Below, one piece after another: positions 1-61,501 of a stretch of 61,501 nucleotides of DNA. Position 1 is the stretch's first letter. Every line of letters starts with the position of its first letter. Under the pieces are notes generated by a model. It was not told the DNA's origin. It worked only from the letters and a program-made list of their open reading frames with translations, and ran no database searches. The DNA is from an uncultured Amylibacter sp. (GTDB taxonomy: Bacteria > Pseudomonadota > Alphaproteobacteria > Rhodobacterales > Rhodobacteraceae), in assembly GCA_905182285.1 (NCBI GenBank), contig CAJJAY010000008.1, positions 1 through 61,501 of the forward strand, written 5' to 3'. Made by a program: the position numbers and the translations under genes.

Positions 1-5
1 TGCTA

Positions 6-1265
6 TCATTGTTTTATTTTACCCATAACCAATGATGCATTTGTTCCACCAAATCCAAACGAATTAGACAAAACAACATTTATTTCTCGTTTTACTGCTT
101 TTAAGGGTGCTAGATTAAGTATTGACGGTACCGGCTCATGCAAATTCAGAGTGGGAGGCGCTATTTGATCACGAATTGCTAATATACTAAAAATGGCTTC
201 TACTGCACCTGCAGCGCCCAATAAGTGTCCAATAGCAGACTTTGTTGAAGACATAGTTGCTCTATTGGCTTTTGACCCTAATAGCCTTTCAACTGCACTT
301 AATTCAATTGTATCAGCCATTGTGGAAGTTCCATGCGCATTTATGTAATCAATTGAATCAGCTTCTAGTCCTGCGCGTTTAATAGCTGCTTGCATAGAGC
401 GATATCCTCCATTCCCGTCAGAAGCTGGAGCTGTGATGTGGTGAGCATCGCCTGATAATCCATATCCTAATATCTCTGCATATATTTTTGCACCTCGTTT
501 AATAGCATGTTCATATTCTTCAAGAACTAAAACACCAGCGCCTTCTCCCATAACAAATCCATCACGATTTTGATCATATGGCCTTGATGCACTTTTAGGG
601 TCATCTCGATGAGAAGTTGATAATGCTTTACAAGCGTTAAAACCAGCAATTCCTATTTCACATATTGGGTTTTCAGCTCCCCCAGCGAGCATAACATCTG
701 CATCGCCAAATTGTATTAATCTCGCAGCATCACCAATTGCATGTGCACCAGTTGAACATGCCGTCACAACTGCATGATTTGGACCTTTAAATCCATGACG
801 AATTGATACTTGTCCAGAAATTAAATTTATCAAACAAGAAGGGATAAAAAATGGAGAAACTCTTCTAGGGCCACGCTCTTGAAGTGTAAGTGATGTATCC
901 GCAATTGTTGATAGACCACCAACGCCAGATCCAATCATTACACCAGTCCGGTATAAATCTTCTTCATCGCTTGGTGACCAGCCACTATCTGCAACAGCCA
1001 TATCTGCTGCTGCCATGCCGTAAAGAATAAAGTCATCTACTTTTCTACGTTCTTTCGGCTCCATCCAATCAGATGGATTAAAAGTTCCATTCAAACCATC
1101 ACCAAAAGGTATCTCACATGCGTAGTTTGTAGCAAAATTATTAGCATCAAAACGAGTAATCGTATTCGCAGCATTTTCACCAGCAATTAAACGTTTCCAG
1201 GTTTCTTCCACACCACAAGCAAGTGGAGAAACCATTCCAAGACCAGTTACAACTACTCTACGCAT
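6..1265 (-). CDS. fabF: 3-oxoacyl-ACP synthase II (FabF)
   Basis: Condensing enzyme that elongates acyl-ACP with malonyl-ACP in cytoplasmic type II fatty acid synthesis. The 419-residue length is normal for FabF. The thiolase-fold Cys-His-His triad is visible: Cys170 in TACSTG, His311 in NAHGTS and His347 in SAIGHLLGAAG, with the glycine-rich GFGGTN near the C terminus. It lies downstream of acpP on the same strand, the usual alphaproteobacterial fab order, but a hairpin terminator in the gap may partly uncouple them. The start MRRVVVTGLG is the family start. The gene is complete, with its TGA stop at the window edge. Confidence 0.97.
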   Translation of the reverse strand: MRRVVVTGLGMVSPLACGVEETWKRLIAGENAANTITRFDANNFATNYACEIPFGDGLNGTFNPSDWMEPKERRKVDDFILYGMAAADMAVADSGWSPSDEEDLYRTGVMIGSGVGGLSTIADTSLTLQERGPRRVSPFFIPSCLINLISGQVSIRHGFKGPNHAVVTACSTGAHAIGDAARLIQFGDADVMLAGGAENPICEIGIAGFNACKALSTSHRDDPKSASRPYDQNRDGFVMGEGAGVLVLEEYEHAIKRGAKIYAEILGYGLSGDAHHITAPASDGNGGYRSMQAAIKRAGLEADSIDYINAHGTSTMADTIELSAVERLLGSKANRATMSSTKSAIGHLLGAAGAVEAIFSILAIRDQIAPPTLNLHEPVPSILNLAPLKAVKREINVVLSNSFGFGGTNASLVMGKIKQ

Positions 1266-1357
1266 TATTTAAACCTCAATAAATATTCTTTTCTAGACTT
1301 TAAACTATAATCTATAAATACTGCAAGCAATCCAGTCTAATTTTGAAACTTTAAACA

Positions 1358-1391
1358 ATAAAAAACGACACATCAATTAAGATGCGCCGTC
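1358..1391 (-). terminator. Rho-independent terminator after acpP
   Basis: On the minus strand a 10-bp stem (two G-U pairs) with a six-base loop is followed by a T-rich run. It sits 20 bases past the acpP stop, before fabF. The stem arms are 1381-1390 and 1365-1374. It would make abundant monocistronic acpP mRNA with reduced read-through to fabF. Confidence 0.7.
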
Positions 1392-1411
1392 TTTCAATAA
1401 AGTACTTTAAT

Positions 1412-1645
1412 TTAGGAAGCTTCAGTTATAAATTTAACTGCGTCGCCAAAAGACTGAATAGTCTCTGCTGCGTCATCAGGAATTTCAATTCCGAACTCTT
1501 CTTCAAAAGCCATAACTAGTTCAACAGTGTCCAAGCTATCAGCGCCAAGATCATCAATAAACGATGCGCCTTCAATTACTTTGTCTTCGTCAACACTTAA
1601 ATGTTCGACAACAATTTTCTTAACACGATCTGCGATGTCACTCAT
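1412..1645 (-). CDS. acpP: Acyl carrier protein
   Basis: Small acidic carrier that holds acyl chains on a 4'-phosphopantetheine arm during fatty acid and lipid A synthesis. The attachment serine is Ser37 in GADSLDTVE, and the 77-residue length is standard. An in-frame ATG 33 bases upstream would add [12 protein letters not shown] prefer [10 protein letters not shown] because it matches the family N terminus and has an AGAGGA ribosome site about seven bases upstream. It has its own promoter-like sequence, a GC-rich leader hairpin and a terminator, consistent with high independent expression. Confidence 0.97.
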
Positions 1646-1685
1646 GATATATTCCTCTTGATATGGCAATTTAGCCATTTAGAAA

Positions 1686-1700
1686 GTCGCGTGACGCGAC
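1686..1700 (-). promoter_or_regulatory. GC-rich hairpin in the acpP leader
   Basis: A perfect 6-bp all-but-one G/C stem (GTCGCG/CGCGAC) with a three-base loop lies about 40 bases upstream of the acpP start. It stands out in AT-rich surroundings. It could stabilise the abundant acpP mRNA or act as a weak attenuator. The role is inferred; only the symmetry is seen. Confidence 0.4.
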
Positions 1701-1747
1701 AAGGTTAGTAAACTCGTTTTGTTATAAAATAAATATAACTGTGCCGC

Positions 1748-1775
1748 GCTATAACATACAAATTTGATATGGCAA
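1748..1775 (-). promoter_or_regulatory. Predicted sigma-70 promoter for acpP
   Basis: On the minus strand TTGCCA (-35) and TATAGC (-10) are separated by 16 bases. They would start a transcript about 95 bases ahead of acpP that includes the GC-rich hairpin. This is an eye match to the consensus only. Confidence 0.45.
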
Positions 1776-1845
1776 ACGAATTCGTAGAAAAATTTTATAG
1801 TTAGTATTTTTTTGCTTATAAATTAAATTTAGTGTCTGGCTGTTT

Positions 1846-2400
1846 TTAAATGTCTAATCTTCTCCATTCACCAATAGGTATGTTATCTATGGTAAAGTTG
1901 CCAACACTATATCTTATTAATCTTAACGTTGGAAAACCTATAGTTGCTGTCATACGACGTACCTGACGGTTACGTCCTTCTGTTATTGTAATCATCAACC
2001 AGCTTTCACTAATAGATTTCCGATATCGTATTGGCGGAAAACGATCCCATAATCCTTCAGGCCTATCAATAATTTCAACATCAGCAGGTTTTGTAATACC
2101 ATCTTTTAAAATCACTCCATTTTGTAAAACTTTTATATCATCCTTAGTGGGTTTTCCCTCAACTTGGACAACATAAGTTTTAGGCCATTTATGCTTTGGG
2201 TTTGATATCTCTTGTTGAAGCACTCCATCATCAGTTAAAACTAACAATCCTTCACTATCTTTATCCAAACGGCCTGCTGCATAAACATTTGGAATATTTA
2301 CAAATTCAGATAAATTTTTCCTATCTGAGTGTTCATTTCCTTTGTCAGTAAATTGTGACAAAACATTAAATGGTTTATTAAATAATATAACTATAGCCAT
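1846..2400 (-). CDS. rluE: 23S rRNA pseudouridine synthase, RluE type
   Basis: RsuA/RluB/RluE/RluF-family pseudouridine synthase. The E. coli RluE it resembles modifies a uridine in the peptidyl-transferase region of 23S rRNA. The catalytic motif [16 protein letters not shown] carries the essential Asp, and GRNRQVRRM near residue 145 and GFPTLRLIR are family signatures. At 184 residues it starts at the catalytic domain with no S4 RNA-binding domain, as in RluE. It lies between acpP and fabG on the same strand but has no functional link to fatty acid synthesis. The exact target uridine is taken from homology. Confidence 0.9.
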
Positions 2401-2427
2401 AATATAATTCGCCCAATTACAAACTGT

Positions 2428-3165
2428 TTAAATCATAGCCATTCCACCATTTACATGTAATGTTTGTCCAGTAATATAACTTGCCTCATTTGAAGCCAAA
2501 AAAGCTACAGTTGCAGCAATCTCATCTGCATTGCCCATACGGCCCTGTGGTATGCTTCCCAACATGTTTTTTATTACAGTTTCTGGTAATTCTGCTGTCA
2601 TAGCAGTCTCAATAAAGCCAGGAGCAATGCAATTAGCCGTTATTCCACGTGACGCTATCTCTTGTGCAAATGATTTAGTCATTCCAATCATTCCCGCTTT
2701 TGAAGCGGCATAATTAACTTGTCCCGCATTTCCTGTGACACCAACAATTGAAGTTATATTAATAATCCTCCCAAAGCGTTGCTTCATCATAGTACGCATA
2801 ACTGACTTCATTAAATGCATTGTAGAAGTTAAGTTTATATCTAATACCTGTTGCCAGTCTTCATCAGACATTCTCATAAACAAGTTATCGCGGGTAATGC
2901 CTGCATTATTGACCAAAATATCTATACCACCCATTTGATCTGCAGCAGTTTTGGACAAAGCCTTTACAGCGTCCACATCACTTAAATTGCATGGAACAAC
3001 ATAGGCCCTATCACCCAACTCTTCAGCAAGCGCTCTTAATGGTTCAACGCGTGTTCCAGACAAAGCTACTTTAGATCCTTGTGAATATAATACTTTTGCA
3101 ATTGCGCCTCCAATCCCTCCAGAAGCTCCAGTAACTAATGCACACTTGTTACTTAAATCAAACAT
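2428..3165 (-). CDS. fabG: 3-oxoacyl-ACP reductase (FabG)
   Basis: NADPH-dependent short-chain dehydrogenase that reduces 3-oxoacyl-ACP to 3-hydroxyacyl-ACP. The Rossmann motif TGASGGIG is at residues 12-19, NNAG is near 86-89, and the catalytic residues Ser139, Tyr152 and Lys156 fall in NITSIVG and NYAASKAG. Length (245 residues) is typical. It sits 10 bases downstream of fabD on the same strand, so the two are almost certainly co-transcribed. An AGG-containing ribosome site precedes the ATG. Confidence 0.97.
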   Translation of the reverse strand: MFDLSNKCALVTGASGGIGGAIAKVLYSQGSKVALSGTRVEPLRALAEELGDRAYVVPCNLSDVDAVKALSKTAADQMGGIDILVNNAGITRDNLFMRMSDEDWQQVLDINLTSTMHLMKSVMRTMMKQRFGRIINITSIVGVTGNAGQVNYAASKAGMIGMTKSFAQEIASRGITANCIAPGFIETAMTAELPETVIKNMLGSIPQGRMGNADEIAATVAFLASNEASYITGQTLHVNGGMAMI

Positions 3166-3175
3166 ATGAATACCT

Positions 3176-4111
3176 TTATTTTAGCTTTAATACTGCAGCA
3201 TTAACGCTGTTTGTATCAAATACTTGATTAACATTTATTTCTCGATCAATACGACGCACCATGCCAGACAAGGCCTTACCTGCACCTATTTCAAATACAT
3301 CGGTTACACCATGTAAACTAATATATTCAATACTTTCACGCCAACGAACTGATCCTGTGACCTGTTCAATTAATAACTCTTTAATTATGCTGCCATTGGT
3401 TTCTTGGCTTGCCTTTACATTTGCAACTAACGGGACACTTGGACTTTCTAGATCAATTCCATCAAGTGCTTCAGACATAGCATCAGCTGCAGGTTGCATA
3501 AGTGCACAGTGAAAAGGTGCCGACACCGGTAATAAAATTGCTCTTTTTGCACCAGCAGCTTTAGCGAGTTCAATTGTTTGTTCCACTGCTTCTTTGTGGC
3601 CCGAAATTACGACTTGGCCTGGGTCATTATCATTGGCTGCTTGGCATACTTGATCATTACCTATTGATTTGGCTATTTTATTTACAGTATTAAAATCTAA
3701 ACCTAGAATGGCCGCCATAGCGCCAATGCCAATTGGAACTGCATCCTGCATGGCTTTTCCTCGTATACGTAATAATTTTGCAGTGTCATGTATATTTAGA
3801 GATCCTGCAGCACAAAGAGCTGAATACTCACCTAGTGAATGGCCGGCTATGAACGATGCTTGATTAAATTCAATACCTTCAGACTCTAGCGCTTTTACAG
3901 CTGCTATCGATGTTGCCATCAATGCTGGTTGCGCATTTTCAGTCAATGTAAGTGTATCTATGTCACCATCCCAGATTAAAGATGATAGATCTTGCTCTAA
4001 TGCATCATTTACTTCCTCAAATACATCTTTTGAAACTGAAAAATTTTCGGCTAGATCCTTGCCCATTCCAATAGTTTGTGCACCTTGGCCTGGAAATAAA
4101 AAAGCATGCAT
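3176..4111 (-). CDS. fabD: Malonyl-CoA:ACP transacylase (FabD)
   Basis: Loads malonyl groups from CoA onto ACP, supplying extender units to FabF. GQGAQ at residues 8-12 and the nucleophile elbow GHSLG with Ser92 are present. His201 in SAPFHCALM completes the dyad. The 311-residue length is normal. It is the first gene of a fabD-fabG block and is transcribed away from rpsF, so the 250-base gap must hold promoters for both directions. Confidence 0.97.
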   Translation of the reverse strand: MHAFLFPGQGAQTIGMGKDLAENFSVSKDVFEEVNDALEQDLSSLIWDGDIDTLTLTENAQPALMATSIAAVKALESEGIEFNQASFIAGHSLGEYSALCAAGSLNIHDTAKLLRIRGKAMQDAVPIGIGAMAAILGLDFNTVNKIAKSIGNDQVCQAANDNDPGQVVISGHKEAVEQTIELAKAAGAKRAILLPVSAPFHCALMQPAADAMSEALDGIDLESPSVPLVANVKASQETNGSIIKELLIEQVTGSVRWRESIEYISLHGVTDVFEIGAGKALSGMVRRIDREINVNQVFDTNSVNAAVLKLK

Positions 4112-4236
4112 ATTTGATTTCTCCTTTTGATCAGCCTTTTATTTAAACTGATTTGATAAACAACACTAAAATTATTAATGTGTATATAAAATCTTGTTTA
4201 CGTTTTAAAGGGAATTACGCACTTTAGTATTTACTA

Positions 4237-4264
4237 TTGCAATTTTTAGATATCACAATATAAG
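4237..4264 (+). promoter_or_regulatory. Predicted promoter of rpsF-rpsR-rplI
   Basis: TTGCAA and TATAAG are separated by 16 bases. A start around 4271 would place the first transcribed bases at the foot of the long inverted repeat described next. This is consensus matching by eye. Confidence 0.5.
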
Positions 4265-4271
4265 CACATCA

Positions 4272-4321
4272 CTTCTGCAAATTCTTTCAACGCGGTTGCC
4301 TCTCGTATACGGGTGCAGAAG
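4272..4321 (+). promoter_or_regulatory. Long stem-loop leader ahead of rpsF
   Basis: A perfect 8-bp inverted repeat, CTTCTGCA and TGCAGAAG, encloses 34 bases that contain a further palindrome CGTATACG and ends 42 bases before rpsF. Ribosomal operons starting with rpsF are known in many bacteria to carry a leader bound by the S6:S18 complex for feedback control. The position fits that role, but I cannot confirm that the consensus bases match. Confidence 0.5.
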
Positions 4322-4363
4322 TTTAATTCGTATTTTGAAGCACGCTATAATTGAGGTACTAAT

Positions 4364-4723
4364 ATGGCGCTCTACGAGCACGTATTTATTTCGCGTCAGG
4401 ACTTGTCCAACGCACAAGCTGAAGGTCTAATTGAACACTTCAGTGCAGTTCTTTCAGATAATGACGGTAAAGTTGTTGATCAAGAGTACTGGGGCCTAAA
4501 AACAATGGCTTATAAAATTAATAAAAATCGCAAAGGTCATTATGCATTCTTAAAATCAGATGCACCATCTTCTGCGGTTCAAGAGATGGAACGTTTAATG
4601 CGTTTACATGAAGATGTTATGCGCGTCATGACAATTCGTGTTGATGAACATGAAGAAGGTCCATCCGTAGTAATCCAAGCGAAATCGGCGAAAGAAGAAC
4701 GTCGTCGCGAACGTGAGCGATAG
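4364..4723 (+). CDS. rpsF: 30S ribosomal protein S6
   Basis: bS6, a platform protein of the small subunit that binds 16S rRNA together with S18. The family features are the N terminus [15 protein letters not shown], the [19 protein letters not shown] segment near residues 43-61, and a basic RRRERER tail. Length (119 residues) is typical of alphaproteobacteria. It is the first gene of the rpsF-rpsR-rplI operon, with 16 bases to rpsR. The structured leader suggests autogenous control. Confidence 0.97.
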
Positions 4724-4739
4724 AGAAAGGACTAAAACC

Positions 4740-4967
4740 ATGGCTAACAAACCATTTTTCCGCCGTCGTAAATCTTGTCCTTTCCTTGGTGATAATGCAC
4801 CAAAGATCGATTACAAGGATACAAAACTATTGCAACGCTACGTTTCAGAACGTGGTAAAATTGTACCATCACGCATAACAGCAGTATCAGCAAAAAAACA
4901 ACGCGAATTAGCAAAAGCTATCAAGCGCGCACGTTTTTTAGCACTTCTGCCGTATGCAGTGAAGTAG
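4740..4967 (+). CDS. rpsR: 30S ribosomal protein S18
   Basis: bS18, partner of S6 on the 30S platform. [15 protein letters not shown] followed by [19 protein letters not shown] is diagnostic. The frame is open upstream to an in-frame ATG that overlaps the rpsF end, but the MANK start is preceded by AGAAAGGA and gives the usual 75 residues. The single Cys in the RRKSCPF motif is retained. It lies between rpsF and rplI with small gaps. Confidence 0.97.
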
Positions 4968-4977
4968 GGAGAACATT

Positions 4978-5616
4978 ATGCACGTTATCCTACTTGAACG
5001 CGTAGCTAAACTAGGCCAAATGGGTGATATTGTTTCTGTAAAACAAGGTTTTGCAAGAAATTACTTATTACCTCAGGGCAAAGCTCTTCGCGCAACTGAT
5101 GCAAACAAAGCTGCTTTTGAATCTCAAAAAGTAACATTGGAAGCTAAAAACTTAGAAACCAAATCTGAAGCTGAAGCGATTTCTAGCAAATTAGATGGCC
5201 AAACATTCATTATAATTAGATCAGCTTCTGATGCTGGTGCACTATATGGATCTGTAACTAACCGTGATGCCTCTGATGTAGCTTCTGCTGAAGGTTTTAA
5301 AATTGATAAGAAACAAGTAATTTTACAAGCTCCTATCAAAGAATTAGGCCTCCATAAAGTTGGCGTTTCTCTTCACCCAGAAGTTGAATGTTCTATAGAA
5401 CTAAATGTTGCAAGATCAACTGAGGAAGCTGAACTTCAAGCATCTGGTCAATCAATCCAAGATTTAGCAGCAGCTGCTGAAGCTGAAGCTGAATTTGAAA
5501 TTGCAGAATTATTTGACGATATGGGTTCGGCTGCAGCACTTGATGAAGACGGCAACGAACTCATCAAAGACGAGCCAAAGGCAAAAGTAGAGCCAGAAGA
5601 AAAAGTTGAAGAATAA
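4978..5616 (+). CDS. rplI: 50S ribosomal protein L9, extended C terminus
   Basis: bL9 of the large subunit. The N-terminal 23S-binding domain ([22 protein letters not shown], then [13 protein letters not shown]) is followed by the connecting helix and the C-terminal domain to about residue 150. A further 60 residues rich in Ala and Glu form an acidic tail; such tails occur in alphaproteobacterial L9 and make it longer than the 148-residue E. coli protein. It is last in the operon, with a strong terminator after it and a ribosome site (GGGAGAA) before it. Confidence 0.96.
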
Positions 5617-5631
5617 TTAAAAACTTACAGT

Positions 5632-5666
5632 AAAGGGGGTTCATGGCAACATGAGCCCCCTTTTTT
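5632..5666 (+). terminator. Strong terminator after rplI
   Basis: Arms AAAGGGGGTTCATG and CATGAGCCCCCTTT pair with a GCAA tetraloop (one G-U pair) and run into a T tract. It ends the ribosomal protein operon 15 bases after the rplI stop. Confidence 0.95.
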
Positions 5667-5687
5667 ATTTAAATTTTGGGAATCATT

Positions 5688-6065
5688 ATGGAAATAACAA
5701 AATCAATTAATGTATTAGGTGAAATATTAAAACCTTGCTCAAAATCACCATTAACAGGATTCTATCGTGATGGATGTTGCAATACAGGAAAAGATGACCA
5801 TGGATGCCATACAGTATGTGTAGTTTTAACATCTACTTTTTTAAATTTTTCAAAATTACGAGGAAATGATTTAATAACTCCTAGACCTGAATATAATTTT
5901 CCTGGATTGAAGCCAGGCGATAGATGGTGTTTGTGCGCTGAGCGTTGGAAAGAAGCTCATTCTTATGATTCAGCTCCTAATGTTATCCTAGAAAGTACAC
6001 ATCTAAAAACTCTTGATATAATTCCAATAAAAGACCTTCAGGAAAAAGCCTTTGATATAAATTGA
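5688..6065 (+). CDS. DUF2237 family protein
   Basis: A 125-residue protein matching the widely distributed DUF2237 family (COG3651 type), whose biochemical role is not established. Family marks seen are a Cys-rich N-terminal half (GFYRDGCCNTGKDDHGCHTVC), then PGLKPGDRWCLCAERW and a C-terminal HLKTLDIIPIKDL. The conserved cysteines and histidine could bind metal; that is inference. I start at the ATG rather than an upstream in-frame TTG, which would add four residues. It is a single gene between the rplI terminator and tpa. Confidence 0.85.
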   Translation: MEITKSINVLGEILKPCSKSPLTGFYRDGCCNTGKDDHGCHTVCVVLTSTFLNFSKLRGNDLITPRPEYNFPGLKPGDRWCLCAERWKEAHSYDSAPNVILESTHLKTLDIIPIKDLQEKAFDIN

Positions 6066-6194
6066 ATATTAATTGTTTTTTATGCGTTTTTTAATACAAT
6101 ACCGACAAAAGTGGTCGTAAAAATCCGTGACTTGGATTTAAAAATTTGCAACTTTCTTAATCAAGAATGTTAAATCAAGATAAGGAGTGTAGCC

Positions 6195-7571
6195 TTGGAT
6201 TACGCAACAACGAACGATATACAAGAAATAGTTGAAGCCGATCGTAAAAACGTTTGGCATCACCTAATACAACATAAGCCATTTGAAAGCCAAATTGATC
6301 CTCGAATTATCGTTGAAGGTAAAGGTATGCGCGTTTGGGATCAACATGGCAAAGAGCACTTAGACGGAGTATCTGGAGGTGTTTGGACAGTTAATGTTGG
6401 CTATGGCAGAGAGCGTATTGCTGATGCAGTTCGTGATCAATTAGTAAAAATGAATTATTTTGCAGGTTCTGCTGGATCAATTCCAGGTGCAATTTTTTCA
6501 GAAATGTTACTGAATAAAATGCCTGGTTTATCAAGAGTATATTACTCAAACTCTGGATCTGAAGCCAATGAAAAAGTTTACAAAATGGTTCGCCAAATAA
6601 GCCATAAACATCATAATGGTAAAAAACATAAAATTATATATCGCGAACGTGATTATCATGGCACAACTATAACCAATTTAGCAGCAGGTGGACAACAAGA
6701 ACGCAATGCTCAATATGGTCCATATACGCCTGGGTTCGTAGAAATCCCACACTGCTTAGAGTATCACAATCAATATGGCGAAGGTGATTATACAAAACAG
6801 TCTCTAGATGCTATTGAAGCTGTTATATTACGCGAAGGTGCAGATACTATAGGAGCTATGGTACTTGAACCTGTGACCGCAGGTGGTGGTGTAATCACCC
6901 CTCCTCAGGGTTATTGGGAAGGTGTTCAAGCCTTATGTACAAAATATGAAATTCTTCTTCATATTGATGAAGTTGTTTGTGGGCTTGGCCGAACTGGAAC
7001 TTGGTTTGGTTACCAACAATATGGAATTAAACCAGACTTTGTCACAATGGCAAAAGGTGTTGCATCTGGATATGCTGCAATTTCGTGCACGGTGACAACA
7101 GAAGCTGTTTTTGACATGTTCAAAGATGCTGATGACCACCTAGGGTACTTTAGAGACATATCAACTTTTGGTGGATGCACTGCAGGGCCTGCTGCTGCGA
7201 TTGAAAACATGAAAATAATTGAAGAAGAGAACCTATTAAACAACACAACATCGATGGGTGAATATTTGATGGGTAAGTTAGGTGAGCTTAAAGATAAACA
7301 TAAATGCGTTGGGCAAGCACGAGGTAAAGGTTTATTTTGTGGGCTTGAATTAGTTTCTGATCGTGACACACACGCTCCTGCTGATGAAAAAATGGTTCAA
7401 GCAGTTGTTGGAAATTGTATGGCTCAAGGAATAATTATTGGTGCAACAAATAGATCCGTTCCTGGATATAACAATACACTATGCTTATCACCTGCACTAA
7501 TATCGACAAAAGATGATTTAGATCAAATTACTGCTTCAATGGATAAGGCTATTACTGAAGTGTTTGGCTAA
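6195..7571 (+). CDS. tpa: Taurine:pyruvate aminotransferase
   Basis: Class III PLP aminotransferase converting taurine and pyruvate to sulfoacetaldehyde and L-alanine. Sequence along its whole length closely resembles Roseobacter Tpa, including YATTNDIQEIVEADR at the start, SGGVWTVNVGYGRE, SNSGSEANEKV, and GVASGYAAISCTVTTEA around the PLP lysine Lys287. Asp258 in HIDEVVCG contacts the cofactor. The start codon is TTG, chosen because a strong AAGGAG lies seven bases before it and it matches the family N terminus. The usual partner xsc and a taurine transporter are not in the window, so the product must be handled elsewhere. Confidence 0.93.
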   Translation: MDYATTNDIQEIVEADRKNVWHHLIQHKPFESQIDPRIIVEGKGMRVWDQHGKEHLDGVSGGVWTVNVGYGRERIADAVRDQLVKMNYFAGSAGSIPGAIFSEMLLNKMPGLSRVYYSNSGSEANEKVYKMVRQISHKHHNGKKHKIIYRERDYHGTTITNLAAGGQQERNAQYGPYTPGFVEIPHCLEYHNQYGEGDYTKQSLDAIEAVILREGADTIGAMVLEPVTAGGGVITPPQGYWEGVQALCTKYEILLHIDEVVCGLGRTGTWFGYQQYGIKPDFVTMAKGVASGYAAISCTVTTEAVFDMFKDADDHLGYFRDISTFGGCTAGPAAAIENMKIIEEENLLNNTTSMGEYLMGKLGELKDKHKCVGQARGKGLFCGLELVSDRDTHAPADEKMVQAVVGNCMAQGIIIGATNRSVPGYNNTLCLSPALISTKDDLDQITASMDKAITEVFG

Positions 7572-7584
7572 ATAAAAAAATATA

Positions 7585-7612
7585 AGGTAAAAGCCCATCT
7601 TGGCTTTTACCT
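7585..7612. terminator. Perfect hairpin between convergent genes
   Basis: Eleven perfectly paired bases (AGGTAAAAGCC and GGCTTTTACCT) with a six-base loop lie between tpa and the convergent small membrane gene. On the minus strand a T-rich run follows the stem, making a canonical terminator. On the plus strand the tail is AT-rich but not a T tract, so it is probably more efficient for the minus strand. Confidence 0.75.
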
Positions 7613-7678
7613 AAAATAATTTGATTAAAAGCTAGTTTTGAACTATTTTTAAACAAATAACTTTTAATTCACTAATCG

Positions 7679-7960
7679 TCATAATCCCAGAAAGTATATC
7701 GTGATACCATAAGTGTAAATCAAGAGAAAAACTAAATTAACCCATTTTAGTTGAGGTTCAGTACGTAACCAAGCGCAGTAAATCCAAATCAAACAAAATG
7801 GAAAAGACAAAAACATAGTTAATGGATACCAATCACAAATAATTGCTACAGCACTTAGTAAGCCAAGCAATAAAGCTATATTTTTCAATATTTTTTCAGT
7901 TCTTGTAGATATGTGAGACGGTAATAAAATACTAAAAATCGAATTAACTAAACTATCCAT
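7679..7960 (-). CDS. Small hypothetical membrane protein
   Basis: A 93-residue protein that I do not recognise securely. After about 25 polar or basic residues it has three hydrophobic stretches (around 29-42, 45-64 and 73-92), consistent with a small inner-membrane protein. The pattern TEKILKNIALLLGLLSAVAIICDWYP and WLRTEPQLKWVNLVFLLIYTYG, with Trp and charged residues between helices, recalls short alphaproteobacterial membrane proteins of unknown function such as DUF6552-like ones. It is a single gene, convergent with tpa and sharing its terminator hairpin. Confidence 0.6.
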   Translation of the reverse strand: MDSLVNSIFSILLPSHISTRTEKILKNIALLLGLLSAVAIICDWYPLTMFLSFPFCLIWIYCAWLRTEPQLKWVNLVFLLIYTYGITIYFLGL

Positions 7961-8089
7961 TAAAATTGTTTCCTATTAAGATTAATTTCAATGTGCAAAT
8001 TTTAAAATTAACAAATTATATTATTCTGCACACCAAAATGTGGCGTAATTAATTATTTTGATTTTATAAATAATTAGAAAAAATAAGTG

Positions 8090-8174
8090 TGGTACCCAAA
8101 GCCGGACTTGAACCGGCACTCCGTGAGGAAACGGATTTTGAATCCGTCGCGTCTACCAATTCCGCCATTCGGGC
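8090..8174 (-). tRNA. tRNA-Leu (anticodon CAA)
   Basis: Read on the minus strand, the acceptor GCCCGAA pairs with TTTGGGT (G-U pairs allowed), followed by A and an encoded CCA. The anticodon arm ACGGA-TTCAAAA-TCCGT gives anticodon CAA. A variable arm (TTCCTCACGGAGT) marks it as a class II tRNA, and GCCGG-TTCAAGT-CCGGC is the T arm. Together these give tRNA-Leu reading UUG. Confidence 0.95.
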
Positions 8175-8191
8175 TTAGCACACTTACAATG

Positions 8192-8220
8192 CACTTAGCT
8201 AAAGTAATTAAGGGCGTCAA
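8192..8220 (-). promoter_or_regulatory. Predicted tRNA-Leu promoter
   Basis: TTGACG, a 17-base spacer and TAAGTG on the minus strand end about 18 bases before the mature tRNA. The -35 is near consensus. Confidence 0.55.
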
Positions 8221-8318
8221 CGCAATTTTTTTACTGCTTTAATATAAGCACACAATGATTAATACTTGACCATTAGGAATATCCCTGCTCTTTAATTTAT
8301 TTTTATGAAGGTTGAACT

Positions 8319-8897
8319 ATGCTTCGAAAACTATACGATTGGACACTTTCATTTTCTGATAGTAAATATTCACTTTGGTTATTAGGTTTTATAGCTTTTA
8401 TTGAAAGTTCAATATTTCCAATTCCCCCACATATTCTAATGATACCTATTATTATAGCAGCCCCAAACCGTGCTTTTTTAATTGCAGCAATCGTAACACT
8501 GGGGTCAGTTTTAGGTGGTGCGCTAGGGTATTATATTGGAAACCAACTTTTTTACACTTTAGGTCAGCCTATATTAGAATTTTATCATAAAACTGAAAGC
8601 TTTGAGGCATTTAAAGATCAATTTAACGCTCAAGGTCACTGGGCTGTTTTAATAGCTGGGCTGACGCCATTTCCATATAAGGTTATTACTATAACTGCAG
8701 GACTAACCGGGATGTCATTTACAGCCTTCATGATTTGGTCAATTATAGCACGTGCAACAATATTTTTTGTAATTGCAGGATTGTTGTGGAAATTTGGTTC
8801 TCAAATAAGAGATTTTATTGAAAAGCGATTAGGAATAATGTTTACTTTGTTCTGCATAATCTTGATCTTGGGCTTTGGAGTGGTAAAACTATTATGA
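8319..8897 (+). CDS. YqaA/DedA-type SNARE-associated membrane protein
   Basis: Inner-membrane protein of the VTT/DedA superfamily, YqaA branch; members are linked to lipid carrier handling or membrane homeostasis. It has 192 residues, an early ESSIFPIPPHILMIP segment, the glycine-rich GSVLGGALGYYIGNQL segment near residues 67-82 and a TPFPYKVITITAG re-entrant-like motif near 117-130. Several hydrophobic helices follow. A GAAGG ribosome site precedes the ATG. Its stop overlaps the dsbB start by four bases (ATGA), so the two are translationally coupled. Confidence 0.85.
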   Translation: MLRKLYDWTLSFSDSKYSLWLLGFIAFIESSIFPIPPHILMIPIIIAAPNRAFLIAAIVTLGSVLGGALGYYIGNQLFYTLGQPILEFYHKTESFEAFKDQFNAQGHWAVLIAGLTPFPYKVITITAGLTGMSFTAFMIWSIIARATIFFVIAGLLWKFGSQIRDFIEKRLGIMFTLFCIILILGFGVVKLL

Positions 8898-9358
8898 ATA
8901 TTTATCGCCTCGCAGGCATTGCTACCTTAGGGTCAATGGCAATTTTAATTGGTGCGTTTTTTTTCGAGTATGTTTTAGGATATTCAGCATGTAAAATGTG
9001 CATTTGGCAGCGATGGCCACATGCAGTTGCAATTTTAATTGGTTTAATAGTACTTACTACAAGGATAAAGTCACTCTCAGCTTTTGGCTTCTTGTCCTTA
9101 ATAACAACATCTGTAATTGGATTCTACCATGCAGGTGTAGAGTACAAATGGTGGGAAGGTCCATCATCATGCAGTTCTAATATAAATACGGAAATATCAG
9201 CCACTGATTTATTAAATCAAATTTTAAATGCACCTATAACTCGGTGTGATGACGTAGTCTGGGATTTATTTGGTATTTCAATGGCAGGATATAATGGGAT
9301 ATTAAGCTTAATACTATCTGCTATTTGGTTAATCATTTTTCTAAATAAAGAAAAATAA
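8894..9358 (+). CDS. dsbB: Disulfide bond formation protein B
   Basis: Inner-membrane quinone reductase that reoxidises DsbA. It has 154 residues and four hydrophobic helices. The first periplasmic Cys pair is Cys33-X2-Cys36 in SACKMCIWQRWPH; the second is formed by Cys93 and Cys118 in the large loop. The QRWPH segment is the quinone-site signature. It overlaps the YqaA-like gene and ends four bases from the convergent HNH gene. No dsbA is seen in the window. Confidence 0.92.
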   Translation: MNIYRLAGIATLGSMAILIGAFFFEYVLGYSACKMCIWQRWPHAVAILIGLIVLTTRIKSLSAFGFLSLITTSVIGFYHAGVEYKWWEGPSSCSSNINTEISATDLLNQILNAPITRCDDVVWDLFGISMAGYNGILSLILSAIWLIIFLNKEK

Positions 9359-9362
9359 TATA

Positions 9363-9947
9363 TTAATTTTCCAATTCGGCATCCCAGTACAAATAATCAG
9401 TCCAACTTTCGTGTAAATAGTTAGGTGGAAATTTTCTTCCAGCGTTCATCAACTGCCCGATAGTTGGTTGAATAACTGGCCTTCGCAGTTGTAAACCAGA
9501 TTCCTTTATAGATCTTGCTGCTTTTTTCAAGTTACATGGGCTACATGCAGCAACAACATTTTCCCAAGTAGTTTTACCCCCTCTTGACCTAGGCAATACA
9601 TGATCAAAAGTCATTTGACCATGTGATCCACAATACTGACAAGTAAATTCATCTCTTAAGAACAAATTAAATCTTGTAAATGCAGTTGATGTTGAAGGTT
9701 TTACATAATTTTTCAAAACGATAACTGAAGGTATCTTTATCTTAATTGATGGTGAGTGAACAATTTCATCGTATTCAGCAACAATATTTACACGATCTAA
9801 GTAAGCGGCTTTAACCGCATCTTGCCAACTCCACAGTGATAATGGGAAATAAGATAATGGGCGATAGTCAGCGTTTAAAACGAGTGCTGGTTTTTGATTA
9901 AGTTGTGCCGGAGATCTAACAAAGTTTTCCGAAAAATCCGTATTCAT
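9363..9947 (-). CDS. HNH endonuclease family protein
   Basis: A stand-alone HNH protein of a type very common as a single chromosomal gene in alphaproteobacteria. The C-terminal half carries the fold: zinc pairs Cys103-X2-Cys106 and Cys135-X2-Cys138, the catalytic region FDHVLPRSRGG with His116, and Asn130 in TWENVVAAC. The N terminus (ALVLNADYRPLSYFPLSLW) is a conserved add-on. Its target and role are unknown; there is no restriction methylase, intron or phage gene beside it, so restriction or homing is not indicated. Confidence 0.88.
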   Translation of the reverse strand: MNTDFSENFVRSPAQLNQKPALVLNADYRPLSYFPLSLWSWQDAVKAAYLDRVNIVAEYDEIVHSPSIKIKIPSVIVLKNYVKPSTSTAFTRFNLFLRDEFTCQYCGSHGQMTFDHVLPRSRGGKTTWENVVAACSPCNLKKAARSIKESGLQLRRPVIQPTIGQLMNAGRKFPPNYLHESWTDYLYWDAELEN

Positions 9948-10080
9948 GCTTTTTTTTTGAAACCTTTGAAATATTTTCAGTCATTCTGATATTAAAACAA
10001 TTATTAGACTACTATATATGCGCATAAAAAACGTTCAACCCCCTATATCATGTTTATTTATTGTAAATGAGATAATTGAA

Positions 10081-10731
10081 TTAAAGAATATTTTTGATAA
10101 ATTGAAGAGCTGCACGTAACGCATCTTCACCAATGCTGTGACCAGTGCCTTTGGAGGTTAGGGTGTAAACTTCAAACTCAGACTTCACTAATGCATCAGC
10201 TGCGATTTTTAATTCTTCAAAAGGAACAACATCATCTTGGTCACCATGCACAAGAAGAACCGGTGGTTTTTGTTTTACTTCTTTTTCTAAAAGCTCAGGC
10301 TGCATCATCATACCTGCTATCCCTATAACGCCTGCAATCCTTTTGTTTTTTCTTGGGGCTAAATGTAAACTCATCATGCAGCCTTGCGAAAAACCAAATA
10401 AAAAAGTTTTTTTAGATGGAATGCCTGTGTCATTTTCTATTTTATCCAAAAAAAGATTCAGCTGCTCATTAGCATTATCTCGACTAATTCTGGCCTGCTC
10501 TAAAGATGATCCATCTAATCTTGGTATAGGAAACCATTCATACCCGAGGGGATTTACAGAGCTCTGATTTGGTGCATCTGGAGACATAAAGATTGTATTT
10601 GGCAAGTGTACATTCAAGGCATCAGCTAAACCAAGCAAATCTTGTCCATCTGCTCCATATCCATGTAAAAAAACAATTAAACTATCAGCATTTCCAGACA
10701 AAGCTTGTTTTATATGATTTTTTAACGGCAT
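10081..10731 (-). CDS. Carboxylesterase/phospholipase (alpha/beta hydrolase)
   Basis: Cytoplasmic serine hydrolase of the abhydrolase_2 (YpfH, acyl-protein-thioesterase-like) family. FLHGYGADGQDL forms the oxyanion region, GFSQGC holds nucleophile Ser115, HGDQDDVVP holds the acid (Asp166), and GTGHSI holds His198. Length (216 residues) is usual. The ATG is preceded by AGGAAT. It is a single gene with no clear pathway context; the natural substrate could be a short-chain ester or a lysophospholipid. Confidence 0.87.
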   Translation of the reverse strand: MPLKNHIKQALSGNADSLIVFLHGYGADGQDLLGLADALNVHLPNTIFMSPDAPNQSSVNPLGYEWFPIPRLDGSSLEQARISRDNANEQLNLFLDKIENDTGIPSKKTFLFGFSQGCMMSLHLAPRKNKRIAGVIGIAGMMMQPELLEKEVKQKPPVLLVHGDQDDVVPFEELKIAADALVKSEFEVYTLTSKGTGHSIGEDALRAALQFIKNIL

Positions 10732-10820
10732 CTAATAATTCCTATAATAAATTTTACATTTAAATTGTAAAAATGCATTAATAAATCATAACAATCACAT
10801 GATTAAAAACAATAATAATA

Positions 10821-11552
10821 TTATATTATATCGCTTAACCAAATCATAGCTTCATCAACATTTTTAACTGAGTTACTTGAAGGAATAATTGGTCTATTAA
10901 GCAAAACCACAGCTAAATTTAATTTCCTAGCTGCAATAATTTTAGAAAAACCTCCAGAACCGCCTGAATTCTTTGCAACAACCCATTCAATTCTATTTTT
11001 GATAAATAATGAAACTTCCTCCTGAATGGAAAATGGAGGGGTTCCAATCAAATATCTTCCACCTTCAAATGGAAAGTCATTATCTGGCTCATCAATAACA
11101 CGACATAAAAGTTTTCTACCATCCATATTCGAATACTGATTTAAAGTATTTCGACCAGTTCCAATGAAAACATTAGCTCCAATTGGAATAATACTATCTA
11201 ATTCATTAATACTATTTATGTAATGCCATTCATCAGAATTTTCTGAAATCCATTCTGGTCTTTGTATAATTAAATGATTTATATTCAATTCATTACATAC
11301 GCTTATTGATGTATTCCTCATAGTTGATGCAAATGGATGTGTAGCATTAATGACCCACTTAATTTTATGCTTTTGGATAAAATCCTTAAAACCAGTTACA
11401 CCTCCAAACCCACCAATATGAGTTTTTAATGCTAACTTTAAAGGATTTTTTGTAACACCAGAAAGGGATGCAATCGCTGGAATTTTTTTAACATATAGCT
11501 TTTCACATATATCTCTTGCCTCATAAGAACCTGCTAAAATTAATCCTGTCAC
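10821..11552 (-). CDS. cobK: Precorrin-6A/cobalt-precorrin-6A reductase
   Basis: CobK/CbiJ reduces precorrin-6A to dihydroprecorrin-6 in corrin ring synthesis. The family N terminus LILAGSYEARDICEKL, the WVINATHPFASTM motif near residues 60-72, and FIGTGRNTL plus AKNSGGSGGFSKIIAAR are recognisable. The start is GTG, overlapping the cbiD stop by four bases, so it is translationally coupled to cbiD. Length (243 residues) is normal. Confidence 0.88.
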   Translation of the reverse strand: MTGLILAGSYEARDICEKLYVKKIPAIASLSGVTKNPLKLALKTHIGGFGGVTGFKDFIQKHKIKWVINATHPFASTMRNTSISVCNELNINHLIIQRPEWISENSDEWHYINSINELDSIIPIGANVFIGTGRNTLNQYSNMDGRKLLCRVIDEPDNDFPFEGGRYLIGTPPFSIQEEVSLFIKNRIEWVVAKNSGGSGGFSKIIAARKLNLAVVLLNRPIIPSSNSVKNVDEAMIWLSDII

Positions 11553-12595
11553 TTAGAACGCCCTAGTATATCACCTGATCTATTAATAACTATTGTATCA
11601 ACATCAGTATTTGCACCTTTTAGAGATTCTATAATCCTCATTCGAGCTTCATACGCAACCCTGTCAGCCAGTTCACTACCAGCTCTTTCTACAGCTTCTA
11701 AAGCAGTATTTGCGTCAGATACATCTACACTGCACCAATTATTTAATTTTGCAAAGTCAACTTGTGAACGTGATGAATGTAAATCTACAGCTCCTTGTGC
11801 AAGCTTAACCATTTTACCTATTCCACCACCAATTGTAATTTTTGGGACATGGTTTTTTGCAATATACTTTAATAAACCACCCGAAAAATCCCCCATATCA
11901 AGCATTGCATGATCAGATAAGCCATATAATTCCTGAACAACTTTTTCCGAAGTAGCTCCAGTGCATCCAGCAACATGGTTTATATTATTAGCGCGCGCTA
12001 CATCAACGCCACGGTGAATAGACGCAATCCAGGCTGCACAGCTAAAAGGTCGAACAATTCCTGTAGTCCCTAGTATAGATAAGCCACCAACAATACCAAG
12101 CCGACCATTCCAAGTTTTTAAAGTAATTTCTTCACCATTTGGAATGGAAATTACAATATCAACATTTGGCTTAGATCCATATTTTAATGCTTGTTCATTA
12201 ACAACATTTATCATCATTTCTCTTGGAACAGGATTTATTGCAGGCTCACCAACACCGATAGGCAAACCTGCTTTTGTTACTGTTCCTACACCCTCACCCG
12301 CTTTAAATATAATTCCAGATTTATTTTCACAAACTCTAACTATAATTAATGCACCGTGCGTTACATCAGGATCATCTCCCGCATCTTTTGTAATTCCTAC
12401 TTCTGCCCAGCCAGAACCAATATCTGAATGTGCTATAGGAAATATAGGAGTTTCACCCCTTGGCAAAGTAATAGAAACGTCTTTATTAAACCCCACACCC
12501 CACAAGGCATCCAATGCTGCTTTTGTAGCAGCTGTTGCACATGCACCCGTAGTCCAACCACGTCGCAAATCACTGTTAGGTTTTCTTGTCATCAT
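11549..12595 (-). CDS. cbiD: Cobalt-precorrin-5B (C1)-methyltransferase CbiD
   Basis: CbiD methylates C1 of the contracted corrin ring, an activity classed with the anaerobic route. LRRGWTTGACATAATKAAL near residues 10-28, LPRGETPIFPI, and GTTGIVRPFSCAAW near 178-191 are CbiD signatures, and the 348-residue length fits. It is co-transcribed with cobK and divergent from cobA. Many aerobic-type genomes lacking cobF carry cbiD instead, so this organism may use such a hybrid; the rest of the pathway is outside the window. Confidence 0.93.
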   Translation of the reverse strand: MMTRKPNSDLRRGWTTGACATAATKAALDALWGVGFNKDVSITLPRGETPIFPIAHSDIGSGWAEVGITKDAGDDPDVTHGALIIVRVCENKSGIIFKAGEGVGTVTKAGLPIGVGEPAINPVPREMMINVVNEQALKYGSKPNVDIVISIPNGEEITLKTWNGRLGIVGGLSILGTTGIVRPFSCAAWIASIHRGVDVARANNINHVAGCTGATSEKVVQELYGLSDHAMLDMGDFSGGLLKYIAKNHVPKITIGGGIGKMVKLAQGAVDLHSSRSQVDFAKLNNWCSVDVSDANTALEAVERAGSELADRVAYEARMRIIESLKGANTDVDTIVINRSGDILGRSK

Positions 12596-12712
12596 ATACT
12601 ATTATATAAATCTTTTACATCGACGCCAGTTCTTATGCACCATGCCGAAAAACTCTCAAATAATGTCGCGGTTTCACTCGCCTTTATCTTATCATTACTC
12701 CATATTAACAAT

Positions 12713-13567
12713 ATGTTAAACACGATTCCCCTTCCAAAACACAATTGGCCTATTTTACAGCCTGGATGGGTATGGTTATGTGGAGCAGGTCCTGGTGATG
12801 CTGGTTTATTAACTCTTCATGCGTTAAATGCTTTACGTCAAGCTGATGTTATTGTTTATGACGCGCTTGTTGGGTCATCAATCTTAGAATGGGCAAATCC
12901 AAAAGCTGATTTAATTTATGCAGGTAAGCGTGGTGGAAAACCTTCAGCCAAACAAAGAGACATTTCATTACATTTAGTCGAATTAGCTAATAAAGGTAAA
13001 AAAGTTTTACGATTGAAAGGTGGTGATCCATTTGTATTTGGCAGAGGTGGAGAAGAAGCTCAAACATTGGTACAACATCAAATACCAATTCGAATTATAC
13101 CCGGTATATCAGCTGGGATTGGTGGATTAGCATATGCAGGAGTACCTGTTACACATCGAGATGTTAATCAATCTGTAACATTTGTTACTGGCCATGATCA
13201 AAGTGGGGAAAGTCCATCATCGCTTAATTGGAAAGCTATTTCTGATGGATCACAGGTACTGGTTATTTACATGGGAATTAAACACATTGCTCGAATTACA
13301 TCTGAATTATTAAAAGCAGGTAGGAGTAATAGTGAGCCAGTTGCAGTAGTTACAAATGCCACAACCGATGAACAAAAAGTATTAGAAACGACACTGGGCA
13401 CCATAGAGGCTGACTTGGCGGCTGCAAACATGTCTCCACCTGCTATTATATGTGTAGGAAAATCTGTACTAATGCGCCAAGCTTTAGATTGGCAAAGTAT
13501 GCTCTCTGGGAACGCTCCTCGCAATACTGACCCTCTCAATAGAGGCAGACCAGCTGAAGCATCATGA
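12713..13567 (+). CDS. cobA: Uroporphyrinogen-III C-methyltransferase
   Basis: SUMT adds methyl groups at C2 and C7 of uroporphyrinogen III to give precorrin-2, the entry to cobalamin and siroheme. Seen are VWLCGAGPGDAGLLTLHAL, the SAM site LRLKGGDPFVFGRGGEE, and GVPVTHRDVNQSVTFVTGH. The frame is open far upstream because it overlaps cbiD. I choose MLNTIPLPKHNW, which gives 284 residues (normal for SUMT). A start further up would only add low-complexity sequence antisense to cbiD. The ATG has no clear ribosome site. Its stop overlaps cobB by four bases. Confidence 0.93.
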   Translation: MLNTIPLPKHNWPILQPGWVWLCGAGPGDAGLLTLHALNALRQADVIVYDALVGSSILEWANPKADLIYAGKRGGKPSAKQRDISLHLVELANKGKKVLRLKGGDPFVFGRGGEEAQTLVQHQIPIRIIPGISAGIGGLAYAGVPVTHRDVNQSVTFVTGHDQSGESPSSLNWKAISDGSQVLVIYMGIKHIARITSELLKAGRSNSEPVAVVTNATTDEQKVLETTLGTIEADLAAANMSPPAIICVGKSVLMRQALDWQSMLSGNAPRNTDPLNRGRPAEAS

Positions 13568-14838
13568 AAAATGGAGCGGGGATTATTTTGTCAGCCCCAA
13601 GTTCGAATAGTGGTAAAACAATTATAACTCTTGGCTTATTAAGAGCTTTAAGCCGCGAAGGCTTTAAAATAAAATCAGCAAAGAGTGGTCCAGACTATAT
13701 AGACACACGTTTTCATGCTGCCGCATCAAGATCTGAATGTTATAATTTAGACACTTGGGCTATGCATTCAAATCAAATATCTAATCTGGTAAATAGCCCA
13801 TCACCACTAATTATCGAAGGGGCCATGGGATTATTTGATGGAGCGCCCCCAAACGGAGAAGGCTCTACAGCTCACCTCGCAAAAATATTAGACCTACCAG
13901 TTATCTTAATACTTGATGTCACATCGCAAGCACAATCCGTAGCTGCTGTTGTTTTAGGCTTCATGAAATTAGATCCTGACATAAAAATATCTGGTCTGAT
14001 TTTGAATAAGGTTGGAAGTGATAAACATAATAGAATGCTCATATCCGCATTAGAACCATTAGGTATTCCTATTCTTGGATCTATTTATCGCCAAACAGAT
14101 TTAGAAATGCCTTCAAGACATCTAGGTTTGGTTCAGGCTCAAGAATTAAATAATCTAAATATGTTTTTAGAAAAAGCTGCAGATTTAATTTCTAAAGCAT
14201 TAGATATTCAAAAAATACTTGATTTGATGGAGCCAATTAAACAACCTAAACAATCCTCAAGTATTTTTTTAGATCCGCCTGCGCAATCGATTGCAATTGC
14301 TAATGATGCTGCATTTTCTTTTACTTACCCTCATATTCTCAAAGAATGGAAAAAAATGGGCGTAGAAATTTCTTTCTTTTCACCATTACAAAATCAAGCT
14401 CCACAAGAAAAAGATTTAGTTTTTTTGCCAGGTGGCTACCCCGAATTATACGCAGAAAAACTAGCAAACGCTCATAATTTCAAAAACTCCATGAAAAAAG
14501 CAAAATCTGTTTATGGTGAATGTGGCGGCTATATGACTATGGGAAAAGGAATAGTTGATGCACAAGGCAAGCGTCATGAAATGCTTGATTTATTGAATTT
14601 GGAAACTAGCTTCGAAACACGGAAATTAAACTTAGGATATAGAAATTTAATTCCAAATAATATTTGGACTTCAGAACTAAAAGCCCATGAGTTTCATTAT
14701 GCAACTACATTAAAAGCAAAAGGCAAACCACTATTCAAAGCAACCGATTCTGAAGGAAATGTATTGCCAGATATGGGTCTTATTAATGGTAATTTTTACG
14801 GTAGTTTTGCACATATAATTGGAACCCATATTAAATGA
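13564..14838 (+). CDS. cobB: Cobyrinic/hydrogenobyrinic acid a,c-diamide synthase
   Basis: ATP- and glutamine-dependent amidation of the a and c side chains of the corrin ring. The N-terminal synthetase domain has the P-loop-like SAPSSNSGKTIITLGLLRAL and KSGPDYIDTRFHAAA. The C-terminal triad-type glutaminase has Cys in YGECGGYMTMG and His in the FYGSFAHI segment near the end. The 424-residue length fits. It overlaps both neighbours by ATGA, so cobA-cobB-MFS form a coupled operon. Confidence 0.92.
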   Translation: MKNGAGIILSAPSSNSGKTIITLGLLRALSREGFKIKSAKSGPDYIDTRFHAAASRSECYNLDTWAMHSNQISNLVNSPSPLIIEGAMGLFDGAPPNGEGSTAHLAKILDLPVILILDVTSQAQSVAAVVLGFMKLDPDIKISGLILNKVGSDKHNRMLISALEPLGIPILGSIYRQTDLEMPSRHLGLVQAQELNNLNMFLEKAADLISKALDIQKILDLMEPIKQPKQSSSIFLDPPAQSIAIANDAAFSFTYPHILKEWKKMGVEISFFSPLQNQAPQEKDLVFLPGGYPELYAEKLANAHNFKNSMKKAKSVYGECGGYMTMGKGIVDAQGKRHEMLDLLNLETSFETRKLNLGYRNLIPNNIWTSELKAHEFHYATTLKAKGKPLFKATDSEGNVLPDMGLINGNFYGSFAHIIGTHIK

Positions 14839-16034
14839 TTGCAGACGACAATCTCGCAAAGCGGAATCTCTATATTATGATGGCAGCGCAAGCATTTGCT
14901 GGAGCGCAAATGCCTATGCTTTTCATTGTGGCTGGGTTAGCAGGTCAGTCTTTTGATATTAATATATGTTGGGCAACCCTACCTATTTCATTGATTGTAT
15001 TTGGTTCAATGACAACTGCTCCATGGCTTTCTAGTCTTATGCAAGCCTATGGCAGAAGATTTGGCTTCATAATAGGAACAACTGGTGGCGCAATAGGTGG
15101 AGCACTTGGCGCTTATGCACTTTATCAAAATTCTTTTTCTTTATTTCTATTAGCATCATATTTCACTGGTATATATATGTCTGCCCAAGCATTCTTAAGG
15201 TTTGCCGCTATTGACACCGCATCAGAAGAATTTCGCCCAAAAGCTATATCGTATTTAATGGCCATAGGCTTAATACCGGCTATCTTAGGCCCACAATTAG
15301 TCAAAATATCAGCAGATATATTTGTCATACCATTTATTGGTGTTTATTTATCAGTTGTTGTCATTAATATTATAGGAGCAATATTTTTTATATTTCTGAA
15401 AATACCTTTACCAAAGAAAATTGACGCCACTTCAAAAACTGGAAGATCTCGAATTGAACTTTTAAAATCGCCAAAAGTTTCTGTTTCGATAATATGTGCA
15501 ATGGTTTCTTATGCATTGATGAACCTAGTTATGACTTCAACACCTCTAGCAGTTGTTGGCTGTGGGTATGATCATAAAGATGCTGCAGATATCGTAATGG
15601 CACATGTACTTGGGATGTTTGTACCAAGCTTTTTTACGGGACATTTAATAATAAGATATGGTGCACCTCGGATTATTTCATTAGGCCTAATAATCCTTAC
15701 CTTTTCTGGGATAACAAATTTATTAGGAATAGAATTAATAAACTTTTATATTGGATTAATATTTTTAGGAATTGGATGGAATTTTGGATTTATTGGTGCA
15801 ACTACAATGTTAGCTACTTCATATGAAGAAAATGAAAGAGGCCGAGCTCAAGGGATGAATGACTTCTTTGTTTTTGGATTTGTTACAATAGCATCACTTG
15901 CATCAGGATCACTCATGAACTGCTCAGCAGCTACGCCTATTGAAGGATGGACTTCCGTAAATATTGCAATGATACCATTTTTGATTTTAGCTAGCTTTTC
16001 TTTGATATGGTTGTCCAAGAAAAATTTTAATTGA
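14835..16034 (+). CDS. MFS transporter in the cob operon
   Basis: A 399-residue major facilitator protein with about 12 hydrophobic helices. QAYGRRFGF is the short basic loop between helices 2 and 3, the usual MFS motif A position, and ENERGRAQGMNDFF matches the loop before helix 11. Its start overlaps the cobB stop by four bases, so it is co-translated with corrin synthesis. A role in moving a corrinoid, cobalt or a pathway intermediate would be inference; the substrate is not visible in the sequence. Confidence 0.8.
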   Translation: MIADDNLAKRNLYIMMAAQAFAGAQMPMLFIVAGLAGQSFDINICWATLPISLIVFGSMTTAPWLSSLMQAYGRRFGFIIGTTGGAIGGALGAYALYQNSFSLFLLASYFTGIYMSAQAFLRFAAIDTASEEFRPKAISYLMAIGLIPAILGPQLVKISADIFVIPFIGVYLSVVVINIIGAIFFIFLKIPLPKKIDATSKTGRSRIELLKSPKVSVSIICAMVSYALMNLVMTSTPLAVVGCGYDHKDAADIVMAHVLGMFVPSFFTGHLIIRYGAPRIISLGLIILTFSGITNLLGIELINFYIGLIFLGIGWNFGFIGATTMLATSYEENERGRAQGMNDFFVFGFVTIASLASGSLMNCSAATPIEGWTSVNIAMIPFLILASFSLIWLSKKNFN

Positions 16035-16041
16035 TTTTTGA

Positions 16042-16818
16042 CTAAAAAGTTTTTCTAAATACTTTAATTAATAGTAATATTTTTTTTATAAACTCAACTG
16101 GATAAGTAATACCTTCTGATACACAGCGTGGATTTTTTTTAACTTTCATTAAAATACCTTTAGACAACCAACCAATTCTAAGAGCACTTACAGACGTTTT
16201 ATCAGAGAAACTTACATTGTTCATTTTATCTATCGCAGCTTTAGCAAGGGCTGAAATGGCATTCTCAGTCCCATTTACCAAGGGATATCTATTATTACTT
16301 TCAAGAATTGGTATTGCAACAAACAGTCTGGCAATACCATCTCCATAACCATATTCTTTTGCACTATTAATATCAGATAATGGCATTCCGATCGATAAAC
16401 ATGCTAAGGCCATTAAGTTTCCTGATGTGGACATTATATAATCATCAAAAGCATATGCGTGTAAATGAGGTTTTTTATAAATGTCCCATCTTCTTGCATT
16501 AATTAAATCAATAAATAATTCTTTTGGTAATTTTTGTTTTGATATTAGTCTAGCTAAAGGCGTTATTACTTGGTGCTTTCGGATTGTACCTCCCTCATAT
16601 ATTTCATCAATACTATCTATCCACCATTGCAATCGCATTTCAGAAATCATTGGCTCTTTAGTAACCCATGGAGCTCTTACTACTTCTAAATTAAATGCAT
16701 ATATAACAAAAAGAGCACCACGACTTTTTACTGGCGCACTCATAATTGCTAAAAATCTATCATGATCACCACGACGAACTAGATCAGCACAGCTTCCAAT
16801 ATCTAATTCAAAGTCCAT
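16042..16818 (-). CDS. Squalene/phytoene synthase-family protein (NDUFAF6-like)
   Basis: A 258-residue member of the squalene/phytoene synthase fold. DHDRFLAIMSAP, FVIYAFNLEVVRAPWVT near residues 38-54 and MRLQWWIDSIDEIYEG near 61-76 match the branch that includes the human complex I assembly factor NDUFAF6, which is widespread in alphaproteobacteria. The first aspartate-rich motif is reduced (DSIDE), so true prenyl condensation is uncertain. It starts within the cimA stop (TAATG), in the cysS-cimA operon. No hopanoid or carotenoid genes are near, which favours the assembly-factor-like role. Confidence 0.75.
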   Translation of the reverse strand: MDFELDIGSCADLVRRGDHDRFLAIMSAPVKSRGALFVIYAFNLEVVRAPWVTKEPMISEMRLQWWIDSIDEIYEGGTIRKHQVITPLARLISKQKLPKELFIDLINARRWDIYKKPHLHAYAFDDYIMSTSGNLMALACLSIGMPLSDINSAKEYGYGDGIARLFVAIPILESNNRYPLVNGTENAISALAKAAIDKMNNVSFSDKTSVSALRIGWLSKGILMKVKKNPRCVSEGITYPVEFIKKILLLIKVFRKTF

Positions 16819-18440
16819 TATTCAGGCTTCATACCATCACGTATTAATTTCCAATTAATAGCATCCAATAATGCCTCAAAACTTGCGTCAACAATATTTG
16901 CTGAAACGCCAACTGTGGACCACCTTTTACCTTCTCCATCTTGGCTGTCTATGACAACTCTTGTTACTGCATCAGTGCCCCTTCCAGTTATTCTCACCTT
17001 GTAATCTGTCAAGGTCATATCATCGATACAATTTTGATATGGGCCTAAGTCCTTTGCTAATGCTTTTGATAAAGCATTTACAGGACCTTGGTCTCCACAC
17101 TCTGGATCCATACTTTCTGAAACTGATAAAACTTTATTTTTGCCTATTTTTGTAACAACTACTGCTTCCGAAAGGGAAACCATTTCTCCATATTTATTTT
17201 TACGCTTTTCAACAGTAACCCGATAACGCTTAATTTCAAAAAACATTGGTAATTGTCCCAAAATTTTACGTGCAACCAACTCAAATGATGCTTGTGCACT
17301 ATCATATGCATACCCTCGATCTTCTCTCTCTTTTATAACATTAAGTATTTCACTTAATCGACTATCACCATTATTTATTTCAAGACCTGCATCCATTAAT
17401 CGTTTTTTTAGATTAGACTGCCCTGCTTGGTTGGACATTGGAATAATGCGCTCATTTCCAACAAGACTAGGGTTTATATGCTCATAAGTTAATGGATCTT
17501 TCAAAATTGCGGATGCATGCAAACCAGCTTTATGAGCAAAAGCAGACGAACCAACATACGCAGCCCATTTATCCGGCACACGGTTTAAAATATCATCTAA
17601 CATTCTAGAAATACCTGTAAGACTGCCAAGTTGATTAGCCTCAACTCCCGTTTCATATAAACTTGAATAAGGCTCTTTTAAAAGTAACGTAGGAATAAGA
17701 GTTATTAAATTTGCATTTCCACAACGTTCACCTAAGCCGTTTAAAGTACCTTGAACTTGCCTGGCTCCTGCATCTATGGCAGCTAATGAATTTGCTATCG
17801 CATGCTCGGTATCATTATGAGTATGAATTCCTATAAAATCTCCAGGAATACCATAATCAATAAGGGCTTTCGTAGCAGCAAATATTTGTGAAGGTAATGC
17901 GCCACCATTGGTATCGCACAAAACCACCCACCTTGCGCCAGCATCATATGCAGATTTTGCAGCTTTTAACGCATAAATTGGGTTTTCACGATAACCATCA
18001 AAAAAGTGTTCACAATCAAAAAGTGCCTCACGACCCTTTGAAACTATATGCTTTATACTCTCAGATATATTTTTTAAATTTTCATCTAATGTAATTCCAA
18101 GTGCTTTTGTTACGTGGAAATCATGTGTTTTCCCAACCAAACATACACCAGGAGTGTTAGCATTTAAAACTGCAGATAAAACTTCATCATTTTCTGCTGA
18201 CCTACCTGATCTTTTAGTCATACCAAATGCAGTAAAAGTTGCTTTTAATTTTGGTTTAGTATCAAAAAAATCACTATCTGTTGGGTTTGCACCAGGCCAA
18301 CCTCCTTCAATATAGTCAATGCCCAAAACATCTAAAGCAGACGAAATCCGTGTCTTATCTTCTACATTAAAATTTACACCTTGAGTTTGCTGTCCATCTC
18401 GAAGAGTTGTATCGTACAAATATATTCTCTCACGTTTCAT
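16818..18440 (-). CDS. cimA: Citramalate synthase
   Basis: Condenses acetyl-CoA and pyruvate to (R)-citramalate, the threonine-independent entry to isoleucine. [16 protein letters not shown] at residues 8-23 supplies the catalytic Arg and Asp of the DRE-TIM barrel. [15 protein letters not shown] holds the metal-binding His-X-His, and [13 protein letters not shown] is the DRE-TIM glycine-rich loop. The C-terminal 150 residues form a LeuA-type regulatory domain. The 540-residue length and [12 protein letters not shown] point to CimA rather than LeuA. It overlaps cysS by four bases upstream and the next gene by one base downstream. Confidence 0.93.
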
Positions 18441-19804
18441 AAAAAATCCTCCAGCTTAGAGCTATCAAACTGTAGTCCAACTATAAGTTTAATTCTGTCT
18501 TTACTCATTTGCACATCAAGGCCAGCAGAGATAAAAGAAGATTTTAAATTATCTAATTCAGAAAAATCTTTTGTTTTCATTGCTTTGTCTCTCACATCTA
18601 ATATTAATGCCTCTAGGGCAGATAAGTCAAAAGTATTTTCTTCAACCCAACCACCCATTTGATTATTTAATAAACCTAATAATTGCGCAGAAGCTTTTAA
18701 TGTTTTTGCATCTCCACGCTTAGCAATGCCATGTAGAGCTGTGATAGCTTTTGATGTATTAAGATCATCATTTAAAGCTTCAATTACCTCCTCAGAAATC
18801 AATTTTGAATCTTGGATATCTTTAGTTAATTTCCGCCATTTACGTAATGTGACTTCAGCTTCTTGAGCTTTTTTTACGGTCCAATCCATAGGCTTTGAGT
18901 AATGTGTACTTAAATATACGAATCTAATTACTTCTCCAGAAAAACCTTCATCTAATAAATCCCTCACGGAGAAAAAATTCCCAAGTGATTTGGACATTTT
19001 TTTTCCTTCAACTTGAAGCATTTCATTATGGAGCCAAACGTTTGCAAAGCTATCTTGACCACAACAAGCGCAACTTTGTGCTATTTCATTTTCATGATGT
19101 GGAAACTGAAGATCTAAACCACCCCCGTGAATATCAAATTTTTCACCAAATAATGATCTTGCCATTGCAGAACATTCAATATGCCAACCTGGCCGGCCAA
19201 ACCCCCAAGGGCTTTCCCACCCTGGCTGTTCATTGTTTGAAGGCTTCCATAATACAAAATCCATTGGATTTCTTTTATATGGAGCAACTTCCACTCGGGC
19301 TCCAGCTATCATATCATCAACAGATCTCCCTGAAAGCATACCATATGCTTCATATGAATTAACATCAAAAAGAACATGATCTTTAGAAGAATATGCATGA
19401 CCTTTTTTTATTAATTCTTTAATCATTTCAATCATTTCAGAAATATATTCTGTAGCTCTTGGTGTATAATTTGGTTCTAAAGCTCCTAATGCAGCCATAT
19501 CTTTATTATACCAACCAATAGTCTCATCAGTAATTTCACGTATGGATCTGCCAGTAGAAATAGCTTTAACATTAATTTTATCATCTACATCTGTGAAATT
19601 TCTTGCATAGCTGACAAATGTAACCCCATACTTATGCCTCAGTAATCGATAGAGAATATCAAATACAACCACTGGCCTTGCATTTCCTATATGTGCTCTA
19701 TCATATACCGTTGGTCCACATACATACATGCGTACATTTTTTGCATCTATAGGTTTAAAGACCTCTTTTTTTCGATTTTTAATATTATAAAGCTTAATAG
19801 TCAT
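18437..19804 (-). CDS. cysS: Cysteinyl-tRNA synthetase
   Basis: Class I synthetase charging tRNA-Cys. Cys29 with the later WHIECSAMA and HHENE motifs forms the zinc site, HIGN at 38-41 is the HIGH motif, and [10 protein letters not shown] is the KMSKS loop. I start at MTIKLYNI, with a weak GAGAA ribosome site, giving 455 residues; an upstream in-frame start would add eleven residues with no family match. It leads the cysS-cimA-squalene-synthase-like operon. Confidence 0.95.
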
Positions 19805-19974
19805 AATTTTCTCACTTTTCCAATATGCAGGTATCACTTTGCCAAAAGAATGAAAATAAAGAACCTTCAGTTAAATAAAGTAAAATTAATATTATTAAAT
19901 AACATTTGGTTTTTGAATTGCTACTTTAAAATTAAAAGCTTATCTTTTTTTGAATGTTTTCATAAGGAAATGAC

Positions 19975-20793
19975 ATGTTTTTATTAAGAAATTTACTGAT
20001 ATTTTTCTTTTTTATACTTGCTAGTAATATAAATGCAAAAAACTTTCCCTTACCAACAACGCCTTACATTAGTGATTATGCTAATTTATTGGATCCAGAA
20101 ACTGAAGCTCGCCTAACAAAAACAATAATAAAATTAAGACAAGATTTGGATTTAGAATTAACAATCGCAACAATTGAGACCAGATATGATTATGGTGAAT
20201 TTTCTTCGATAGAGGAATTTGCAAAAGGTCTCTTTAGGAGCTGGGGACTTGGAGATTTAGCTCGAAATGATGGAGTATTAATTTTAATATCTAGGTCAGA
20301 TGGTGAAATGCGCATCGAAGTTGGATCAAGCTATGGAGAAATATACAATAAACGTATGGGACTCGTAATACAAAATCATTTTTTACCATACTTTCAAGGC
20401 AATCAAATAGCAGAGGGTATAGAACTTGGGACATATGAAATAATCAACCGCTTACAACCAACTTATGATGTCAATGATCCAAACCAATTAGACAAAATAA
20501 CCCTCAGCTCAGCAATAAAACGTACAAGTTTTTGGCGTATTTTAGAAGACAAATATTTAGTCATAGTTTTTTTAGGTATAATACTTTTCTTAAATTTTGA
20601 AACAAGAATGCGAGATATACTTATTGGACTAAGAAGGTGCCCAAATTGTCGAAGGGGTCAATTAATGAAAGTAAGAACCCTTACTAAAAAACAAACAAAG
20701 TCTAAGCCTGGTCGAGAATTAATGAAAACATATTGCTATAGCTGTGATTACAATTCAATTGAACATCGATCAATTCCAATAGTTATAAATTAA
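19975..20793 (+). CDS. TPM-domain membrane protein with C-terminal zinc ribbon
   Basis: A 272-residue protein with a signal peptide (about residues 1-21, ending ASNINA). A TPM domain (about 28-160: ISDYANLLDPETEARL, GDLARNDGVLILISRSDGEMRIEVG) like YgcG or the plant TLP18.3 phosphatase follows. Then come one hydrophobic helix near 192-207 and a four-Cys ribbon (CPNC and CYSC). The TPM domain would be periplasmic and the ribbon cytoplasmic. TPM proteins are linked to envelope or photosystem maintenance; the exact role is unknown. AAGGAA precedes the ATG. It is a single gene, divergent from cysS. Confidence 0.82.
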   Translation: MFLLRNLLIFFFFILASNINAKNFPLPTTPYISDYANLLDPETEARLTKTIIKLRQDLDLELTIATIETRYDYGEFSSIEEFAKGLFRSWGLGDLARNDGVLILISRSDGEMRIEVGSSYGEIYNKRMGLVIQNHFLPYFQGNQIAEGIELGTYEIINRLQPTYDVNDPNQLDKITLSSAIKRTSFWRILEDKYLVIVFLGIILFLNFETRMRDILIGLRRCPNCRRGQLMKVRTLTKKQTKSKPGRELMKTYCYSCDYNSIEHRSIPIVIN

Positions 20794-20810
20794 ATATAAT
20801 ATATTTATAA

Positions 20811-20847
20811 CGCATCTAAGACACAAAGGGGACTGAACCTAGATGCG
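20811..20847 (+). repeat. Inverted repeat, 8-bp perfect arms
   Basis: CGCATCTA and TAGATGCG are separated by 21 bases that include AAAGGGGAC. It lies 18 bases past the TPM gene stop. There is no T tract after it, so it is not a classic intrinsic terminator. Confidence 0.6.
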
Positions 20848-20926
20848 CATTTATTATATGGAGTTTATTTTCGACTTTTCAAGTTAATAACATAAAATTT
20901 TTATAAATGAGAAAATAATAATTTAA

Positions 20927-20956
20927 ACTAATAGGGGCGATATCTGCTCTATTAGT
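20927..20956 (+). repeat. Inverted repeat, 8-bp perfect arms
   Basis: ACTAATAG and CTATTAGT can be extended by two pairs (one G-U) inward and are followed by TTTA. It may be a weak terminator or an mRNA end-stabilising hairpin in the gap before the methyltransferase gene. Confidence 0.5.
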
Positions 20957-21155
20957 TTTATGGTATATGATTTTAAATAAAAATGTGTAAAAAAACTTTA
21001 CAGAATCTAAAAACTACAGCAATCATTATATATGATTGATTTAGATTGGATGACATGCTTGATATCTAGCACTATTGGTGCCCAGCGTGGACGTGCGGCA
21101 AGAGGATCTCCATATACTTTTTGAGATAAATTTTTAATTCAAAAAGGAATATTAT

Positions 21156-22694
21156 ATGACAAACATTACTCGTAGATCAGGTGGACGCTCAGCTCGACAA
21201 GCATTGAGGTCTTCAAAACTATCTGATGACATAAGACCTATTAGGCCAGGTATGGAAGGTGGTAAATATAAACCACTTTCTGAAGCTGACACCATAAAAA
21301 TTCACCATACAGCTCTTGACGCTTTAGAGCAAATTGGCTTAGCAGATGCGCCTCCAAGTGGTATAAAGATCTTAACTGACGCAGGTGCAATATTGGGAGA
21401 TGATGGCCGGATCAGGTTTCCTCGCGCTTTAGTTGAAGACATGTTAGCCAAAGCAGCAAAATCAATTACCTTGTATTCGCGCGATGGTAAAAATGATTTA
21501 GATGTTGGCGGAAACCGTGTTCACTATGGCACAGCAGGCGCTGCTGTGAATCTTGTTGATATTGATGGAAATAATTACCGCGAATGTTTACTTCAAGACC
21601 TCCACGATGCAGCTAAAATAACGCAACAACTTGATAATATTCATTTTTTTCAGAGACCTATGGTTTGTAGGGATATAGCAGATAATTTTGAAATGGATAT
21701 GAATACTATTTATGGTGCAACCTCTGGAACTTCAAAACATATAGGAACTAGTTTTACTGAACCATCTTTTATTCCAGGAATATTTGAACTTATTTATGAT
21801 ATTGCTGGTGGTGAGGGTGCTTTTCGCGAAAGACCATTTATATCAAATAGTAATTGCTTTGTAGTTCCACCAATGAAATTTGCTACTGAAGCATGTGAGG
21901 TAATGGAAGCATGTATTCGTGGTGGCATGCCAGTATTATTACTTTCAGCAGGAATGGCTGGGGCAACTGCCCCATCTACAATTGCTGGAGCAATTGTTCA
22001 AGCAGTGGCAGAATGCCTTGCAGGCATTGTGTATGTGAATGCTATGAGCCCTGGGCATCCTGCAATATTTGGCACTTGGCCTTTCGGATTAGATTTAAGA
22101 ACTGGCTCAATGAGTGTTGGGTCTGGAGAACAAGCATTATTAACCGCAGGTTGCGCCCAAATGCATAAATTTTATGGCATTCCAGGCGGTGCAGCTGCTG
22201 GTGCATCAGACTCAAAAATGCCTGATATGCAAGCAGGTTGGGAGCAAATGTGTTCAAGCGTAATGGCTGGGCTATCTGGATTAAACATGGTTTATGAGGC
22301 AGCAGGCATGCATGCTTCTTTACTGGGGTTTTGTCATGAATCTTTAATATTAGGTGATGATTTAATTGGCCAATCAATACGATGCGTGAGGGGTATTGAG
22401 GTAAACGATGAAACATTAGCTTTAGATCAAATTGCTGATGTGTGTTTAAATGGCCCAGGTCATTATCTAGGTACTGATCAAACATTGGGTAGAATGCAAT
22501 CTGACCATGTCTATCCTCAACTAGGAGATAGGACTAGTCCAAAAGAGTGGGCTGAAATTGGAAAGCCAGTTTTAACTGAAAAGGCCACAAAAATAAAAGA
22601 AGATATCTTATCAAAACCATCTGACGTAGCTTTTGACCCTATTCTTGATGCAAATCTCAGAAGAAAATACAAAATACACTTAAATATGAACTAA
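21156..22694 (+). CDS. MttB-family (non-pyrrolysine) methyltransferase
   Basis: A 512-residue member of the trimethylamine/glycine-betaine:corrinoid methyltransferase family. RPGMEGGKYKPLSEADTIKIH near residues 33-53, GTSFTEPSFIPG, and the TIM-barrel segments PGGAAAGASDSKMPDMQAGWE and YEAAGMHASLLGF are typical. The frame runs without a stop, so it does not use an amber pyrrolysine codon and belongs to the MtgB-like branch that demethylates glycine betaine or other quaternary amines. Marine alphaproteobacteria carry many such genes. No corrinoid protein or MtgA partner is adjacent, so the substrate is open. It is a single gene behind a long upstream gap. Confidence 0.85.
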   Translation: MTNITRRSGGRSARQALRSSKLSDDIRPIRPGMEGGKYKPLSEADTIKIHHTALDALEQIGLADAPPSGIKILTDAGAILGDDGRIRFPRALVEDMLAKAAKSITLYSRDGKNDLDVGGNRVHYGTAGAAVNLVDIDGNNYRECLLQDLHDAAKITQQLDNIHFFQRPMVCRDIADNFEMDMNTIYGATSGTSKHIGTSFTEPSFIPGIFELIYDIAGGEGAFRERPFISNSNCFVVPPMKFATEACEVMEACIRGGMPVLLLSAGMAGATAPSTIAGAIVQAVAECLAGIVYVNAMSPGHPAIFGTWPFGLDLRTGSMSVGSGEQALLTAGCAQMHKFYGIPGGAAAGASDSKMPDMQAGWEQMCSSVMAGLSGLNMVYEAAGMHASLLGFCHESLILGDDLIGQSIRCVRGIEVNDETLALDQIADVCLNGPGHYLGTDQTLGRMQSDHVYPQLGDRTSPKEWAEIGKPVLTEKATKIKEDILSKPSDVAFDPILDANLRRKYKIHLNMN

Positions 22695-23010
22695 CAAAGG
22701 GCTTAAAGTTAACAAATATAAAAATTTCTACAGCCTTGTTCTATTTTTTTCTACAAATTGAGCGTTTGCCGTTGGTGGTACGGTAAACGTTCTAACTTGA
22801 TTATTGCACCCTAACCTAGGTTTTAAACATTTAATTGCTATGATAGATGTAAGCTTGTTATCAATATAAATTATTATCTAAAAATTTTGGCCGAAAATTT
22901 CAATTTCTACCTTATTGACAATAATATCATGAACTATCTTCACTTTAGAAGAGTTTATAAATCCTAATTAACAGAGCAGTCACAATTATATTTTTCACAA
23001 TAATTAACTA
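22695..23010. other. 316-base AT-rich gap with one strong hairpin
   Basis: I find no gene. A 13-bp stem with a seven-base loop (22760-22772 with 22780-22792, two G-U pairs) is the only marked structure. It lies between the convergent methyltransferase and MarC genes. Neither side has a good T tract. CTAACCTAGGTTT at about 22810 is a further small palindrome. Confidence 0.45.
22760..22792. repeat. 13-bp stem-loop between convergent genes
   Basis: The arms GAGCGTTTGCCGT and ACGGTAAACGTTC pair with two G-U (or two mismatched, on the other strand) positions around TGGTGGT. It is the most stable-looking structure in the gap and may stop transcription from both sides by a factor-dependent route or protect mRNA ends. 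Confidence 0.5.
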
Positions 23011-23622
23011 TCAAATAATGCCTAATCCATTTAAGCCATCAACGACGAATTGAACAGATAGCGCAGCCAATAACATACCCATCAATCTTGTGATTACATT
23101 GATGCCTGTTTTACCCAACAACCGTTCAAATGGCCCACCCAATGAAAAAAATATGAATGTTAGAAATACGACTGAAACCATTGCAGATAAAACTACAAAA
23201 GTAGATGTAATGCCTGAAGCATCATTATCTAGCAACAAGATCATTGTAGCCATAGAGCCCGGCCCAGCTATCAATGGTGTTGCAAGAGGGAAAACTGAAG
23301 GGTCATCATGTACATCCATTTCAGTTTGTTCTTCTCTACGCTGCCCGCGTTTACTAAATAGCATTTCCACAGCAGTTAAAAACAGAAGCAACCCACCAGA
23401 TATTTTAAATGCGGGCATACCTATACCTATAAAGTTTAATAAGTTTTCTCCAAACAATCCAAATAGTAGCAAAATTCCAAGTGCAACTGAACATGCTCTT
23501 AATCCTATTTTTAAACGGTTTTTATTATTACCAAGAGTTAAAGATATAAAAATTGGTAATAATCCAATAGGATCAATAACCAAAAAAAGCATTACAAATG
23601 CAGTTACAAACAATTCAAACAT
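23011..23622 (-). CDS. MarC family integral membrane protein
   Basis: About 203 residues and six hydrophobic helices of the MarC/UPF0056 family. FLVIDPIGLLPIF near the N terminus and FPLATPLIAGPGSMATMI in the middle are the two family repeats, each with a conserved Pro-Gly. Function is not established (an old link to multiple antibiotic resistance is not supported). I start at the ATG of MFELFVTAF; a TTG four codons upstream is possible but lacks a ribosome site. Single gene. Confidence 0.85.
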   Translation of the reverse strand: MFELFVTAFVMLFLVIDPIGLLPIFISLTLGNNKNRLKIGLRACSVALGILLLFGLFGENLLNFIGIGMPAFKISGGLLLFLTAVEMLFSKRGQRREEQTEMDVHDDPSVFPLATPLIAGPGSMATMILLLDNDASGITSTFVVLSAMVSVVFLTFIFFSLGGPFERLLGKTGINVITRLMGMLLAALSVQFVVDGLNGLGII

Positions 23623-23896
23623 TCTAGGATCCAAGAAAAAAATAATTACATAACATTGTATCCAGTTTCTTTATATTTTTTACAAGGAAAAGGTTTATAG
23701 TTTTGTCAGTTTAACCCTATACATTGCCACAAATAAGGACTATCGCGCCATGATAGGCAAAGTTTTGCAGTTTTTGGGTTTCAGCATTCTAGCCTTTTGG
23801 TAACATTTGGGGTTTACCAAATATTGAATGTTAACCTGCAGAGATCTTCCCATTGGCTCAAGCCATGGACCACTGCCATGATAAGAAATAATAGTT

Positions 23897-25900
23897 GTGA
23901 TCAAAACATTAGCAGATGCCCTTGCAAAGCAAGGCTACGATAAACTTACTCCTGTGCAATCAGAGGTAAGCAAAGAAGAGTTTGAAATTTCTGATTTATT
24001 AGTTTCGGCTCAAACTGGGTCAGGTAAAACAGTAGGTTTTGGTATAGCAATTGCGCCAACAATATTAAAAGGCAAAGATAGTTTTGAACGAGCAAGCGCA
24101 CCTCTAGCGTTAATAATAGCACCTACACGAGAGCTTGCCATGCAAGTTAAAAGAGAGCTTACTTGGTTATATAGTATGGCTGGTGCCACTATTGCATCAT
24201 GTGTTGGTGGAATGGATATGCGAGACGAACGCAGGTCACTCGAACGTGGCTCACATATTGTTGTTGCTACCCCAGGTCGTCTTAGGGATCATATTCGAAG
24301 AGGGTCAATCAATTTATCTCAAATAAAAGCTGTTGTTTTAGATGAAGCTGATGAAATGCTAGATTTAGGTTTCAGAGAGGATTTAGAATTTATACTTTCT
24401 GAGGCACCAAAAGATAGAAGAACTTTAATGTTTTCTGCCACTGTTCCAAGAGCTATTGTTAATTTAGCAAAAAGTTACCAAAAAGATGCTATCCGCATAA
24501 CCACAGTATCTGATACAAAACAACACGCCGATATAGAATATATTGCTATGAATGTTTCTCCTAGAGATGGAGAAAATGCCATTATAAATGCCTTGAGATA
24601 CTATGAAGCCCCAAATGCACTAGTATTTTGCAATACGAGAGCAATGGTAAATCGATTAACATCTAGATTATCAAACCGAGGATTTTCAGTTGTAGCTCTT
24701 TCAGGTGAATTATCTCAATCAGAAAGAACACATGCATTACAAGCAATGAGAGATGGTCGCGCCAGAGTATGCGTAGCTACTGATGTTGCTGCTCGTGGAA
24801 TTGATTTACCTAATCTAGACTTAGTTGTACATGCAGAGTTGCCTCAAAATCATGAGACAATGCTGCATCGCTCTGGTCGAACTGGCCGTGCAGGCCGCCA
24901 AGGTGTATCAGCTATGATTGTACCTAGTCGTTTTCGTAAAAAAGCAGAACGATTATTACAATTAGGTAAAGTCACTGCGAATTGGCAAGATGCACCTTCC
25001 GCAAAACAAATAATTGAAAAAGATCAAGAAAGGCTATTATCAGATAGCACTTGGACAAATATAGCAACCTCTGCCGAAAGAGGTAGCGTAGATAAACTAA
25101 TAGAGACGTTTAGCGTTGAGCAATTAGCAACTGCATTTTATCGATTATATATAGAAAATCAATCAGCTCCAGAAGAACTTGTTCCTTCAGGAGCACTTGG
25201 AGCACCAAAGCCGCGTGGACAATTTGGACCAACAGTTTGGTTTTCTATTAGTGGAGGGCGAGAAGCAGATGCTAATCCTCGAAGAATGCTACCTATGATT
25301 TGTAAAGCAGGTAATCTTTCACGTGATGATATTGGCGCAATTAGAATACAAGATACTGAAACATTTGTAGAAATATTAAAATCAAGTGTAGATGGGTTTT
25401 TAAAATCTATAGGATCAAACAAAGAAATTGAACCAGGTGCATGGCTTAAACAATTAGATAAAACTCCAAATATTAAGACATCACCACGTGAGAAATTTGA
25501 TAGATCAGACAAACATGGAAAACCCTTCAAAGCAAAGAAAAAATGGGACAGTGATACTAGCAGAGATGATAGTGAGCCGTGGGATGTTGAAACACAAAAG
25601 CGCAGGTCTAAACCAAACCCTAATAAGAACCCCGAAACACGGCCAGATGGAGGCGTTATTCCTTTAAAGGGTCGCGATAAAAGCGATTCTAAACCTGAAA
25701 CCAAGAATAAAGGAAAACCAAACTGGTCAAAAGATGGCGGTAAAAAATCAGTACCTAAAAATCGTGCACGACCTAAACCAGTTAACGAAAAGCAAGGGTC
25801 AACTAATCCAAAAGCTAAAAAAGTTAAATCGGATCGTCCTAAAAAAGAAAAAACGAATGCACCAAGAGGAAAAAATGCTGTTTTAAAAAGAAGAAAGTAA
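23897..25900 (+). CDS. DEAD-box RNA helicase with DbpA-like domain and basic tail
   Basis: ATP-dependent RNA helicase of the DeaD/CsdA type, likely acting in ribosome assembly or mRNA remodelling. The Q motif LTPVQ (17-21), Walker A AQTGSGKT (38-45), APTRELA, VLDEADEMLD, MFSAT and HRSGRTGRAGR are all intact. A DbpA-like RNA-binding domain follows at about 440-510 (TVWFSISGGREADANPRRM). The last 120 residues are a disordered Lys/Arg/Pro-rich tail. The start is GTG with no strong ribosome site, 260 bases from the divergent MarC gene. That leader contains small stem-loops, which could fit cold-induced control. Confidence 0.9.
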   Translation: MIKTLADALAKQGYDKLTPVQSEVSKEEFEISDLLVSAQTGSGKTVGFGIAIAPTILKGKDSFERASAPLALIIAPTRELAMQVKRELTWLYSMAGATIASCVGGMDMRDERRSLERGSHIVVATPGRLRDHIRRGSINLSQIKAVVLDEADEMLDLGFREDLEFILSEAPKDRRTLMFSATVPRAIVNLAKSYQKDAIRITTVSDTKQHADIEYIAMNVSPRDGENAIINALRYYEAPNALVFCNTRAMVNRLTSRLSNRGFSVVALSGELSQSERTHALQAMRDGRARVCVATDVAARGIDLPNLDLVVHAELPQNHETMLHRSGRTGRAGRQGVSAMIVPSRFRKKAERLLQLGKVTANWQDAPSAKQIIEKDQERLLSDSTWTNIATSAERGSVDKLIETFSVEQLATAFYRLYIENQSAPEELVPSGALGAPKPRGQFGPTVWFSISGGREADANPRRMLPMICKAGNLSRDDIGAIRIQDTETFVEILKSSVDGFLKSIGSNKEIEPGAWLKQLDKTPNIKTSPREKFDRSDKHGKPFKAKKKWDSDTSRDDSEPWDVETQKRRSKPNPNKNPETRPDGGVIPLKGRDKSDSKPETKNKGKPNWSKDGGKKSVPKNRARPKPVNEKQGSTNPKAKKVKSDRPKKEKTNAPRGKNAVLKRRK

Positions 25901-25961
25901 AAAATACTGCAAACAAATCTTGATGCAGAATAATTATTCTATCTTAATTTTCAAATTACAT

Positions 25962-26993
25962 TCAGTGTGTTATTGGCCAAGTGTCACCAACCTTATAGCC
26001 TTCAGGCCAAGGATCACTTGGATCAAGAAAATGCTGATGCGTGCCAGTTACCCACCCTCGCCCACTTATTTGCGGCTTGATTGCATTAATGTTGCCTACT
26101 TTTGATGTACCAAGAATTTTACCTTGGAATTCAGAACCAATTATCGAGACACCCGTTAAATGATCTCCAATCTGCATTTCACCCCTCGCATGCAATAGGG
26201 CCATTCTTGCAGAAACTGCCGTGCCTGTCGGAGAACGGTCTAATTTACCTGGTTTAATTGAAACTACTGATTTAGCAGTTAAACCAATGTCATTTTTTTT
26301 AAGTTCTCCTGCAAATAAACAAAATGAGTGATGTTTCCAATTTGGTTGTTCTGGATGATAAAATTTCAATTGTTCATTTGCTGCATTAGTAATTTTTACA
26401 CCAATTTCAGCAAGATCTTTTGCTTCATCTACATTAAGTTTAAACCCTAATACTTTAGGGTTTACTACTACGAAACTATCTCCCCCAAAGGCAGTATCAA
26501 CAGTAACTGTTCCCAACCCACCAACTTCCAAATTTATATCTAAAAGATTAGCAAATGATGGTAAATTTTCTACTTCTATTTTCACAGCTTTGCCATTCAA
26601 ACAATGAGCATTAATTCTTACAATGCCTCCAGGGGCTTCTAATATTATTTTTGTAATTGGCTCCTGCATTGGAATAATGCCAGTATCTAAAAGGACTGTG
26701 GCAACACATATTGAATTAGATCCAGACATAGGTGGAGTATCTTCTGGTTCCATAATTATAAATGCAGCATCTGCGATAGGGTTTTTTGGAGGCACTAATA
26801 AATTCACATGCCTAAAAACACCTCCGCGGGGTTCATTAAGTACAAAATTACGTAGAGTTTTATCATTAGCTATCCATGTACGCTGCTCCCAAATCGTATC
26901 ACCTGGTGGAGGTAAAACACCACCAACAATAACATCTCCCACTTCACCTTCAGCATGACATGAAACTATATGGATTATTTTTTTACTTTGCAT
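25962..26993 (-). CDS. Proline racemase-family trans-3-hydroxy-L-proline dehydratase
   Basis: A 343-residue proline racemase-fold enzyme. Racemases and 4-hydroxyproline epimerases carry two catalytic Cys. Here the first is Ser90 (PPMSGSNS) and the second is Thr256 (DRSPTGT). A Thr at the second position is the known mark of trans-3-hydroxy-L-proline dehydratases, which make delta1-pyrroline-2-carboxylate. The divergent neighbour encodes an ornithine cyclodeaminase-family protein of the type (LhpI) that reduces that product to L-proline, which strengthens the call. Racemase or epimerase activity is unlikely without the Cys pair. Confidence 0.85.
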
Positions 26994-27216
26994 TTATAAC
27001 GATCTTTAAATTTACCTAATTAAATGAATAAAATATAAATAATTCAATAGCTTTTTATTTAATAAAAATAAGAAAAGTAGATACATTCTAAAATTATCAG
27101 TTTTTATCTACTTATCAATTTTTTACTAAACTATATTGTAAGAAAAATTAATTACTTTAGCATAATTTAAAGATTATTTAATTAATTAGGAAAAATTAAC
27201 TCAAAGGCATCAATTC

Positions 27217-28149
27217 ATGACATTAAAAATGATAAAATATGAAAATACTATAAAATTAGTGTCATGGTTAAAAGCAGTAGATGCATTGCGTTCAGGGCAC
27301 CTTCTAAAAAAAGCGCAAGTTGGAGATACATTCTTGGGCTCAAAGGATTCAGTATTATTAACCAGATCTGCATTTATTGAGGGGTTAGGTTATGGCGTAA
27401 AAGCAGTAACAGCTATATCCGAAAATACCAAACGAGGATTGCCAACTGTTCAAGGTGCAATGATGATATATAAACCGATAACAGGAGAATTGAGTGCAAT
27501 TATTGAAAGCAAATTAATAACAGAAATAAAAACAGCAAGTGACTCTATTTTAGGAGCTCAATTACTTGCAAAGCCAAATAGCAAAATTTTATTAATAATA
27601 GGCGCCGGAACTGTAGCAGAAAGTTTGGTTTATGCTTATTCTGCTGCATTTCCTAATTTAGAAAAAATTATGATTTGGGCAAGAAGACCAGATCAATCTC
27701 ATAAATTAATACATAAAATCAAAGGTATAAATATCAAACTTGAAGCGGTTGAAGATTTAAAATCTTACGCTTCAATAGCTGATATAATAAGTACTGCAAC
27801 AATGGCACATGAGCCAATTCTTAAAGGTGAATGGATAAAGCCCGGTACCCACGTAGATTTAATTGGGGCCTTTACCGCAGATATGCGTGAAGCAGATGAT
27901 ACCTTAATATCTTCAGGTTCAATTTTTGTTGATAGTAGAGCCACCACAATAGATCACATAGGAGAACTGACTATTCCAATTGCAAATGGAATAATTAAAA
28001 AAAACGATATAAAAGGTGATTTTTACGATTTGCTTCTTTCTTCAAAGACAGCAAGAAGATCAGAAAATGAAATTACTATATTTAAGAATGGTGGAGGAGC
28101 ACACCTAGATCTAATGATAGCAAAATATCTGATAGATATTTCTGAATGA
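27217..28149 (+). CDS. Ornithine cyclodeaminase/mu-crystallin family, likely delta1-pyrroline-2-carboxylate reductase
   Basis: A 310-residue NAD(P)-dependent protein of the OCD/mu-crystallin family. The N-terminal substrate-binding half has QGAMMIYKPITGELSAIIES and LITEIKTASDSILGA near residues 79-114. The Rossmann motif is IIGAGTVAE near 127-135. The DLIGAFTADMREADD segment is a typical C-terminal family signature. Its divergent partner makes delta1-pyrroline-2-carboxylate, so reduction of that imine to L-proline (the LhpI reaction) is the best role. True ornithine cyclodeaminase or an alanine-dehydrogenase-like role remains possible. Confidence 0.78.
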   Translation: MTLKMIKYENTIKLVSWLKAVDALRSGHLLKKAQVGDTFLGSKDSVLLTRSAFIEGLGYGVKAVTAISENTKRGLPTVQGAMMIYKPITGELSAIIESKLITEIKTASDSILGAQLLAKPNSKILLIIGAGTVAESLVYAYSAAFPNLEKIMIWARRPDQSHKLIHKIKGINIKLEAVEDLKSYASIADIISTATMAHEPILKGEWIKPGTHVDLIGAFTADMREADDTLISSGSIFVDSRATTIDHIGELTIPIANGIIKKNDIKGDFYDLLLSSKTARRSENEITIFKNGGGAHLDLMIAKYLIDISE

Positions 28150-28159
28150 TCAATATCAA

Positions 28160-28573
28160 TTAAACAGATTGATGGACTTCAATTATATTCCCCTCAGGAT
28201 CATAAAAAAATATTTGATACCATTCTTTTGCAAAAGTTGTTCCATAATCAGAATATTGGATATTATTATCATTTAATATCTTTATAAATTCTTGAATATT
28301 ATCAGTTTTAAAAGCTATGTGCCCTTTTTCAACTGGATTAATGGTTTTATCATGCTTAAATCCAATTGTTAGGTTACGTTCAGCTAAATGCATTTGCATC
28401 TTACTATCAGTAGCAAATTTTATTTTACCACTATATCCACTTTTTTTAGTCTCATCTGGGCGAGGAAACAATTCAATTGGCATACTATCAAGTCCCAGAA
28501 TATCTGTATAGAAAGCATGTAACCTGTCCACATCTTCTGAAACAAAGTTAATATGATGAAATTCAAGCTTCAT
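28160..28573 (-). CDS. VOC-family (glyoxalase-like) protein
   Basis: A 137-residue vicinal-oxygen-chelate protein with two beta-alpha-beta-beta-beta modules. Likely metal ligands are the His pair at the start (LEFHHINF), His in KGHIAFKTDN and Glu in DPEGNIIEVHQ. I start at MKLEFHH, which has a GAGGAT ribosome site eight bases before it; an upstream ATG would add five residues. It could be a dioxygenase, glyoxalase or resistance-type VOC; no neighbour decides it. It is convergent with the reductase gene. Confidence 0.78.
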   Translation of the reverse strand: MKLEFHHINFVSEDVDRLHAFYTDILGLDSMPIELFPRPDETKKSGYSGKIKFATDSKMQMHLAERNLTIGFKHDKTINPVEKGHIAFKTDNIQEFIKILNDNNIQYSDYGTTFAKEWYQIFFYDPEGNIIEVHQSV

Positions 28574-28688
28574 ATTTATAATCCTCATTAATGAATATCA
28601 AATATAATAATCATATTTAATAAGATTGAAACTTCTTAAATTTTTATTTATGTTTTACCATATAGATTGGTAATCGATTGGATATCTC

Positions 28689-29117
28689 GTGGAAATATAT
28701 ATTCTGAAATTTCTTCATTTTTTAGCAATATTTGTTGCCGGGGGTATTGGAATTGGTGGAGCCGTTATTCAATCAGTTCACTTAAAGGCAAAACAAGCAC
28801 CTACCCCCTTAGTAGGTAAATCAATGCAAATATTAGGTATTATGGGCCTTGGATCATTAATCATATTGTGGATTACTGGTTTAGCTTTACACGGCATAAT
28901 ATATCAAGGTGTGAACCTTGGAACAGCTTTTACTGTTAAGCTTATTGGTGCTTCTGTATTGCTAGTAATGTCAATAATTGGTAATATACACATATACAGA
29001 TCGTCGAAAAATAAGATGCCACCAAATGCAAAACTAATGAAGCCAATAACTACAATTGGAAGGATTGCACTTGTATTTGTTATAGCTGGAGCAGTTGTAA
29101 GTTTTAACAATTATTAG
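28689..29117 (+). CDS. Hypothetical four-helix membrane protein
   Basis: A 142-residue inner-membrane protein with four hydrophobic segments (about 5-25, 45-66, 77-98 and 122-140), starting at GTG. The first helix carries KFLHFLAIFVAGGIGIGG with a His, and a second His lies in HGIIYQGVN. This layout recalls DUF2269- or CopD-like small membrane proteins, which can bind heme. I do not recognise the family surely. Single gene, divergent from the VOC gene. Confidence 0.6.
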   Translation: MEIYILKFLHFLAIFVAGGIGIGGAVIQSVHLKAKQAPTPLVGKSMQILGIMGLGSLIILWITGLALHGIIYQGVNLGTAFTVKLIGASVLLVMSIIGNIHIYRSSKNKMPPNAKLMKPITTIGRIALVFVIAGAVVSFNNY

Positions 29118-29140
29118 TTTTTAAAAATTAATTTTAAAAT

Positions 29141-30277
29141 TTACTTTGGTAAACAGTTAAGAACCAATTTCTCCCATAAAGAAATTCCTATCGGCAATAG
29201 TTCATCATTGAAATCATAAAAAGCTGAATGTAACGGGAAGTTATTGGGCGAATTCTCACCATTACCTAATAATAAAAAACAGCCTGGTACAAGATTACTA
29301 AAATGTGCAAAGTCTTCTGAGAAGCTCATTACCTCCCGATCAGGAATAACATCGAGAGATAGTTCATTTGCAGTATTTATTACTGATTGAGTTGGTTTAG
29401 GGGCATTAATTGTTTCAATAAAGCCAGTTGTAAAGCTATAATCAGTTTCTATTTCATGTCCAATTGCTATGCCTTGACATATTTTTCCAATAAAATCCTT
29501 AATTAAATCTCTATCCAAAGGGTTTCTCGTACGAACATCACCTCTTATTATAGCATTTCCAGGAAGAACGTTTCGCTGACCATCACTTATAAACTCTGTT
29601 ACAGAGACAACAGCACCTGCACCTGCTCTGAGCTTTCGAGAAACGATTGTTTGCAATGAAACTATTAACTCTGCTCCAATGGTAATTACATCTTTACCAA
29701 TATGAGGCATAGAGGCATGACCACCTTTACCTTTTAATTCGATTTCAAATAAACTTTCACTAGAGCATATTTGCCCTACTCTTGTTGAGACCTGACCTAA
29801 AGGAGCGCCAGGTAAATTATGAATAGCATATATTTCGGATATTGGAAAATTTTCAAATAAACCCTCCTCAATCATTGCTTGTGCCCCAAGTCCATGCTCT
29901 TCATTTGGTTGAAAAATAAAAATTACTGTCCCATCAAAGTTTCGGCTAGAAGACAACTTTTTTGCAGCACCCATTAACATAGCCATATGCCCATCATGCC
30001 CGCAGGCATGCATCTTACCAACATGTTTAGATATATAATTATGAATAGATTTCTCAGTTATAGGCAATGCGTCCATGTCAGCACGTAAGGCAATGGTTTT
30101 TCTATTGTTACCAACTTTAAGTACACCTACAATTCCAATTCCCTCATGCACTTCCAGACCAATTTCACTTAAGAATTTAGCAATTTTTTTCTTTGTGTTA
30201 ATTTCGGAAAAGCCAAGCTCAGGGAGCTTGTGGAGATCATGCCTAATCTGGATAAAATTATTAATATCAAAATTCAT
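29141..30277 (-). CDS. M20-family amidohydrolase (hippurate hydrolase-like)
   Basis: Dinuclear metal-dependent amidohydrolase of the M20D group (hippuricase, IAA-amino acid hydrolase, N-acyl-L-amino acid deacylase). ALRADMDALPITE near residues 73-85, HACGHDGHMAMLMGAA near 91-106 and QPNEEHGLGAQAMIEEG near 127-143 supply metal ligands and the general base. IYAIHNLPGAPLG and FSEDFAHF are further M20D marks. It has no signal peptide, so it acts in the cytoplasm. It lies 44 bases downstream of the AEC carrier, which may import its acyl-amino acid substrate. Confidence 0.88.
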   Translation of the reverse strand: MNFDINNFIQIRHDLHKLPELGFSEINTKKKIAKFLSEIGLEVHEGIGIVGVLKVGNNRKTIALRADMDALPITEKSIHNYISKHVGKMHACGHDGHMAMLMGAAKKLSSSRNFDGTVIFIFQPNEEHGLGAQAMIEEGLFENFPISEIYAIHNLPGAPLGQVSTRVGQICSSESLFEIELKGKGGHASMPHIGKDVITIGAELIVSLQTIVSRKLRAGAGAVVSVTEFISDGQRNVLPGNAIIRGDVRTRNPLDRDLIKDFIGKICQGIAIGHEIETDYSFTTGFIETINAPKPTQSVINTANELSLDVIPDREVMSFSEDFAHFSNLVPGCFLLLGNGENSPNNFPLHSAFYDFNDELLPIGISLWEKLVLNCLPK

Positions 30278-30321
30278 ATCTAAACCCCAATAGAAAAATT
30301 TCAGTAATTAATAAATGATCT

Positions 30322-31224
30322 TTAAGCTAAATATGCAAGTGAAATTAAAGATAGTATAGAAGTCCACACAATAACTGGTGCAATCTTATCTGTATTTACT
30401 TTGTGTAAGAGCGCTAAAGCAAACGCCATTGCTCCAGAAGGTCCAGCTGAATTTAAAATAGTTAAATCGTTCCAAGCATCTGGCCTTGTACCAATCTTTA
30501 AGACTGCCCAAACAACAATTGGCAAAAGCAGTAATTTAATCATCACAACAATAAAAACAGACCTTGAAGGAGTAAACTTATGAAAGGATAGAATTACACC
30601 CAATGCTAGAAGTGTTAAGGGAGCAGCAGCAGCTCCTGAAAATTTCATGGCATATAAAATCGGATTAGGTGTTGAAAAATTAGCTATATTAGCAATCATC
30701 CCCAAACATATTGCTATTAATACAGGGTTTTTTATTAATTTCATCATGATTGGCTTAAATTTTAAATTTTTATTACTTAAAAATTCTGTAGAAATAATAA
30801 AAAATGCAAACATTATGGATGCATCCCAAATTACTAGTGCAGTAATTGGATAATTGTTATCAATACCATAAATAAGTTCTGAAATAGGCCATATATATAA
30901 TAACCCATTCACAAATATTGTACACATGGCAAGAAGCCAAGACTCAATAGTTTCTAAATTTAATACAAATATACATATCAAAAAAGTTATTAAAAATACG
31001 ATAATTTGGCATAAGCCATAAATAAAAATCGCATTAAAATAAAAAAGATCAATATTGGCATTACTAATTAATGGAAAGATTAAAGCAGGTTGTAAAATCA
31101 AAAAAGCTATTCGATTTAATGTAGTTGCTTCAGTTCTTGATATCAATTGAACTCTTCCACAAATAAATCCAAGAGCCAAGATAGAAAACACAGGTAGGAT
31201 ATTATTTGTTAAAACCTGAAGCAC
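30322..31224 (-). CDS. AEC-family transporter
   Basis: A 300-residue secondary carrier of the auxin efflux carrier family with about ten hydrophobic helices in two halves. ILPVFSILALGFICGR near residues 10-25 is the family opening, and SGPSGAMAFALALLH near the C terminus is the second-half signature. Bacterial members move malonate, dicarboxylates or amino acid derivatives. It is probably co-transcribed with the downstream M20 amidohydrolase. Confidence 0.85.
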   Translation of the reverse strand: MLQVLTNNILPVFSILALGFICGRVQLISRTEATTLNRIAFLILQPALIFPLISNANIDLFYFNAIFIYGLCQIIVFLITFLICIFVLNLETIESWLLAMCTIFVNGLLYIWPISELIYGIDNNYPITALVIWDASIMFAFFIISTEFLSNKNLKFKPIMMKLIKNPVLIAICLGMIANIANFSTPNPILYAMKFSGAAAAPLTLLALGVILSFHKFTPSRSVFIVVMIKLLLLPIVVWAVLKIGTRPDAWNDLTILNSAGPSGAMAFALALLHKVNTDKIAPVIVWTSILSLISLAYLA

Positions 31225-31392
31225 AATTTATCCTAAATATTAAATAAAATTTAATTCTTCTCTTTCATTAAGCTGACTCAACGTCAACTGTTACATAATT
31301 CCAAAAGTAAATTTTAAAATAGACATATTCACTATATTACATGTATGCTTTTAATTATTATTAAAATAACTTATTATATTGAGAGGTCAAAA

Positions 31393-32310
31393 ATGAAAAA
31401 CTCATTAAGATTAAAGCGTCGTAACTTTATAATTGGATCCTCAGCTTTACTCTCAGCATCAGCCTCACATGCATCTGCACCGCTTCTTGGACCATCAATA
31501 AGTACATTCAGACGATTTAAATTAGGAAATTTTGAAGTAACAACAATATTGTCAGGTACACGGACTATAAATAACGATCCACAAGGTATCTTTGGATTAA
31601 ATGTTTCAAAAGAAGATTTTTCAAAGGTTTCAAAAGAAAACAATATACCCGATGACCGTTTTCAAATGTTTTATACACCTACTATTGTAAATACTGGAAG
31701 CGAACTAATATTATTTGATACTGGGCAAAACCCAGAAGGTACAGTATCAGCTTTAACATCAGCTGGTTACAATCCAAATCAAATAGACAAAGTAGTTCTA
31801 ACACATTTTCATAGTGATCACATAGGTGGCCTTCGAAATTCAGACGGTAGAATTTATAAAAATGCATCATATTATTGTGGTGAATTAGAATATGAAGAAT
31901 GGGATTTTTCAGGAAATGATAATTTCGAGAAAATGGTTCGACCGTTTGAAGATGAAATTATAATGATTAATCCTGGTGATGATGTCGTTTCTGGCGTTAC
32001 GGCTTTAGCAGCTTATGGACATACACCAGGACATCTTGCGTTTATTATAGAAAGTGAAGGAAAACAGTTATTGCTTGGAGGTGATTTTGCTAATCATTAT
32101 GTTTGGTCACTTGCTTACCCTGATTGGGAATTACGATTTGATAGAGATAGGGAAATGGCGGCTAAGACCAGGCGCAAAATATTAGACATGCTAGCTTATG
32201 AAAAAATACCATTTATTGGATATCATATGCCCTGGCCCGGTCTTGGGTATGTTGATAATCACAAAGAGGGATTTCACTATACTCCTGCAAGTTATCAAAT
32301 GATGTTATAA
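31393..32310 (+). CDS. Tat-exported metallo-beta-lactamase-fold hydrolase
   Basis: A 305-residue MBL-fold protein. A twin-arginine signal (KRRNFIIG at residues 8-15, then an Ala-rich region cut near ASA) sends it folded to the periplasm. The metal motif THFHSDHIGG gives His138, His140, Asp142 and His143, with later ligands in YGHTPGHLAF and GGDFANH. I start at the ATG after GAGAGG; an upstream start would place 16 hydrophobic residues before the Tat motif. It resembles quorum-lactonase or arylsulfatase-like MBL enzymes; the substrate is unknown. Single gene, convergent with the LysR gene. Confidence 0.85.
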   Translation: MKNSLRLKRRNFIIGSSALLSASASHASAPLLGPSISTFRRFKLGNFEVTTILSGTRTINNDPQGIFGLNVSKEDFSKVSKENNIPDDRFQMFYTPTIVNTGSELILFDTGQNPEGTVSALTSAGYNPNQIDKVVLTHFHSDHIGGLRNSDGRIYKNASYYCGELEYEEWDFSGNDNFEKMVRPFEDEIIMINPGDDVVSGVTALAAYGHTPGHLAFIIESEGKQLLLGGDFANHYVWSLAYPDWELRFDRDREMAAKTRRKILDMLAYEKIPFIGYHMPWPGLGYVDNHKEGFHYTPASYQMML

Positions 32311-32333
32311 TTCATAATTAAAATCAAATAAGA

Positions 32334-33188
32334 TCAAATTAGAGAGTTTTTTAACCATTCAGAAAACTGAACAGCAATTAAATTTTTATCATTAAACCGT
32401 AGATAGTAACCTTCATTACATGGTAAAATATTTTTATCTGCGATGACTAGTTTGCCAGTGCTTAATACATCTTTAGCCAAGATATTACTAACCAAAGCAA
32501 TTCCATTTGCTTGAATTGCCAAATTCATAGCGGCTCCATATGAATCAACAAAAATCTTTGGCTTTGGATTGCTTCCAATGACCTCACCCCATAACTTCCA
32601 CCCGTCAGATATTCCTACAGTCTCAATAAGAACAGATTTTTCAATATCATCTTTAAGCTTTGGTGATTTTACTGCAATAAGCCCACTAGGTTCTAACTTT
32701 ATAGCATTACTACCAAATTGCTTTTGTGAACCAAAAGGAATTTCAACATCTGCCCTTACAGTATGAAAATCATCAGGCCAAATAGTACTTAGAAACCTAA
32801 TAGCAGTATTAGGATATTTATTTGTAAACTCTTTCAATCTTGGGAATATTATCCATTGGGCTACACTTACAGAAGTAGCAATAGTGAGAATATTTTTTGA
32901 TGGAACTGTACCAAAGTTTCGAGCCGCAAGTGTTAATGTTTCTAATGCTAAGCTAACTTGAGGTAATAATTTACGTCCATCGTCAGTGATAGATAATCCT
33001 CGCGCCCTGCGGATAAAAAGCGCTACTCCAAGAGACGTTTCCAAAGATTTAATATGCTGACTAACAGCAGACTGTGTCATACCAATTTCTTCAGCTGCTG
33101 CGGTAAAGCTCAGTCGTCTTGCAGCTGCTTCAAATGCTCTAAACCATGCTAAGGGTGGTAGCGCTTTAACCATGACTAAGTCATCCAT
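32334..33188 (-). CDS. LysR-family transcriptional regulator (GcvA-type)
   Basis: A 284-residue LysR protein with the winged HTH at about residues 9-68 (PLAWFRAFEAAARRLSFTAAAEEIGMTQSAVSQHIKSLE), which is the GcvA subgroup style, and a C-terminal effector domain. It is divergent from the DUF1185-to-aldehyde-dehydrogenase operon across 92 bases and is the likely regulator of that operon. A second ATG five codons in is an alternative start. Confidence 0.88.
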   Translation of the reverse strand: MDDLVMVKALPPLAWFRAFEAAARRLSFTAAAEEIGMTQSAVSQHIKSLETSLGVALFIRRARGLSITDDGRKLLPQVSLALETLTLAARNFGTVPSKNILTIATSVSVAQWIIFPRLKEFTNKYPNTAIRFLSTIWPDDFHTVRADVEIPFGSQKQFGSNAIKLEPSGLIAVKSPKLKDDIEKSVLIETVGISDGWKLWGEVIGSNPKPKIFVDSYGAAMNLAIQANGIALVSNILAKDVLSTGKLVIADKNILPCNEGYYLRFNDKNLIAVQFSEWLKNSLI

Positions 33189-33280
33189 TAGTTTTACTAA
33201 TACATAAGCCTCTAAATCATTTGTTTGTCAATTAGTATCGGATTAGTAGATAGTAAGAAACATTAGCATAGGAATATTAA

Positions 33281-33880
33281 ATGCAGCCAGAGATTAGAAA
33301 AATTGTTACTTATGATGAAGAAATTCTTATTGAGGGATTTCGCAAAACCAAAAATCCTTGGCGATTATTTGCCGTAGCTGCTGTTATAAAAAACCCATGG
33401 GCTGGTAGATTTGTTGAAAATTTAAAACCAGAAATTCAAGCTTATGGACCAGCTTTAGGCGAAATGATGACTAAAAAAATGATTTCACTTGCAGGTTCTG
33501 GCGCTGCTATAGAGGCCTATGGCAAAGCTGCCATAGCAGGTTTGGATGGTGAAATCGAACACGCATCTGCTTTAATACATACATTAAGATTTGGTAACTT
33601 CTATCGTGAAGCTGTTGAGGCAAAATCATATCTTGCTTTTACGAATACTAGAGGAGGTGCAAATGCACCAATATTAGTTCCTTTAATGGACAAGAATGAT
33701 GCTGGACGACGATCCCATTATCTTACTATACAATTTTCAATATCTGATGCGCCACGTGATAATGAATTGGTTATAGCCCTTGGAGCAGCAACAAGTGGAC
33801 GTCCACACCATAGAATTGGGGACAGATATCAAGACTTAAAGGATTTAGGACATGACATGGACAATCCAGCCTCGGTCTAA
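33281..33880 (+). CDS. DUF1185 (amino acid synthesis family) protein
   Basis: A 199-residue protein of the AA_synth/DUF1185 family, common in alphaproteobacterial catabolic clusters but without an established reaction. Family marks are IRKIVTYDEEILIEGFRK at residues 5-22, AVAAVIKNPWAGRF near 31-44, EHASALIHTLRFGN and TRGGANAPILVPLMDK. It is the first gene of the operon behind the LysR gene, and its end overlaps the next gene by 29 bases, showing tight coupling. Confidence 0.85.
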   Translation: MQPEIRKIVTYDEEILIEGFRKTKNPWRLFAVAAVIKNPWAGRFVENLKPEIQAYGPALGEMMTKKMISLAGSGAAIEAYGKAAIAGLDGEIEHASALIHTLRFGNFYREAVEAKSYLAFTNTRGGANAPILVPLMDKNDAGRRSHYLTIQFSISDAPRDNELVIALGAATSGRPHHRIGDRYQDLKDLGHDMDNPASV

Positions 33881-34628
33881 ATTTGGACGATTGGATGCAA
33901 TAATATCTGGAGAAGGACAACAAGTTGTTTTAATTCATGGTGTAGGATTGCGTGCAGAAGCTTGGTCTAAACAAATAATAAACCTGAGTAAATCATATAA
34001 AACAATTGCAATTGATATCCCAGGGCATGGTGAGAGTTCAATTTTGACAGATAATTTTAAATTGAAAGAATATACAGATATAATTTCAGAATCTATTTTA
34101 ACACCTTCTATAATAATTGGTCATTCATTTGGTTCAATGATTGCTTTGGACTTAGCATTTAATTATCCTGAAAAAGTAAAATCTGTTATCTCGTTGAATG
34201 CAATTTATAAAAGAAATCAAATTTCTAAAGATGCTGTAAAAAAACGTTTTAATAATTTATCAAAACTGTCCAATTCTAACCCATCTGGCACTTTAGATAG
34301 ATGGTTTGGAAAAGATCACGCTGATATGCGCAAAAATTGTCATCAATGGTTATCCTCAACTGATCCAAGGGGATACTATAATGCTTATAAAGTATTTTCG
34401 AATAAAGACGGCCCTAGCGATACTAACTTAAAAAAATTACAATGCCCCGCATTATTCATAACGGGTTCTAAAGAACTAAATTCTACACCAAAGATGTCAG
34501 AAAATATGTCATCGTTAACTCAAAATGGAGAAGTGAAAATCTTTGATAAAGCTGCGCATATGCTGCCAATGACCCATGCAAAAGAACTTAATTTAATTTT
34601 AAATGAATTTATAAAGGATAATTCTTAA
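33852..34628 (+). CDS. Alpha/beta-fold hydrolase
   Basis: A 258-residue alpha/beta hydrolase. VLIHGVGLRAEAW is the oxyanion region, GHSFGS holds nucleophile Ser92, and AAHMLPM holds His236. At the usual acid position (family pattern TGxxDxNSTP) the sequence reads TGSKELNSTP, so Glu208 may replace Asp. In this operon it would hydrolyse an ester, enol-lactone or amide produced by the monooxygenase. It overlaps both neighbours (29 bases before, one base after). Confidence 0.85.
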   Translation: MTWTIQPRSKFGRLDAIISGEGQQVVLIHGVGLRAEAWSKQIINLSKSYKTIAIDIPGHGESSILTDNFKLKEYTDIISESILTPSIIIGHSFGSMIALDLAFNYPEKVKSVISLNAIYKRNQISKDAVKKRFNNLSKLSNSNPSGTLDRWFGKDHADMRKNCHQWLSSTDPRGYYNAYKVFSNKDGPSDTNLKKLQCPALFITGSKELNSTPKMSENMSSLTQNGEVKIFDKAAHMLPMTHAKELNLILNEFIKDNS

Positions 34629-35551
34629 TGAAAAAATTAGATCCTAAATTACTTCGCAATGCATTTGGAAAGTTTATGACTGGTGTGACAGTTGTTACTG
34701 CAGTCAAAGATGATGGAAAATATGTTGGATTTACGGCGAATTCTTTTTCATCTGTATCTTTAGATCCACCAATGCTTCTTGTTTGTCCAGGAAAATTTTT
34801 ATCAAGCTATGATACATTCTCGAAATGTGATCATTTTTCAGTAAATATTCTTTCTGAAGGTCAAGAAAAAATATCAAATATATTTGCAACTTCTGATGAA
34901 GATAGGTTTTTAAAAGTACCACATAGTCTTGATATGAATGGAGTGCCAATAATAAATGGAGCTACTGTACAATTTTCTTGTTCAACAAGAAATATAATTC
35001 CCACTGGAGATCATTGTGTATTAATTGGCCAAGTTGACGATTTCAAACTATCAGAAGAGCCAGGCTTGGGTTATGTTGGTGGTCAATATTTTAGTCTTGG
35101 CTTGGAACGTGCCGCGTTTAATAAAACAGTAAGTAATGCAATTTGTGGTGCAATTATAGAAGATGGTGAAAATATTATTCTCATAAAATCACCAGATGGA
35201 CTTCATCCACCTCAATGCAAAGCCATTGATAGAAGTAATCTGATAAAAGATTTGAATAGCACTATGATTGATCACGGTATTTCAGCAAAGCTTGGTCAAG
35301 CCTACTCTGTATTTGAAGGTGTTAAATCTAGAGAACACAGTACCTATTTTTTAGCAACTGGAAATATAATATCCCCTTCACCAGAAGTTATTTTAATCCC
35401 AATATCTCAGTTAAATGCTCAAAAATATTCATCACCAGCAATATCAAGAATGATGTCTCGCTTTTCATTAGAGGCACAATCAAGAAATTTTTCTTTGTAT
35501 TTGGGTGATGTTGAAAAAGGTTCGATACACGATACTTTGGAAAGGAATTGA
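34628..35551 (+). CDS. Flavin reductase with extra C-terminal domain
   Basis: Residues 1-165 are a flavin reductase-like FMN-binding domain (FGKFMTGVTVVTAVKDDGKYVGFTANSF, SLDPPMLLVCPGK, HFSVNILSEGQ), as in HpaC and RutF. It would supply reduced flavin to the adjacent luciferase-like monooxygenase. The last 140 residues (from NAICGAIIEDGENIILIK) are an added domain with the strand pattern of a Nudix fold but without a Nudix box, so it may bind a ligand rather than hydrolyse one. At 307 residues it is nearly double the usual size. The start is coupled to the hydrolase stop. Confidence 0.85.
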   Translation: MKKLDPKLLRNAFGKFMTGVTVVTAVKDDGKYVGFTANSFSSVSLDPPMLLVCPGKFLSSYDTFSKCDHFSVNILSEGQEKISNIFATSDEDRFLKVPHSLDMNGVPIINGATVQFSCSTRNIIPTGDHCVLIGQVDDFKLSEEPGLGYVGGQYFSLGLERAAFNKTVSNAICGAIIEDGENIILIKSPDGLHPPQCKAIDRSNLIKDLNSTMIDHGISAKLGQAYSVFEGVKSREHSTYFLATGNIISPSPEVILIPISQLNAQKYSSPAISRMMSRFSLEAQSRNFSLYLGDVEKGSIHDTLERN

Positions 35552-35555
35552 TAAA

Positions 35556-36590
35556 ATGGATTTTTCTCTTTTTGCACACATGGAAAGAATTACACCAGAT
35601 CAAAATCATGTAAATTTACGAGAAGAACTAATTCAATTAGCTAAAATAGCTGATGAAGGAGGGATGCGAGCAATCTGGACTGGTGAACACCATGGAATGG
35701 ATTTTACGATTGCACCAAATCCTTTTATTAGTTTAGTTGACCTCAGCTATCACACAAAAAATTTACGCTTAGGCACAGGAACTATTATTGCACCTTTCTG
35801 GCACCCAATTAAACTTGCCGGAGAAGCAGCTGCATCTGATTTAATTACAGGTGGTAGAATTGAACTAGGTATTGCTCGAGGAGCATATTCTTATGAATAT
35901 GAGAGACTTGTACCTGGCATGGATGCATTAGAAGCTGGTAAGAAAATGCGTGAGAGTATACCTTTGTTGCGTAAACTTTGGTCAGGAGATTGCGAGCATA
36001 GTGGCAAATACTACAATTTTCCTAAAACATCTTCAGCACCTAAACCACTTCAAAAAGATGGACCACCTATTTGGATAGCCGCACGAGATATAAATAGTCA
36101 TAAATTTGGTGTAGAAAATGGTTTCAACATTCAAGTTACGCCTCTTTGGATGGGCAATGATGAAATTGAAGATCTTATGAAAAAATTCAACGAAGCTTGT
36201 AATGACTACAAGGGGAAAAGACCAAAGATAATGCTTTTACATCATACATATGTTGGTTCTGATGAACATGATGTGCATATGGCATCAAAACAGCTTTCAA
36301 AATTTTATTGCTATTTTGGCGCATGGTTTCAAAATAAAAGACCTGTAAATCAAGGTCATATTAAAACGTTGTCACAAGATGAATTAGATGCAAATGAAAT
36401 GATGTCACCTAAAAATATGGATCGAAATTTAACTATAGGAACATCAAAGTCAGTAATAAAACAAATAAAAAAGTTTGAAGATTTAGGCTATGACGAATAT
36501 GCCTTTTGGATAGATAGTGGAATGGAATTTAAAAAGAAAAAGGAATCTTTAGAACGATTTATTAATGAAGTAATGCCAGCATTCAATTAA
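35556..36590 (+). CDS. LLM-class flavin-dependent monooxygenase
   Basis: A 344-residue bacterial luciferase-fold monooxygenase using reduced FMN and O2. AIWTGEHHGMDFTIAPNPF near residues 46-64, GTGTIIAPFWHPIKLAGEAAASDLITGGRIELGIARGAY near 86-124 and PPIWIAARD are family hallmarks. I start at MDFSLFAHMER, preceded by AAAGGAA; the upstream frame overlaps the reductase gene. With the flavin reductase it forms a two-component oxygenase. Substrate unknown; the setting suggests ring or amide oxidation. Confidence 0.9.
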   Translation: MDFSLFAHMERITPDQNHVNLREELIQLAKIADEGGMRAIWTGEHHGMDFTIAPNPFISLVDLSYHTKNLRLGTGTIIAPFWHPIKLAGEAAASDLITGGRIELGIARGAYSYEYERLVPGMDALEAGKKMRESIPLLRKLWSGDCEHSGKYYNFPKTSSAPKPLQKDGPPIWIAARDINSHKFGVENGFNIQVTPLWMGNDEIEDLMKKFNEACNDYKGKRPKIMLLHHTYVGSDEHDVHMASKQLSKFYCYFGAWFQNKRPVNQGHIKTLSQDELDANEMMSPKNMDRNLTIGTSKSVIKQIKKFEDLGYDEYAFWIDSGMEFKKKKESLERFINEVMPAFN

Positions 36591-36598
36591 GGATTATC

Positions 36599-38077
36599 AT
36601 GAAAAGAAAACCACATTATCAATTATATATAGATGGCTCCTGGGTAAGTGGAAGCACTAACCAAAAAATGGATGCACAAAATCCTGCAAACGGTGAGAAT
36701 TGGGCAACTTTTGACTGTGCATCAAAAAGTGACGTTGACCGTGCTGTGAAATCAGCCAGGCGAGCATTAACAGAAAAATCTTGGTGTAACATATCACAAA
36801 CACAACGTGGTAAATTACTTTATAAATTGGCTAACCTTATAGAAGAAAATGCTGGGATTATTGGTCAAATTGAAACTAATGATAGTGGGAAACTTTTAGC
36901 TGAAACATCCACCCAAACTGGATATGTTGCAGATTACTATCGCTATTATGCAGGGCTAGCAGATAAAATTGAGGGTTCAGTTTTACCAATAGATAAACCC
37001 GATATGCATGTATTTACAAAACGTGAACCAATTGGTGTAGTTGTAGCAGTTGTTCCATGGAATGCTCAAATGTTTTTGACAGCTACAAAACTAGGGCCAG
37101 CTTTAGCTGCAGGTTGTACTGTTATTTTAAAAGCTTCTGAAATTGCACCAACTCCTATGTTAGAATTTGCAAAACTAATAGATCAAGCTGGATTTCCACC
37201 AGGTGTCGTATCGATTATTACAGGTGATGCTGAAAACTGTTCTATTCCGTTGACAAGTCATCCCGACATAGACCGCATTGCTTTTACAGGGGGGCCTGAT
37301 ACAGCGCGTAATGTTATTAAAAATTCTTCGAATAACTTCGCTGTTACGTCATTAGAATTAGGTGGAAAATCACCAATTATAGTGTTTGAAGATGCCGATT
37401 TAGAAAGTGCTGCAAATGGCTTAATAGCAGGAAATTTCGGTGCCTCAGGCCAAAGTTGTGTTGCTGGATCACGTGGGCTAATACATAAAAATGTATTAAA
37501 AGATTTAATAAATTTAATTACTGAAAAATCAAAAAATATAAGAGTTGGTAGTCCTTTAGATCCAGATACCAATGTTGGACCTTTATGCACTAAAGCACAA
37601 ATAGATAATATTTCTAAGACTTTAAAAATAAGTAAATCTCAAGGTGCAAAAATACATTTTGGAGGTAGCCAATTAGAAAAGCCAGGTAACTATATGGAAC
37701 CTACACTTATTGAATGTATGGATTCCAATACAGAAACTTTAAAAGTAGAAATGTTTGGCCCGATAATGTCTTTACTATCATTTGATACTGAAGATGAGGC
37801 TATTATGTTTGCTAATGACTCAAAATTTGGCTTAGGATCTGGCATCTTTACTCAAAATATTGCTCGAGCTCATCGTGTTTCCTCAAAAATAAAAGCAGGA
37901 ATATGTTGGATAAATACATATCGTGCTATTTCACCAATTGCACCATTTGGTGGGTACAATCAGTCTGGTTATGGTCGTGAAGCAGGAATAGATTCAATCT
38001 ATGACTATACAAGAACTAAGACTATATGGGTTAATACATCAGACAAACCAATGGAAAATCCATTTATCATGAGATAA
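36599..38077 (+). CDS. Aldehyde dehydrogenase
   Basis: A 492-residue NAD(P)-dependent aldehyde dehydrogenase. LELGGKSPIIVF holds catalytic Glu253 and GASGQSCVAGSR holds nucleophile Cys287; VVPWNAQMFL and FTGGPDTAR line the cofactor site. It most resembles betaine-aldehyde or 5-carboxymethyl-2-hydroxymuconate semialdehyde type enzymes, but the substrate cannot be read from sequence. It has a good AAGGA site eight bases after the monooxygenase gene and is last in the operon. Confidence 0.93.
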   Translation: MKRKPHYQLYIDGSWVSGSTNQKMDAQNPANGENWATFDCASKSDVDRAVKSARRALTEKSWCNISQTQRGKLLYKLANLIEENAGIIGQIETNDSGKLLAETSTQTGYVADYYRYYAGLADKIEGSVLPIDKPDMHVFTKREPIGVVVAVVPWNAQMFLTATKLGPALAAGCTVILKASEIAPTPMLEFAKLIDQAGFPPGVVSIITGDAENCSIPLTSHPDIDRIAFTGGPDTARNVIKNSSNNFAVTSLELGGKSPIIVFEDADLESAANGLIAGNFGASGQSCVAGSRGLIHKNVLKDLINLITEKSKNIRVGSPLDPDTNVGPLCTKAQIDNISKTLKISKSQGAKIHFGGSQLEKPGNYMEPTLIECMDSNTETLKVEMFGPIMSLLSFDTEDEAIMFANDSKFGLGSGIFTQNIARAHRVSSKIKAGICWINTYRAISPIAPFGGYNQSGYGREAGIDSIYDYTRTKTIWVNTSDKPMENPFIMR

Positions 38078-38117
38078 GTCAGATCAAAAATTTATAATGT
38101 TGATGTATGTAAAAAAA

Positions 38118-39890
38118 TTATGTTGATACGTGACTCACATTTTCATCTGGAGAATAAATATCAAGAATATTCCAGTGTCCTGTAGTCGGTGTCGGATTAT
38201 TTATCATTGCAACATCAATAACAGTTGGCTTATTTGCTTTAATGGCACTCCTTAATGCTGGAAGTAATTCTTCTGCAGATTTAATTTTTATACCTTCAGC
38301 ACCATAAGCTTTTGCAATTTCTGCATAGTTTGGGCCATTCTTTGGCTCTGCAGCAGTTCCCGGGAATGTTGTCCCATATGTCAGGCCATAATGTGCTTTT
38401 TGTAACCCAGCAATAGTTCCAAATGCATTATTATTCATTACCAACCAAATAATTCCCAATTCTAGTTCAACTGCGGTGGCAAGCATTGCAGGGTTTTGAC
38501 CAAATCCACCATCACCAACTAAACTTAACACTACACTATCAGGTCTGGCTAACTTTGCACCAATTGCTGCAGGTGGCCCAAATCCCATTGTTGCAAAACC
38601 GCCTGGGGTAAGAATTGACCCTGGTGTTAAAATATCAAACTGTTGGCCAACACCATTTTTATTCCAACCAACATCAGTTGTTATGATCGCATCATCAGGC
38701 AAAGCAATTCTTGTGTCAGCTAGAATCCTTTCAGGCATCATCGGAAATGAATTTGAAGTAGCCATTTCAATATTACTTTTTAGAAAATCTTTTTTAAAGT
38801 TTGATATTTTTTTACACAGTTCTGGTTTATTAAATCCACCAGGATACATTTTTTTTGCTACACGCAGTAAAACACGTAAAGCCAATTTTGCATCTGCTAT
38901 TACACCAATTTCTGTTGGATAATTTCTACCAATTTCAGATGGTTCAATGTCTATATGAATAATCTTTGAACCAGGAATATTAAATGTATAGCCTGGGTAC
39001 CAACTCGAGCAATCCGCCTCTTTGAAACGAGTTCCAATAGCAAATATATAATCTGCATTTAAGCATGCATCATTGGTTAACTTTGTACCCCAAAATCCCG
39101 TCATTCCAAGAACCAATGGATTTTTGTCACTTATTGCACCTTTACCCATTAAGGAGTGTGCAACTGGTAAACCCATATGCTCTATGAACTCTTTAAGCTC
39201 CTCTGACGCGCCTGACAGTAATATGCCACCACCAACATAGCTAATTGCATTTTTTGCATTTGCCAATTTAAATACAATTTCTTTTGCTGTATCTTCGTCT
39301 AAAGATGGCTTTATAAGTGAACGTGTATTTTCTAAAATACGATCAAAAGAATGAGAAGGAATAACTTCACTAAATATATCCATTGGAACATTTACTAATA
39401 CTGGCCCTGGTTGGCCACTTTCAGCTAGATGAAATGCTTTCTCTAATATCTCTGCAATCAGGTCTGCTCTATCAACACGCCATGCACGTTTTACAAAAGG
39501 TTTATATATTTCAAATTGTGACGCATCTGAATGAAGGTTCACTTCTTGGTGTGGATGTTTGCCATAATAGTGAGTTGGTATATCACCAGCAATAACAACC
39601 ATAGGGATACAATCTAATGCAGCATTTGCAACACCAGTCGCACAATTAGTTAAACCTGGAGATAGATGAGAAAGAACAACTGAAGCTTTACCAGTGACAC
39701 GGGCATAAGCATCTGCTGCATGACTTGCAATTTGCTCATGACGTACTGTTATAAAATCAATTGGACTTTTTGATAAAGCAGCTAATACAGCTATATTTGT
39801 GTGCCCGCATAAACCAAAAACATGTTTTACTTCTCTTCGATTAAGAAAATCTACCAAATGTTCAGCGACTGTTTTGCTATTATCATCCAT
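38118..39890 (-). CDS. ThDP-dependent 2-oxo acid decarboxylase/synthase-like enzyme
   Basis: A 590-residue enzyme of the acetolactate synthase/decarboxylase superfamily. The ylide-activating Glu52 lies in VRHEQIASHAADAYAR. The central domain is at about 190-340, and the ThDP motif GDG (459-461) through NNN (486-488) is intact. FGLCGHTNIAV replaces the usual FGIPG turn, so it is not a standard acetolactate synthase, and it does not look like sulfoacetaldehyde acetyltransferase Xsc. It is last in the minus-strand cluster, overlapping the CoA-acylating aldehyde dehydrogenase by one base. Making an aldehyde for that enzyme is the natural inference. Confidence 0.8.
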   Translation of the reverse strand: MDDNSKTVAEHLVDFLNRREVKHVFGLCGHTNIAVLAALSKSPIDFITVRHEQIASHAADAYARVTGKASVVLSHLSPGLTNCATGVANAALDCIPMVVIAGDIPTHYYGKHPHQEVNLHSDASQFEIYKPFVKRAWRVDRADLIAEILEKAFHLAESGQPGPVLVNVPMDIFSEVIPSHSFDRILENTRSLIKPSLDEDTAKEIVFKLANAKNAISYVGGGILLSGASEELKEFIEHMGLPVAHSLMGKGAISDKNPLVLGMTGFWGTKLTNDACLNADYIFAIGTRFKEADCSSWYPGYTFNIPGSKIIHIDIEPSEIGRNYPTEIGVIADAKLALRVLLRVAKKMYPGGFNKPELCKKISNFKKDFLKSNIEMATSNSFPMMPERILADTRIALPDDAIITTDVGWNKNGVGQQFDILTPGSILTPGGFATMGFGPPAAIGAKLARPDSVVLSLVGDGGFGQNPAMLATAVELELGIIWLVMNNNAFGTIAGLQKAHYGLTYGTTFPGTAAEPKNGPNYAEIAKAYGAEGIKIKSAEELLPALRSAIKANKPTVIDVAMINNPTPTTGHWNILDIYSPDENVSHVST

Positions 39891-41299
39891 TACGTAACCT
39901 CATTTCTATAAAATTCTCCAAACAATTCTTTTTCAGAAGGTTTATCCTCAGCAATTGGTCGGCTAACCCAAGTATAATTCATCATATGTTTCATGGTAAC
40001 ATTTTCATTCGTAATATTGCCTCCCCAAATTCCACAACCAAGACTAGATGTCATTGGCATCCCATTGGTATATGATCCAGCATTTGCTTTTGATTGAGCT
40101 TGCCTGACCATCATTCTGCTTACTGGAGCAATCCGCGCTAAAGCATCAATATTTTTATCATCATGACTATATATTCCACAGGAGTGTCCTTTTCCTGCAG
40201 TATTATAAATTTTTCGAACAATTTCTAATGCATCGTTAAAGTCATCAAAATGATAGAGTGCCATTAATGTAGTTAGTTTTTCTTTGCTAAATTTATGTTT
40301 TGGACCAATTTTTCCTTGGTTTTCAACCATTAAGAAAACTTTATCATCTGGAATACTGAACCCAGCGAGATTTGCAATTTGTTGAGGTGGGCAAGCTATT
40401 GTTTCAAATGTACGGTTTTCATTTTCATCCCACATTATAGCTTCTAATCTACCTTTTTCTTCCTCACTGCAAAGATATCCACCTTCTAATTCTAACGCAT
40501 TTAGCATTTTTTTATAAATACTATGCTGAATAATTATATTCCCATCAGCTGAACAACCTGAACCAAAGTCGCTAGTTTTTGACATTCGAGTGTTTTTTGC
40601 CGCAATTCCAATATCTGCTGTTTCATCAATTACTATAGATGAATTTCCCGCTCCCACTCCATAAGCGGGCCGTCCAGATGAATAAGCAGCCTTAACCATT
40701 GGTTTACCTCCTGTTGCAAGTGTTAGATCACAAATTTGCATTAAATATTGAGTTAGAGGAATCGAAGGGCTCTTAATAGATTGGAACAAATCCTTAGGCG
40801 CACCAACTGCTTGGCAAGCCTTGCGCATTACTTCAACCATCTCAAATGTTGTTTTTGCAGTTCGAGGATGTGGAGAGAAAATAGCTGCATTACGTGTCTT
40901 AGCAGAATAAATACCAGTAACTGGGGGCGTTAATGCAGGATTAGTCATTGGTATTAACGATGCGATTACACCAGCTGGTTTAGCATATTTAACTAAACCT
41001 TTTTCTTTGTTAACTTCAACAATCCCAGTCGAAGGATGCCGAAGTGCATCTCTTAAAACTCCATGAATTTTAAAACGTTTACCTGGACGCCCATTTCGAT
41101 CTCCTATGCCACTCTCATCAACACCCATTTGAGCAAGTTTTGTAAATGTTTTTTCATTACCAGAAAACCATCCAATAGCTTGGGCTAATCTGTCTAATTC
41201 TTGTTGTGTATAATCCTCAACTAACGCCATTGCTGTGCGCGCACGTTCAAGCATATCAAGCGCAAGTTTGCGCTCATAGTTAGTAAGCTCTTTCACCAT
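39890..41299 (-). CDS. CoA-acylating aldehyde dehydrogenase, SauS-like
   Basis: A 469-residue member of the acylating aldehyde dehydrogenase group closest to SauS (sulfoacetaldehyde dehydrogenase, acylating) and AdhE-type domains. KIHGVLRDALRHPSTGIVE near residues 77-95, GVIASLIPMTNPALTP near 110-125, ATGGKPMVKAAYSSGRPAYGVGAGN near 195-219, and nucleophile Cys249 in DFGSGCSAD are seen. It converts an aldehyde to an acyl-CoA or the reverse. No sauT or sauU is adjacent. The ThDP enzyme follows by a TAATG overlap; the TIM-barrel gene overlaps its start by 20 bases. Confidence 0.85.
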   Translation of the reverse strand: MVKELTNYERKLALDMLERARTAMALVEDYTQQELDRLAQAIGWFSGNEKTFTKLAQMGVDESGIGDRNGRPGKRFKIHGVLRDALRHPSTGIVEVNKEKGLVKYAKPAGVIASLIPMTNPALTPPVTGIYSAKTRNAAIFSPHPRTAKTTFEMVEVMRKACQAVGAPKDLFQSIKSPSIPLTQYLMQICDLTLATGGKPMVKAAYSSGRPAYGVGAGNSSIVIDETADIGIAAKNTRMSKTSDFGSGCSADGNIIIQHSIYKKMLNALELEGGYLCSEEEKGRLEAIMWDENENRTFETIACPPQQIANLAGFSIPDDKVFLMVENQGKIGPKHKFSKEKLTTLMALYHFDDFNDALEIVRKIYNTAGKGHSCGIYSHDDKNIDALARIAPVSRMMVRQAQSKANAGSYTNGMPMTSSLGCGIWGGNITNENVTMKHMMNYTWVSRPIAEDKPSEKELFGEFYRNEVT

Positions 41300-42182
41300 G
41301 AGATATATTTTTTCCTATAATGTTATTAATTTTATGGTCACGTCTCTGCGACTTCACATCTCCAAATGTTCGCTTTGCGTGCTTCAGACATCTGCGAGCG
41401 TGTTCTTCATATCCCAGTTCATTTATTCTAGATTGATTTGGTAATTCTATTGAGTAATCAAGAGAGGGCATTCTTTCTATTATACCCCTAAAATCAATGC
41501 ATCCTTCACTAGGATATAATCGCGCATCTCTTGCTAACTGGATCATTCCTTGTTTCGTATCAGCAATACCTGGCAATGCATCTGAAATATGTAAAAAGTT
41601 TAAAAACTCGCCTGGAACATGAAGTAATTCTGCTAAATCAACACGACTTAAATGGAGGTATAATGTATCAACCAGTATTCCACCATTTGAGCAGCCTGCA
41701 GCCCGCACGATATCTAATGCCTCATCTAATGTTCTTAAGCGGGAAAAAGAAGGGAATTCTAAATCAACACTAAGCCCATATTGCAACGCAATATCACAAG
41801 TCTCGGAATAACAATCTATTAGAAAATTTCTATCAGAACGATCTTTTGTCCATGCACTCATTATCATTCGCTTTGCACCAAGATCACCACCCAGCGCTAA
41901 AGCTCTTTCAAAATTCCGCGGGTCACAATCTTCAGTAATACGTGCTAATTCAATATCTAGTACTTTAAGCTCTGTTGTAGCCAAGGCAATTTTCGTTGCT
42001 TTGATCATTTCTCTATCAATGGGAGATTCTTTAAACTCACCTGGAACATTCATAGGTATGAATCTTGGGCTAACTGCATCATAACCTGAACGCGCAGCAA
42101 TATAAATTAATTCCGGTGTAGTTGCGTTAATCAATGTTAAATGTGCCAAAGAATACAATGGGTCATGTACAGCATCAGTCAT
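41280..42182 (-). CDS. Sugar phosphate isomerase/epimerase-type TIM barrel
   Basis: A 300-residue AP-endonuclease-2 fold TIM barrel (IolE, dehydroshikimate dehydratase, xylose-isomerase-like). A full metal site is visible: Glu142 (VDLEFPS), Asp172 (ILVDTLYLH), His198 (NFLHISDA) and Glu246 (YSIELPN). It could be a dehydratase, isomerase or epimerase for a keto-sugar, cyclitol or ring acid. It sits between the citrate-synthase-like and acylating dehydrogenase genes and may supply the activity missing from the degenerate barrel of the fusion protein upstream. Confidence 0.82.
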   Translation of the reverse strand: MTDAVHDPLYSLAHLTLINATTPELIYIAARSGYDAVSPRFIPMNVPGEFKESPIDREMIKATKIALATTELKVLDIELARITEDCDPRNFERALALGGDLGAKRMIMSAWTKDRSDRNFLIDCYSETCDIALQYGLSVDLEFPSFSRLRTLDEALDIVRAAGCSNGGILVDTLYLHLSRVDLAELLHVPGEFLNFLHISDALPGIADTKQGMIQLARDARLYPSEGCIDFRGIIERMPSLDYSIELPNQSRINELGYEEHARRCLKHAKRTFGDVKSQRRDHKINNIIGKNISHGERAY

Positions 42183-42278
42183 TATGAATCACCTCAATAT
42201 ATCTGATAACACCATTAACATATTATGTATTCAAAAATCTATGATATTTTTATGTTTATCAGTTAAATTGATTTTTAT

Positions 42279-43076
42279 TTATTCTTTTGCATCATAAGTT
42301 GGTAAATATTTTATTGGCATTGGTCCCTTATTTCTTCCCCCTTGTTCGATTTGCTCCCAAGAATGGGCCAATATTCCAACACTTCGCGATAAACAGAACA
42401 AACCACGCGCCAATGGCGCTGGGAAACCTAGTTCACAAAAGATAACGGCTGTTGCACCATCAATATTCATAGGTATTTCTTTTTTTGAGCTTAGATATAA
42501 CTGGATAGCCTCTGCAATATCATAAAATTGACCAGAAATAACATTTTCTTCAGACGCATTTCTTACTAATTCCATTAATCTTGGCGCCCTTGGATCTATA
42601 GGCTTATGAAATCTATGACCAAATCCACTTATAATTTTACCATTTTTATTCTCCCAATTGCTCAATCCACCAGATAAAGCTAGATCAAATGAGGCACCAT
42701 TATTAATTCTTGATGCAATATCGTAATATAATTCAGCACATTGCTCACCTGCCCCACCATGCACATTACCCAACATGTTTATACCAGTTGCCATAGCGTT
42801 ATTAATGCCAACCCCACAAGTAGCTGCCATACGAGCAGCTGCTATTGATGGCGCTTGTGGTCCATGATCGACCCCTGCTACAAGTGCTGCCTCAAATAGT
42901 GCAGCTTGAGCTTCTGTTGGTGCCCCACCTCTTACCATCTTCCAAATCATCTGCGGAAAGGAAATATTACCTATCAAATTTTCAATTGGACTTCCTCTAA
43001 AAGAAATTTTTCCAGGTGACATATCAATAATTGATGTTCTCCACCAATCTCGAATTTCGTCAGAATCATTTATCAT
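42279..43076 (-). CDS. Short citrate synthase-like protein (citryl-CoA lyase type)
   Basis: At 265 residues it is far shorter than citrate synthase (about 430) and resembles the C-terminal-only citryl-CoA lyase-type proteins. All three catalytic residues are kept: His106 in NVHGGAG, His154 in GFGHRFHK and Asp206 in NIDGATA. DHGPQAPSIAAARMAATCG and LARGLFCLSRSVGILAHSWEQ are further family marks. A cleavage of a 3-hydroxy-3-carboxyacyl-CoA to acetyl-CoA and a 2-oxo acid is the expected chemistry. It lies 11 bases after the HPPD-fusion gene. Confidence 0.82.
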   Translation of the reverse strand: MINDSDEIRDWWRTSIIDMSPGKISFRGSPIENLIGNISFPQMIWKMVRGGAPTEAQAALFEAALVAGVDHGPQAPSIAAARMAATCGVGINNAMATGINMLGNVHGGAGEQCAELYYDIASRINNGASFDLALSGGLSNWENKNGKIISGFGHRFHKPIDPRAPRLMELVRNASEENVISGQFYDIAEAIQLYLSSKKEIPMNIDGATAVIFCELGFPAPLARGLFCLSRSVGILAHSWEQIEQGGRNKGPMPIKYLPTYDAKE

Positions 43077-43087
43077 ACTGAGCTTCC

Positions 43088-44854
43088 TTACTGAAATTTT
43101 TGTAATGCAATTTGAGATGCTAAACGAACAGATGCATTACGCGCTCCATAACCTGAATAACCATTTTTTCTTTGTACAATTTCAAAAAAGAAACCATCAA
43201 ATAAGTTTTCACTGTAAAGTTGGAAATATTCACCTAATCCATCACAATCATATAAAATATTATGTTCTTTTAGTTGATCTATAAATACATCGTTTAAATT
43301 AAATTTATTTTTAGTTTTTTCATAATAATCAATTGAAATACATAAACCTTTGAAACCAGTATCTGATAATAGTTTAGCACTTTCAAATATATCATCAGTA
43401 GAAAAAGCCAAATGTTGAACACCAGCTCCAAACTTGTCTTTAACAAAAGACCCAGCAAAGGTATCAAGGTCTTCTGTTGCATTTAAATTAAGTCTCACGT
43501 CTCCTTCAGGACTTTCGATAGCTTGGCTTAATACTATTCCAGAGGGATCGCTTACATTTATAATTGAAGATTTATCCATTTCAAAAGTTGAAATATAATA
43601 TAACAACCAATCTTGCATTTCATCATATTTCATTGTTTGCGCAATATGGTCTACACGACGCAACCCTACAGGTTGAATAAAATTTTCATCATTTTTTGAT
43701 GCAAATTCAATATCCCAAACCCTATGTAAATCAGATTTTTCATCTATAAAGTGTACTATGCTACCACCAACCCCACGAATAGCCGGAATATTTAACTCAC
43801 CCAACCCTACATTTTGGACAAAAGATTTTGTACCTAAAGCTTTTGCTCTAGATACAGTCTCATCTGCATTTTGGACCCGTAGACCCATATCACATACCAT
43901 TGGTCCATGAGCCATAAACCTGTCATGTGCATATCCATCTTTTTCTTTATTAACTACAATATTGATAGCTCCTTGCCGCCAAAGAACTACATCTTTATTT
44001 AGGTGTATTCGTTCTTGGCGGAACGCCATACTTCGTAATATTTTGGATAATTCATAAGAACTCCGTTCATCAACAGCAAATTCAATAAATTCAATTCCAG
44101 TGGCTGGCACTCGGGATGCAATGTCAGGTATTTTAAACCTTGCTAATGGTTCTTCAATTGATACTTCATTCAAAATATTTAACAAAGATCTATATGCACT
44201 TACTGCTCCTGGATGTACTTTGCTTTTTATCGAAACACACCAGATGCCCTCATACCCAGATCGAGTTAATATTTTAATAAAACCCTGTAAATTCAAATCT
44301 CCAAGCAATGGTAATAGATTTCCATTTATTCCATCAGCTAATTGAACAAAAAATAATTTTGAAATTTCTAAATTACGCAACCTAGCTGGTCGTGAACCAT
44401 CTCCTAGAACATTTGAACTATTCAAAGCTATGCCAAGATTTGGATGGTTTATTTTTTTAATAAATTTGAAAGTTTCATCTTCTCGTTCACGAGAGGGTTG
44501 TAAAGCAATCTTTAGGTTTCCAATTAAATCAAGATCTGGCAATATAATTTTTTGAGATTTTGTAACTTTTAATATTAAAATTGGAGCATTAATCAAAATT
44601 GAGAAGCTCGTTATATCTGATATATTTTTATGTGAGTATATTTCTTCATGAAAATTGAATGCACCAATATTTAAATTAGTATTCTTGACCATATTTATGA
44701 TTAATTTTGGGTCATCTTTTAATTCTAAAATATCAATACTTTCAATTTCAACTAAATTAAAATCCGAAAGTGAAATTGAATTTAATTTCTCTTCAAAATT
44801 ACCAGCAACAGAATTAGTAGATATACAATTCACAAAATCAGCCTTGATATCCAA
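43088..44854 (-). CDS. TIM-barrel/4-hydroxyphenylpyruvate dioxygenase-like fusion
   Basis: A 588-residue two-domain protein with the layout of QuiC (dehydroshikimate dehydratase fused to an HPPD-like domain). Residues 1-235 are the TIM barrel; aligned to QuiC, ligands Glu, Asp, Gln, Glu become Gln119, Asn145, Gln171 and Ser208, so three of four are lost and dehydratase activity is doubtful. Residues 245-588 are two VOC modules with the full HPPD iron triad His403 (VDHIA), His481 (VQHLAF) and Glu558 (FFFEIVQ). The start is TTG inside the dctM end, with a weak AAGAG site. The oxygenase substrate is unknown. Confidence 0.82.
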   Translation of the reverse strand: MDIKADFVNCISTNSVAGNFEEKLNSISLSDFNLVEIESIDILELKDDPKLIINMVKNTNLNIGAFNFHEEIYSHKNISDITSFSILINAPILILKVTKSQKIILPDLDLIGNLKIALQPSREREDETFKFIKKINHPNLGIALNSSNVLGDGSRPARLRNLEISKLFFVQLADGINGNLLPLLGDLNLQGFIKILTRSGYEGIWCVSIKSKVHPGAVSAYRSLLNILNEVSIEEPLARFKIPDIASRVPATGIEFIEFAVDERSSYELSKILRSMAFRQERIHLNKDVVLWRQGAINIVVNKEKDGYAHDRFMAHGPMVCDMGLRVQNADETVSRAKALGTKSFVQNVGLGELNIPAIRGVGGSIVHFIDEKSDLHRVWDIEFASKNDENFIQPVGLRRVDHIAQTMKYDEMQDWLLYYISTFEMDKSSIINVSDPSGIVLSQAIESPEGDVRLNLNATEDLDTFAGSFVKDKFGAGVQHLAFSTDDIFESAKLLSDTGFKGLCISIDYYEKTKNKFNLNDVFIDQLKEHNILYDCDGLGEYFQLYSENLFDGFFFEIVQRKNGYSGYGARNASVRLASQIALQKFQ

Positions 44855-46133
44855 AGACTCTTGGTAACCACAAAACTAAATCAGGGGTTAAAAGCATGAC
44901 AAGAAGTGCAGCAATTAAGACAATTAAAAATGCCCAAATTTCAGATATTATTTCACGAAGAGGAATATCAGTAACTGCATTTATTACAAATAAAAGTATT
45001 CCATAGGGTGGCGTTATTAACCCAATCATTGAATTTACAACTACCAAAACCCCAAAATGAACTAAATCTATACCCAATACTTCACATGTTGGAATGAACA
45101 AAGGAACTATAACTAAAATAATAGTTGTCGCGTCTAATATACAGCCTAATGCTAAGATTAAAACATTAACAGTAATCAAAAAAATGATTGGATTTACATC
45201 AGTTCCTTCCAAAAGCACTGCAATTGATTGAGGAATTTGCTCAGAAATAACTATAAAATTTAGAATAAAAGCTCCACCAATTACGATCCCAACTGATGCA
45301 GATGATCGAGCGCTTTCTACAAATACATTAAAAAGTGCTCTAAATGATAGAGCTCTATAAAATAATCCAGCAAGTAATAATGCATAAAATGCTGCAATTG
45401 CTGCAGCTTCAGTTGGTGTCGTTACCCCACCGTAGATGCCATATAATAATATCACAGGCATCAACAAAGCAGGAAAAGCATTTGCTGTTTTTCGCGGAAG
45501 TTCTCTCAAAGGAATTGGATCTTCCATTGCAAATCCACGCTTACCTGCCATATAATAATTCATTAGCATTAATACAAAGCCCATAATCAAACCTGGCAAG
45601 ATACCTGCTAAGAAAAGGGATCCAATCGATGCTTTTGAGACTAAAGCATACAAAACCATTGGAATAGAAGGAGGAATTATTGGCCCTATAGTTGCAGAGG
45701 CAGCAGTGATAGCAGCAGCATACCCTCTACTATAGCGATTATCTTTAGTCATCATTTCAATAATAATTTTTCCAATTCCTGCAGCATCCGCAACAGCAGA
45801 TCCTGACATACCAGAGAAAATTAAAGAAGCGACGACATTTACATGACCCAGTCCACCTTTAAAACGTCCAACAGCAGCAACACAGAAATTTAATAATCGA
45901 TCAGTTATTGTACCAGCATTCATAATATTGGCTGCTACAATGAATAAAGGCACTGCAATTAGAATGGTGCTTAAATAAAACCCTTGGAGAATTTTCTCGC
46001 CCGCTAGCGCAATATCAAGACCAGAAAACCCTAAATAAACTACAGAAGCTAACATTATTGAATAGCCAATCGGAGTTCCAATTCCAGCTAAAAAAAACAA
46101 TGTTATTAAACATGAAGCAAGTTCAAAACTCAT
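44838..46133 (-). CDS. TRAP transporter large permease DctM
   Basis: A 431-residue, roughly 12-helix subunit that couples sodium flow to solute uptake. GIGTPIGYSIMLASVVYLGF, MSGSAVADAAGIGKI, ATIGPIIPPSIPMVLYAL near residues 158-175 and GLITPPYGILLFVINAVT are family signatures. It overlaps dctQ by four bases and the following fusion gene by 17 bases, so the transporter and the enzymes are one operon. Confidence 0.95.
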   Translation of the reverse strand: MSFELASCLITLFFLAGIGTPIGYSIMLASVVYLGFSGLDIALAGEKILQGFYLSTILIAVPLFIVAANIMNAGTITDRLLNFCVAAVGRFKGGLGHVNVVASLIFSGMSGSAVADAAGIGKIIIEMMTKDNRYSRGYAAAITAASATIGPIIPPSIPMVLYALVSKASIGSLFLAGILPGLIMGFVLMLMNYYMAGKRGFAMEDPIPLRELPRKTANAFPALLMPVILLYGIYGGVTTPTEAAAIAAFYALLLAGLFYRALSFRALFNVFVESARSSASVGIVIGGAFILNFIVISEQIPQSIAVLLEGTDVNPIIFLITVNVLILALGCILDATTIILVIVPLFIPTCEVLGIDLVHFGVLVVVNSMIGLITPPYGILLFVINAVTDIPLREIISEIWAFLIVLIAALLVMLLTPDLVLWLPRVFGYQG

Positions 46134-46675
46134 AACAAATCTTTCTTTTTTAAAGACTGCTCTTCAAGAGTAATTTCAAGTTCTGTTTTAGGTGGACCCT
46201 GACGAAATATATTTATAATCATCCAAGCATATCTTGCTCCAACAGCAATCATAAAAACAGCATATATAGAGAACACATCCCGCATAGGGATTTTTGAACC
46301 TGAAAATGGGTTTTTAACAGTTGATGTTTTTCGTATTTTCATCCAGTCAATATAATCCCATGTTGGTAAATATGAATAAATCATTCCAATCAAGATTGCA
46401 GACGCACTTATTATAGCCATAATTTTACGAATACGAATTGGCATTGCAAGATAAACGATATCAAATTTTACATGGTCTGTTTCTTTAACAACAAATGCAC
46501 AACTAAAGAATATTAGCCACACCCATAGAATTCCAATGAGTTCTAGTGTCCAACCAGCTGGTGTAAAAAAATATCTTAATAAAATTTGTAAAAGAAAAGT
46601 TAAAAAAATTGCTGCCAGTAATCCGCCAGCAATAGCATTGGTAATATGGGAGAACGCTTTTATGATTTTAGACAT
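46130..46675 (-). CDS. TRAP transporter small permease DctQ
   Basis: A 181-residue four-helix subunit of the tripartite carrier. FFTPAGWTLELIGILWVWLIFFSCAFVVKETDHVKFDIV near residues 36-74 is the typical DctQ core, with Glu and Trp in helix 2. It has a GGAGAA ribosome site and overlaps dctM. It binds DctM in the inner membrane. Confidence 0.93.
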   Translation of the reverse strand: MSKIIKAFSHITNAIAGGLLAAIFLTFLLQILLRYFFTPAGWTLELIGILWVWLIFFSCAFVVKETDHVKFDIVYLAMPIRIRKIMAIISASAILIGMIYSYLPTWDYIDWMKIRKTSTVKNPFSGSKIPMRDVFSIYAVFMIAVGARYAWMIINIFRQGPPKTELEITLEEQSLKKKDLL

Positions 46676-46703
46676 TTAGTGTTCTCCCAAAAATTGCTTT
46701 GGA

Positions 46704-47714
46704 TTATTTACCCAGTGCGTTTACTTTTTCTAGTACTCCTGCAGGCCAAGTTGCTGCAAATTCACTATCTAAATACATCGACTGAACTTGATTACGGAAT
46801 GCAGCTGTATCTGGTTCATATACTTCCATTCCCTGCTCTTCTAAGAATGCCACCAAGCTTCCCTCTAACTCTAACTGTATCTTACGACCAGATGCTGCTG
46901 CTGCATCAGCGGCAACTTGAACTGCAATTTGCTGTTCTGCACTCATATCATTAAAAGTTTTTGCACTTATTGCGATATAGTTTAAATCAACAAGGTGAGA
47001 AGTCAAAACAATTTGTTTCGTAACTTCATAGAATTTTTTGTCTACAACAGTTGGTAATGGATTATCTTGCCCATCAACAGCACCTGTTGATAATGCAGTG
47101 TATACTTCAGAAAAAGCCATTGGTGTAGGAGCCGCACCTAGTGCTTTGCCTAGAAACTGCCAAGCATCTGTGCCAGGCATACGTAAGTTAACACCTGCAA
47201 GATCTGAAGGCTTATTCACTGTAAGTTCATCTTTTGACTGTCTTAAGTTTACTTGACGTCTACCCAGATACATAACTGATAAAAGTTTAACACCTAATTC
47301 ATCTTCAACTTTTGCTTTAAACGGATCCATCAAAGGATCGTTAAAAACTGCTACTTGGTGATCAGCATCTTGATGAACATAACCCGCTGTAAAAATTGAA
47401 AATTCTGGAAAGAATTGTGCTAATTCTTGTGCAGATGTTATAGACATTTCTAAATTACCACGACTAATAGCATCAAGTTCAGTGCCTTGTGCAAATATCG
47501 TACTGTTGTAGCTAGGCTCAAAACTAGCAAATGTTCCAACTAGTGGAGCGAAAACGTTTGCCATAGCCACAGATCTTTGATCTGTTTCTGTACCTGATGT
47601 AGCCATCCGCAATTGTACTTTAGAATGCCCGTCAGCTAATGCTGGCATACTAGTTGATACACTAGCAGCCATCAAAGCAGCTACTGCAATCCGACGTGTA
47701 AAGTTAACTTTCAT
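46704..47714 (-). CDS. TRAP transporter solute-binding protein DctP
   Basis: A 336-residue periplasmic binding protein with a signal peptide (basic TRR start, cut near PALADG). The conserved Arg in VNLRMPGTDAW near residue 167 usually clamps a substrate carboxylate, and VYTALSTGAVDGQDNPLPTV near 206-225 is the DctP signature. So the imported compound is likely an organic acid; its identity cannot be read. GGGAGGA is a strong ribosome site. It leads dctPQM. Confidence 0.93.
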   Translation of the reverse strand: MKVNFTRRIAVAALMAASVSTSMPALADGHSKVQLRMATSGTETDQRSVAMANVFAPLVGTFASFEPSYNSTIFAQGTELDAISRGNLEMSITSAQELAQFFPEFSIFTAGYVHQDADHQVAVFNDPLMDPFKAKVEDELGVKLLSVMYLGRRQVNLRQSKDELTVNKPSDLAGVNLRMPGTDAWQFLGKALGAAPTPMAFSEVYTALSTGAVDGQDNPLPTVVDKKFYEVTKQIVLTSHLVDLNYIAISAKTFNDMSAEQQIAVQVAADAAAASGRKIQLELEGSLVAFLEEQGMEVYEPDTAAFRNQVQSMYLDSEFAATWPAGVLEKVNALGK

Positions 47715-47817
47715 TTTTGTCCTCCCAGACTGTTAAAACCACCTCTATGGCAGTGTTTCTATTTAAGCTATATCATAGCTTTGTTAAAATACAATATATT
47801 TTACATAATATATGATA

Positions 47818-48891
47818 TTATTGTGCTGCAACTCCATTTGTTGAAATTTTTAAAGAGCATTCTACCTCAACAAGTGTTCTAGTTTCAGCAGCTTTTTGAA
47901 TTGCCTCAATAACTAAAAGTGTTTTTAATCCGTCCAAGCCCGTAACCAACGCATCCGCTTTTCCACGTATCACATCTGCAAAATTAGTAATTTGATTTAT
48001 TAAAGGATCAGATGCCTCACGAGGTGATATTGTTCCAGAAATTGGATTCCACCAATTTTTTTCATCTTTATGTGTCCAAACTGTTAAATCTGGAACTGAG
48101 AGAGATCCTTCCGAGCCACCAATTAAATAACAAGATTCCGATGTCATTGGATAAATAGGATATTCTCTGGATGTTAATTCCCAACTCCAAGGAGAAACGA
48201 TACTATCTGAGACTGTGACAGTTCCGATTATTCCATTTTCAAAACATAATACAGCTGCTGCTAAATCTTCATTATCAAAACCTCTAATTGAGGGTGCCAT
48301 TTGTGCTTGAACAGAAATTATTTCACCACAAAAAAACCTCATAAGATCTATATCATGCACTAAATTAACTGAAATTGGTCCTGCCCCTTTTTTTGTCCTC
48401 CAAGGTGCAATATCAAAATATTCATCTGGTTTATAAAACCAACAAGTAGCCTGTAGTGCTCGAATATTTCCTATAGCACCATCTAAAATTAATTCTTTGG
48501 CCTTCTGAATAAGAGGATTATGTCTACGATGATGACCAACCAACAATGATACTCCAGAGATTTCTGCAGCATCAGTTAATATTTTTGCCTGAACTGCAGA
48601 AGTAGCTAAAGGCTTTTCGACTAGTACAGGGCATCCTTTCTCTATACATTCAAGTCCTTGGGATACATGTAATGGCGTAGGCGTAGAAAGAATAACTCCA
48701 TCTGGTGAGATCAATAAAAACATTTTTTCTAAAGTATCAAAGCATGGCACATCCATTGCTTTTATGTCTTCGGATGGATTTGGTTCAACTATAGCAACTA
48801 GCACTACATCCTTTTGCTTTGCGATTGCATTTATATGCCGTTGTCCAACTAGACCAGCGCCAACAATTGCAAGCTTTATAATATCAGTCAT
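47818..48891 (-). CDS. Gfo/Idh/MocA-family oxidoreductase
   Basis: About 357 residues. The NAD(P) motif AIVGAGLVGQRH is at the N terminus, VEKPLATS carries the family Lys, and SVNLVHDIDLMRFFCG holds the His of the catalytic region. Members oxidise sugars, cyclitols or sugar acids. I start at the ATG with AAGG six bases upstream; a GTG two codons earlier is the alternative. It is the first gene of the catabolic cluster, 103 bases ahead of dctP and divergent from the GntR gene. Confidence 0.88.
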   Translation of the reverse strand: MTDIIKLAIVGAGLVGQRHINAIAKQKDVVLVAIVEPNPSEDIKAMDVPCFDTLEKMFLLISPDGVILSTPTPLHVSQGLECIEKGCPVLVEKPLATSAVQAKILTDAAEISGVSLLVGHHRRHNPLIQKAKELILDGAIGNIRALQATCWFYKPDEYFDIAPWRTKKGAGPISVNLVHDIDLMRFFCGEIISVQAQMAPSIRGFDNEDLAAAVLCFENGIIGTVTVSDSIVSPWSWELTSREYPIYPMTSESCYLIGGSEGSLSVPDLTVWTHKDEKNWWNPISGTISPREASDPLINQITNFADVIRGKADALVTGLDGLKTLLVIEAIQKAAETRTLVEVECSLKISTNGVAAQ

Positions 48892-48948
48892 CTGCACCCT
48901 TGGAGTAAATTTATTTAGTAAAACTACAATAAAGAATTTAGATTCGCA

Positions 48949-49008
48949 ATAATATATGATATTTTATAAATAATCATTTATTATACGTAGTTGAGAAGTA
49001 TCATATAA
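48949..49008. promoter_or_regulatory. Candidate GntR operator region
   Basis: In the divergent gap, ATATATGATAT (from 48952) and GTATCATATAA (from 48998) form a spaced inverted repeat. The same TATGATATT core recurs upstream of dctP (47811-47819) and upstream of the TIM-barrel gene (42240-42248). In AT-rich DNA a few chance copies are expected, so this is only suggestive. Confidence 0.35.
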
Positions 49009-49049
49009 TTGTGTAATAAGGGAAATATAACTGATTATTTGAGAAATAT

Positions 49050-49709
49050 ATGACAAGAATTATTAATACTGTTGGCTCCAGTACATACGAGCGCATTAAA
49101 AAAGATATTATTTATGGGAAACTCGCACCAGGCAGTAAATTAAAACTTGATGGCCTCAAGGAACAATATGACGCAAGCGTTTCAACCCTAAGAGAGACAT
49201 TAAACCGCTTATCTAGCGATGGGTTTGTAGAAGCTGCTGAACAACGTGGCTTTTTTGTCCGCTCAGTGTCTCGTGAAGATTTAGCTGAGATAGCTAATCT
49301 AAGAATACTATTAGAATGTTCAGCTCTCAAAACCTCGATAGAAAATGGTGATGCTGACTGGGAAGGCAATCTGGTAGCCGCGCATCATAAATTAAGATTA
49401 ATTGAAGAAAAAATGCTTTCTGGAGACTTTTCCCAAAAAGAAACATGGAAGAGATATGATTGGGAGTTTCACAAAACCTCAATTGAAGCATGTAATTCAC
49501 AAAACTTAATGTCACTACATGCCATTATTTTTGACAAATACTTACGTTATCAGATGTTGGTTATAACAGATCGTGGTGAAGACGCTGCTCTAGAACACCA
49601 ACAAATATTTAAAGCTGCGCTTTCAAGAAATACTATAGAAGCTACAGAAGCTTTAGAAATTCATATTCGTAAAGGTTTAGAACATACGCTAGCAAATATG
49701 AAAATTTGA
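49050..49709 (+). CDS. GntR-family regulator (FadR subfamily, FCD domain)
   Basis: A 219-residue regulator. The winged HTH is at residues 9-70 (STYERIKKDIIYGKLAPGSKL, YDASVSTLRETLNRLSSDGFV), and an FCD effector domain follows with likely metal ligands in YDWEFHKTS, EHQQIF and IHIRKG. It diverges from the Gfo/Idh-TRAP-catabolic cluster and is its probable repressor, released by the transported acid or a product. Self-regulation from the shared gap is likely. Confidence 0.9.
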   Translation: MTRIINTVGSSTYERIKKDIIYGKLAPGSKLKLDGLKEQYDASVSTLRETLNRLSSDGFVEAAEQRGFFVRSVSREDLAEIANLRILLECSALKTSIENGDADWEGNLVAAHHKLRLIEEKMLSGDFSQKETWKRYDWEFHKTSIEACNSQNLMSLHAIIFDKYLRYQMLVITDRGEDAALEHQQIFKAALSRNTIEATEALEIHIRKGLEHTLANMKI

Positions 49710-49770
49710 CAGAAATTATTTAAATAAATTTTTTCATTGGCATTATCTCATAACCCTATCATACAGAGCT

Positions 49771-50646
49771 ATGATTCTAAGGTATTTTAAATCTATATTT
49801 CATCATGCAAGGTATTTTCCTTTATGGTCTGCATTGACTGTATTTAGGTGGAGAGCCTTTGATCTTAGATCTAGAGCTCTGGGAACTACTTTTGGGTTTG
49901 TTATACGCTGGTTTCCTATAGCAAGGCGTCGCTTCGATCGAGAAGCTAAAAAAGCATTCCCAAAAATGAAGCGAAGGACAAGGAATAATCTAGGCCGCGA
50001 AATGGGCCGAAACATGGGCAGAACTTTATTTGAGATATACCATCTTGCAGAATTTCATACTTTAACCCAAAAATTCAAAATATCAGGATCAGGCTTAGAT
50101 GCATTAAAAGAAGCATATAAGACAGGTAAAGGTGCAATAATTGTTTCAGGACATTTTGGACAATGGGAAGCAATAAGAGCTGCTATTAAAATAAATGGAA
50201 TGGAAAGTGGTGCAATATATAGGCCAAATACAAACAGGCATTATCAGAGGCGGTTACTGGCTGGAATAAAAGAAGGTGGGCAACCAATCTTAGAAACAGG
50301 CAAAGTTGGCACTAGGGCACTTGTTAGGCATCTTAGAGATGGAGGAATCATATCAATATTACTTGATGAAAAAGTAGCTCAAGGAACGCGAATTCCATTT
50401 CTTGGTTTAGATGCTCTTACATCGCTTTCAGCCGCCCAACTAGCATTAAAATACAACATTCCATTAATTCCGGCATATGGAACTAGAATAGATGATAAAA
50501 ACGAATTTAAAGTAGAATTTGAAGACCCCATACCACATACCGATAGCCTGACAATGACGCGCGTTTTTAATGACAGTCTATCAAGAAGAATAATTACAAA
50601 TCCAGAACAATGGTATTGGATGTTAAGGCGCTGGGATGGTGCTTAA
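49771..50646 (+). CDS. LpxL/HtrB-family lauroyl acyltransferase-like protein
   Basis: A 291-residue inner-membrane-associated acyltransferase of the lipid A late-acylation family. The HX4E motif is His128 to Glu133 in SGHFGQWEA. The YRPNTNRH segment near 150-157 and LLDEKVAQGTRIPFLG near 188-203 are further blocks. A hydrophobic, aromatic-rich N terminus anchors it. Likely substrate is a lipid A precursor, but some homologues acylate other lipids. It follows the GntR gene by 61 bases on the same strand without a clear functional link. Confidence 0.85.
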   Translation: MILRYFKSIFHHARYFPLWSALTVFRWRAFDLRSRALGTTFGFVIRWFPIARRRFDREAKKAFPKMKRRTRNNLGREMGRNMGRTLFEIYHLAEFHTLTQKFKISGSGLDALKEAYKTGKGAIIVSGHFGQWEAIRAAIKINGMESGAIYRPNTNRHYQRRLLAGIKEGGQPILETGKVGTRALVRHLRDGGIISILLDEKVAQGTRIPFLGLDALTSLSAAQLALKYNIPLIPAYGTRIDDKNEFKVEFEDPIPHTDSLTMTRVFNDSLSRRIITNPEQWYWMLRRWDGA

Positions 50647-50724
50647 AGCTTTTTATTTTTTTACTTTCATACTTTATTTTTTCATTCATAGTGAAAATAA
50701 TAATTAAAACGTAAAAATAACAAA

Positions 50725-51405
50725 ATGATTTTTAAAAAACCCAAATTTTTGTCAGTAAAACGTGTCCCAAAGCTTTTTTGGAGTGCACCAAAAGCGCTCA
50801 CAATATCACCACCACCAATCTCAGTTTTATTCTTAATAGTAGGTTTACTGCTTTTTGGTCTGGGAGAAGCTTTACTAGTTGCTTCAGGTGCTGGAGTTAG
50901 CCCTTGGACTGTTCTTGCTCAAGGACTAAGTCAAGTAACTAATTGGAGTATAGGATTTTCAACATTCATACTAAGTTTTATTGTTCTTTTTTGCTGGATA
51001 CCGCTTAAACAAATCCCCGGTATTGGTACCATCTTGAACGCAATAATAATTTCATTAGTATTCGAATATATATTACCCCTTCTCCCAACTTTTGATAATC
51101 CTTTGGCACAACTAGCAGAAGCAACAGCTGGAGTATTGATTACAGGCTTTGGAGGTGCATTATATTTAATCTCTAATTTAGGGCCAGGCCCAAGGGATGG
51201 CTTAATGACTGGATTACAACGAATAACAAATTTTCCAATTGCTTGGGTCAGAAGTGGAATTGAATTGACAGTTATTATTATAGGATGGAACTTAGGTGGT
51301 ATTGTTGGCGTTGGAACAATAATGTTTGCATTTGGGATTGGTCCATCTGTAGCTGGAAGTATGTATTTATTAGAAAAAATTGCAGCCAAAGAATTAAAAA
51401 AATAG
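50725..51405 (+). CDS. YczE/YitT-like integral membrane protein
   Basis: A 226-residue protein with about five hydrophobic helices after a basic N-terminal segment. FGLGEALLVASGAGVSPWTVLAQGLS near residues 44-69 and LGPGPRDGLMTGLQ near 152-165 match the YczE/YyaS/YitT family, of unknown transport or regulatory role. The ATG has no strong ribosome site. It is convergent with the MFS gene, 13 bases apart. Confidence 0.75.
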   Translation: MIFKKPKFLSVKRVPKLFWSAPKALTISPPPISVLFLIVGLLLFGLGEALLVASGAGVSPWTVLAQGLSQVTNWSIGFSTFILSFIVLFCWIPLKQIPGIGTILNAIIISLVFEYILPLLPTFDNPLAQLAEATAGVLITGFGGALYLISNLGPGPRDGLMTGLQRITNFPIAWVRSGIELTVIIIGWNLGGIVGVGTIMFAFGIGPSVAGSMYLLEKIAAKELKK

Positions 51406-51418
51406 GATGAGTTTTAAA

Positions 51419-52549
51419 TTAATTAATTGTTATTTTTTTTGATGAAATTAATGTTAGTGCAACTAGTGGAATAAGTAGGCTGAATGCAATCGAAAGTGTT
51501 GTGACTTCTGCCACATATCCAATAAGCACAGGACCAAGCAAAATACCTGCATAGCCAGTGGTTGTAACAGAAGCAATTGCAATCTCAGCTGGCATAATTT
51601 TTTGCCGCCCTGCAGCACTAAAAAATATTGGAACAAGGTTTGCAACTCCTAATCCAATTAACATAAATCCACATAACGCAAATAATGGTAAAGTTGAAAG
51701 CAATATAGTTAATATACCAAAAATTGTAGTAATTACACCTAATATTAAAACCTTAAACTCTCCAATTATATCAATAATTTTATCGCCTAAAAGTCGGGCA
51801 ATGACCATGGCAATTGAAAACAAAATATACCCAACCCCTGCACTTTTGATAGGAGTGAGCTCAAGATCTATTATCAAGAGTGCACCCCAATCAACAACGG
51901 CACCCTCCACAAGAAAAATTATAGCTGCAAATATTGCCAATAACAAAACCACTCCTTTAGGAAACATGAATTTACTTTGCTTTACTGAATTTACAATCAA
52001 AAGACGTTTTATCGTAAGGATCATAGCAAAAAAAGTAATACTTGAAGCAATAATTGATGAGAGTAATAAAGGCATTCCAAAAGATAAGAATATTGTCATC
52101 AGAGCAGCGCCAACCAAACCGCCAATGCTAAACTGTGCATGAAAATTTGACATCAATGATCGTTTTTCTATTTGCTCGACCTCTACTCCATGTACGTTCA
52201 TTGCAACATCTAACGTTCCTAATGCTGCTCCAAAAAGAAATAATATTAATGCCAATATAATAGGAGAGTTTACAACAACCAGAATAGGTAACAAAACGAC
52301 CATACTCAAACCACCAAGTAAAACCATGGGCTTTGATCCACGCTTTGCTGACAAAATTCCAGTTATAGGCATTGCAATTATAGCGCCAATTCCAAGGCAA
52401 AGTAATAAAACTCCAAACTGGCTTTTATCAGCACTGACATTCTCTTTAACAAATGGGAAAAAAGGAGCACAACATCCCATAGAAAATCCAGCAGCAAAAA
52501 ACGCTAATCTTGTTGCTAATCTTGCTTTTGCTGTACGATTGTAATCCAT
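51419..52549 (-). CDS. MFS transporter (sugar-type) after glpK
   Basis: A 376-residue major facilitator protein with about 12 helices. GILSAKRGSKPMVLLGG is the motif A loop and NFHAQFSIGGLVGAALM near residues 137-153 resembles the FucP/YbjJ-type MFS branch. It lies 42 bases downstream of glpK on the same strand, so it is probably in the glpD-glpK operon. It might carry glycerol-linked substrates or export a product, but the sequence does not tell the substrate. Confidence 0.78.
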   Translation of the reverse strand: MDYNRTAKARLATRLAFFAAGFSMGCCAPFFPFVKENVSADKSQFGVLLLCLGIGAIIAMPITGILSAKRGSKPMVLLGGLSMVVLLPILVVVNSPIILALILFLFGAALGTLDVAMNVHGVEVEQIEKRSLMSNFHAQFSIGGLVGAALMTIFLSFGMPLLLSSIIASSITFFAMILTIKRLLIVNSVKQSKFMFPKGVVLLLAIFAAIIFLVEGAVVDWGALLIIDLELTPIKSAGVGYILFSIAMVIARLLGDKIIDIIGEFKVLILGVITTIFGILTILLSTLPLFALCGFMLIGLGVANLVPIFFSAAGRQKIMPAEIAIASVTTTGYAGILLGPVLIGYVAEVTTLSIAFSLLIPLVALTLISSKKITIN

Positions 52550-52591
52550 TGAATTTATTCCTAAGCATATTTAAAAATTTAATATATAACT

Positions 52592-54079
52592 TTATGCGTT
52601 AAGAGTTGATTTTATGGCCCTTTTCCATGCTGAATACTTCTCATTACGACTGATATCGTCCATATTTGGCGTAAATTCTTTTTCCTTTGTCCACCTTGAT
52701 GAAAAGTTTTCTTGGTTAGGATAAATTCCTATGTACATTCCCGCTAGCCAAGCCGCACCCAGTGCAGTAGTCTCAATAATTTCTGGACGATCTACTGGAG
52801 CATTTATTATATCAGCCAAGAACTGCATAGCCCAGTCATTAGAACTCATACCACCATCTACTCTGAGGGTTGGATTAATTCCTTCCACCTTCCAATCTGC
52901 TGACATAGCTTCAAGCAAATCGCGAGTTTGGAATCCAACACTCTCAAGAGCTGCCTTTGCCATCTCTGGAGTTCCTGTGTTTCTTGTTAGACCAAATATA
53001 GCCCCACGACACTCTGCATTCCAATATGGGGCACCCAAACCTACGAATGCAGGTACAATAATAATATTTTGTTCTTCATCAGCTTGGTGAGAAAGTTCTT
53101 GAGTTTCATTTGCATGGTTAATTATTTTCAAACCATCCCTCAACCATTGAATAACTGCCCCAGCAATAAAAATTGATCCCTCAAGTGCATAAGTCGGTTT
53201 GCCATCAAATTGATAAGCTATAGTGGTCAATAATTTATTTTTTGAGGCCACAGGAGTGTCACCAGTATTTAGTAAAGCAAAACAACCTGTCCCATAAGTT
53301 GATTTCATCATACCTGGTTGAAAACAAGCTTGTCCGATTGTTGCTGCTTGCTGATCCCCAGCCACACCACAAATTGGTATTGATTTGTTAAATATACTTT
53401 TGTCAGTCACACCAAAATTTGCAGCACAATCTTTTACTTCAGGAAGCATTTGCATTGGAATATCTAATAAATCACAGATTGTTTTACTCCAACATCCCTT
53501 ATGAATATCATAAAGCATTGTTCGCGCAGCATTTGTAGCATCAGTCGCGTGAGTTTTTCTACTTGTTAGTCTCCAAATCAAAAAGCAGTCAACTGTTCCA
53601 AATAACAATTCACCATTCTCAGCTCGCTCTCGAGCTCCTTTTACATTATCTAGTATCCACTTAAGCTTTGTACTAGAGAAATATGGATCTAATAAAAGAC
53701 CTGTTCGATCATTAATTAGCTTCTCATTTCCTGCTTCACGCATTAATTCGCACATATCAGCGGTTCGCCTATCTTGCCAAACTATAGCATTATAAACTGG
53801 CTCTCCACTATTTTTATCCCAAACAATAACTGTTTCTCGTTGATTAGTTATGCCTATTGCTTTGATATTTTCGACATCTTTCCCAGTTTTTTTAATTGCA
53901 TTATGACAGGTTTCCAAAGTTGTGTTCCACAAATCACTGGGATCATGTTCAACCCATCCTGATTTAGGGAAATACTGTTTAAATTCTTTTTGATCAGTTG
54001 TTATTACATTCATTTCAGAGTCGAATATCATACTTCGCGTGGATGTAGTTCCTTGGTCAATTGCTAGAATATATGTCAT
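52592..54079 (-). CDS. glpK: Glycerol kinase
   Basis: Phosphorylates glycerol to sn-glycerol 3-phosphate. The FGGY-kinase start [17 protein letters not shown], the [15 protein letters not shown] block near residues 82-96, [15 protein letters not shown] near 258-272 and [18 protein letters not shown] near 407-424 define GlpK. Length (495 residues) is normal. It is 82 bases after glpD on the same strand, with the GlpR gene divergent from glpD. No glpF or glycerol ABC transporter is seen. Confidence 0.96.
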
Positions 54080-54161
54080 GTAAAATCCTCATCAATTAAA
54101 TAAAAATTTATAATTTTAATTATGATAACCAAAACTATAATTTTAATAATTAAATATATAT

Positions 54162-55751
54162 TTATTTAATTATTGTTAAGTTTATATCTACCCATTTAGA
54201 AAGTGTTTTAATTTCTTGATTAGATAAACGCAGTCCTAACTTTGAACGGCGCCAAATAATATCGTCAGCAGTTTGTGCATACTCTTTTTCAATTAACCAA
54301 ACCACTTCTTTTTCTGTTAAAGTAGCTCCAAAATTTATTCCTAAATCTTCAACTAAATTAGAACAACCCAAAATACTAAATGCATCTAATCCATACGCTT
54401 TTAGTAGTCTAGTTGCCCAAAATTGATCTAAAAAAGTATACTTATTTAATAATTTATTTTTTAAATCTTGCACCTCTTTAATATCAAAATTACCACCTGG
54501 CAAAGGAACGCCTGCGGTCCAGCTAACTTCTACCGAAGGTAATATTTTAGAAATCTTATCTAATGCATTTTCTGATAGTTTTCTATATGTGGTAATTTTA
54601 CCACCAAACACATTTAACATTGGAGCGCCTAGTGTTTCATCAATGCTAAGAACATAATCACGTGTTGCCGCAGACGCAGACGAAGCGTTATCATTATATA
54701 AGGGCCTTACACCTGAATAAGTTTTTATAATATCATCATCAGTTACTTTTATTTTAAAATATTGTGAAGCAAAGTTAATAAGATAATTTTGCTCTTCAAG
54801 CGTGCATTCAGGTTTTATAGAAATATCAGCATGCTCAACATCAGTTGTGCCAATCAGTGTGAAATCTGTTTCATATGGTATTGCAAAAATTATTCTACCA
54901 TCTTCTCCTTGAAAAAAATAACATTTTTCATGATCATATAGCTTTTTAGTAATAAGGTGGCTTCCTCGAACTAGCCTAACACCCTCAGAACTATTTAGTC
55001 GTATTTTGTTTTGAATTATATCTTCAACCCACGGTCCTCCAGCATTAACTATCATTCGAGCCGTTACAACACGTGAAGTGTCATCTCTTAAAGAATGAAG
55101 TGTTAAATGCCATACACCCTTAATTTGCTCAGCAGAAGTTACCTTTGTGCGGACATTTATTTTTGCTCCTCTTATTTCAGCATCACGTGCATTCAGAATA
55201 ACTAATCTACTGTCTTCGATCCAACAATCAGAGTACTCGAATGCTTTAGAAAATTTATTTTTTAATGGTAAGCCCTCTGGAGAATTGATTAAACTTAATG
55301 AGTTTGTTCCCTTAAGAAAATTTCTTCCTCCCATATTATCATACAAAAACAATCCAAATCTTATTAACCATGCAGGCCGCCTCCCTCTTAGCCAAGGCAT
55401 AAAAATATTCAATAATTTTGATGTTGGCGTATTAACATCAAAACGCATATTTTTATGATATGGCAATACAAATCGCATAGGCCAAGAGATATGGGGCATT
55501 GCTTTGAGAAGTATCTCTCGTTCGATTAAAGCTTCTCTAACTAAACGAATCTTCCAATACTCCAGGTATCGCAAGCCACCATGAAATAGTTTTGTTGATG
55601 CTGATGAAGTTGCAGACGCAAGGTCGTTCATCTCTGCAAGTTCAACACTATATCCTCGTCCACTTGCATCTCTAGCTATTCCACAACCATTAATACCTCC
55701 ACCAATAATAAAAATATCAACATCAGCATTAATATTTTTCAATTTATTCAT
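54162..55751 (-). CDS. glpD: Aerobic glycerol-3-phosphate dehydrogenase
   Basis: FAD-dependent membrane-associated enzyme oxidising glycerol 3-phosphate to dihydroxyacetone phosphate and passing electrons to quinone. IFIIGGGINGCGIARDASGRG near residues 13-33 is the FAD site, STKLFHGGLRYLEYW near 50-64 and NVFGGKITTYRKLSE near 380 are GlpD blocks. I start at MNKLKNINAD, which has GGAAGAA before it; upstream starts would add up to 13 residues. It leads glpD-glpK-MFS behind the putative GlpR sites. Confidence 0.95.
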   Translation of the reverse strand: MNKLKNINADVDIFIIGGGINGCGIARDASGRGYSVELAEMNDLASATSSASTKLFHGGLRYLEYWKIRLVREALIEREILLKAMPHISWPMRFVLPYHKNMRFDVNTPTSKLLNIFMPWLRGRRPAWLIRFGLFLYDNMGGRNFLKGTNSLSLINSPEGLPLKNKFSKAFEYSDCWIEDSRLVILNARDAEIRGAKINVRTKVTSAEQIKGVWHLTLHSLRDDTSRVVTARMIVNAGGPWVEDIIQNKIRLNSSEGVRLVRGSHLITKKLYDHEKCYFFQGEDGRIIFAIPYETDFTLIGTTDVEHADISIKPECTLEEQNYLINFASQYFKIKVTDDDIIKTYSGVRPLYNDNASSASAATRDYVLSIDETLGAPMLNVFGGKITTYRKLSENALDKISKILPSVEVSWTAGVPLPGGNFDIKEVQDLKNKLLNKYTFLDQFWATRLLKAYGLDAFSILGCSNLVEDLGINFGATLTEKEVVWLIEKEYAQTADDIIWRRSKLGLRLSNQEIKTLSKWVDINLTIIK

Positions 55752-55810
55752 GATAGATTCTTCCATAAAAACTGATTTGATATTTATCATTAAAGAAAAA
55801 AAGCATCAAT

Positions 55811-55841
55811 AACGAATGTTCGTTTTTTTTCGCTTTTTTCG
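55811..55841. promoter_or_regulatory. Putative GlpR operator between glpD and glpR
   Basis: A perfect palindrome AACGAATGTTCGTT (55811-55824) is followed by two more TTCG elements at 55829 and 55838. The three TTCG steps (10 and 9 bases) lie on about one face of the helix. DeoR-family regulators, including GlpR, are known to bind TTCG/CGAA half-sites. The position in the divergent gap fits. Confidence 0.55.
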
Positions 55842-55975
55842 CCATGGAATATTTTTTTTTGAATTACAGACTATTTAAAGCTATCAAAAACTAACTGTCA
55901 TCTGGCTATACTAAATATAAAAATCTAACTATAATAAAAGTATGATAAATCTAATAAAATTGGAAATAATAAAAT

Positions 55976-56740
55976 ATGGTCTCAAATTTTAGACAAAAAG
56001 ATATATTAGATATTGCCCAAGATGAAGGTAAGGTTACAGTTGATAACTTAGCACAGCGATATAATGTAACAGTACAAACTATTCGAAGAGATTTATCTAG
56101 ATTAACTGAATCTGGTAAACTAGAACGCGTTCATGGAGGAGCCGTTGTCCCCTCTGGAGTTATAAATATAGAATATGAAGAAAGACGACTTCTAAACAAA
56201 ATAGGTAAAAAAAATATTGCAAAAAAATGCGCTGATCAGATCCCAAATGGAGCATCAGTTTTTATGAATATAGGTACAACCACAGAGTCTGTTGCACGTG
56301 AACTTTTAAATCACGAAAATCTTTTAATTGTCACTAACAATCTTAATATTGCAAATATTTTAGCTACTAATAAAAATTGTGAAATAATTTTAGCAGGTGG
56401 AATACTTAGGAGAATAGATGGTGGTATCGTTGGTGGACTTACAGTTGAAATGGTAAAACAATTTAAATTTGATTATTCAATTTTGGGTTGTTCAGCAATC
56501 GACAGTGATGGAGATTTATTAGATTTTGATGGGCAAGAAATTATTGTTAGTCAAACGGCAATTAACAGATCAAGAAAAATTATTGTTGTAGCAGATTATC
56601 TTAAATTTGAGCGCAAAGCACCTTTGACGATTTGTTCACTTTCTAATGTAAATACAATAATTACAGACACTTTATTAGCAGATAAACTTCAAAATAATTG
56701 TCAAACCTGGAAGACCAACATTATCAACGCATCAAATTAA
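55976..56740 (+). CDS. glpR: DeoR-family regulator GlpR
   Basis: A 254-residue DeoR-type repressor. The HTH lies at residues 5-57 (RQKDILDIAQDEGKVTVDNLAQRYNVTVQTIRRDLSRL), then the ribose-isomerase-like effector domain with MNIGTTTESVARELL, GGILRRIDGGIVGG and DYSILGCSAIDSDGDLLDFD. The last stretch matches GlpR, which responds to glycerol 3-phosphate. It diverges from glpD across the TTCG-repeat region and is convergent with the beta-galactosidase gene. Confidence 0.88.
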   Translation: MVSNFRQKDILDIAQDEGKVTVDNLAQRYNVTVQTIRRDLSRLTESGKLERVHGGAVVPSGVINIEYEERRLLNKIGKKNIAKKCADQIPNGASVFMNIGTTTESVARELLNHENLLIVTNNLNIANILATNKNCEIILAGGILRRIDGGIVGGLTVEMVKQFKFDYSILGCSAIDSDGDLLDFDGQEIIVSQTAINRSRKIIVVADYLKFERKAPLTICSLSNVNTIITDTLLADKLQNNCQTWKTNIINASN

Positions 56741-56750
56741 ATTTTTTTTA

Positions 56751-58637
56751 TTATATAGAAATAATTTTTACTTCCGCTGGTGCTAAAGTTATTCCATCAA
56801 TATTTTGCTCTTTATTACTATAATTCCAAATAAATTTATGATTTTTTGTTGATCGCTGCCTAACCCCTTCAGGCATTTCTACATAATTTATACCCTGATC
56901 TTTTAGTAATTTTTTAAATAATTTATTTTTTGCTGTTAAATCCAAACATGCAGCTAAGTAAGTTTTATTATTTTGTTGTAAAATTATTGGAGCACCATCT
57001 TTAGTTTCATCCAAGACGGTAGCGTTGTGCGAGATACCTTCTATCCACCTAATAACAGAGCCTGCCCCCTTTAAAGGGCGCGACATATTAGGGCGTAATG
57101 TCTCAACGCGTTCTACTATCACATCTAATCCCATTACATTTGGTGGTAATGGATTTGGTATTTTAAACTCAGTAGTTTTAGAATTGAATCTTGGGCCAAG
57201 AACTAAATGACCAGAACAGTTTTCAAGAATTTCATTTGTTGAAAATAAACTAGGTGCAAAAATAATTTTATATTTATTAAGGTTAGGATCATTACTCGAA
57301 CAAACATCAACATCAACACCTAATTTCTTAAGACAACTATAGGTATCAAAGACCTCCCGGAAATAATCGAAATCTGCAGCTTGAGGTTGAATCTCCCAAG
57401 CCCATTGAGATTGATAATCAAAGATTAAAGCTATGTGTGCGTCTTTCTGTTCTATAATTCCCAATGAATTTATTTCAGAATTAAGTTTCGATATTTCATT
57501 CCAAGCTGGCGCTGGCATATTATCTACACGTAAAAGTCCTGCGTGCATTTGCTCTTGTGCAAATGGAGCTTGGCGCCATCTAAAGTAACAAACCACTTCA
57601 GCACCATGGGCAATAGCTTCCCAAGACCATAATCGCACCATACCTGCCAAGGGTGCTGGATTGTACGCTGCCCAATTGACCGGTCCAGGTTGCTGTTCCA
57701 TTACCCACCAACGGCCACTTCCAACAGTACGATATAAATCATGATGGAATGATTGAAAATCTGGATCACCTTGATGAGCATATTTAGCTTTAAATTTTTC
57801 ATCAGCATCAGATACCATTTCCAAAAAGCCTAAAGGGTAACTATCCCAACTTGCTATGTCTAAATCATCACCAACTTCATAATGATCAAATGCAGTAATT
57901 CTGCCCATATAATTATGTATTAGTGGCGCTTCAGAGAACTTACGTAACGCAGTTACTTGTGAATTATTGAATTTAACCACTTGATCGGATGTGTATCGCC
58001 TAAAGTCCATAACATGAGCTGGATTAGGTTCAGTGACTGTTAAATTAGGTAATTCAATATCTGAAAACTCATTAATTTCCATTGACCAAAATATATTTCC
58101 CCACGCTTTGTTTAGAGCACTAGGAGACTGATATTTTTGTGACAACCAATCTCTAAATCCTTCTAGTGCAGCTTGGCTATAAGATAGTGTTGTATCATGA
58201 CATCCATATTCATTATCCACCTGCCAGGCTTGAACTTTTAAACCATAACGGCTTACCATTTCACGTGTAATTCTTTCAGCTTCTTTACGATAGCCCAAAT
58301 GGCTAAAACAATAATGACGTCTTGACCCAAACCCTCGCACATTACCTAATTCATCAATAGCTAACATATCTGGATATTTATCTAAAACCCATTTTGGAGG
58401 TGTAGCAGTTGGCGTTCCCATTATAATATCTAATTTATGACTACGTAATAGCTCAACAATACAATCCAACCATTCCCAATCTAATTCACCTTCTTTAGGC
58501 TCAATTTTACTCCATGAGAATTCACCTATTCGAACCCAGCTTAAACCCAATTCGACCATACGAATTACATCACTTTTCCATATATCACGGGACCAATGCT
58601 CAGGATAATAACAAGTGCCAAGTTTAGGTTTTAGCAT
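56751..58637 (-). CDS. Beta-galactosidase, GH42
   Basis: A 628-residue GH42 enzyme that hydrolyses terminal beta-D-galactosides. The catalytic acid is Glu143 in WQVDNEYGCHDT and the nucleophile is Glu314 in WVMEQQPGPVNW. GTCYYPEHW at the N terminus and YFRWRQAPFAQEQMHAG near 353-369 are family blocks. It has no signal peptide, so it works in the cytoplasm on an imported oligosaccharide or glycoside. Its start overlaps the alpha-galactosidase end by seven bases, in one operon with the ABC permease. Confidence 0.94.
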   Translation of the reverse strand: MLKPKLGTCYYPEHWSRDIWKSDVIRMVELGLSWVRIGEFSWSKIEPKEGELDWEWLDCIVELLRSHKLDIIMGTPTATPPKWVLDKYPDMLAIDELGNVRGFGSRRHYCFSHLGYRKEAERITREMVSRYGLKVQAWQVDNEYGCHDTTLSYSQAALEGFRDWLSQKYQSPSALNKAWGNIFWSMEINEFSDIELPNLTVTEPNPAHVMDFRRYTSDQVVKFNNSQVTALRKFSEAPLIHNYMGRITAFDHYEVGDDLDIASWDSYPLGFLEMVSDADEKFKAKYAHQGDPDFQSFHHDLYRTVGSGRWWVMEQQPGPVNWAAYNPAPLAGMVRLWSWEAIAHGAEVVCYFRWRQAPFAQEQMHAGLLRVDNMPAPAWNEISKLNSEINSLGIIEQKDAHIALIFDYQSQWAWEIQPQAADFDYFREVFDTYSCLKKLGVDVDVCSSNDPNLNKYKIIFAPSLFSTNEILENCSGHLVLGPRFNSKTTEFKIPNPLPPNVMGLDVIVERVETLRPNMSRPLKGAGSVIRWIEGISHNATVLDETKDGAPIILQQNNKTYLAACLDLTAKNKLFKKLLKDQGINYVEMPEGVRQRSTKNHKFIWNYSNKEQNIDGITLAPAEVKIISI

Positions 58638-60703
58638 AACTTAATTCCCTCAATTACCCAAATTGTTCCAGGAAAAGCACAAGGTAAATTAATACCTTGA
58701 GACATTAAAAACTGACCTGAAAGAATTAATTCTTTATCCCTCAATGTTATCTTCCCTCTGGAAACAAGAGCTGCATTTTCTGGTGTTTTTAAATTTATTT
58801 TATAAATAGAATTTGCCTCCAAGCCAGTTAAAGTAACTGGCTTGGGTGAACTGTATTTTGATTGCTCAAACTGAACTACAAATGAAACAAATTTTGCATT
58901 ATCGTTCGATATTTGAATTTCTCCCAATTGAGATTCATCGCTTAAATCTAATTGGGATGAGAATCCCTTATGCATCCAACATCGATTTTCTTTATACCAC
59001 TGAGTAATTTCTTTTAATAACGCCGTTTCATCTTCATTTAATTCACGAGGATCCATTTCAAAACCCATATGGCGACTTGCAGCAACCCAAGCACGAAGAG
59101 ACATATTTAAAACGCGGCCTGATGTATGACATTTTCTTGGTCCAACATGAGAGCCCACCACCTCAGAGGGCAACCAAATACTAGCATTATTTTGCATCCT
59201 AAAACGAACCAATGCATCATTACTGTCAGATAACCATACCCTGTGTGTTCTTTTCAAAACACCATAATCTATTCTTCCACCTCCGGATGAACAACTTTCT
59301 ATTTCAACATGTGGAAAAAAAGAACGCAATTTATCTAATAATTTATAGAACCCTTTAACTTGATTTTGATCAGGATATGGTAAAACTCTATTATGGTCCC
59401 ATTTAATATAAGATATATTATTTTCATTCAAAATTTTACTAATTTTTTCAAACAAATAATTATGAACTTCAATTTTGTTTAAATCTAAAACATATTGATT
59501 ACGTCCTAATAATTGCTTTTCGTCACCCAGAATCCAGTTTGGATGACTTCTATATAGATTGCTGTTTGGGCTTATCATTTCAGGCTCAAACCAAATGCCA
59601 AATTCCATTCCAATTTCATTTATATGTTTAATTAACGGACCAAGGCCATTTGGGAATTTTGTTTTATCTACATCCCAATCACCAAGACTGGAAGTATCAT
59701 CATTACGACTTCCAAACCAACCATCATCTAATACAAACCTTTCCGCCCCCAAAGAGACTGCTAATGTTGCAATATCTTTTAAATCATGAAGGTTATGGTT
59801 AAAGTAAATTGCTTCCCAACAATTATAATGCACAAGTCTTGGTGATATTGATGCATCGAATGGTAAAATATTTTTTCTAACAAATGATTGAAAGGATTGA
59901 GAAACGCCATTCCTTCCAAATTCAGATTTTGTAATAAATAATGGCCCACTTTTAACTTTTTTAGTCAATTCATTATTATATGATTGTGAATGACCAAACT
60001 GAATTTGTCTTTGCCCAGTAGACAATTCTTCTAATTGCATACGATGCCCACCGGACCAACCATAATGAAAACCCGACGTAGAACCATTAGTGTTAGCTGA
60101 GGACTTACAAGATAATATAAGTCCAGGAAAGTTTTCATGGCTTGTTCTACCTGTTCGACTTTCCTTAACAATAACACCAGGCTTCCATTTTATAGTATCA
60201 AAACAGAATTCATTACACCAATTACCAGAAACTTGAGTGAGCTCCTCATTCGAAGAATGATCAGGAATTACTGGAGCTGCCAACCAAACAACTCTAATTG
60301 GATAATTACTTTCTAATATTGTCTCTAATATAAATATTTCACCAGAAATACTTATGTTATGCGAAATAAATATTCCGTTTTCTTTATCATGACTCACAAA
60401 TGACCAGTTATCTTTTTTTTCTAATTTCATGAAAATAAATTTAGGCAATATAGCCCTTCCATCCAAATCATGAATTATAATTCCTGGTTGGCCTAAAAAA
60501 CCATCCCCAGAAGTCGGACAAAAATTAATATATTCTAAGCCATCAATTACACCACCACCAAAATCACGAGGTAATGAATTTAAAATTTGCTCTAAATCAT
60601 CATTATCAGATAATTTAGAATCCCAATATGCAATAAATGGAACACCCCCATTACTTGCTACAATCATTGTTTGATTTGATGTGTCTAATCGCCAAGCATT
60701 CAT
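58631..60703 (-). CDS. Alpha-galactosidase, GH36
   Basis: A 690-residue GH36 enzyme. The order is an N-terminal beta-sandwich (1-290), the TIM barrel and a C-terminal sandwich. VLDDGWFGSRNDD near residues 324-336 is the substrate-binding block, IKWDHNR holds nucleophile Asp436, ESCSSGGGRIDYG is near 469-481, and the acid is Asp493 in WLSDSND. There is no signal peptide. It lies between the ABC permease (four-base overlap) and the beta-galactosidase (seven-base overlap), so both glycosidases act on what this transporter imports. Confidence 0.94.
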   Translation of the reverse strand: MNAWRLDTSNQTMIVASNGGVPFIAYWDSKLSDNDDLEQILNSLPRDFGGGVIDGLEYINFCPTSGDGFLGQPGIIIHDLDGRAILPKFIFMKLEKKDNWSFVSHDKENGIFISHNISISGEIFILETILESNYPIRVVWLAAPVIPDHSSNEELTQVSGNWCNEFCFDTIKWKPGVIVKESRTGRTSHENFPGLILSCKSSANTNGSTSGFHYGWSGGHRMQLEELSTGQRQIQFGHSQSYNNELTKKVKSGPLFITKSEFGRNGVSQSFQSFVRKNILPFDASISPRLVHYNCWEAIYFNHNLHDLKDIATLAVSLGAERFVLDDGWFGSRNDDTSSLGDWDVDKTKFPNGLGPLIKHINEIGMEFGIWFEPEMISPNSNLYRSHPNWILGDEKQLLGRNQYVLDLNKIEVHNYLFEKISKILNENNISYIKWDHNRVLPYPDQNQVKGFYKLLDKLRSFFPHVEIESCSSGGGRIDYGVLKRTHRVWLSDSNDALVRFRMQNNASIWLPSEVVGSHVGPRKCHTSGRVLNMSLRAWVAASRHMGFEMDPRELNEDETALLKEITQWYKENRCWMHKGFSSQLDLSDESQLGEIQISNDNAKFVSFVVQFEQSKYSSPKPVTLTGLEANSIYKINLKTPENAALVSRGKITLRDKELILSGQFLMSQGINLPCAFPGTIWVIEGIKLC

Positions 60704-61501
60704 TTAACCGCGCCTAAAGTTAACCCTGCAATAAAATGCTTTTGCATAGTAAAAAACATAATAACTGGTGGAAGAGCCGCAACAATTGAACCTGCAGAAA
60801 CTAAATGCCACTGAGAAATCCATTGGCCATTTAATGAATGTAACCCTGCAGTTATGGGCTGTGAATCAACACCCTGCGTAAGAACAGTAGCCCAAAAATA
60901 ATCATTCCATATAAAAGTAAATATTAATACGGATAATGCCGCTATTGCTGGCTTCATTAGAGGAATTACAATGTACCAAAATATTTGAAATTCGCTAACA
61001 CCCTCAACACGTGCGGCCTCTATTAATTCTCTAGGCAAAGCTTTTATGAAATTACGCATAAACAATGTGCAAAATCCAGCTTGAAATGCAATATGAAATA
61101 AAATCAATGCCCAGACTGAATTGTATACGCCCATTTGAACAGATAGATCCCGAACAGGTACCATAAGTATTTGAAATGGAACAAAATTTCCTGCAATAAA
61201 CATAAAAAATATAAGTAAATTTCCTTTAAAATTATAAACAGCCAGCGCAAAGCCTGTCATACAGGATAATGCAACTGTTCCCAAAACAGTAGGAATAGTA
61301 ACTCTAAAACTATTCCACATGTATTTTGCAAGTGGAGTATTTTCAAAAACAGATGTATAATTTTCTAAAAGATTAAATGAGGTAGGCCATCCCCAATAAT
61401 TTCCTGCAAAAAGATCACCGCCAGAACGAACAGAGGTTAATGCAACAGCTATTAGAGGTAAAAGCCATATAATAAGTACTATAGGCAAAGCAACTCTATA
61501 G
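60700..61501 (-). CDS. Carbohydrate ABC transporter permease (MalG type), partial
   Basis: An inner-membrane permease of the CUT1 sugar family. The EAA loop, RELIEAARVEGVSEFQIFWYIVIPLMKPA near the middle of the visible part, contacts the ATPase, and the C terminus FIAGLTLGAVK is typical. About six helices are seen. The frame stays open to the end of the window, so the true start is outside; the first visible TTG is not credible as a start. The other transporter parts (binding protein, second permease, ATPase) would lie upstream. Confidence 0.92.
   Translation of the reverse strand, partial: YRVALPIVLIIWLLPLIAVALTSVRSGGDLFAGNYWGWPTSFNLLENYTSVFENTPLAKYMWNSFRVTIPTVLGTVALSCMTGFALAVYNFKGNLLIFFMFIAGNFVPFQILMVPVRDLSVQMGVYNSVWALILFHIAFQAGFCTLFMRNFIKALPRELIEAARVEGVSEFQIFWYIVIPLMKPAIAALSVLIFTFIWNDYFWATVLTQGVDSQPITAGLHSLNGQWISQWHLVSAGSIVAALPPVIMFFTMQKHFIAGLTLGAVK

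Follow-up and report, generated by a model that had tools for sequence, protein, structure and literature searches.

The operon described here, a gene cluster of marine bacteria, very probably serves the catabolism of hydroaromatic acids (quinate and/or shikimate, taken as a class), with the ring probably being opened before aromatisation, unlike in the textbook protocatechuate route. The exact route that we favor, through a cyclic 1,2-dione, homocitrate semialdehyde and homocitryl-CoA, is put forward tentatively, at somewhat less than even confidence, and the analogy by which a hydroaromatic-acid operon would work in the manner of the inositol pathway appears evenly poised. The gene set, its order and conservation, its association with quinate/shikimate enzymes and the replacements of its lyase and acyl-CoA enzymes were obtained by comparison; every reaction is what we infer.

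The window, meaning the whole stretch of 61,501 nucleotides under study and not the operon alone, carries nine coupled minus-strand genes (38118..48897) separated by gaps of -20 to +103 bp, and a divergent GntR/FCD regulator on the plus strand (49050..49709). Family matches place all ten genes where the sequence-only reading had put them and in the families it had named. The operon starts with a Gfo/Idh/MocA dehydrogenase (47818..48897), a candidate quinate dehydrogenase that scores 126.8 bits against the IolG model (cut-off 355), followed by a TRAP transporter comprising the solute-binding protein DctP (46704..47714), the small permease DctQ (46130..46675) and the large permease DctM (44838..46133). 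A QuiC-type fusion of a TIM barrel and an HPPD half (43088..44854) precedes a citryl-CoA-lyase-type enzyme (42279..43076), the putative (homo)citryl-CoA lyase, which exceeds the cut-off of the citryl-CoA lyase model NF004864 (417.8 against 261 bits). Its sequence shows GNVHGG, GFGHRFH and MNIDGAT, which we take to be the citrate-synthase-type His/His/Asp motifs, so that the short lyase with an intact triad of the earlier reading can be read directly from the sequence. A separate TIM barrel (41280..42182), proposed to be a 3-dehydroquinate dehydratase yielding a cyclic dione, has weak family matches (QuiC, 25 bits; best PDB match IolI, 38 bits). It too proved to be intact as had been claimed, since the QuiC/IolI-type metal-site residues E142, D172 and E246 are present in 83/83 aligned rows, with H198 in 79 and Gln at that position in four. 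The last two genes encode a SauS-like CoA-acylating aldehyde dehydrogenase (39890..41299) and an acetolactate-synthase-like ThDP enzyme (38118..39890), the proposed ring hydrolase or decarboxylase. The latter has three TPP domains and is closest to acetolactate synthase (TIGR00118, 410.3 bits, cut-off 538.35), no cut-off being reached among the best 25 of the 52 NCBIfam models matched. Structures predicted with AlphaFold reached a pLDDT of 63 for the separate TIM barrel and 49 for the ThDP enzyme, too poor for use.

Recurrence was followed in two sets of loci, 60 fetched citryl-CoA-lyase loci and 80 named loci reached via the ThDP enzyme, with five genomes in common. The cluster recurs in 13 of the former and, whole or partial, in the 80 latter; conservation of the gene set elsewhere, set beforehand as a check, was thus found, and because the set recurs in many genomes its co-occurrence, as judged from the sequences, exceeds chance. 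A phylum-wide scan with a ThDP profile (E 1e-200) identified 7 of 397 genomes, all in the window's family, in which the sample is rich. The annotated record of plasmid pAZKH of Azoarcus KH32C combines HPPD-type, TIM, CoA transferase, citryl-CoA lyase, ThDP, shikimate dehydrogenase and aroD genes. Genomes G003 and G028, in which the operon is split, retain both halves, in favor of the proposed reading. Among the 80 loci, the separate TIM barrel is present in 73, and some lyase is found in 62 of the 65 having at least 7 kb of upstream sequence. Locus L167, from a bacterium that we take to be anaerobic, has neither TIM barrel nor lyase in its stretch, and its genome gave a LigB-type match. Long frames in L166, L169 and L198 were considered as a dehydrogenase-ThDP fusion, which was rejected as the L166 and L198 frames leave the dehydrogenase's frame upstream. 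No relevant description of the gene set or of a non-aromatic quinate route was found in the open-licence literature, which does not prove its absence from print.

The neighboring genes point to the substrate. In 20 loci (17 of the 80 and 3 of the 60) the operon itself contains an AroE-type gene, on the same strand between fusion and lyase and less than 60 bp from the matches of both, and all five AroE-type proteins from L044, L063, L178, L166 and L199 pass NF009201. As a control, AroE inside the operon was seen in 3/13 cluster loci versus 0/47 other lyase loci (Fisher p 0.008), whereas the mere presence of AroE or AroQ (3/13 versus 3/47, p 0.11) counts against the association. Of the 65 loci with at least 7 kb upstream, 30 carry one or the other gene somewhere in the stretch. 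AroQ is found on the same strand as a core gene and no more than 0.8 kb from it in 6/80 loci (SAR324, an Acidimicrobiia MAG, UASB270 and three more), and three proteins from two of these six pass TIGR01088; four of ten AroQ loci are weak, the gene being on the opposite strand in L115 and 1.8, 5.3 and 7.5 kb away in L172, L175 and L166, respectively. In the close group (62 loci), 43 stretches lack AroE and 60 lack AroQ, some being cut by contig ends, and the protein named shikimate dehydrogenase in the Azoarcus record passes none of the NCBIfam cut-offs (best score 161, cut-off 252). A single AroE copy is present both in the window genome and in its nearest named relative, HTCC2255, and for this reason the identity of the first dehydrogenase in both is a guess.

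The fusion is a full-length relative of QuiC1 (5HMQ, 512 bits), at 319.2 bits against the QuiC model NF042435 (cut-off 1200). An active site of Glu134, Asp165, Gln191 and Glu239 is given for dehydroshikimate dehydratase in PMC7442255. In the 65 close-group rows (window included), both Glu are lost in all 65 and Asp in 64, while Gln is kept in 53; by its residues, the dehydratase half of the close group is dead. All four metal ligands of this half are retained in six distant-group fusions. The Fe triad of the HPPD half (H403, H481 and E558 in fusion numbering) is kept in 65/65 close-group rows (window included) and in 12/14 distant ones, the exceptions being L172, with Gln at the second His, and L178, where the sequence is cut. 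The HPPD half itself is kept in 65/80 loci; this conservation counts against the proposed route, which gives the HPPD half no step. The same paper calls the role of the HPPD domain of QuiC/QsuB unknown (PMC7442255).

The sequence-only reading had joined the ThDP enzyme, aldehyde-to-acyl-CoA conversion and the lyase into one chain, and this part is well supported by the frequency of a lyase noted above and by the mutual exclusion of two lyase kinds, as the citryl-CoA-lyase type and the HMG-CoA-lyase type occur together in 0/80 loci. The latter replaces the former in 14 loci (14 of the 18 distant-group loci), stands immediately ahead of the TIM-ALDH-ThDP genes in 12 of these, and both proteins tested score over NF004283. 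The acylating enzyme is likewise replaced by a CoA transferase in Azoarcus and in two actinomycete records, which hold an ordinary ALDH, a CoA transferase and a lyase. Both lyase kinds cleave a tertiary beta-hydroxyacyl-CoA, and the sole tertiary alcohol of quinate and dehydroquinate, at C1, fits such tertiary-alcohol lyases.

In the proposed route, the substrate would be taken up by the TRAP transporter and quinate oxidized to 3-dehydroquinate by the Gfo/Idh or an AroE-type dehydrogenase, and shikimate would reach 3-dehydroquinate by way of dehydroshikimate through reversible AroQ/AroD. The separate TIM barrel would then remove the C4 hydrogen and the C3 hydroxyl to give 1-hydroxy-3,4-dioxocyclohexane-1-carboxylate, and the ThDP enzyme would hydrolyze the bond joining the two keto groups to yield homocitrate semialdehyde. 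This would be converted to homocitryl-CoA by the acylating dehydrogenase, and the citrate-synthase-like lyase would release acetyl-CoA and 2-oxoglutarate. The mass-balanced net conversion would be quinate + 2 NAD(P)+ + CoA to acetyl-CoA + 2-oxoglutarate, with no loss of CO2 and no requirement for O2. That the route is O2-independent and non-aromatic, and that citrate-synthase-like and HMG-CoA-lyase-like enzymes act in it as interchangeable homocitryl-CoA lyases, is a possibility we rate just short of even.

Among known systems, inositol catabolism (IolG, IolE, IolD, IolA) likewise combines a Gfo/Idh dehydrogenase, a TIM-barrel dehydratase/isomerase, a ThDP enzyme and a CoA-acylating dehydrogenase in one operon, and would share the logic proposed here of dehydration to a cyclic dione followed by hydrolysis. 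However, the families differ: the IolG score is below cut-off, the TIM barrel has no IolE match, the dehydrogenase has no IolA-type model, IolD is not among the best 25 of 52 models for the ThDP enzyme, and the inositol system lacks the terminal citrate-synthase-like lyase and the associated quinate/shikimate enzymes. The proposed ThDP-dependent ring hydrolysis would be of the type carried out by the cyclohexane-1,2-dione hydrolase of Azoarcus. Textbook bacterial quinate and shikimate breakdown proceeds by quinate dehydrogenase, AroQ/AroD and QuiC/QsuB to protocatechuate, and on through O2-dependent ring cleavage and the beta-ketoadipate pathway. An AroE-type dehydrogenase, a dehydroquinate dehydratase and a QuiC-type fusion also occur in many clusters here, but the dehydratase half is dead in the close group, the window genome lacks PF00775, and the clusters add ThDP, acyl-CoA and lyase steps. 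In Rhodobacteraceae operons with a class III CoA transferase, the lyase is of one family with that of the window, at 57-70% identity, and has no close ThDP enzyme, TIM barrel or acylating dehydrogenase beside it, a CoA transferase being present in 40/47 other citryl-CoA lyase loci versus 0/13 cluster loci.

The sequence-only reading had derived the substrate from aromatic ring cleavage: 4-carboxy-4-hydroxy-2-oxoadipate would lose CO2 on the ThDP enzyme, and the resulting citrate semialdehyde would, via citryl-CoA, yield acetyl-CoA and oxaloacetate. Protocatechuate 4,5-cleavage, or a ring cleavage by the HPPD half, could supply the oxoadipate. The mass balance is sound, the lyase falls in the citryl-CoA family, the PmdC family is that of the Gfo/Idh dehydrogenase (57.8 bits), and the HPPD half retains its Fe triad; quinate can reach protocatechuate via QuiC, for which the six distant-group fusions have all four ligands. 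The expected co-occurrence of ring-cleavage genes held in part, with PF00775 in 11/14 cluster genomes, PF02900 in 5/14 and LigK (TIGR02798) above cut-off in only 1/14, and it failed in the window genome; G198 and G201 have both PF00775 and PF02900. In a search confined to the families PF02900, PF00775 and PF04909, LigB-type PF02900 and intradiol PF00775 were absent from the window genome (84% complete), HTCC2255 and Cognatishimia (G161, identical to G199), PF00775 also from G010; PF04909, the family of LigI/LigJ, had no match in the window genome and a marginal one in HTCC2255. With LigK at 34 bits against 304.5, the window genome thus lacks both the LigB-type/LigK pair required for protocatechuate 4,5-cleavage and the PF00775 enzyme required for the beta-ketoadipate pathway, and quinate/shikimate genes co-occur instead. 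The loss of both Glu in the close group argues further against this origin, as does the HPPD domain of QsuB, inactive on protocatechuate in vitro according to PMC7442255. A CoA transferase with a lyase would also be pointless were citrate the product, and homocitrate appears the better fit because the acid has a dedicated CoA transferase and lyase. An aromatic source is not supported, and we consider this route quite improbable, although citryl-CoA may yet be the substrate of the lyase.

An unlikely variant, though slightly less so, keeps the same substrate and ring hydrolysis and replaces dehydration by a second dehydrogenation, giving acetyl-CoA and 4-hydroxy-2-oxoglutarate, which an HpaI-type aldolase would split into pyruvate and glyoxylate. 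Such an aldolase, for which the homocitryl-CoA route has no step, is present in 9/80 loci and follows the ThDP gene in both split operons (G003/G028), and many Ruegeria-type clusters carry extra Gfo/Idh genes; yet few loci have the aldolase, the window's operon lacks it, and the conserved TIM barrel would be left jobless. Another candidate substrate is KDO or a similar 2-keto-3-deoxy sugar acid, which the ThDP enzyme would decarboxylate before acylation and cleavage to acetyl-CoA and an aldose; DctP is 72% identical (220/306 aligned residues) to 4PF6, which we take to be a KDO-bound structure. Sialic-acid binders resemble it as well, and binding could be mimicry through the C(OH)(COOH)-CH2-CHOH motif common to KDO pyranose and quinate. 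As the AroE, AroQ/AroD and QuiC-type genes would be unexplained, and both lyase families yield keto products from tertiary alcohols, this reading seems very unlikely. Sulfonate catabolism by SauS and Xsc-like enzymes is the most improbable: SauS (NF047625) is the top model for the dehydrogenase, but its 427 bits (cut-off 600) and the 293 bits of the ThDP enzyme against sulfoacetaldehyde acetyltransferase (PRK07525, cut-off 620) led us to set it aside, and the neighbors are quinate/shikimate genes.

If the homocitryl-CoA route is true, this homocitrate-cleaving catabolism would be homocitrate synthesis in reverse, and it would account for a possible use of quinate and shikimate by organisms lacking PF02900 and PF00775, such as HTCC2255. 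Hydroaromatic acid degradation by fermenting bacteria, an old question that Brune and Schink are said to have taken up in 1992, would become directly testable. The route would also open a way to study the QuiC/QsuB HPPD domain, and it would assign a substrate to many TRAP clusters of marine bacteria and a role to a widespread citryl-CoA lyase family.

Read in the direction of transcription, the minus-strand genes of the cluster (38118-48897) code for a Gfo/Idh/MocA dehydrogenase, DctP, DctQ, DctM, a QuiC-type fusion of a TIM half and an HPPD half, a citryl-CoA-lyase-type enzyme, a separate TIM-barrel protein, a SauS-like dehydrogenase and finally a ThDP enzyme; they are divergent from a GntR gene (49050-49709), and the source genome has 1.9 Mb and is 84% complete. 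As the gaps among these minus-strand genes range from -20 to +103 bp, their arrangement suggests a single operon. A plus-strand gene row (33281-38077) that stops 40 bp short of the ThDP gene looks like a further catabolic operon; its products, all below NCBIfam cut-offs, are a 199-aa protein without a match, a PcaD-like alpha/beta hydrolase, a flavin reductase, a luciferase-like monooxygenase and a betaine-aldehyde-dehydrogenase-like enzyme.

Of 196 genomes in the order, 56 score above the cut-off of the citryl-CoA lyase model, at 64 places including the window's; 60 of the other 63 places were compared (omitting the locus of genome G079 and one of two copies in each of G081 and G140). The window-type cluster was identified at 13 of the 60, being whole at 11 and lacking the TIM protein, dehydrogenase and ThDP enzyme at L061 and L065, whose genomes (G003 and G028) carry these three with an HpaI-type aldolase at a second locus. 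Both split clusters have a transporter after the lyase (L061, 7572-9485; L065, 10588-12519), which in L061, where tested, is of the CitMHS family. No ThDP relative was found at E 1e-100 in G021, G044 and G080, chosen as having other lyase copies only. A class III CoA transferase (at least 45% to that of L057) is present at 40 of the 47 other lyase loci versus none of the 13 cluster loci. TctABC-type and two-component genes, named from sequence, are common among these 47, a setting that would suit a tricarboxylate and is possibly a tricarboxylate utilisation operon; lyase copies at L034, L042, L057, L074, L082, L085 and others, in many Rhodobacteraceae, have both of these gene types and the class III CoA transferase as neighbours.

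A ThDP alignment scan, from which the best 80 of 556 relatives were kept as loci, retrieved, among others, HTCC2255 (the nearest named relative, 87%), Amylibacter, Ruegeria, Roseibium/Labrenzia, Aliiroseovarius, Octadecabacter and Planktomarina, as well as SAR324, an Acidimicrobiia MAG and UASB270. Five of the 13 cluster loci come from genomes that are represented again among the 80. The gene set that the sequence-only reading had singled out as a possible undescribed catabolic system does recur in other genomes, at those 13 of 60 lyase loci and, whole or in part, at the ThDP-found loci.

The choice of lyase differs between close and distant relatives. Scored by tblastn with identity thresholds of our own setting, some loci being cut by contig ends, the 62 close loci among these best 80 (ThDP at least 75%) contained the dehydrogenase in 60, TIM in 57, citryl-CoA lyase in 53, HPPD in 51, AroE-type in 19, HpaI-type in 9, AroQ in 2 and an HMG-CoA-lyase type in none; for the 18 distant loci (<75%) the counts were dehydrogenase 18, TIM 16, citryl-CoA lyase 3, HMG-CoA-lyase type 14, HPPD 14, AroE-type 9 and AroQ 8. 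A lyase is present in 62 of the 65 loci with at least 7 kb upstream, none being found within the stretch at L142, L146 and L167, and the two kinds occur together at none of the 80. In 12 of 14 loci (exceptions L169 and L172) the HMG-type gene stands immediately ahead of the TIM, dehydrogenase and ThDP genes, and the close-group citryl-CoA lyase lies on the same side, partly with three extra genes between. This insert between lyase and TIM (L040, 5425-8453; L046; L053; Ruegeria loci such as L104-L110) comprises two further Gfo/Idh dehydrogenases and a 219-aa protein with no Pfam or NCBIfam match. Two HMG-type proteins tested pass NF004283 (295.3 and 304.8 against 246). In a tree of the ThDP enzymes, with 72 rows left of 84 after near-copies were dropped and with unsettled bootstrap, the HMG-type label needs 3 changes against a shuffled mean of 13.0 (0 of 500 shuffles as low), and Azoarcus, with citryl-CoA lyase, sits within the HMG-type group on a long branch.

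The acyl-CoA step varies as well. The annotated plasmid pAZKH of Azoarcus sp. KH32C lists IclR, HPPD-type, TIM, CoA transferase, citryl-CoA lyase, ThDP (65.5%), shikimate dehydrogenase and aroD genes, and the acylating dehydrogenase is absent from this stretch. Nonomuraea and Streptomyces records (ThDP 48-50%), unannotated in this region, have lyase, CoA transferase and an ordinary aldehyde dehydrogenase immediately before ThDP; a PQQ dehydrogenase, below its models' cut-offs, is also present, and Streptomyces additionally has an AroE-type gene. The chain from a ThDP-derived aldehyde through a CoA ester to the lyase, as first proposed, is thus a robust reading.

The fusion aligns along its length with QuiC1 (5HMQ). 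All 65 close-group rows have lost both metal-binding Glu of the dehydratase half and keep the Fe triad of the HPPD half; the Asp of the dehydratase half is lost in 64 of them. Among 14 distant fusions, six keep all four metal ligands (L171, L173, L174, L176, L178, L181), another five show Glu, His and Glu but lack the Asp (L164, L165, L169, L175, L179), and 12 have a complete Fe triad. For the characterised relative QsuB, PMC7442255 reports no detected action of the C-terminal domain on protocatechuate. In Azoarcus KH32C (L197, 7958-9661) the halves are separate genes, the TIM half being QuiC-like (156 bits) and the HPPD half short (274 aa), its second His seemingly missing as judged by eye. 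The separate TIM protein retains its metal ligands and could have taken over a dehydration.

Quinate/shikimate genes accompany part of these loci. At 20 loci, three of them from the 60-locus set, an AroE-type match is flanked by fusion and lyase, with under 60 bp to the edge of either match; AroE is inside the operon at 3 of 13 cluster loci versus none of the 47 other lyase loci (p 0.008), and AroE or AroQ anywhere in the stretch at 3 of 13 versus 3 of 47 (p 0.11). Five AroE-type proteins (L044, L063, L178, L166, L199) pass NF009201, three AroQ proteins pass TIGR01088 and the Azoarcus AroD passes TIGR01093; the Azoarcus shikimate dehydrogenase passes no NCBIfam cut-off. AroQ is on the same strand at most 0.8 kb from a core gene at six of ten AroQ loci (L154, L164, L165, L167, L168, L169), and far off or on the opposite strand at the other four. 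At the SAR324 locus L154 (12019-12942), two tandem type II 3-dehydroquinate dehydratases, both above the TIGR01088 cut-off, follow ThDP, and one may have a new role. At L035, close to a TctABC-type lyase locus, 33 bp separate an AroE-like match (34%) from a Gfo/Idh match.

An origin of the substrate from aromatic ring cleavage, an example given in the sequence-only reading, is not supported by a search that covered PF02900 (LigB-type), PF00775 (intradiol) and PF04909. PF02900 and PF00775 were not found in the window genome (84% complete), HTCC2255 or Cognatishimia. Counter-evidence to this argument from absence is that PF00775 occurs in 11 and PF02900 in 5 of 14 cluster genomes, and in 3 and 4, respectively, of six further genomes, UASB270 having PF02900 only. 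PF04909 was not found in the 84% complete window genome, had a 25.8-bit match in HTCC2255 and a clear one in Cognatishimia. Formation of citryl-CoA via an open-chain 2-oxo acid is possible; if citrate were the product, though, a dedicated CoA transferase plus lyase would be odd.

On the transport side, DctP is identical to 4PF6, which we take to be a KDO complex, at 220 of 306 aligned residues, and KDO and quinate share the motif C(OH)(COOH)-CH2-CHOH. The cluster probably serves quinate/shikimate catabolism, for which we tentatively prefer a non-aromatic ring opening. Citrate-synthase-like and HMG-CoA-lyase kinds both cleave tertiary beta-hydroxyacyl-CoA, and C1 of quinate/dehydroquinate is the sole tertiary alcohol in the proposed chemistry. 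QuiC-type dehydration would act on dehydroquinate rather than dehydroshikimate, leaving the C1-OH and forming a cyclic 1,2-dione. IolD hydrolyses diones of this kind with ThDP; by analogy, the ThDP enzyme would yield an aldehyde at the old C5, to be converted to homocitryl-CoA. The pathway would thus run from quinate (C7H12O6) through dehydroquinate (C7H10O6), dione (C7H8O5) and aldehyde (C7H10O6) to homocitrate (C7H10O7), which would balance as acetate (C2H4O2) plus 2-oxoglutarate (C5H6O5).
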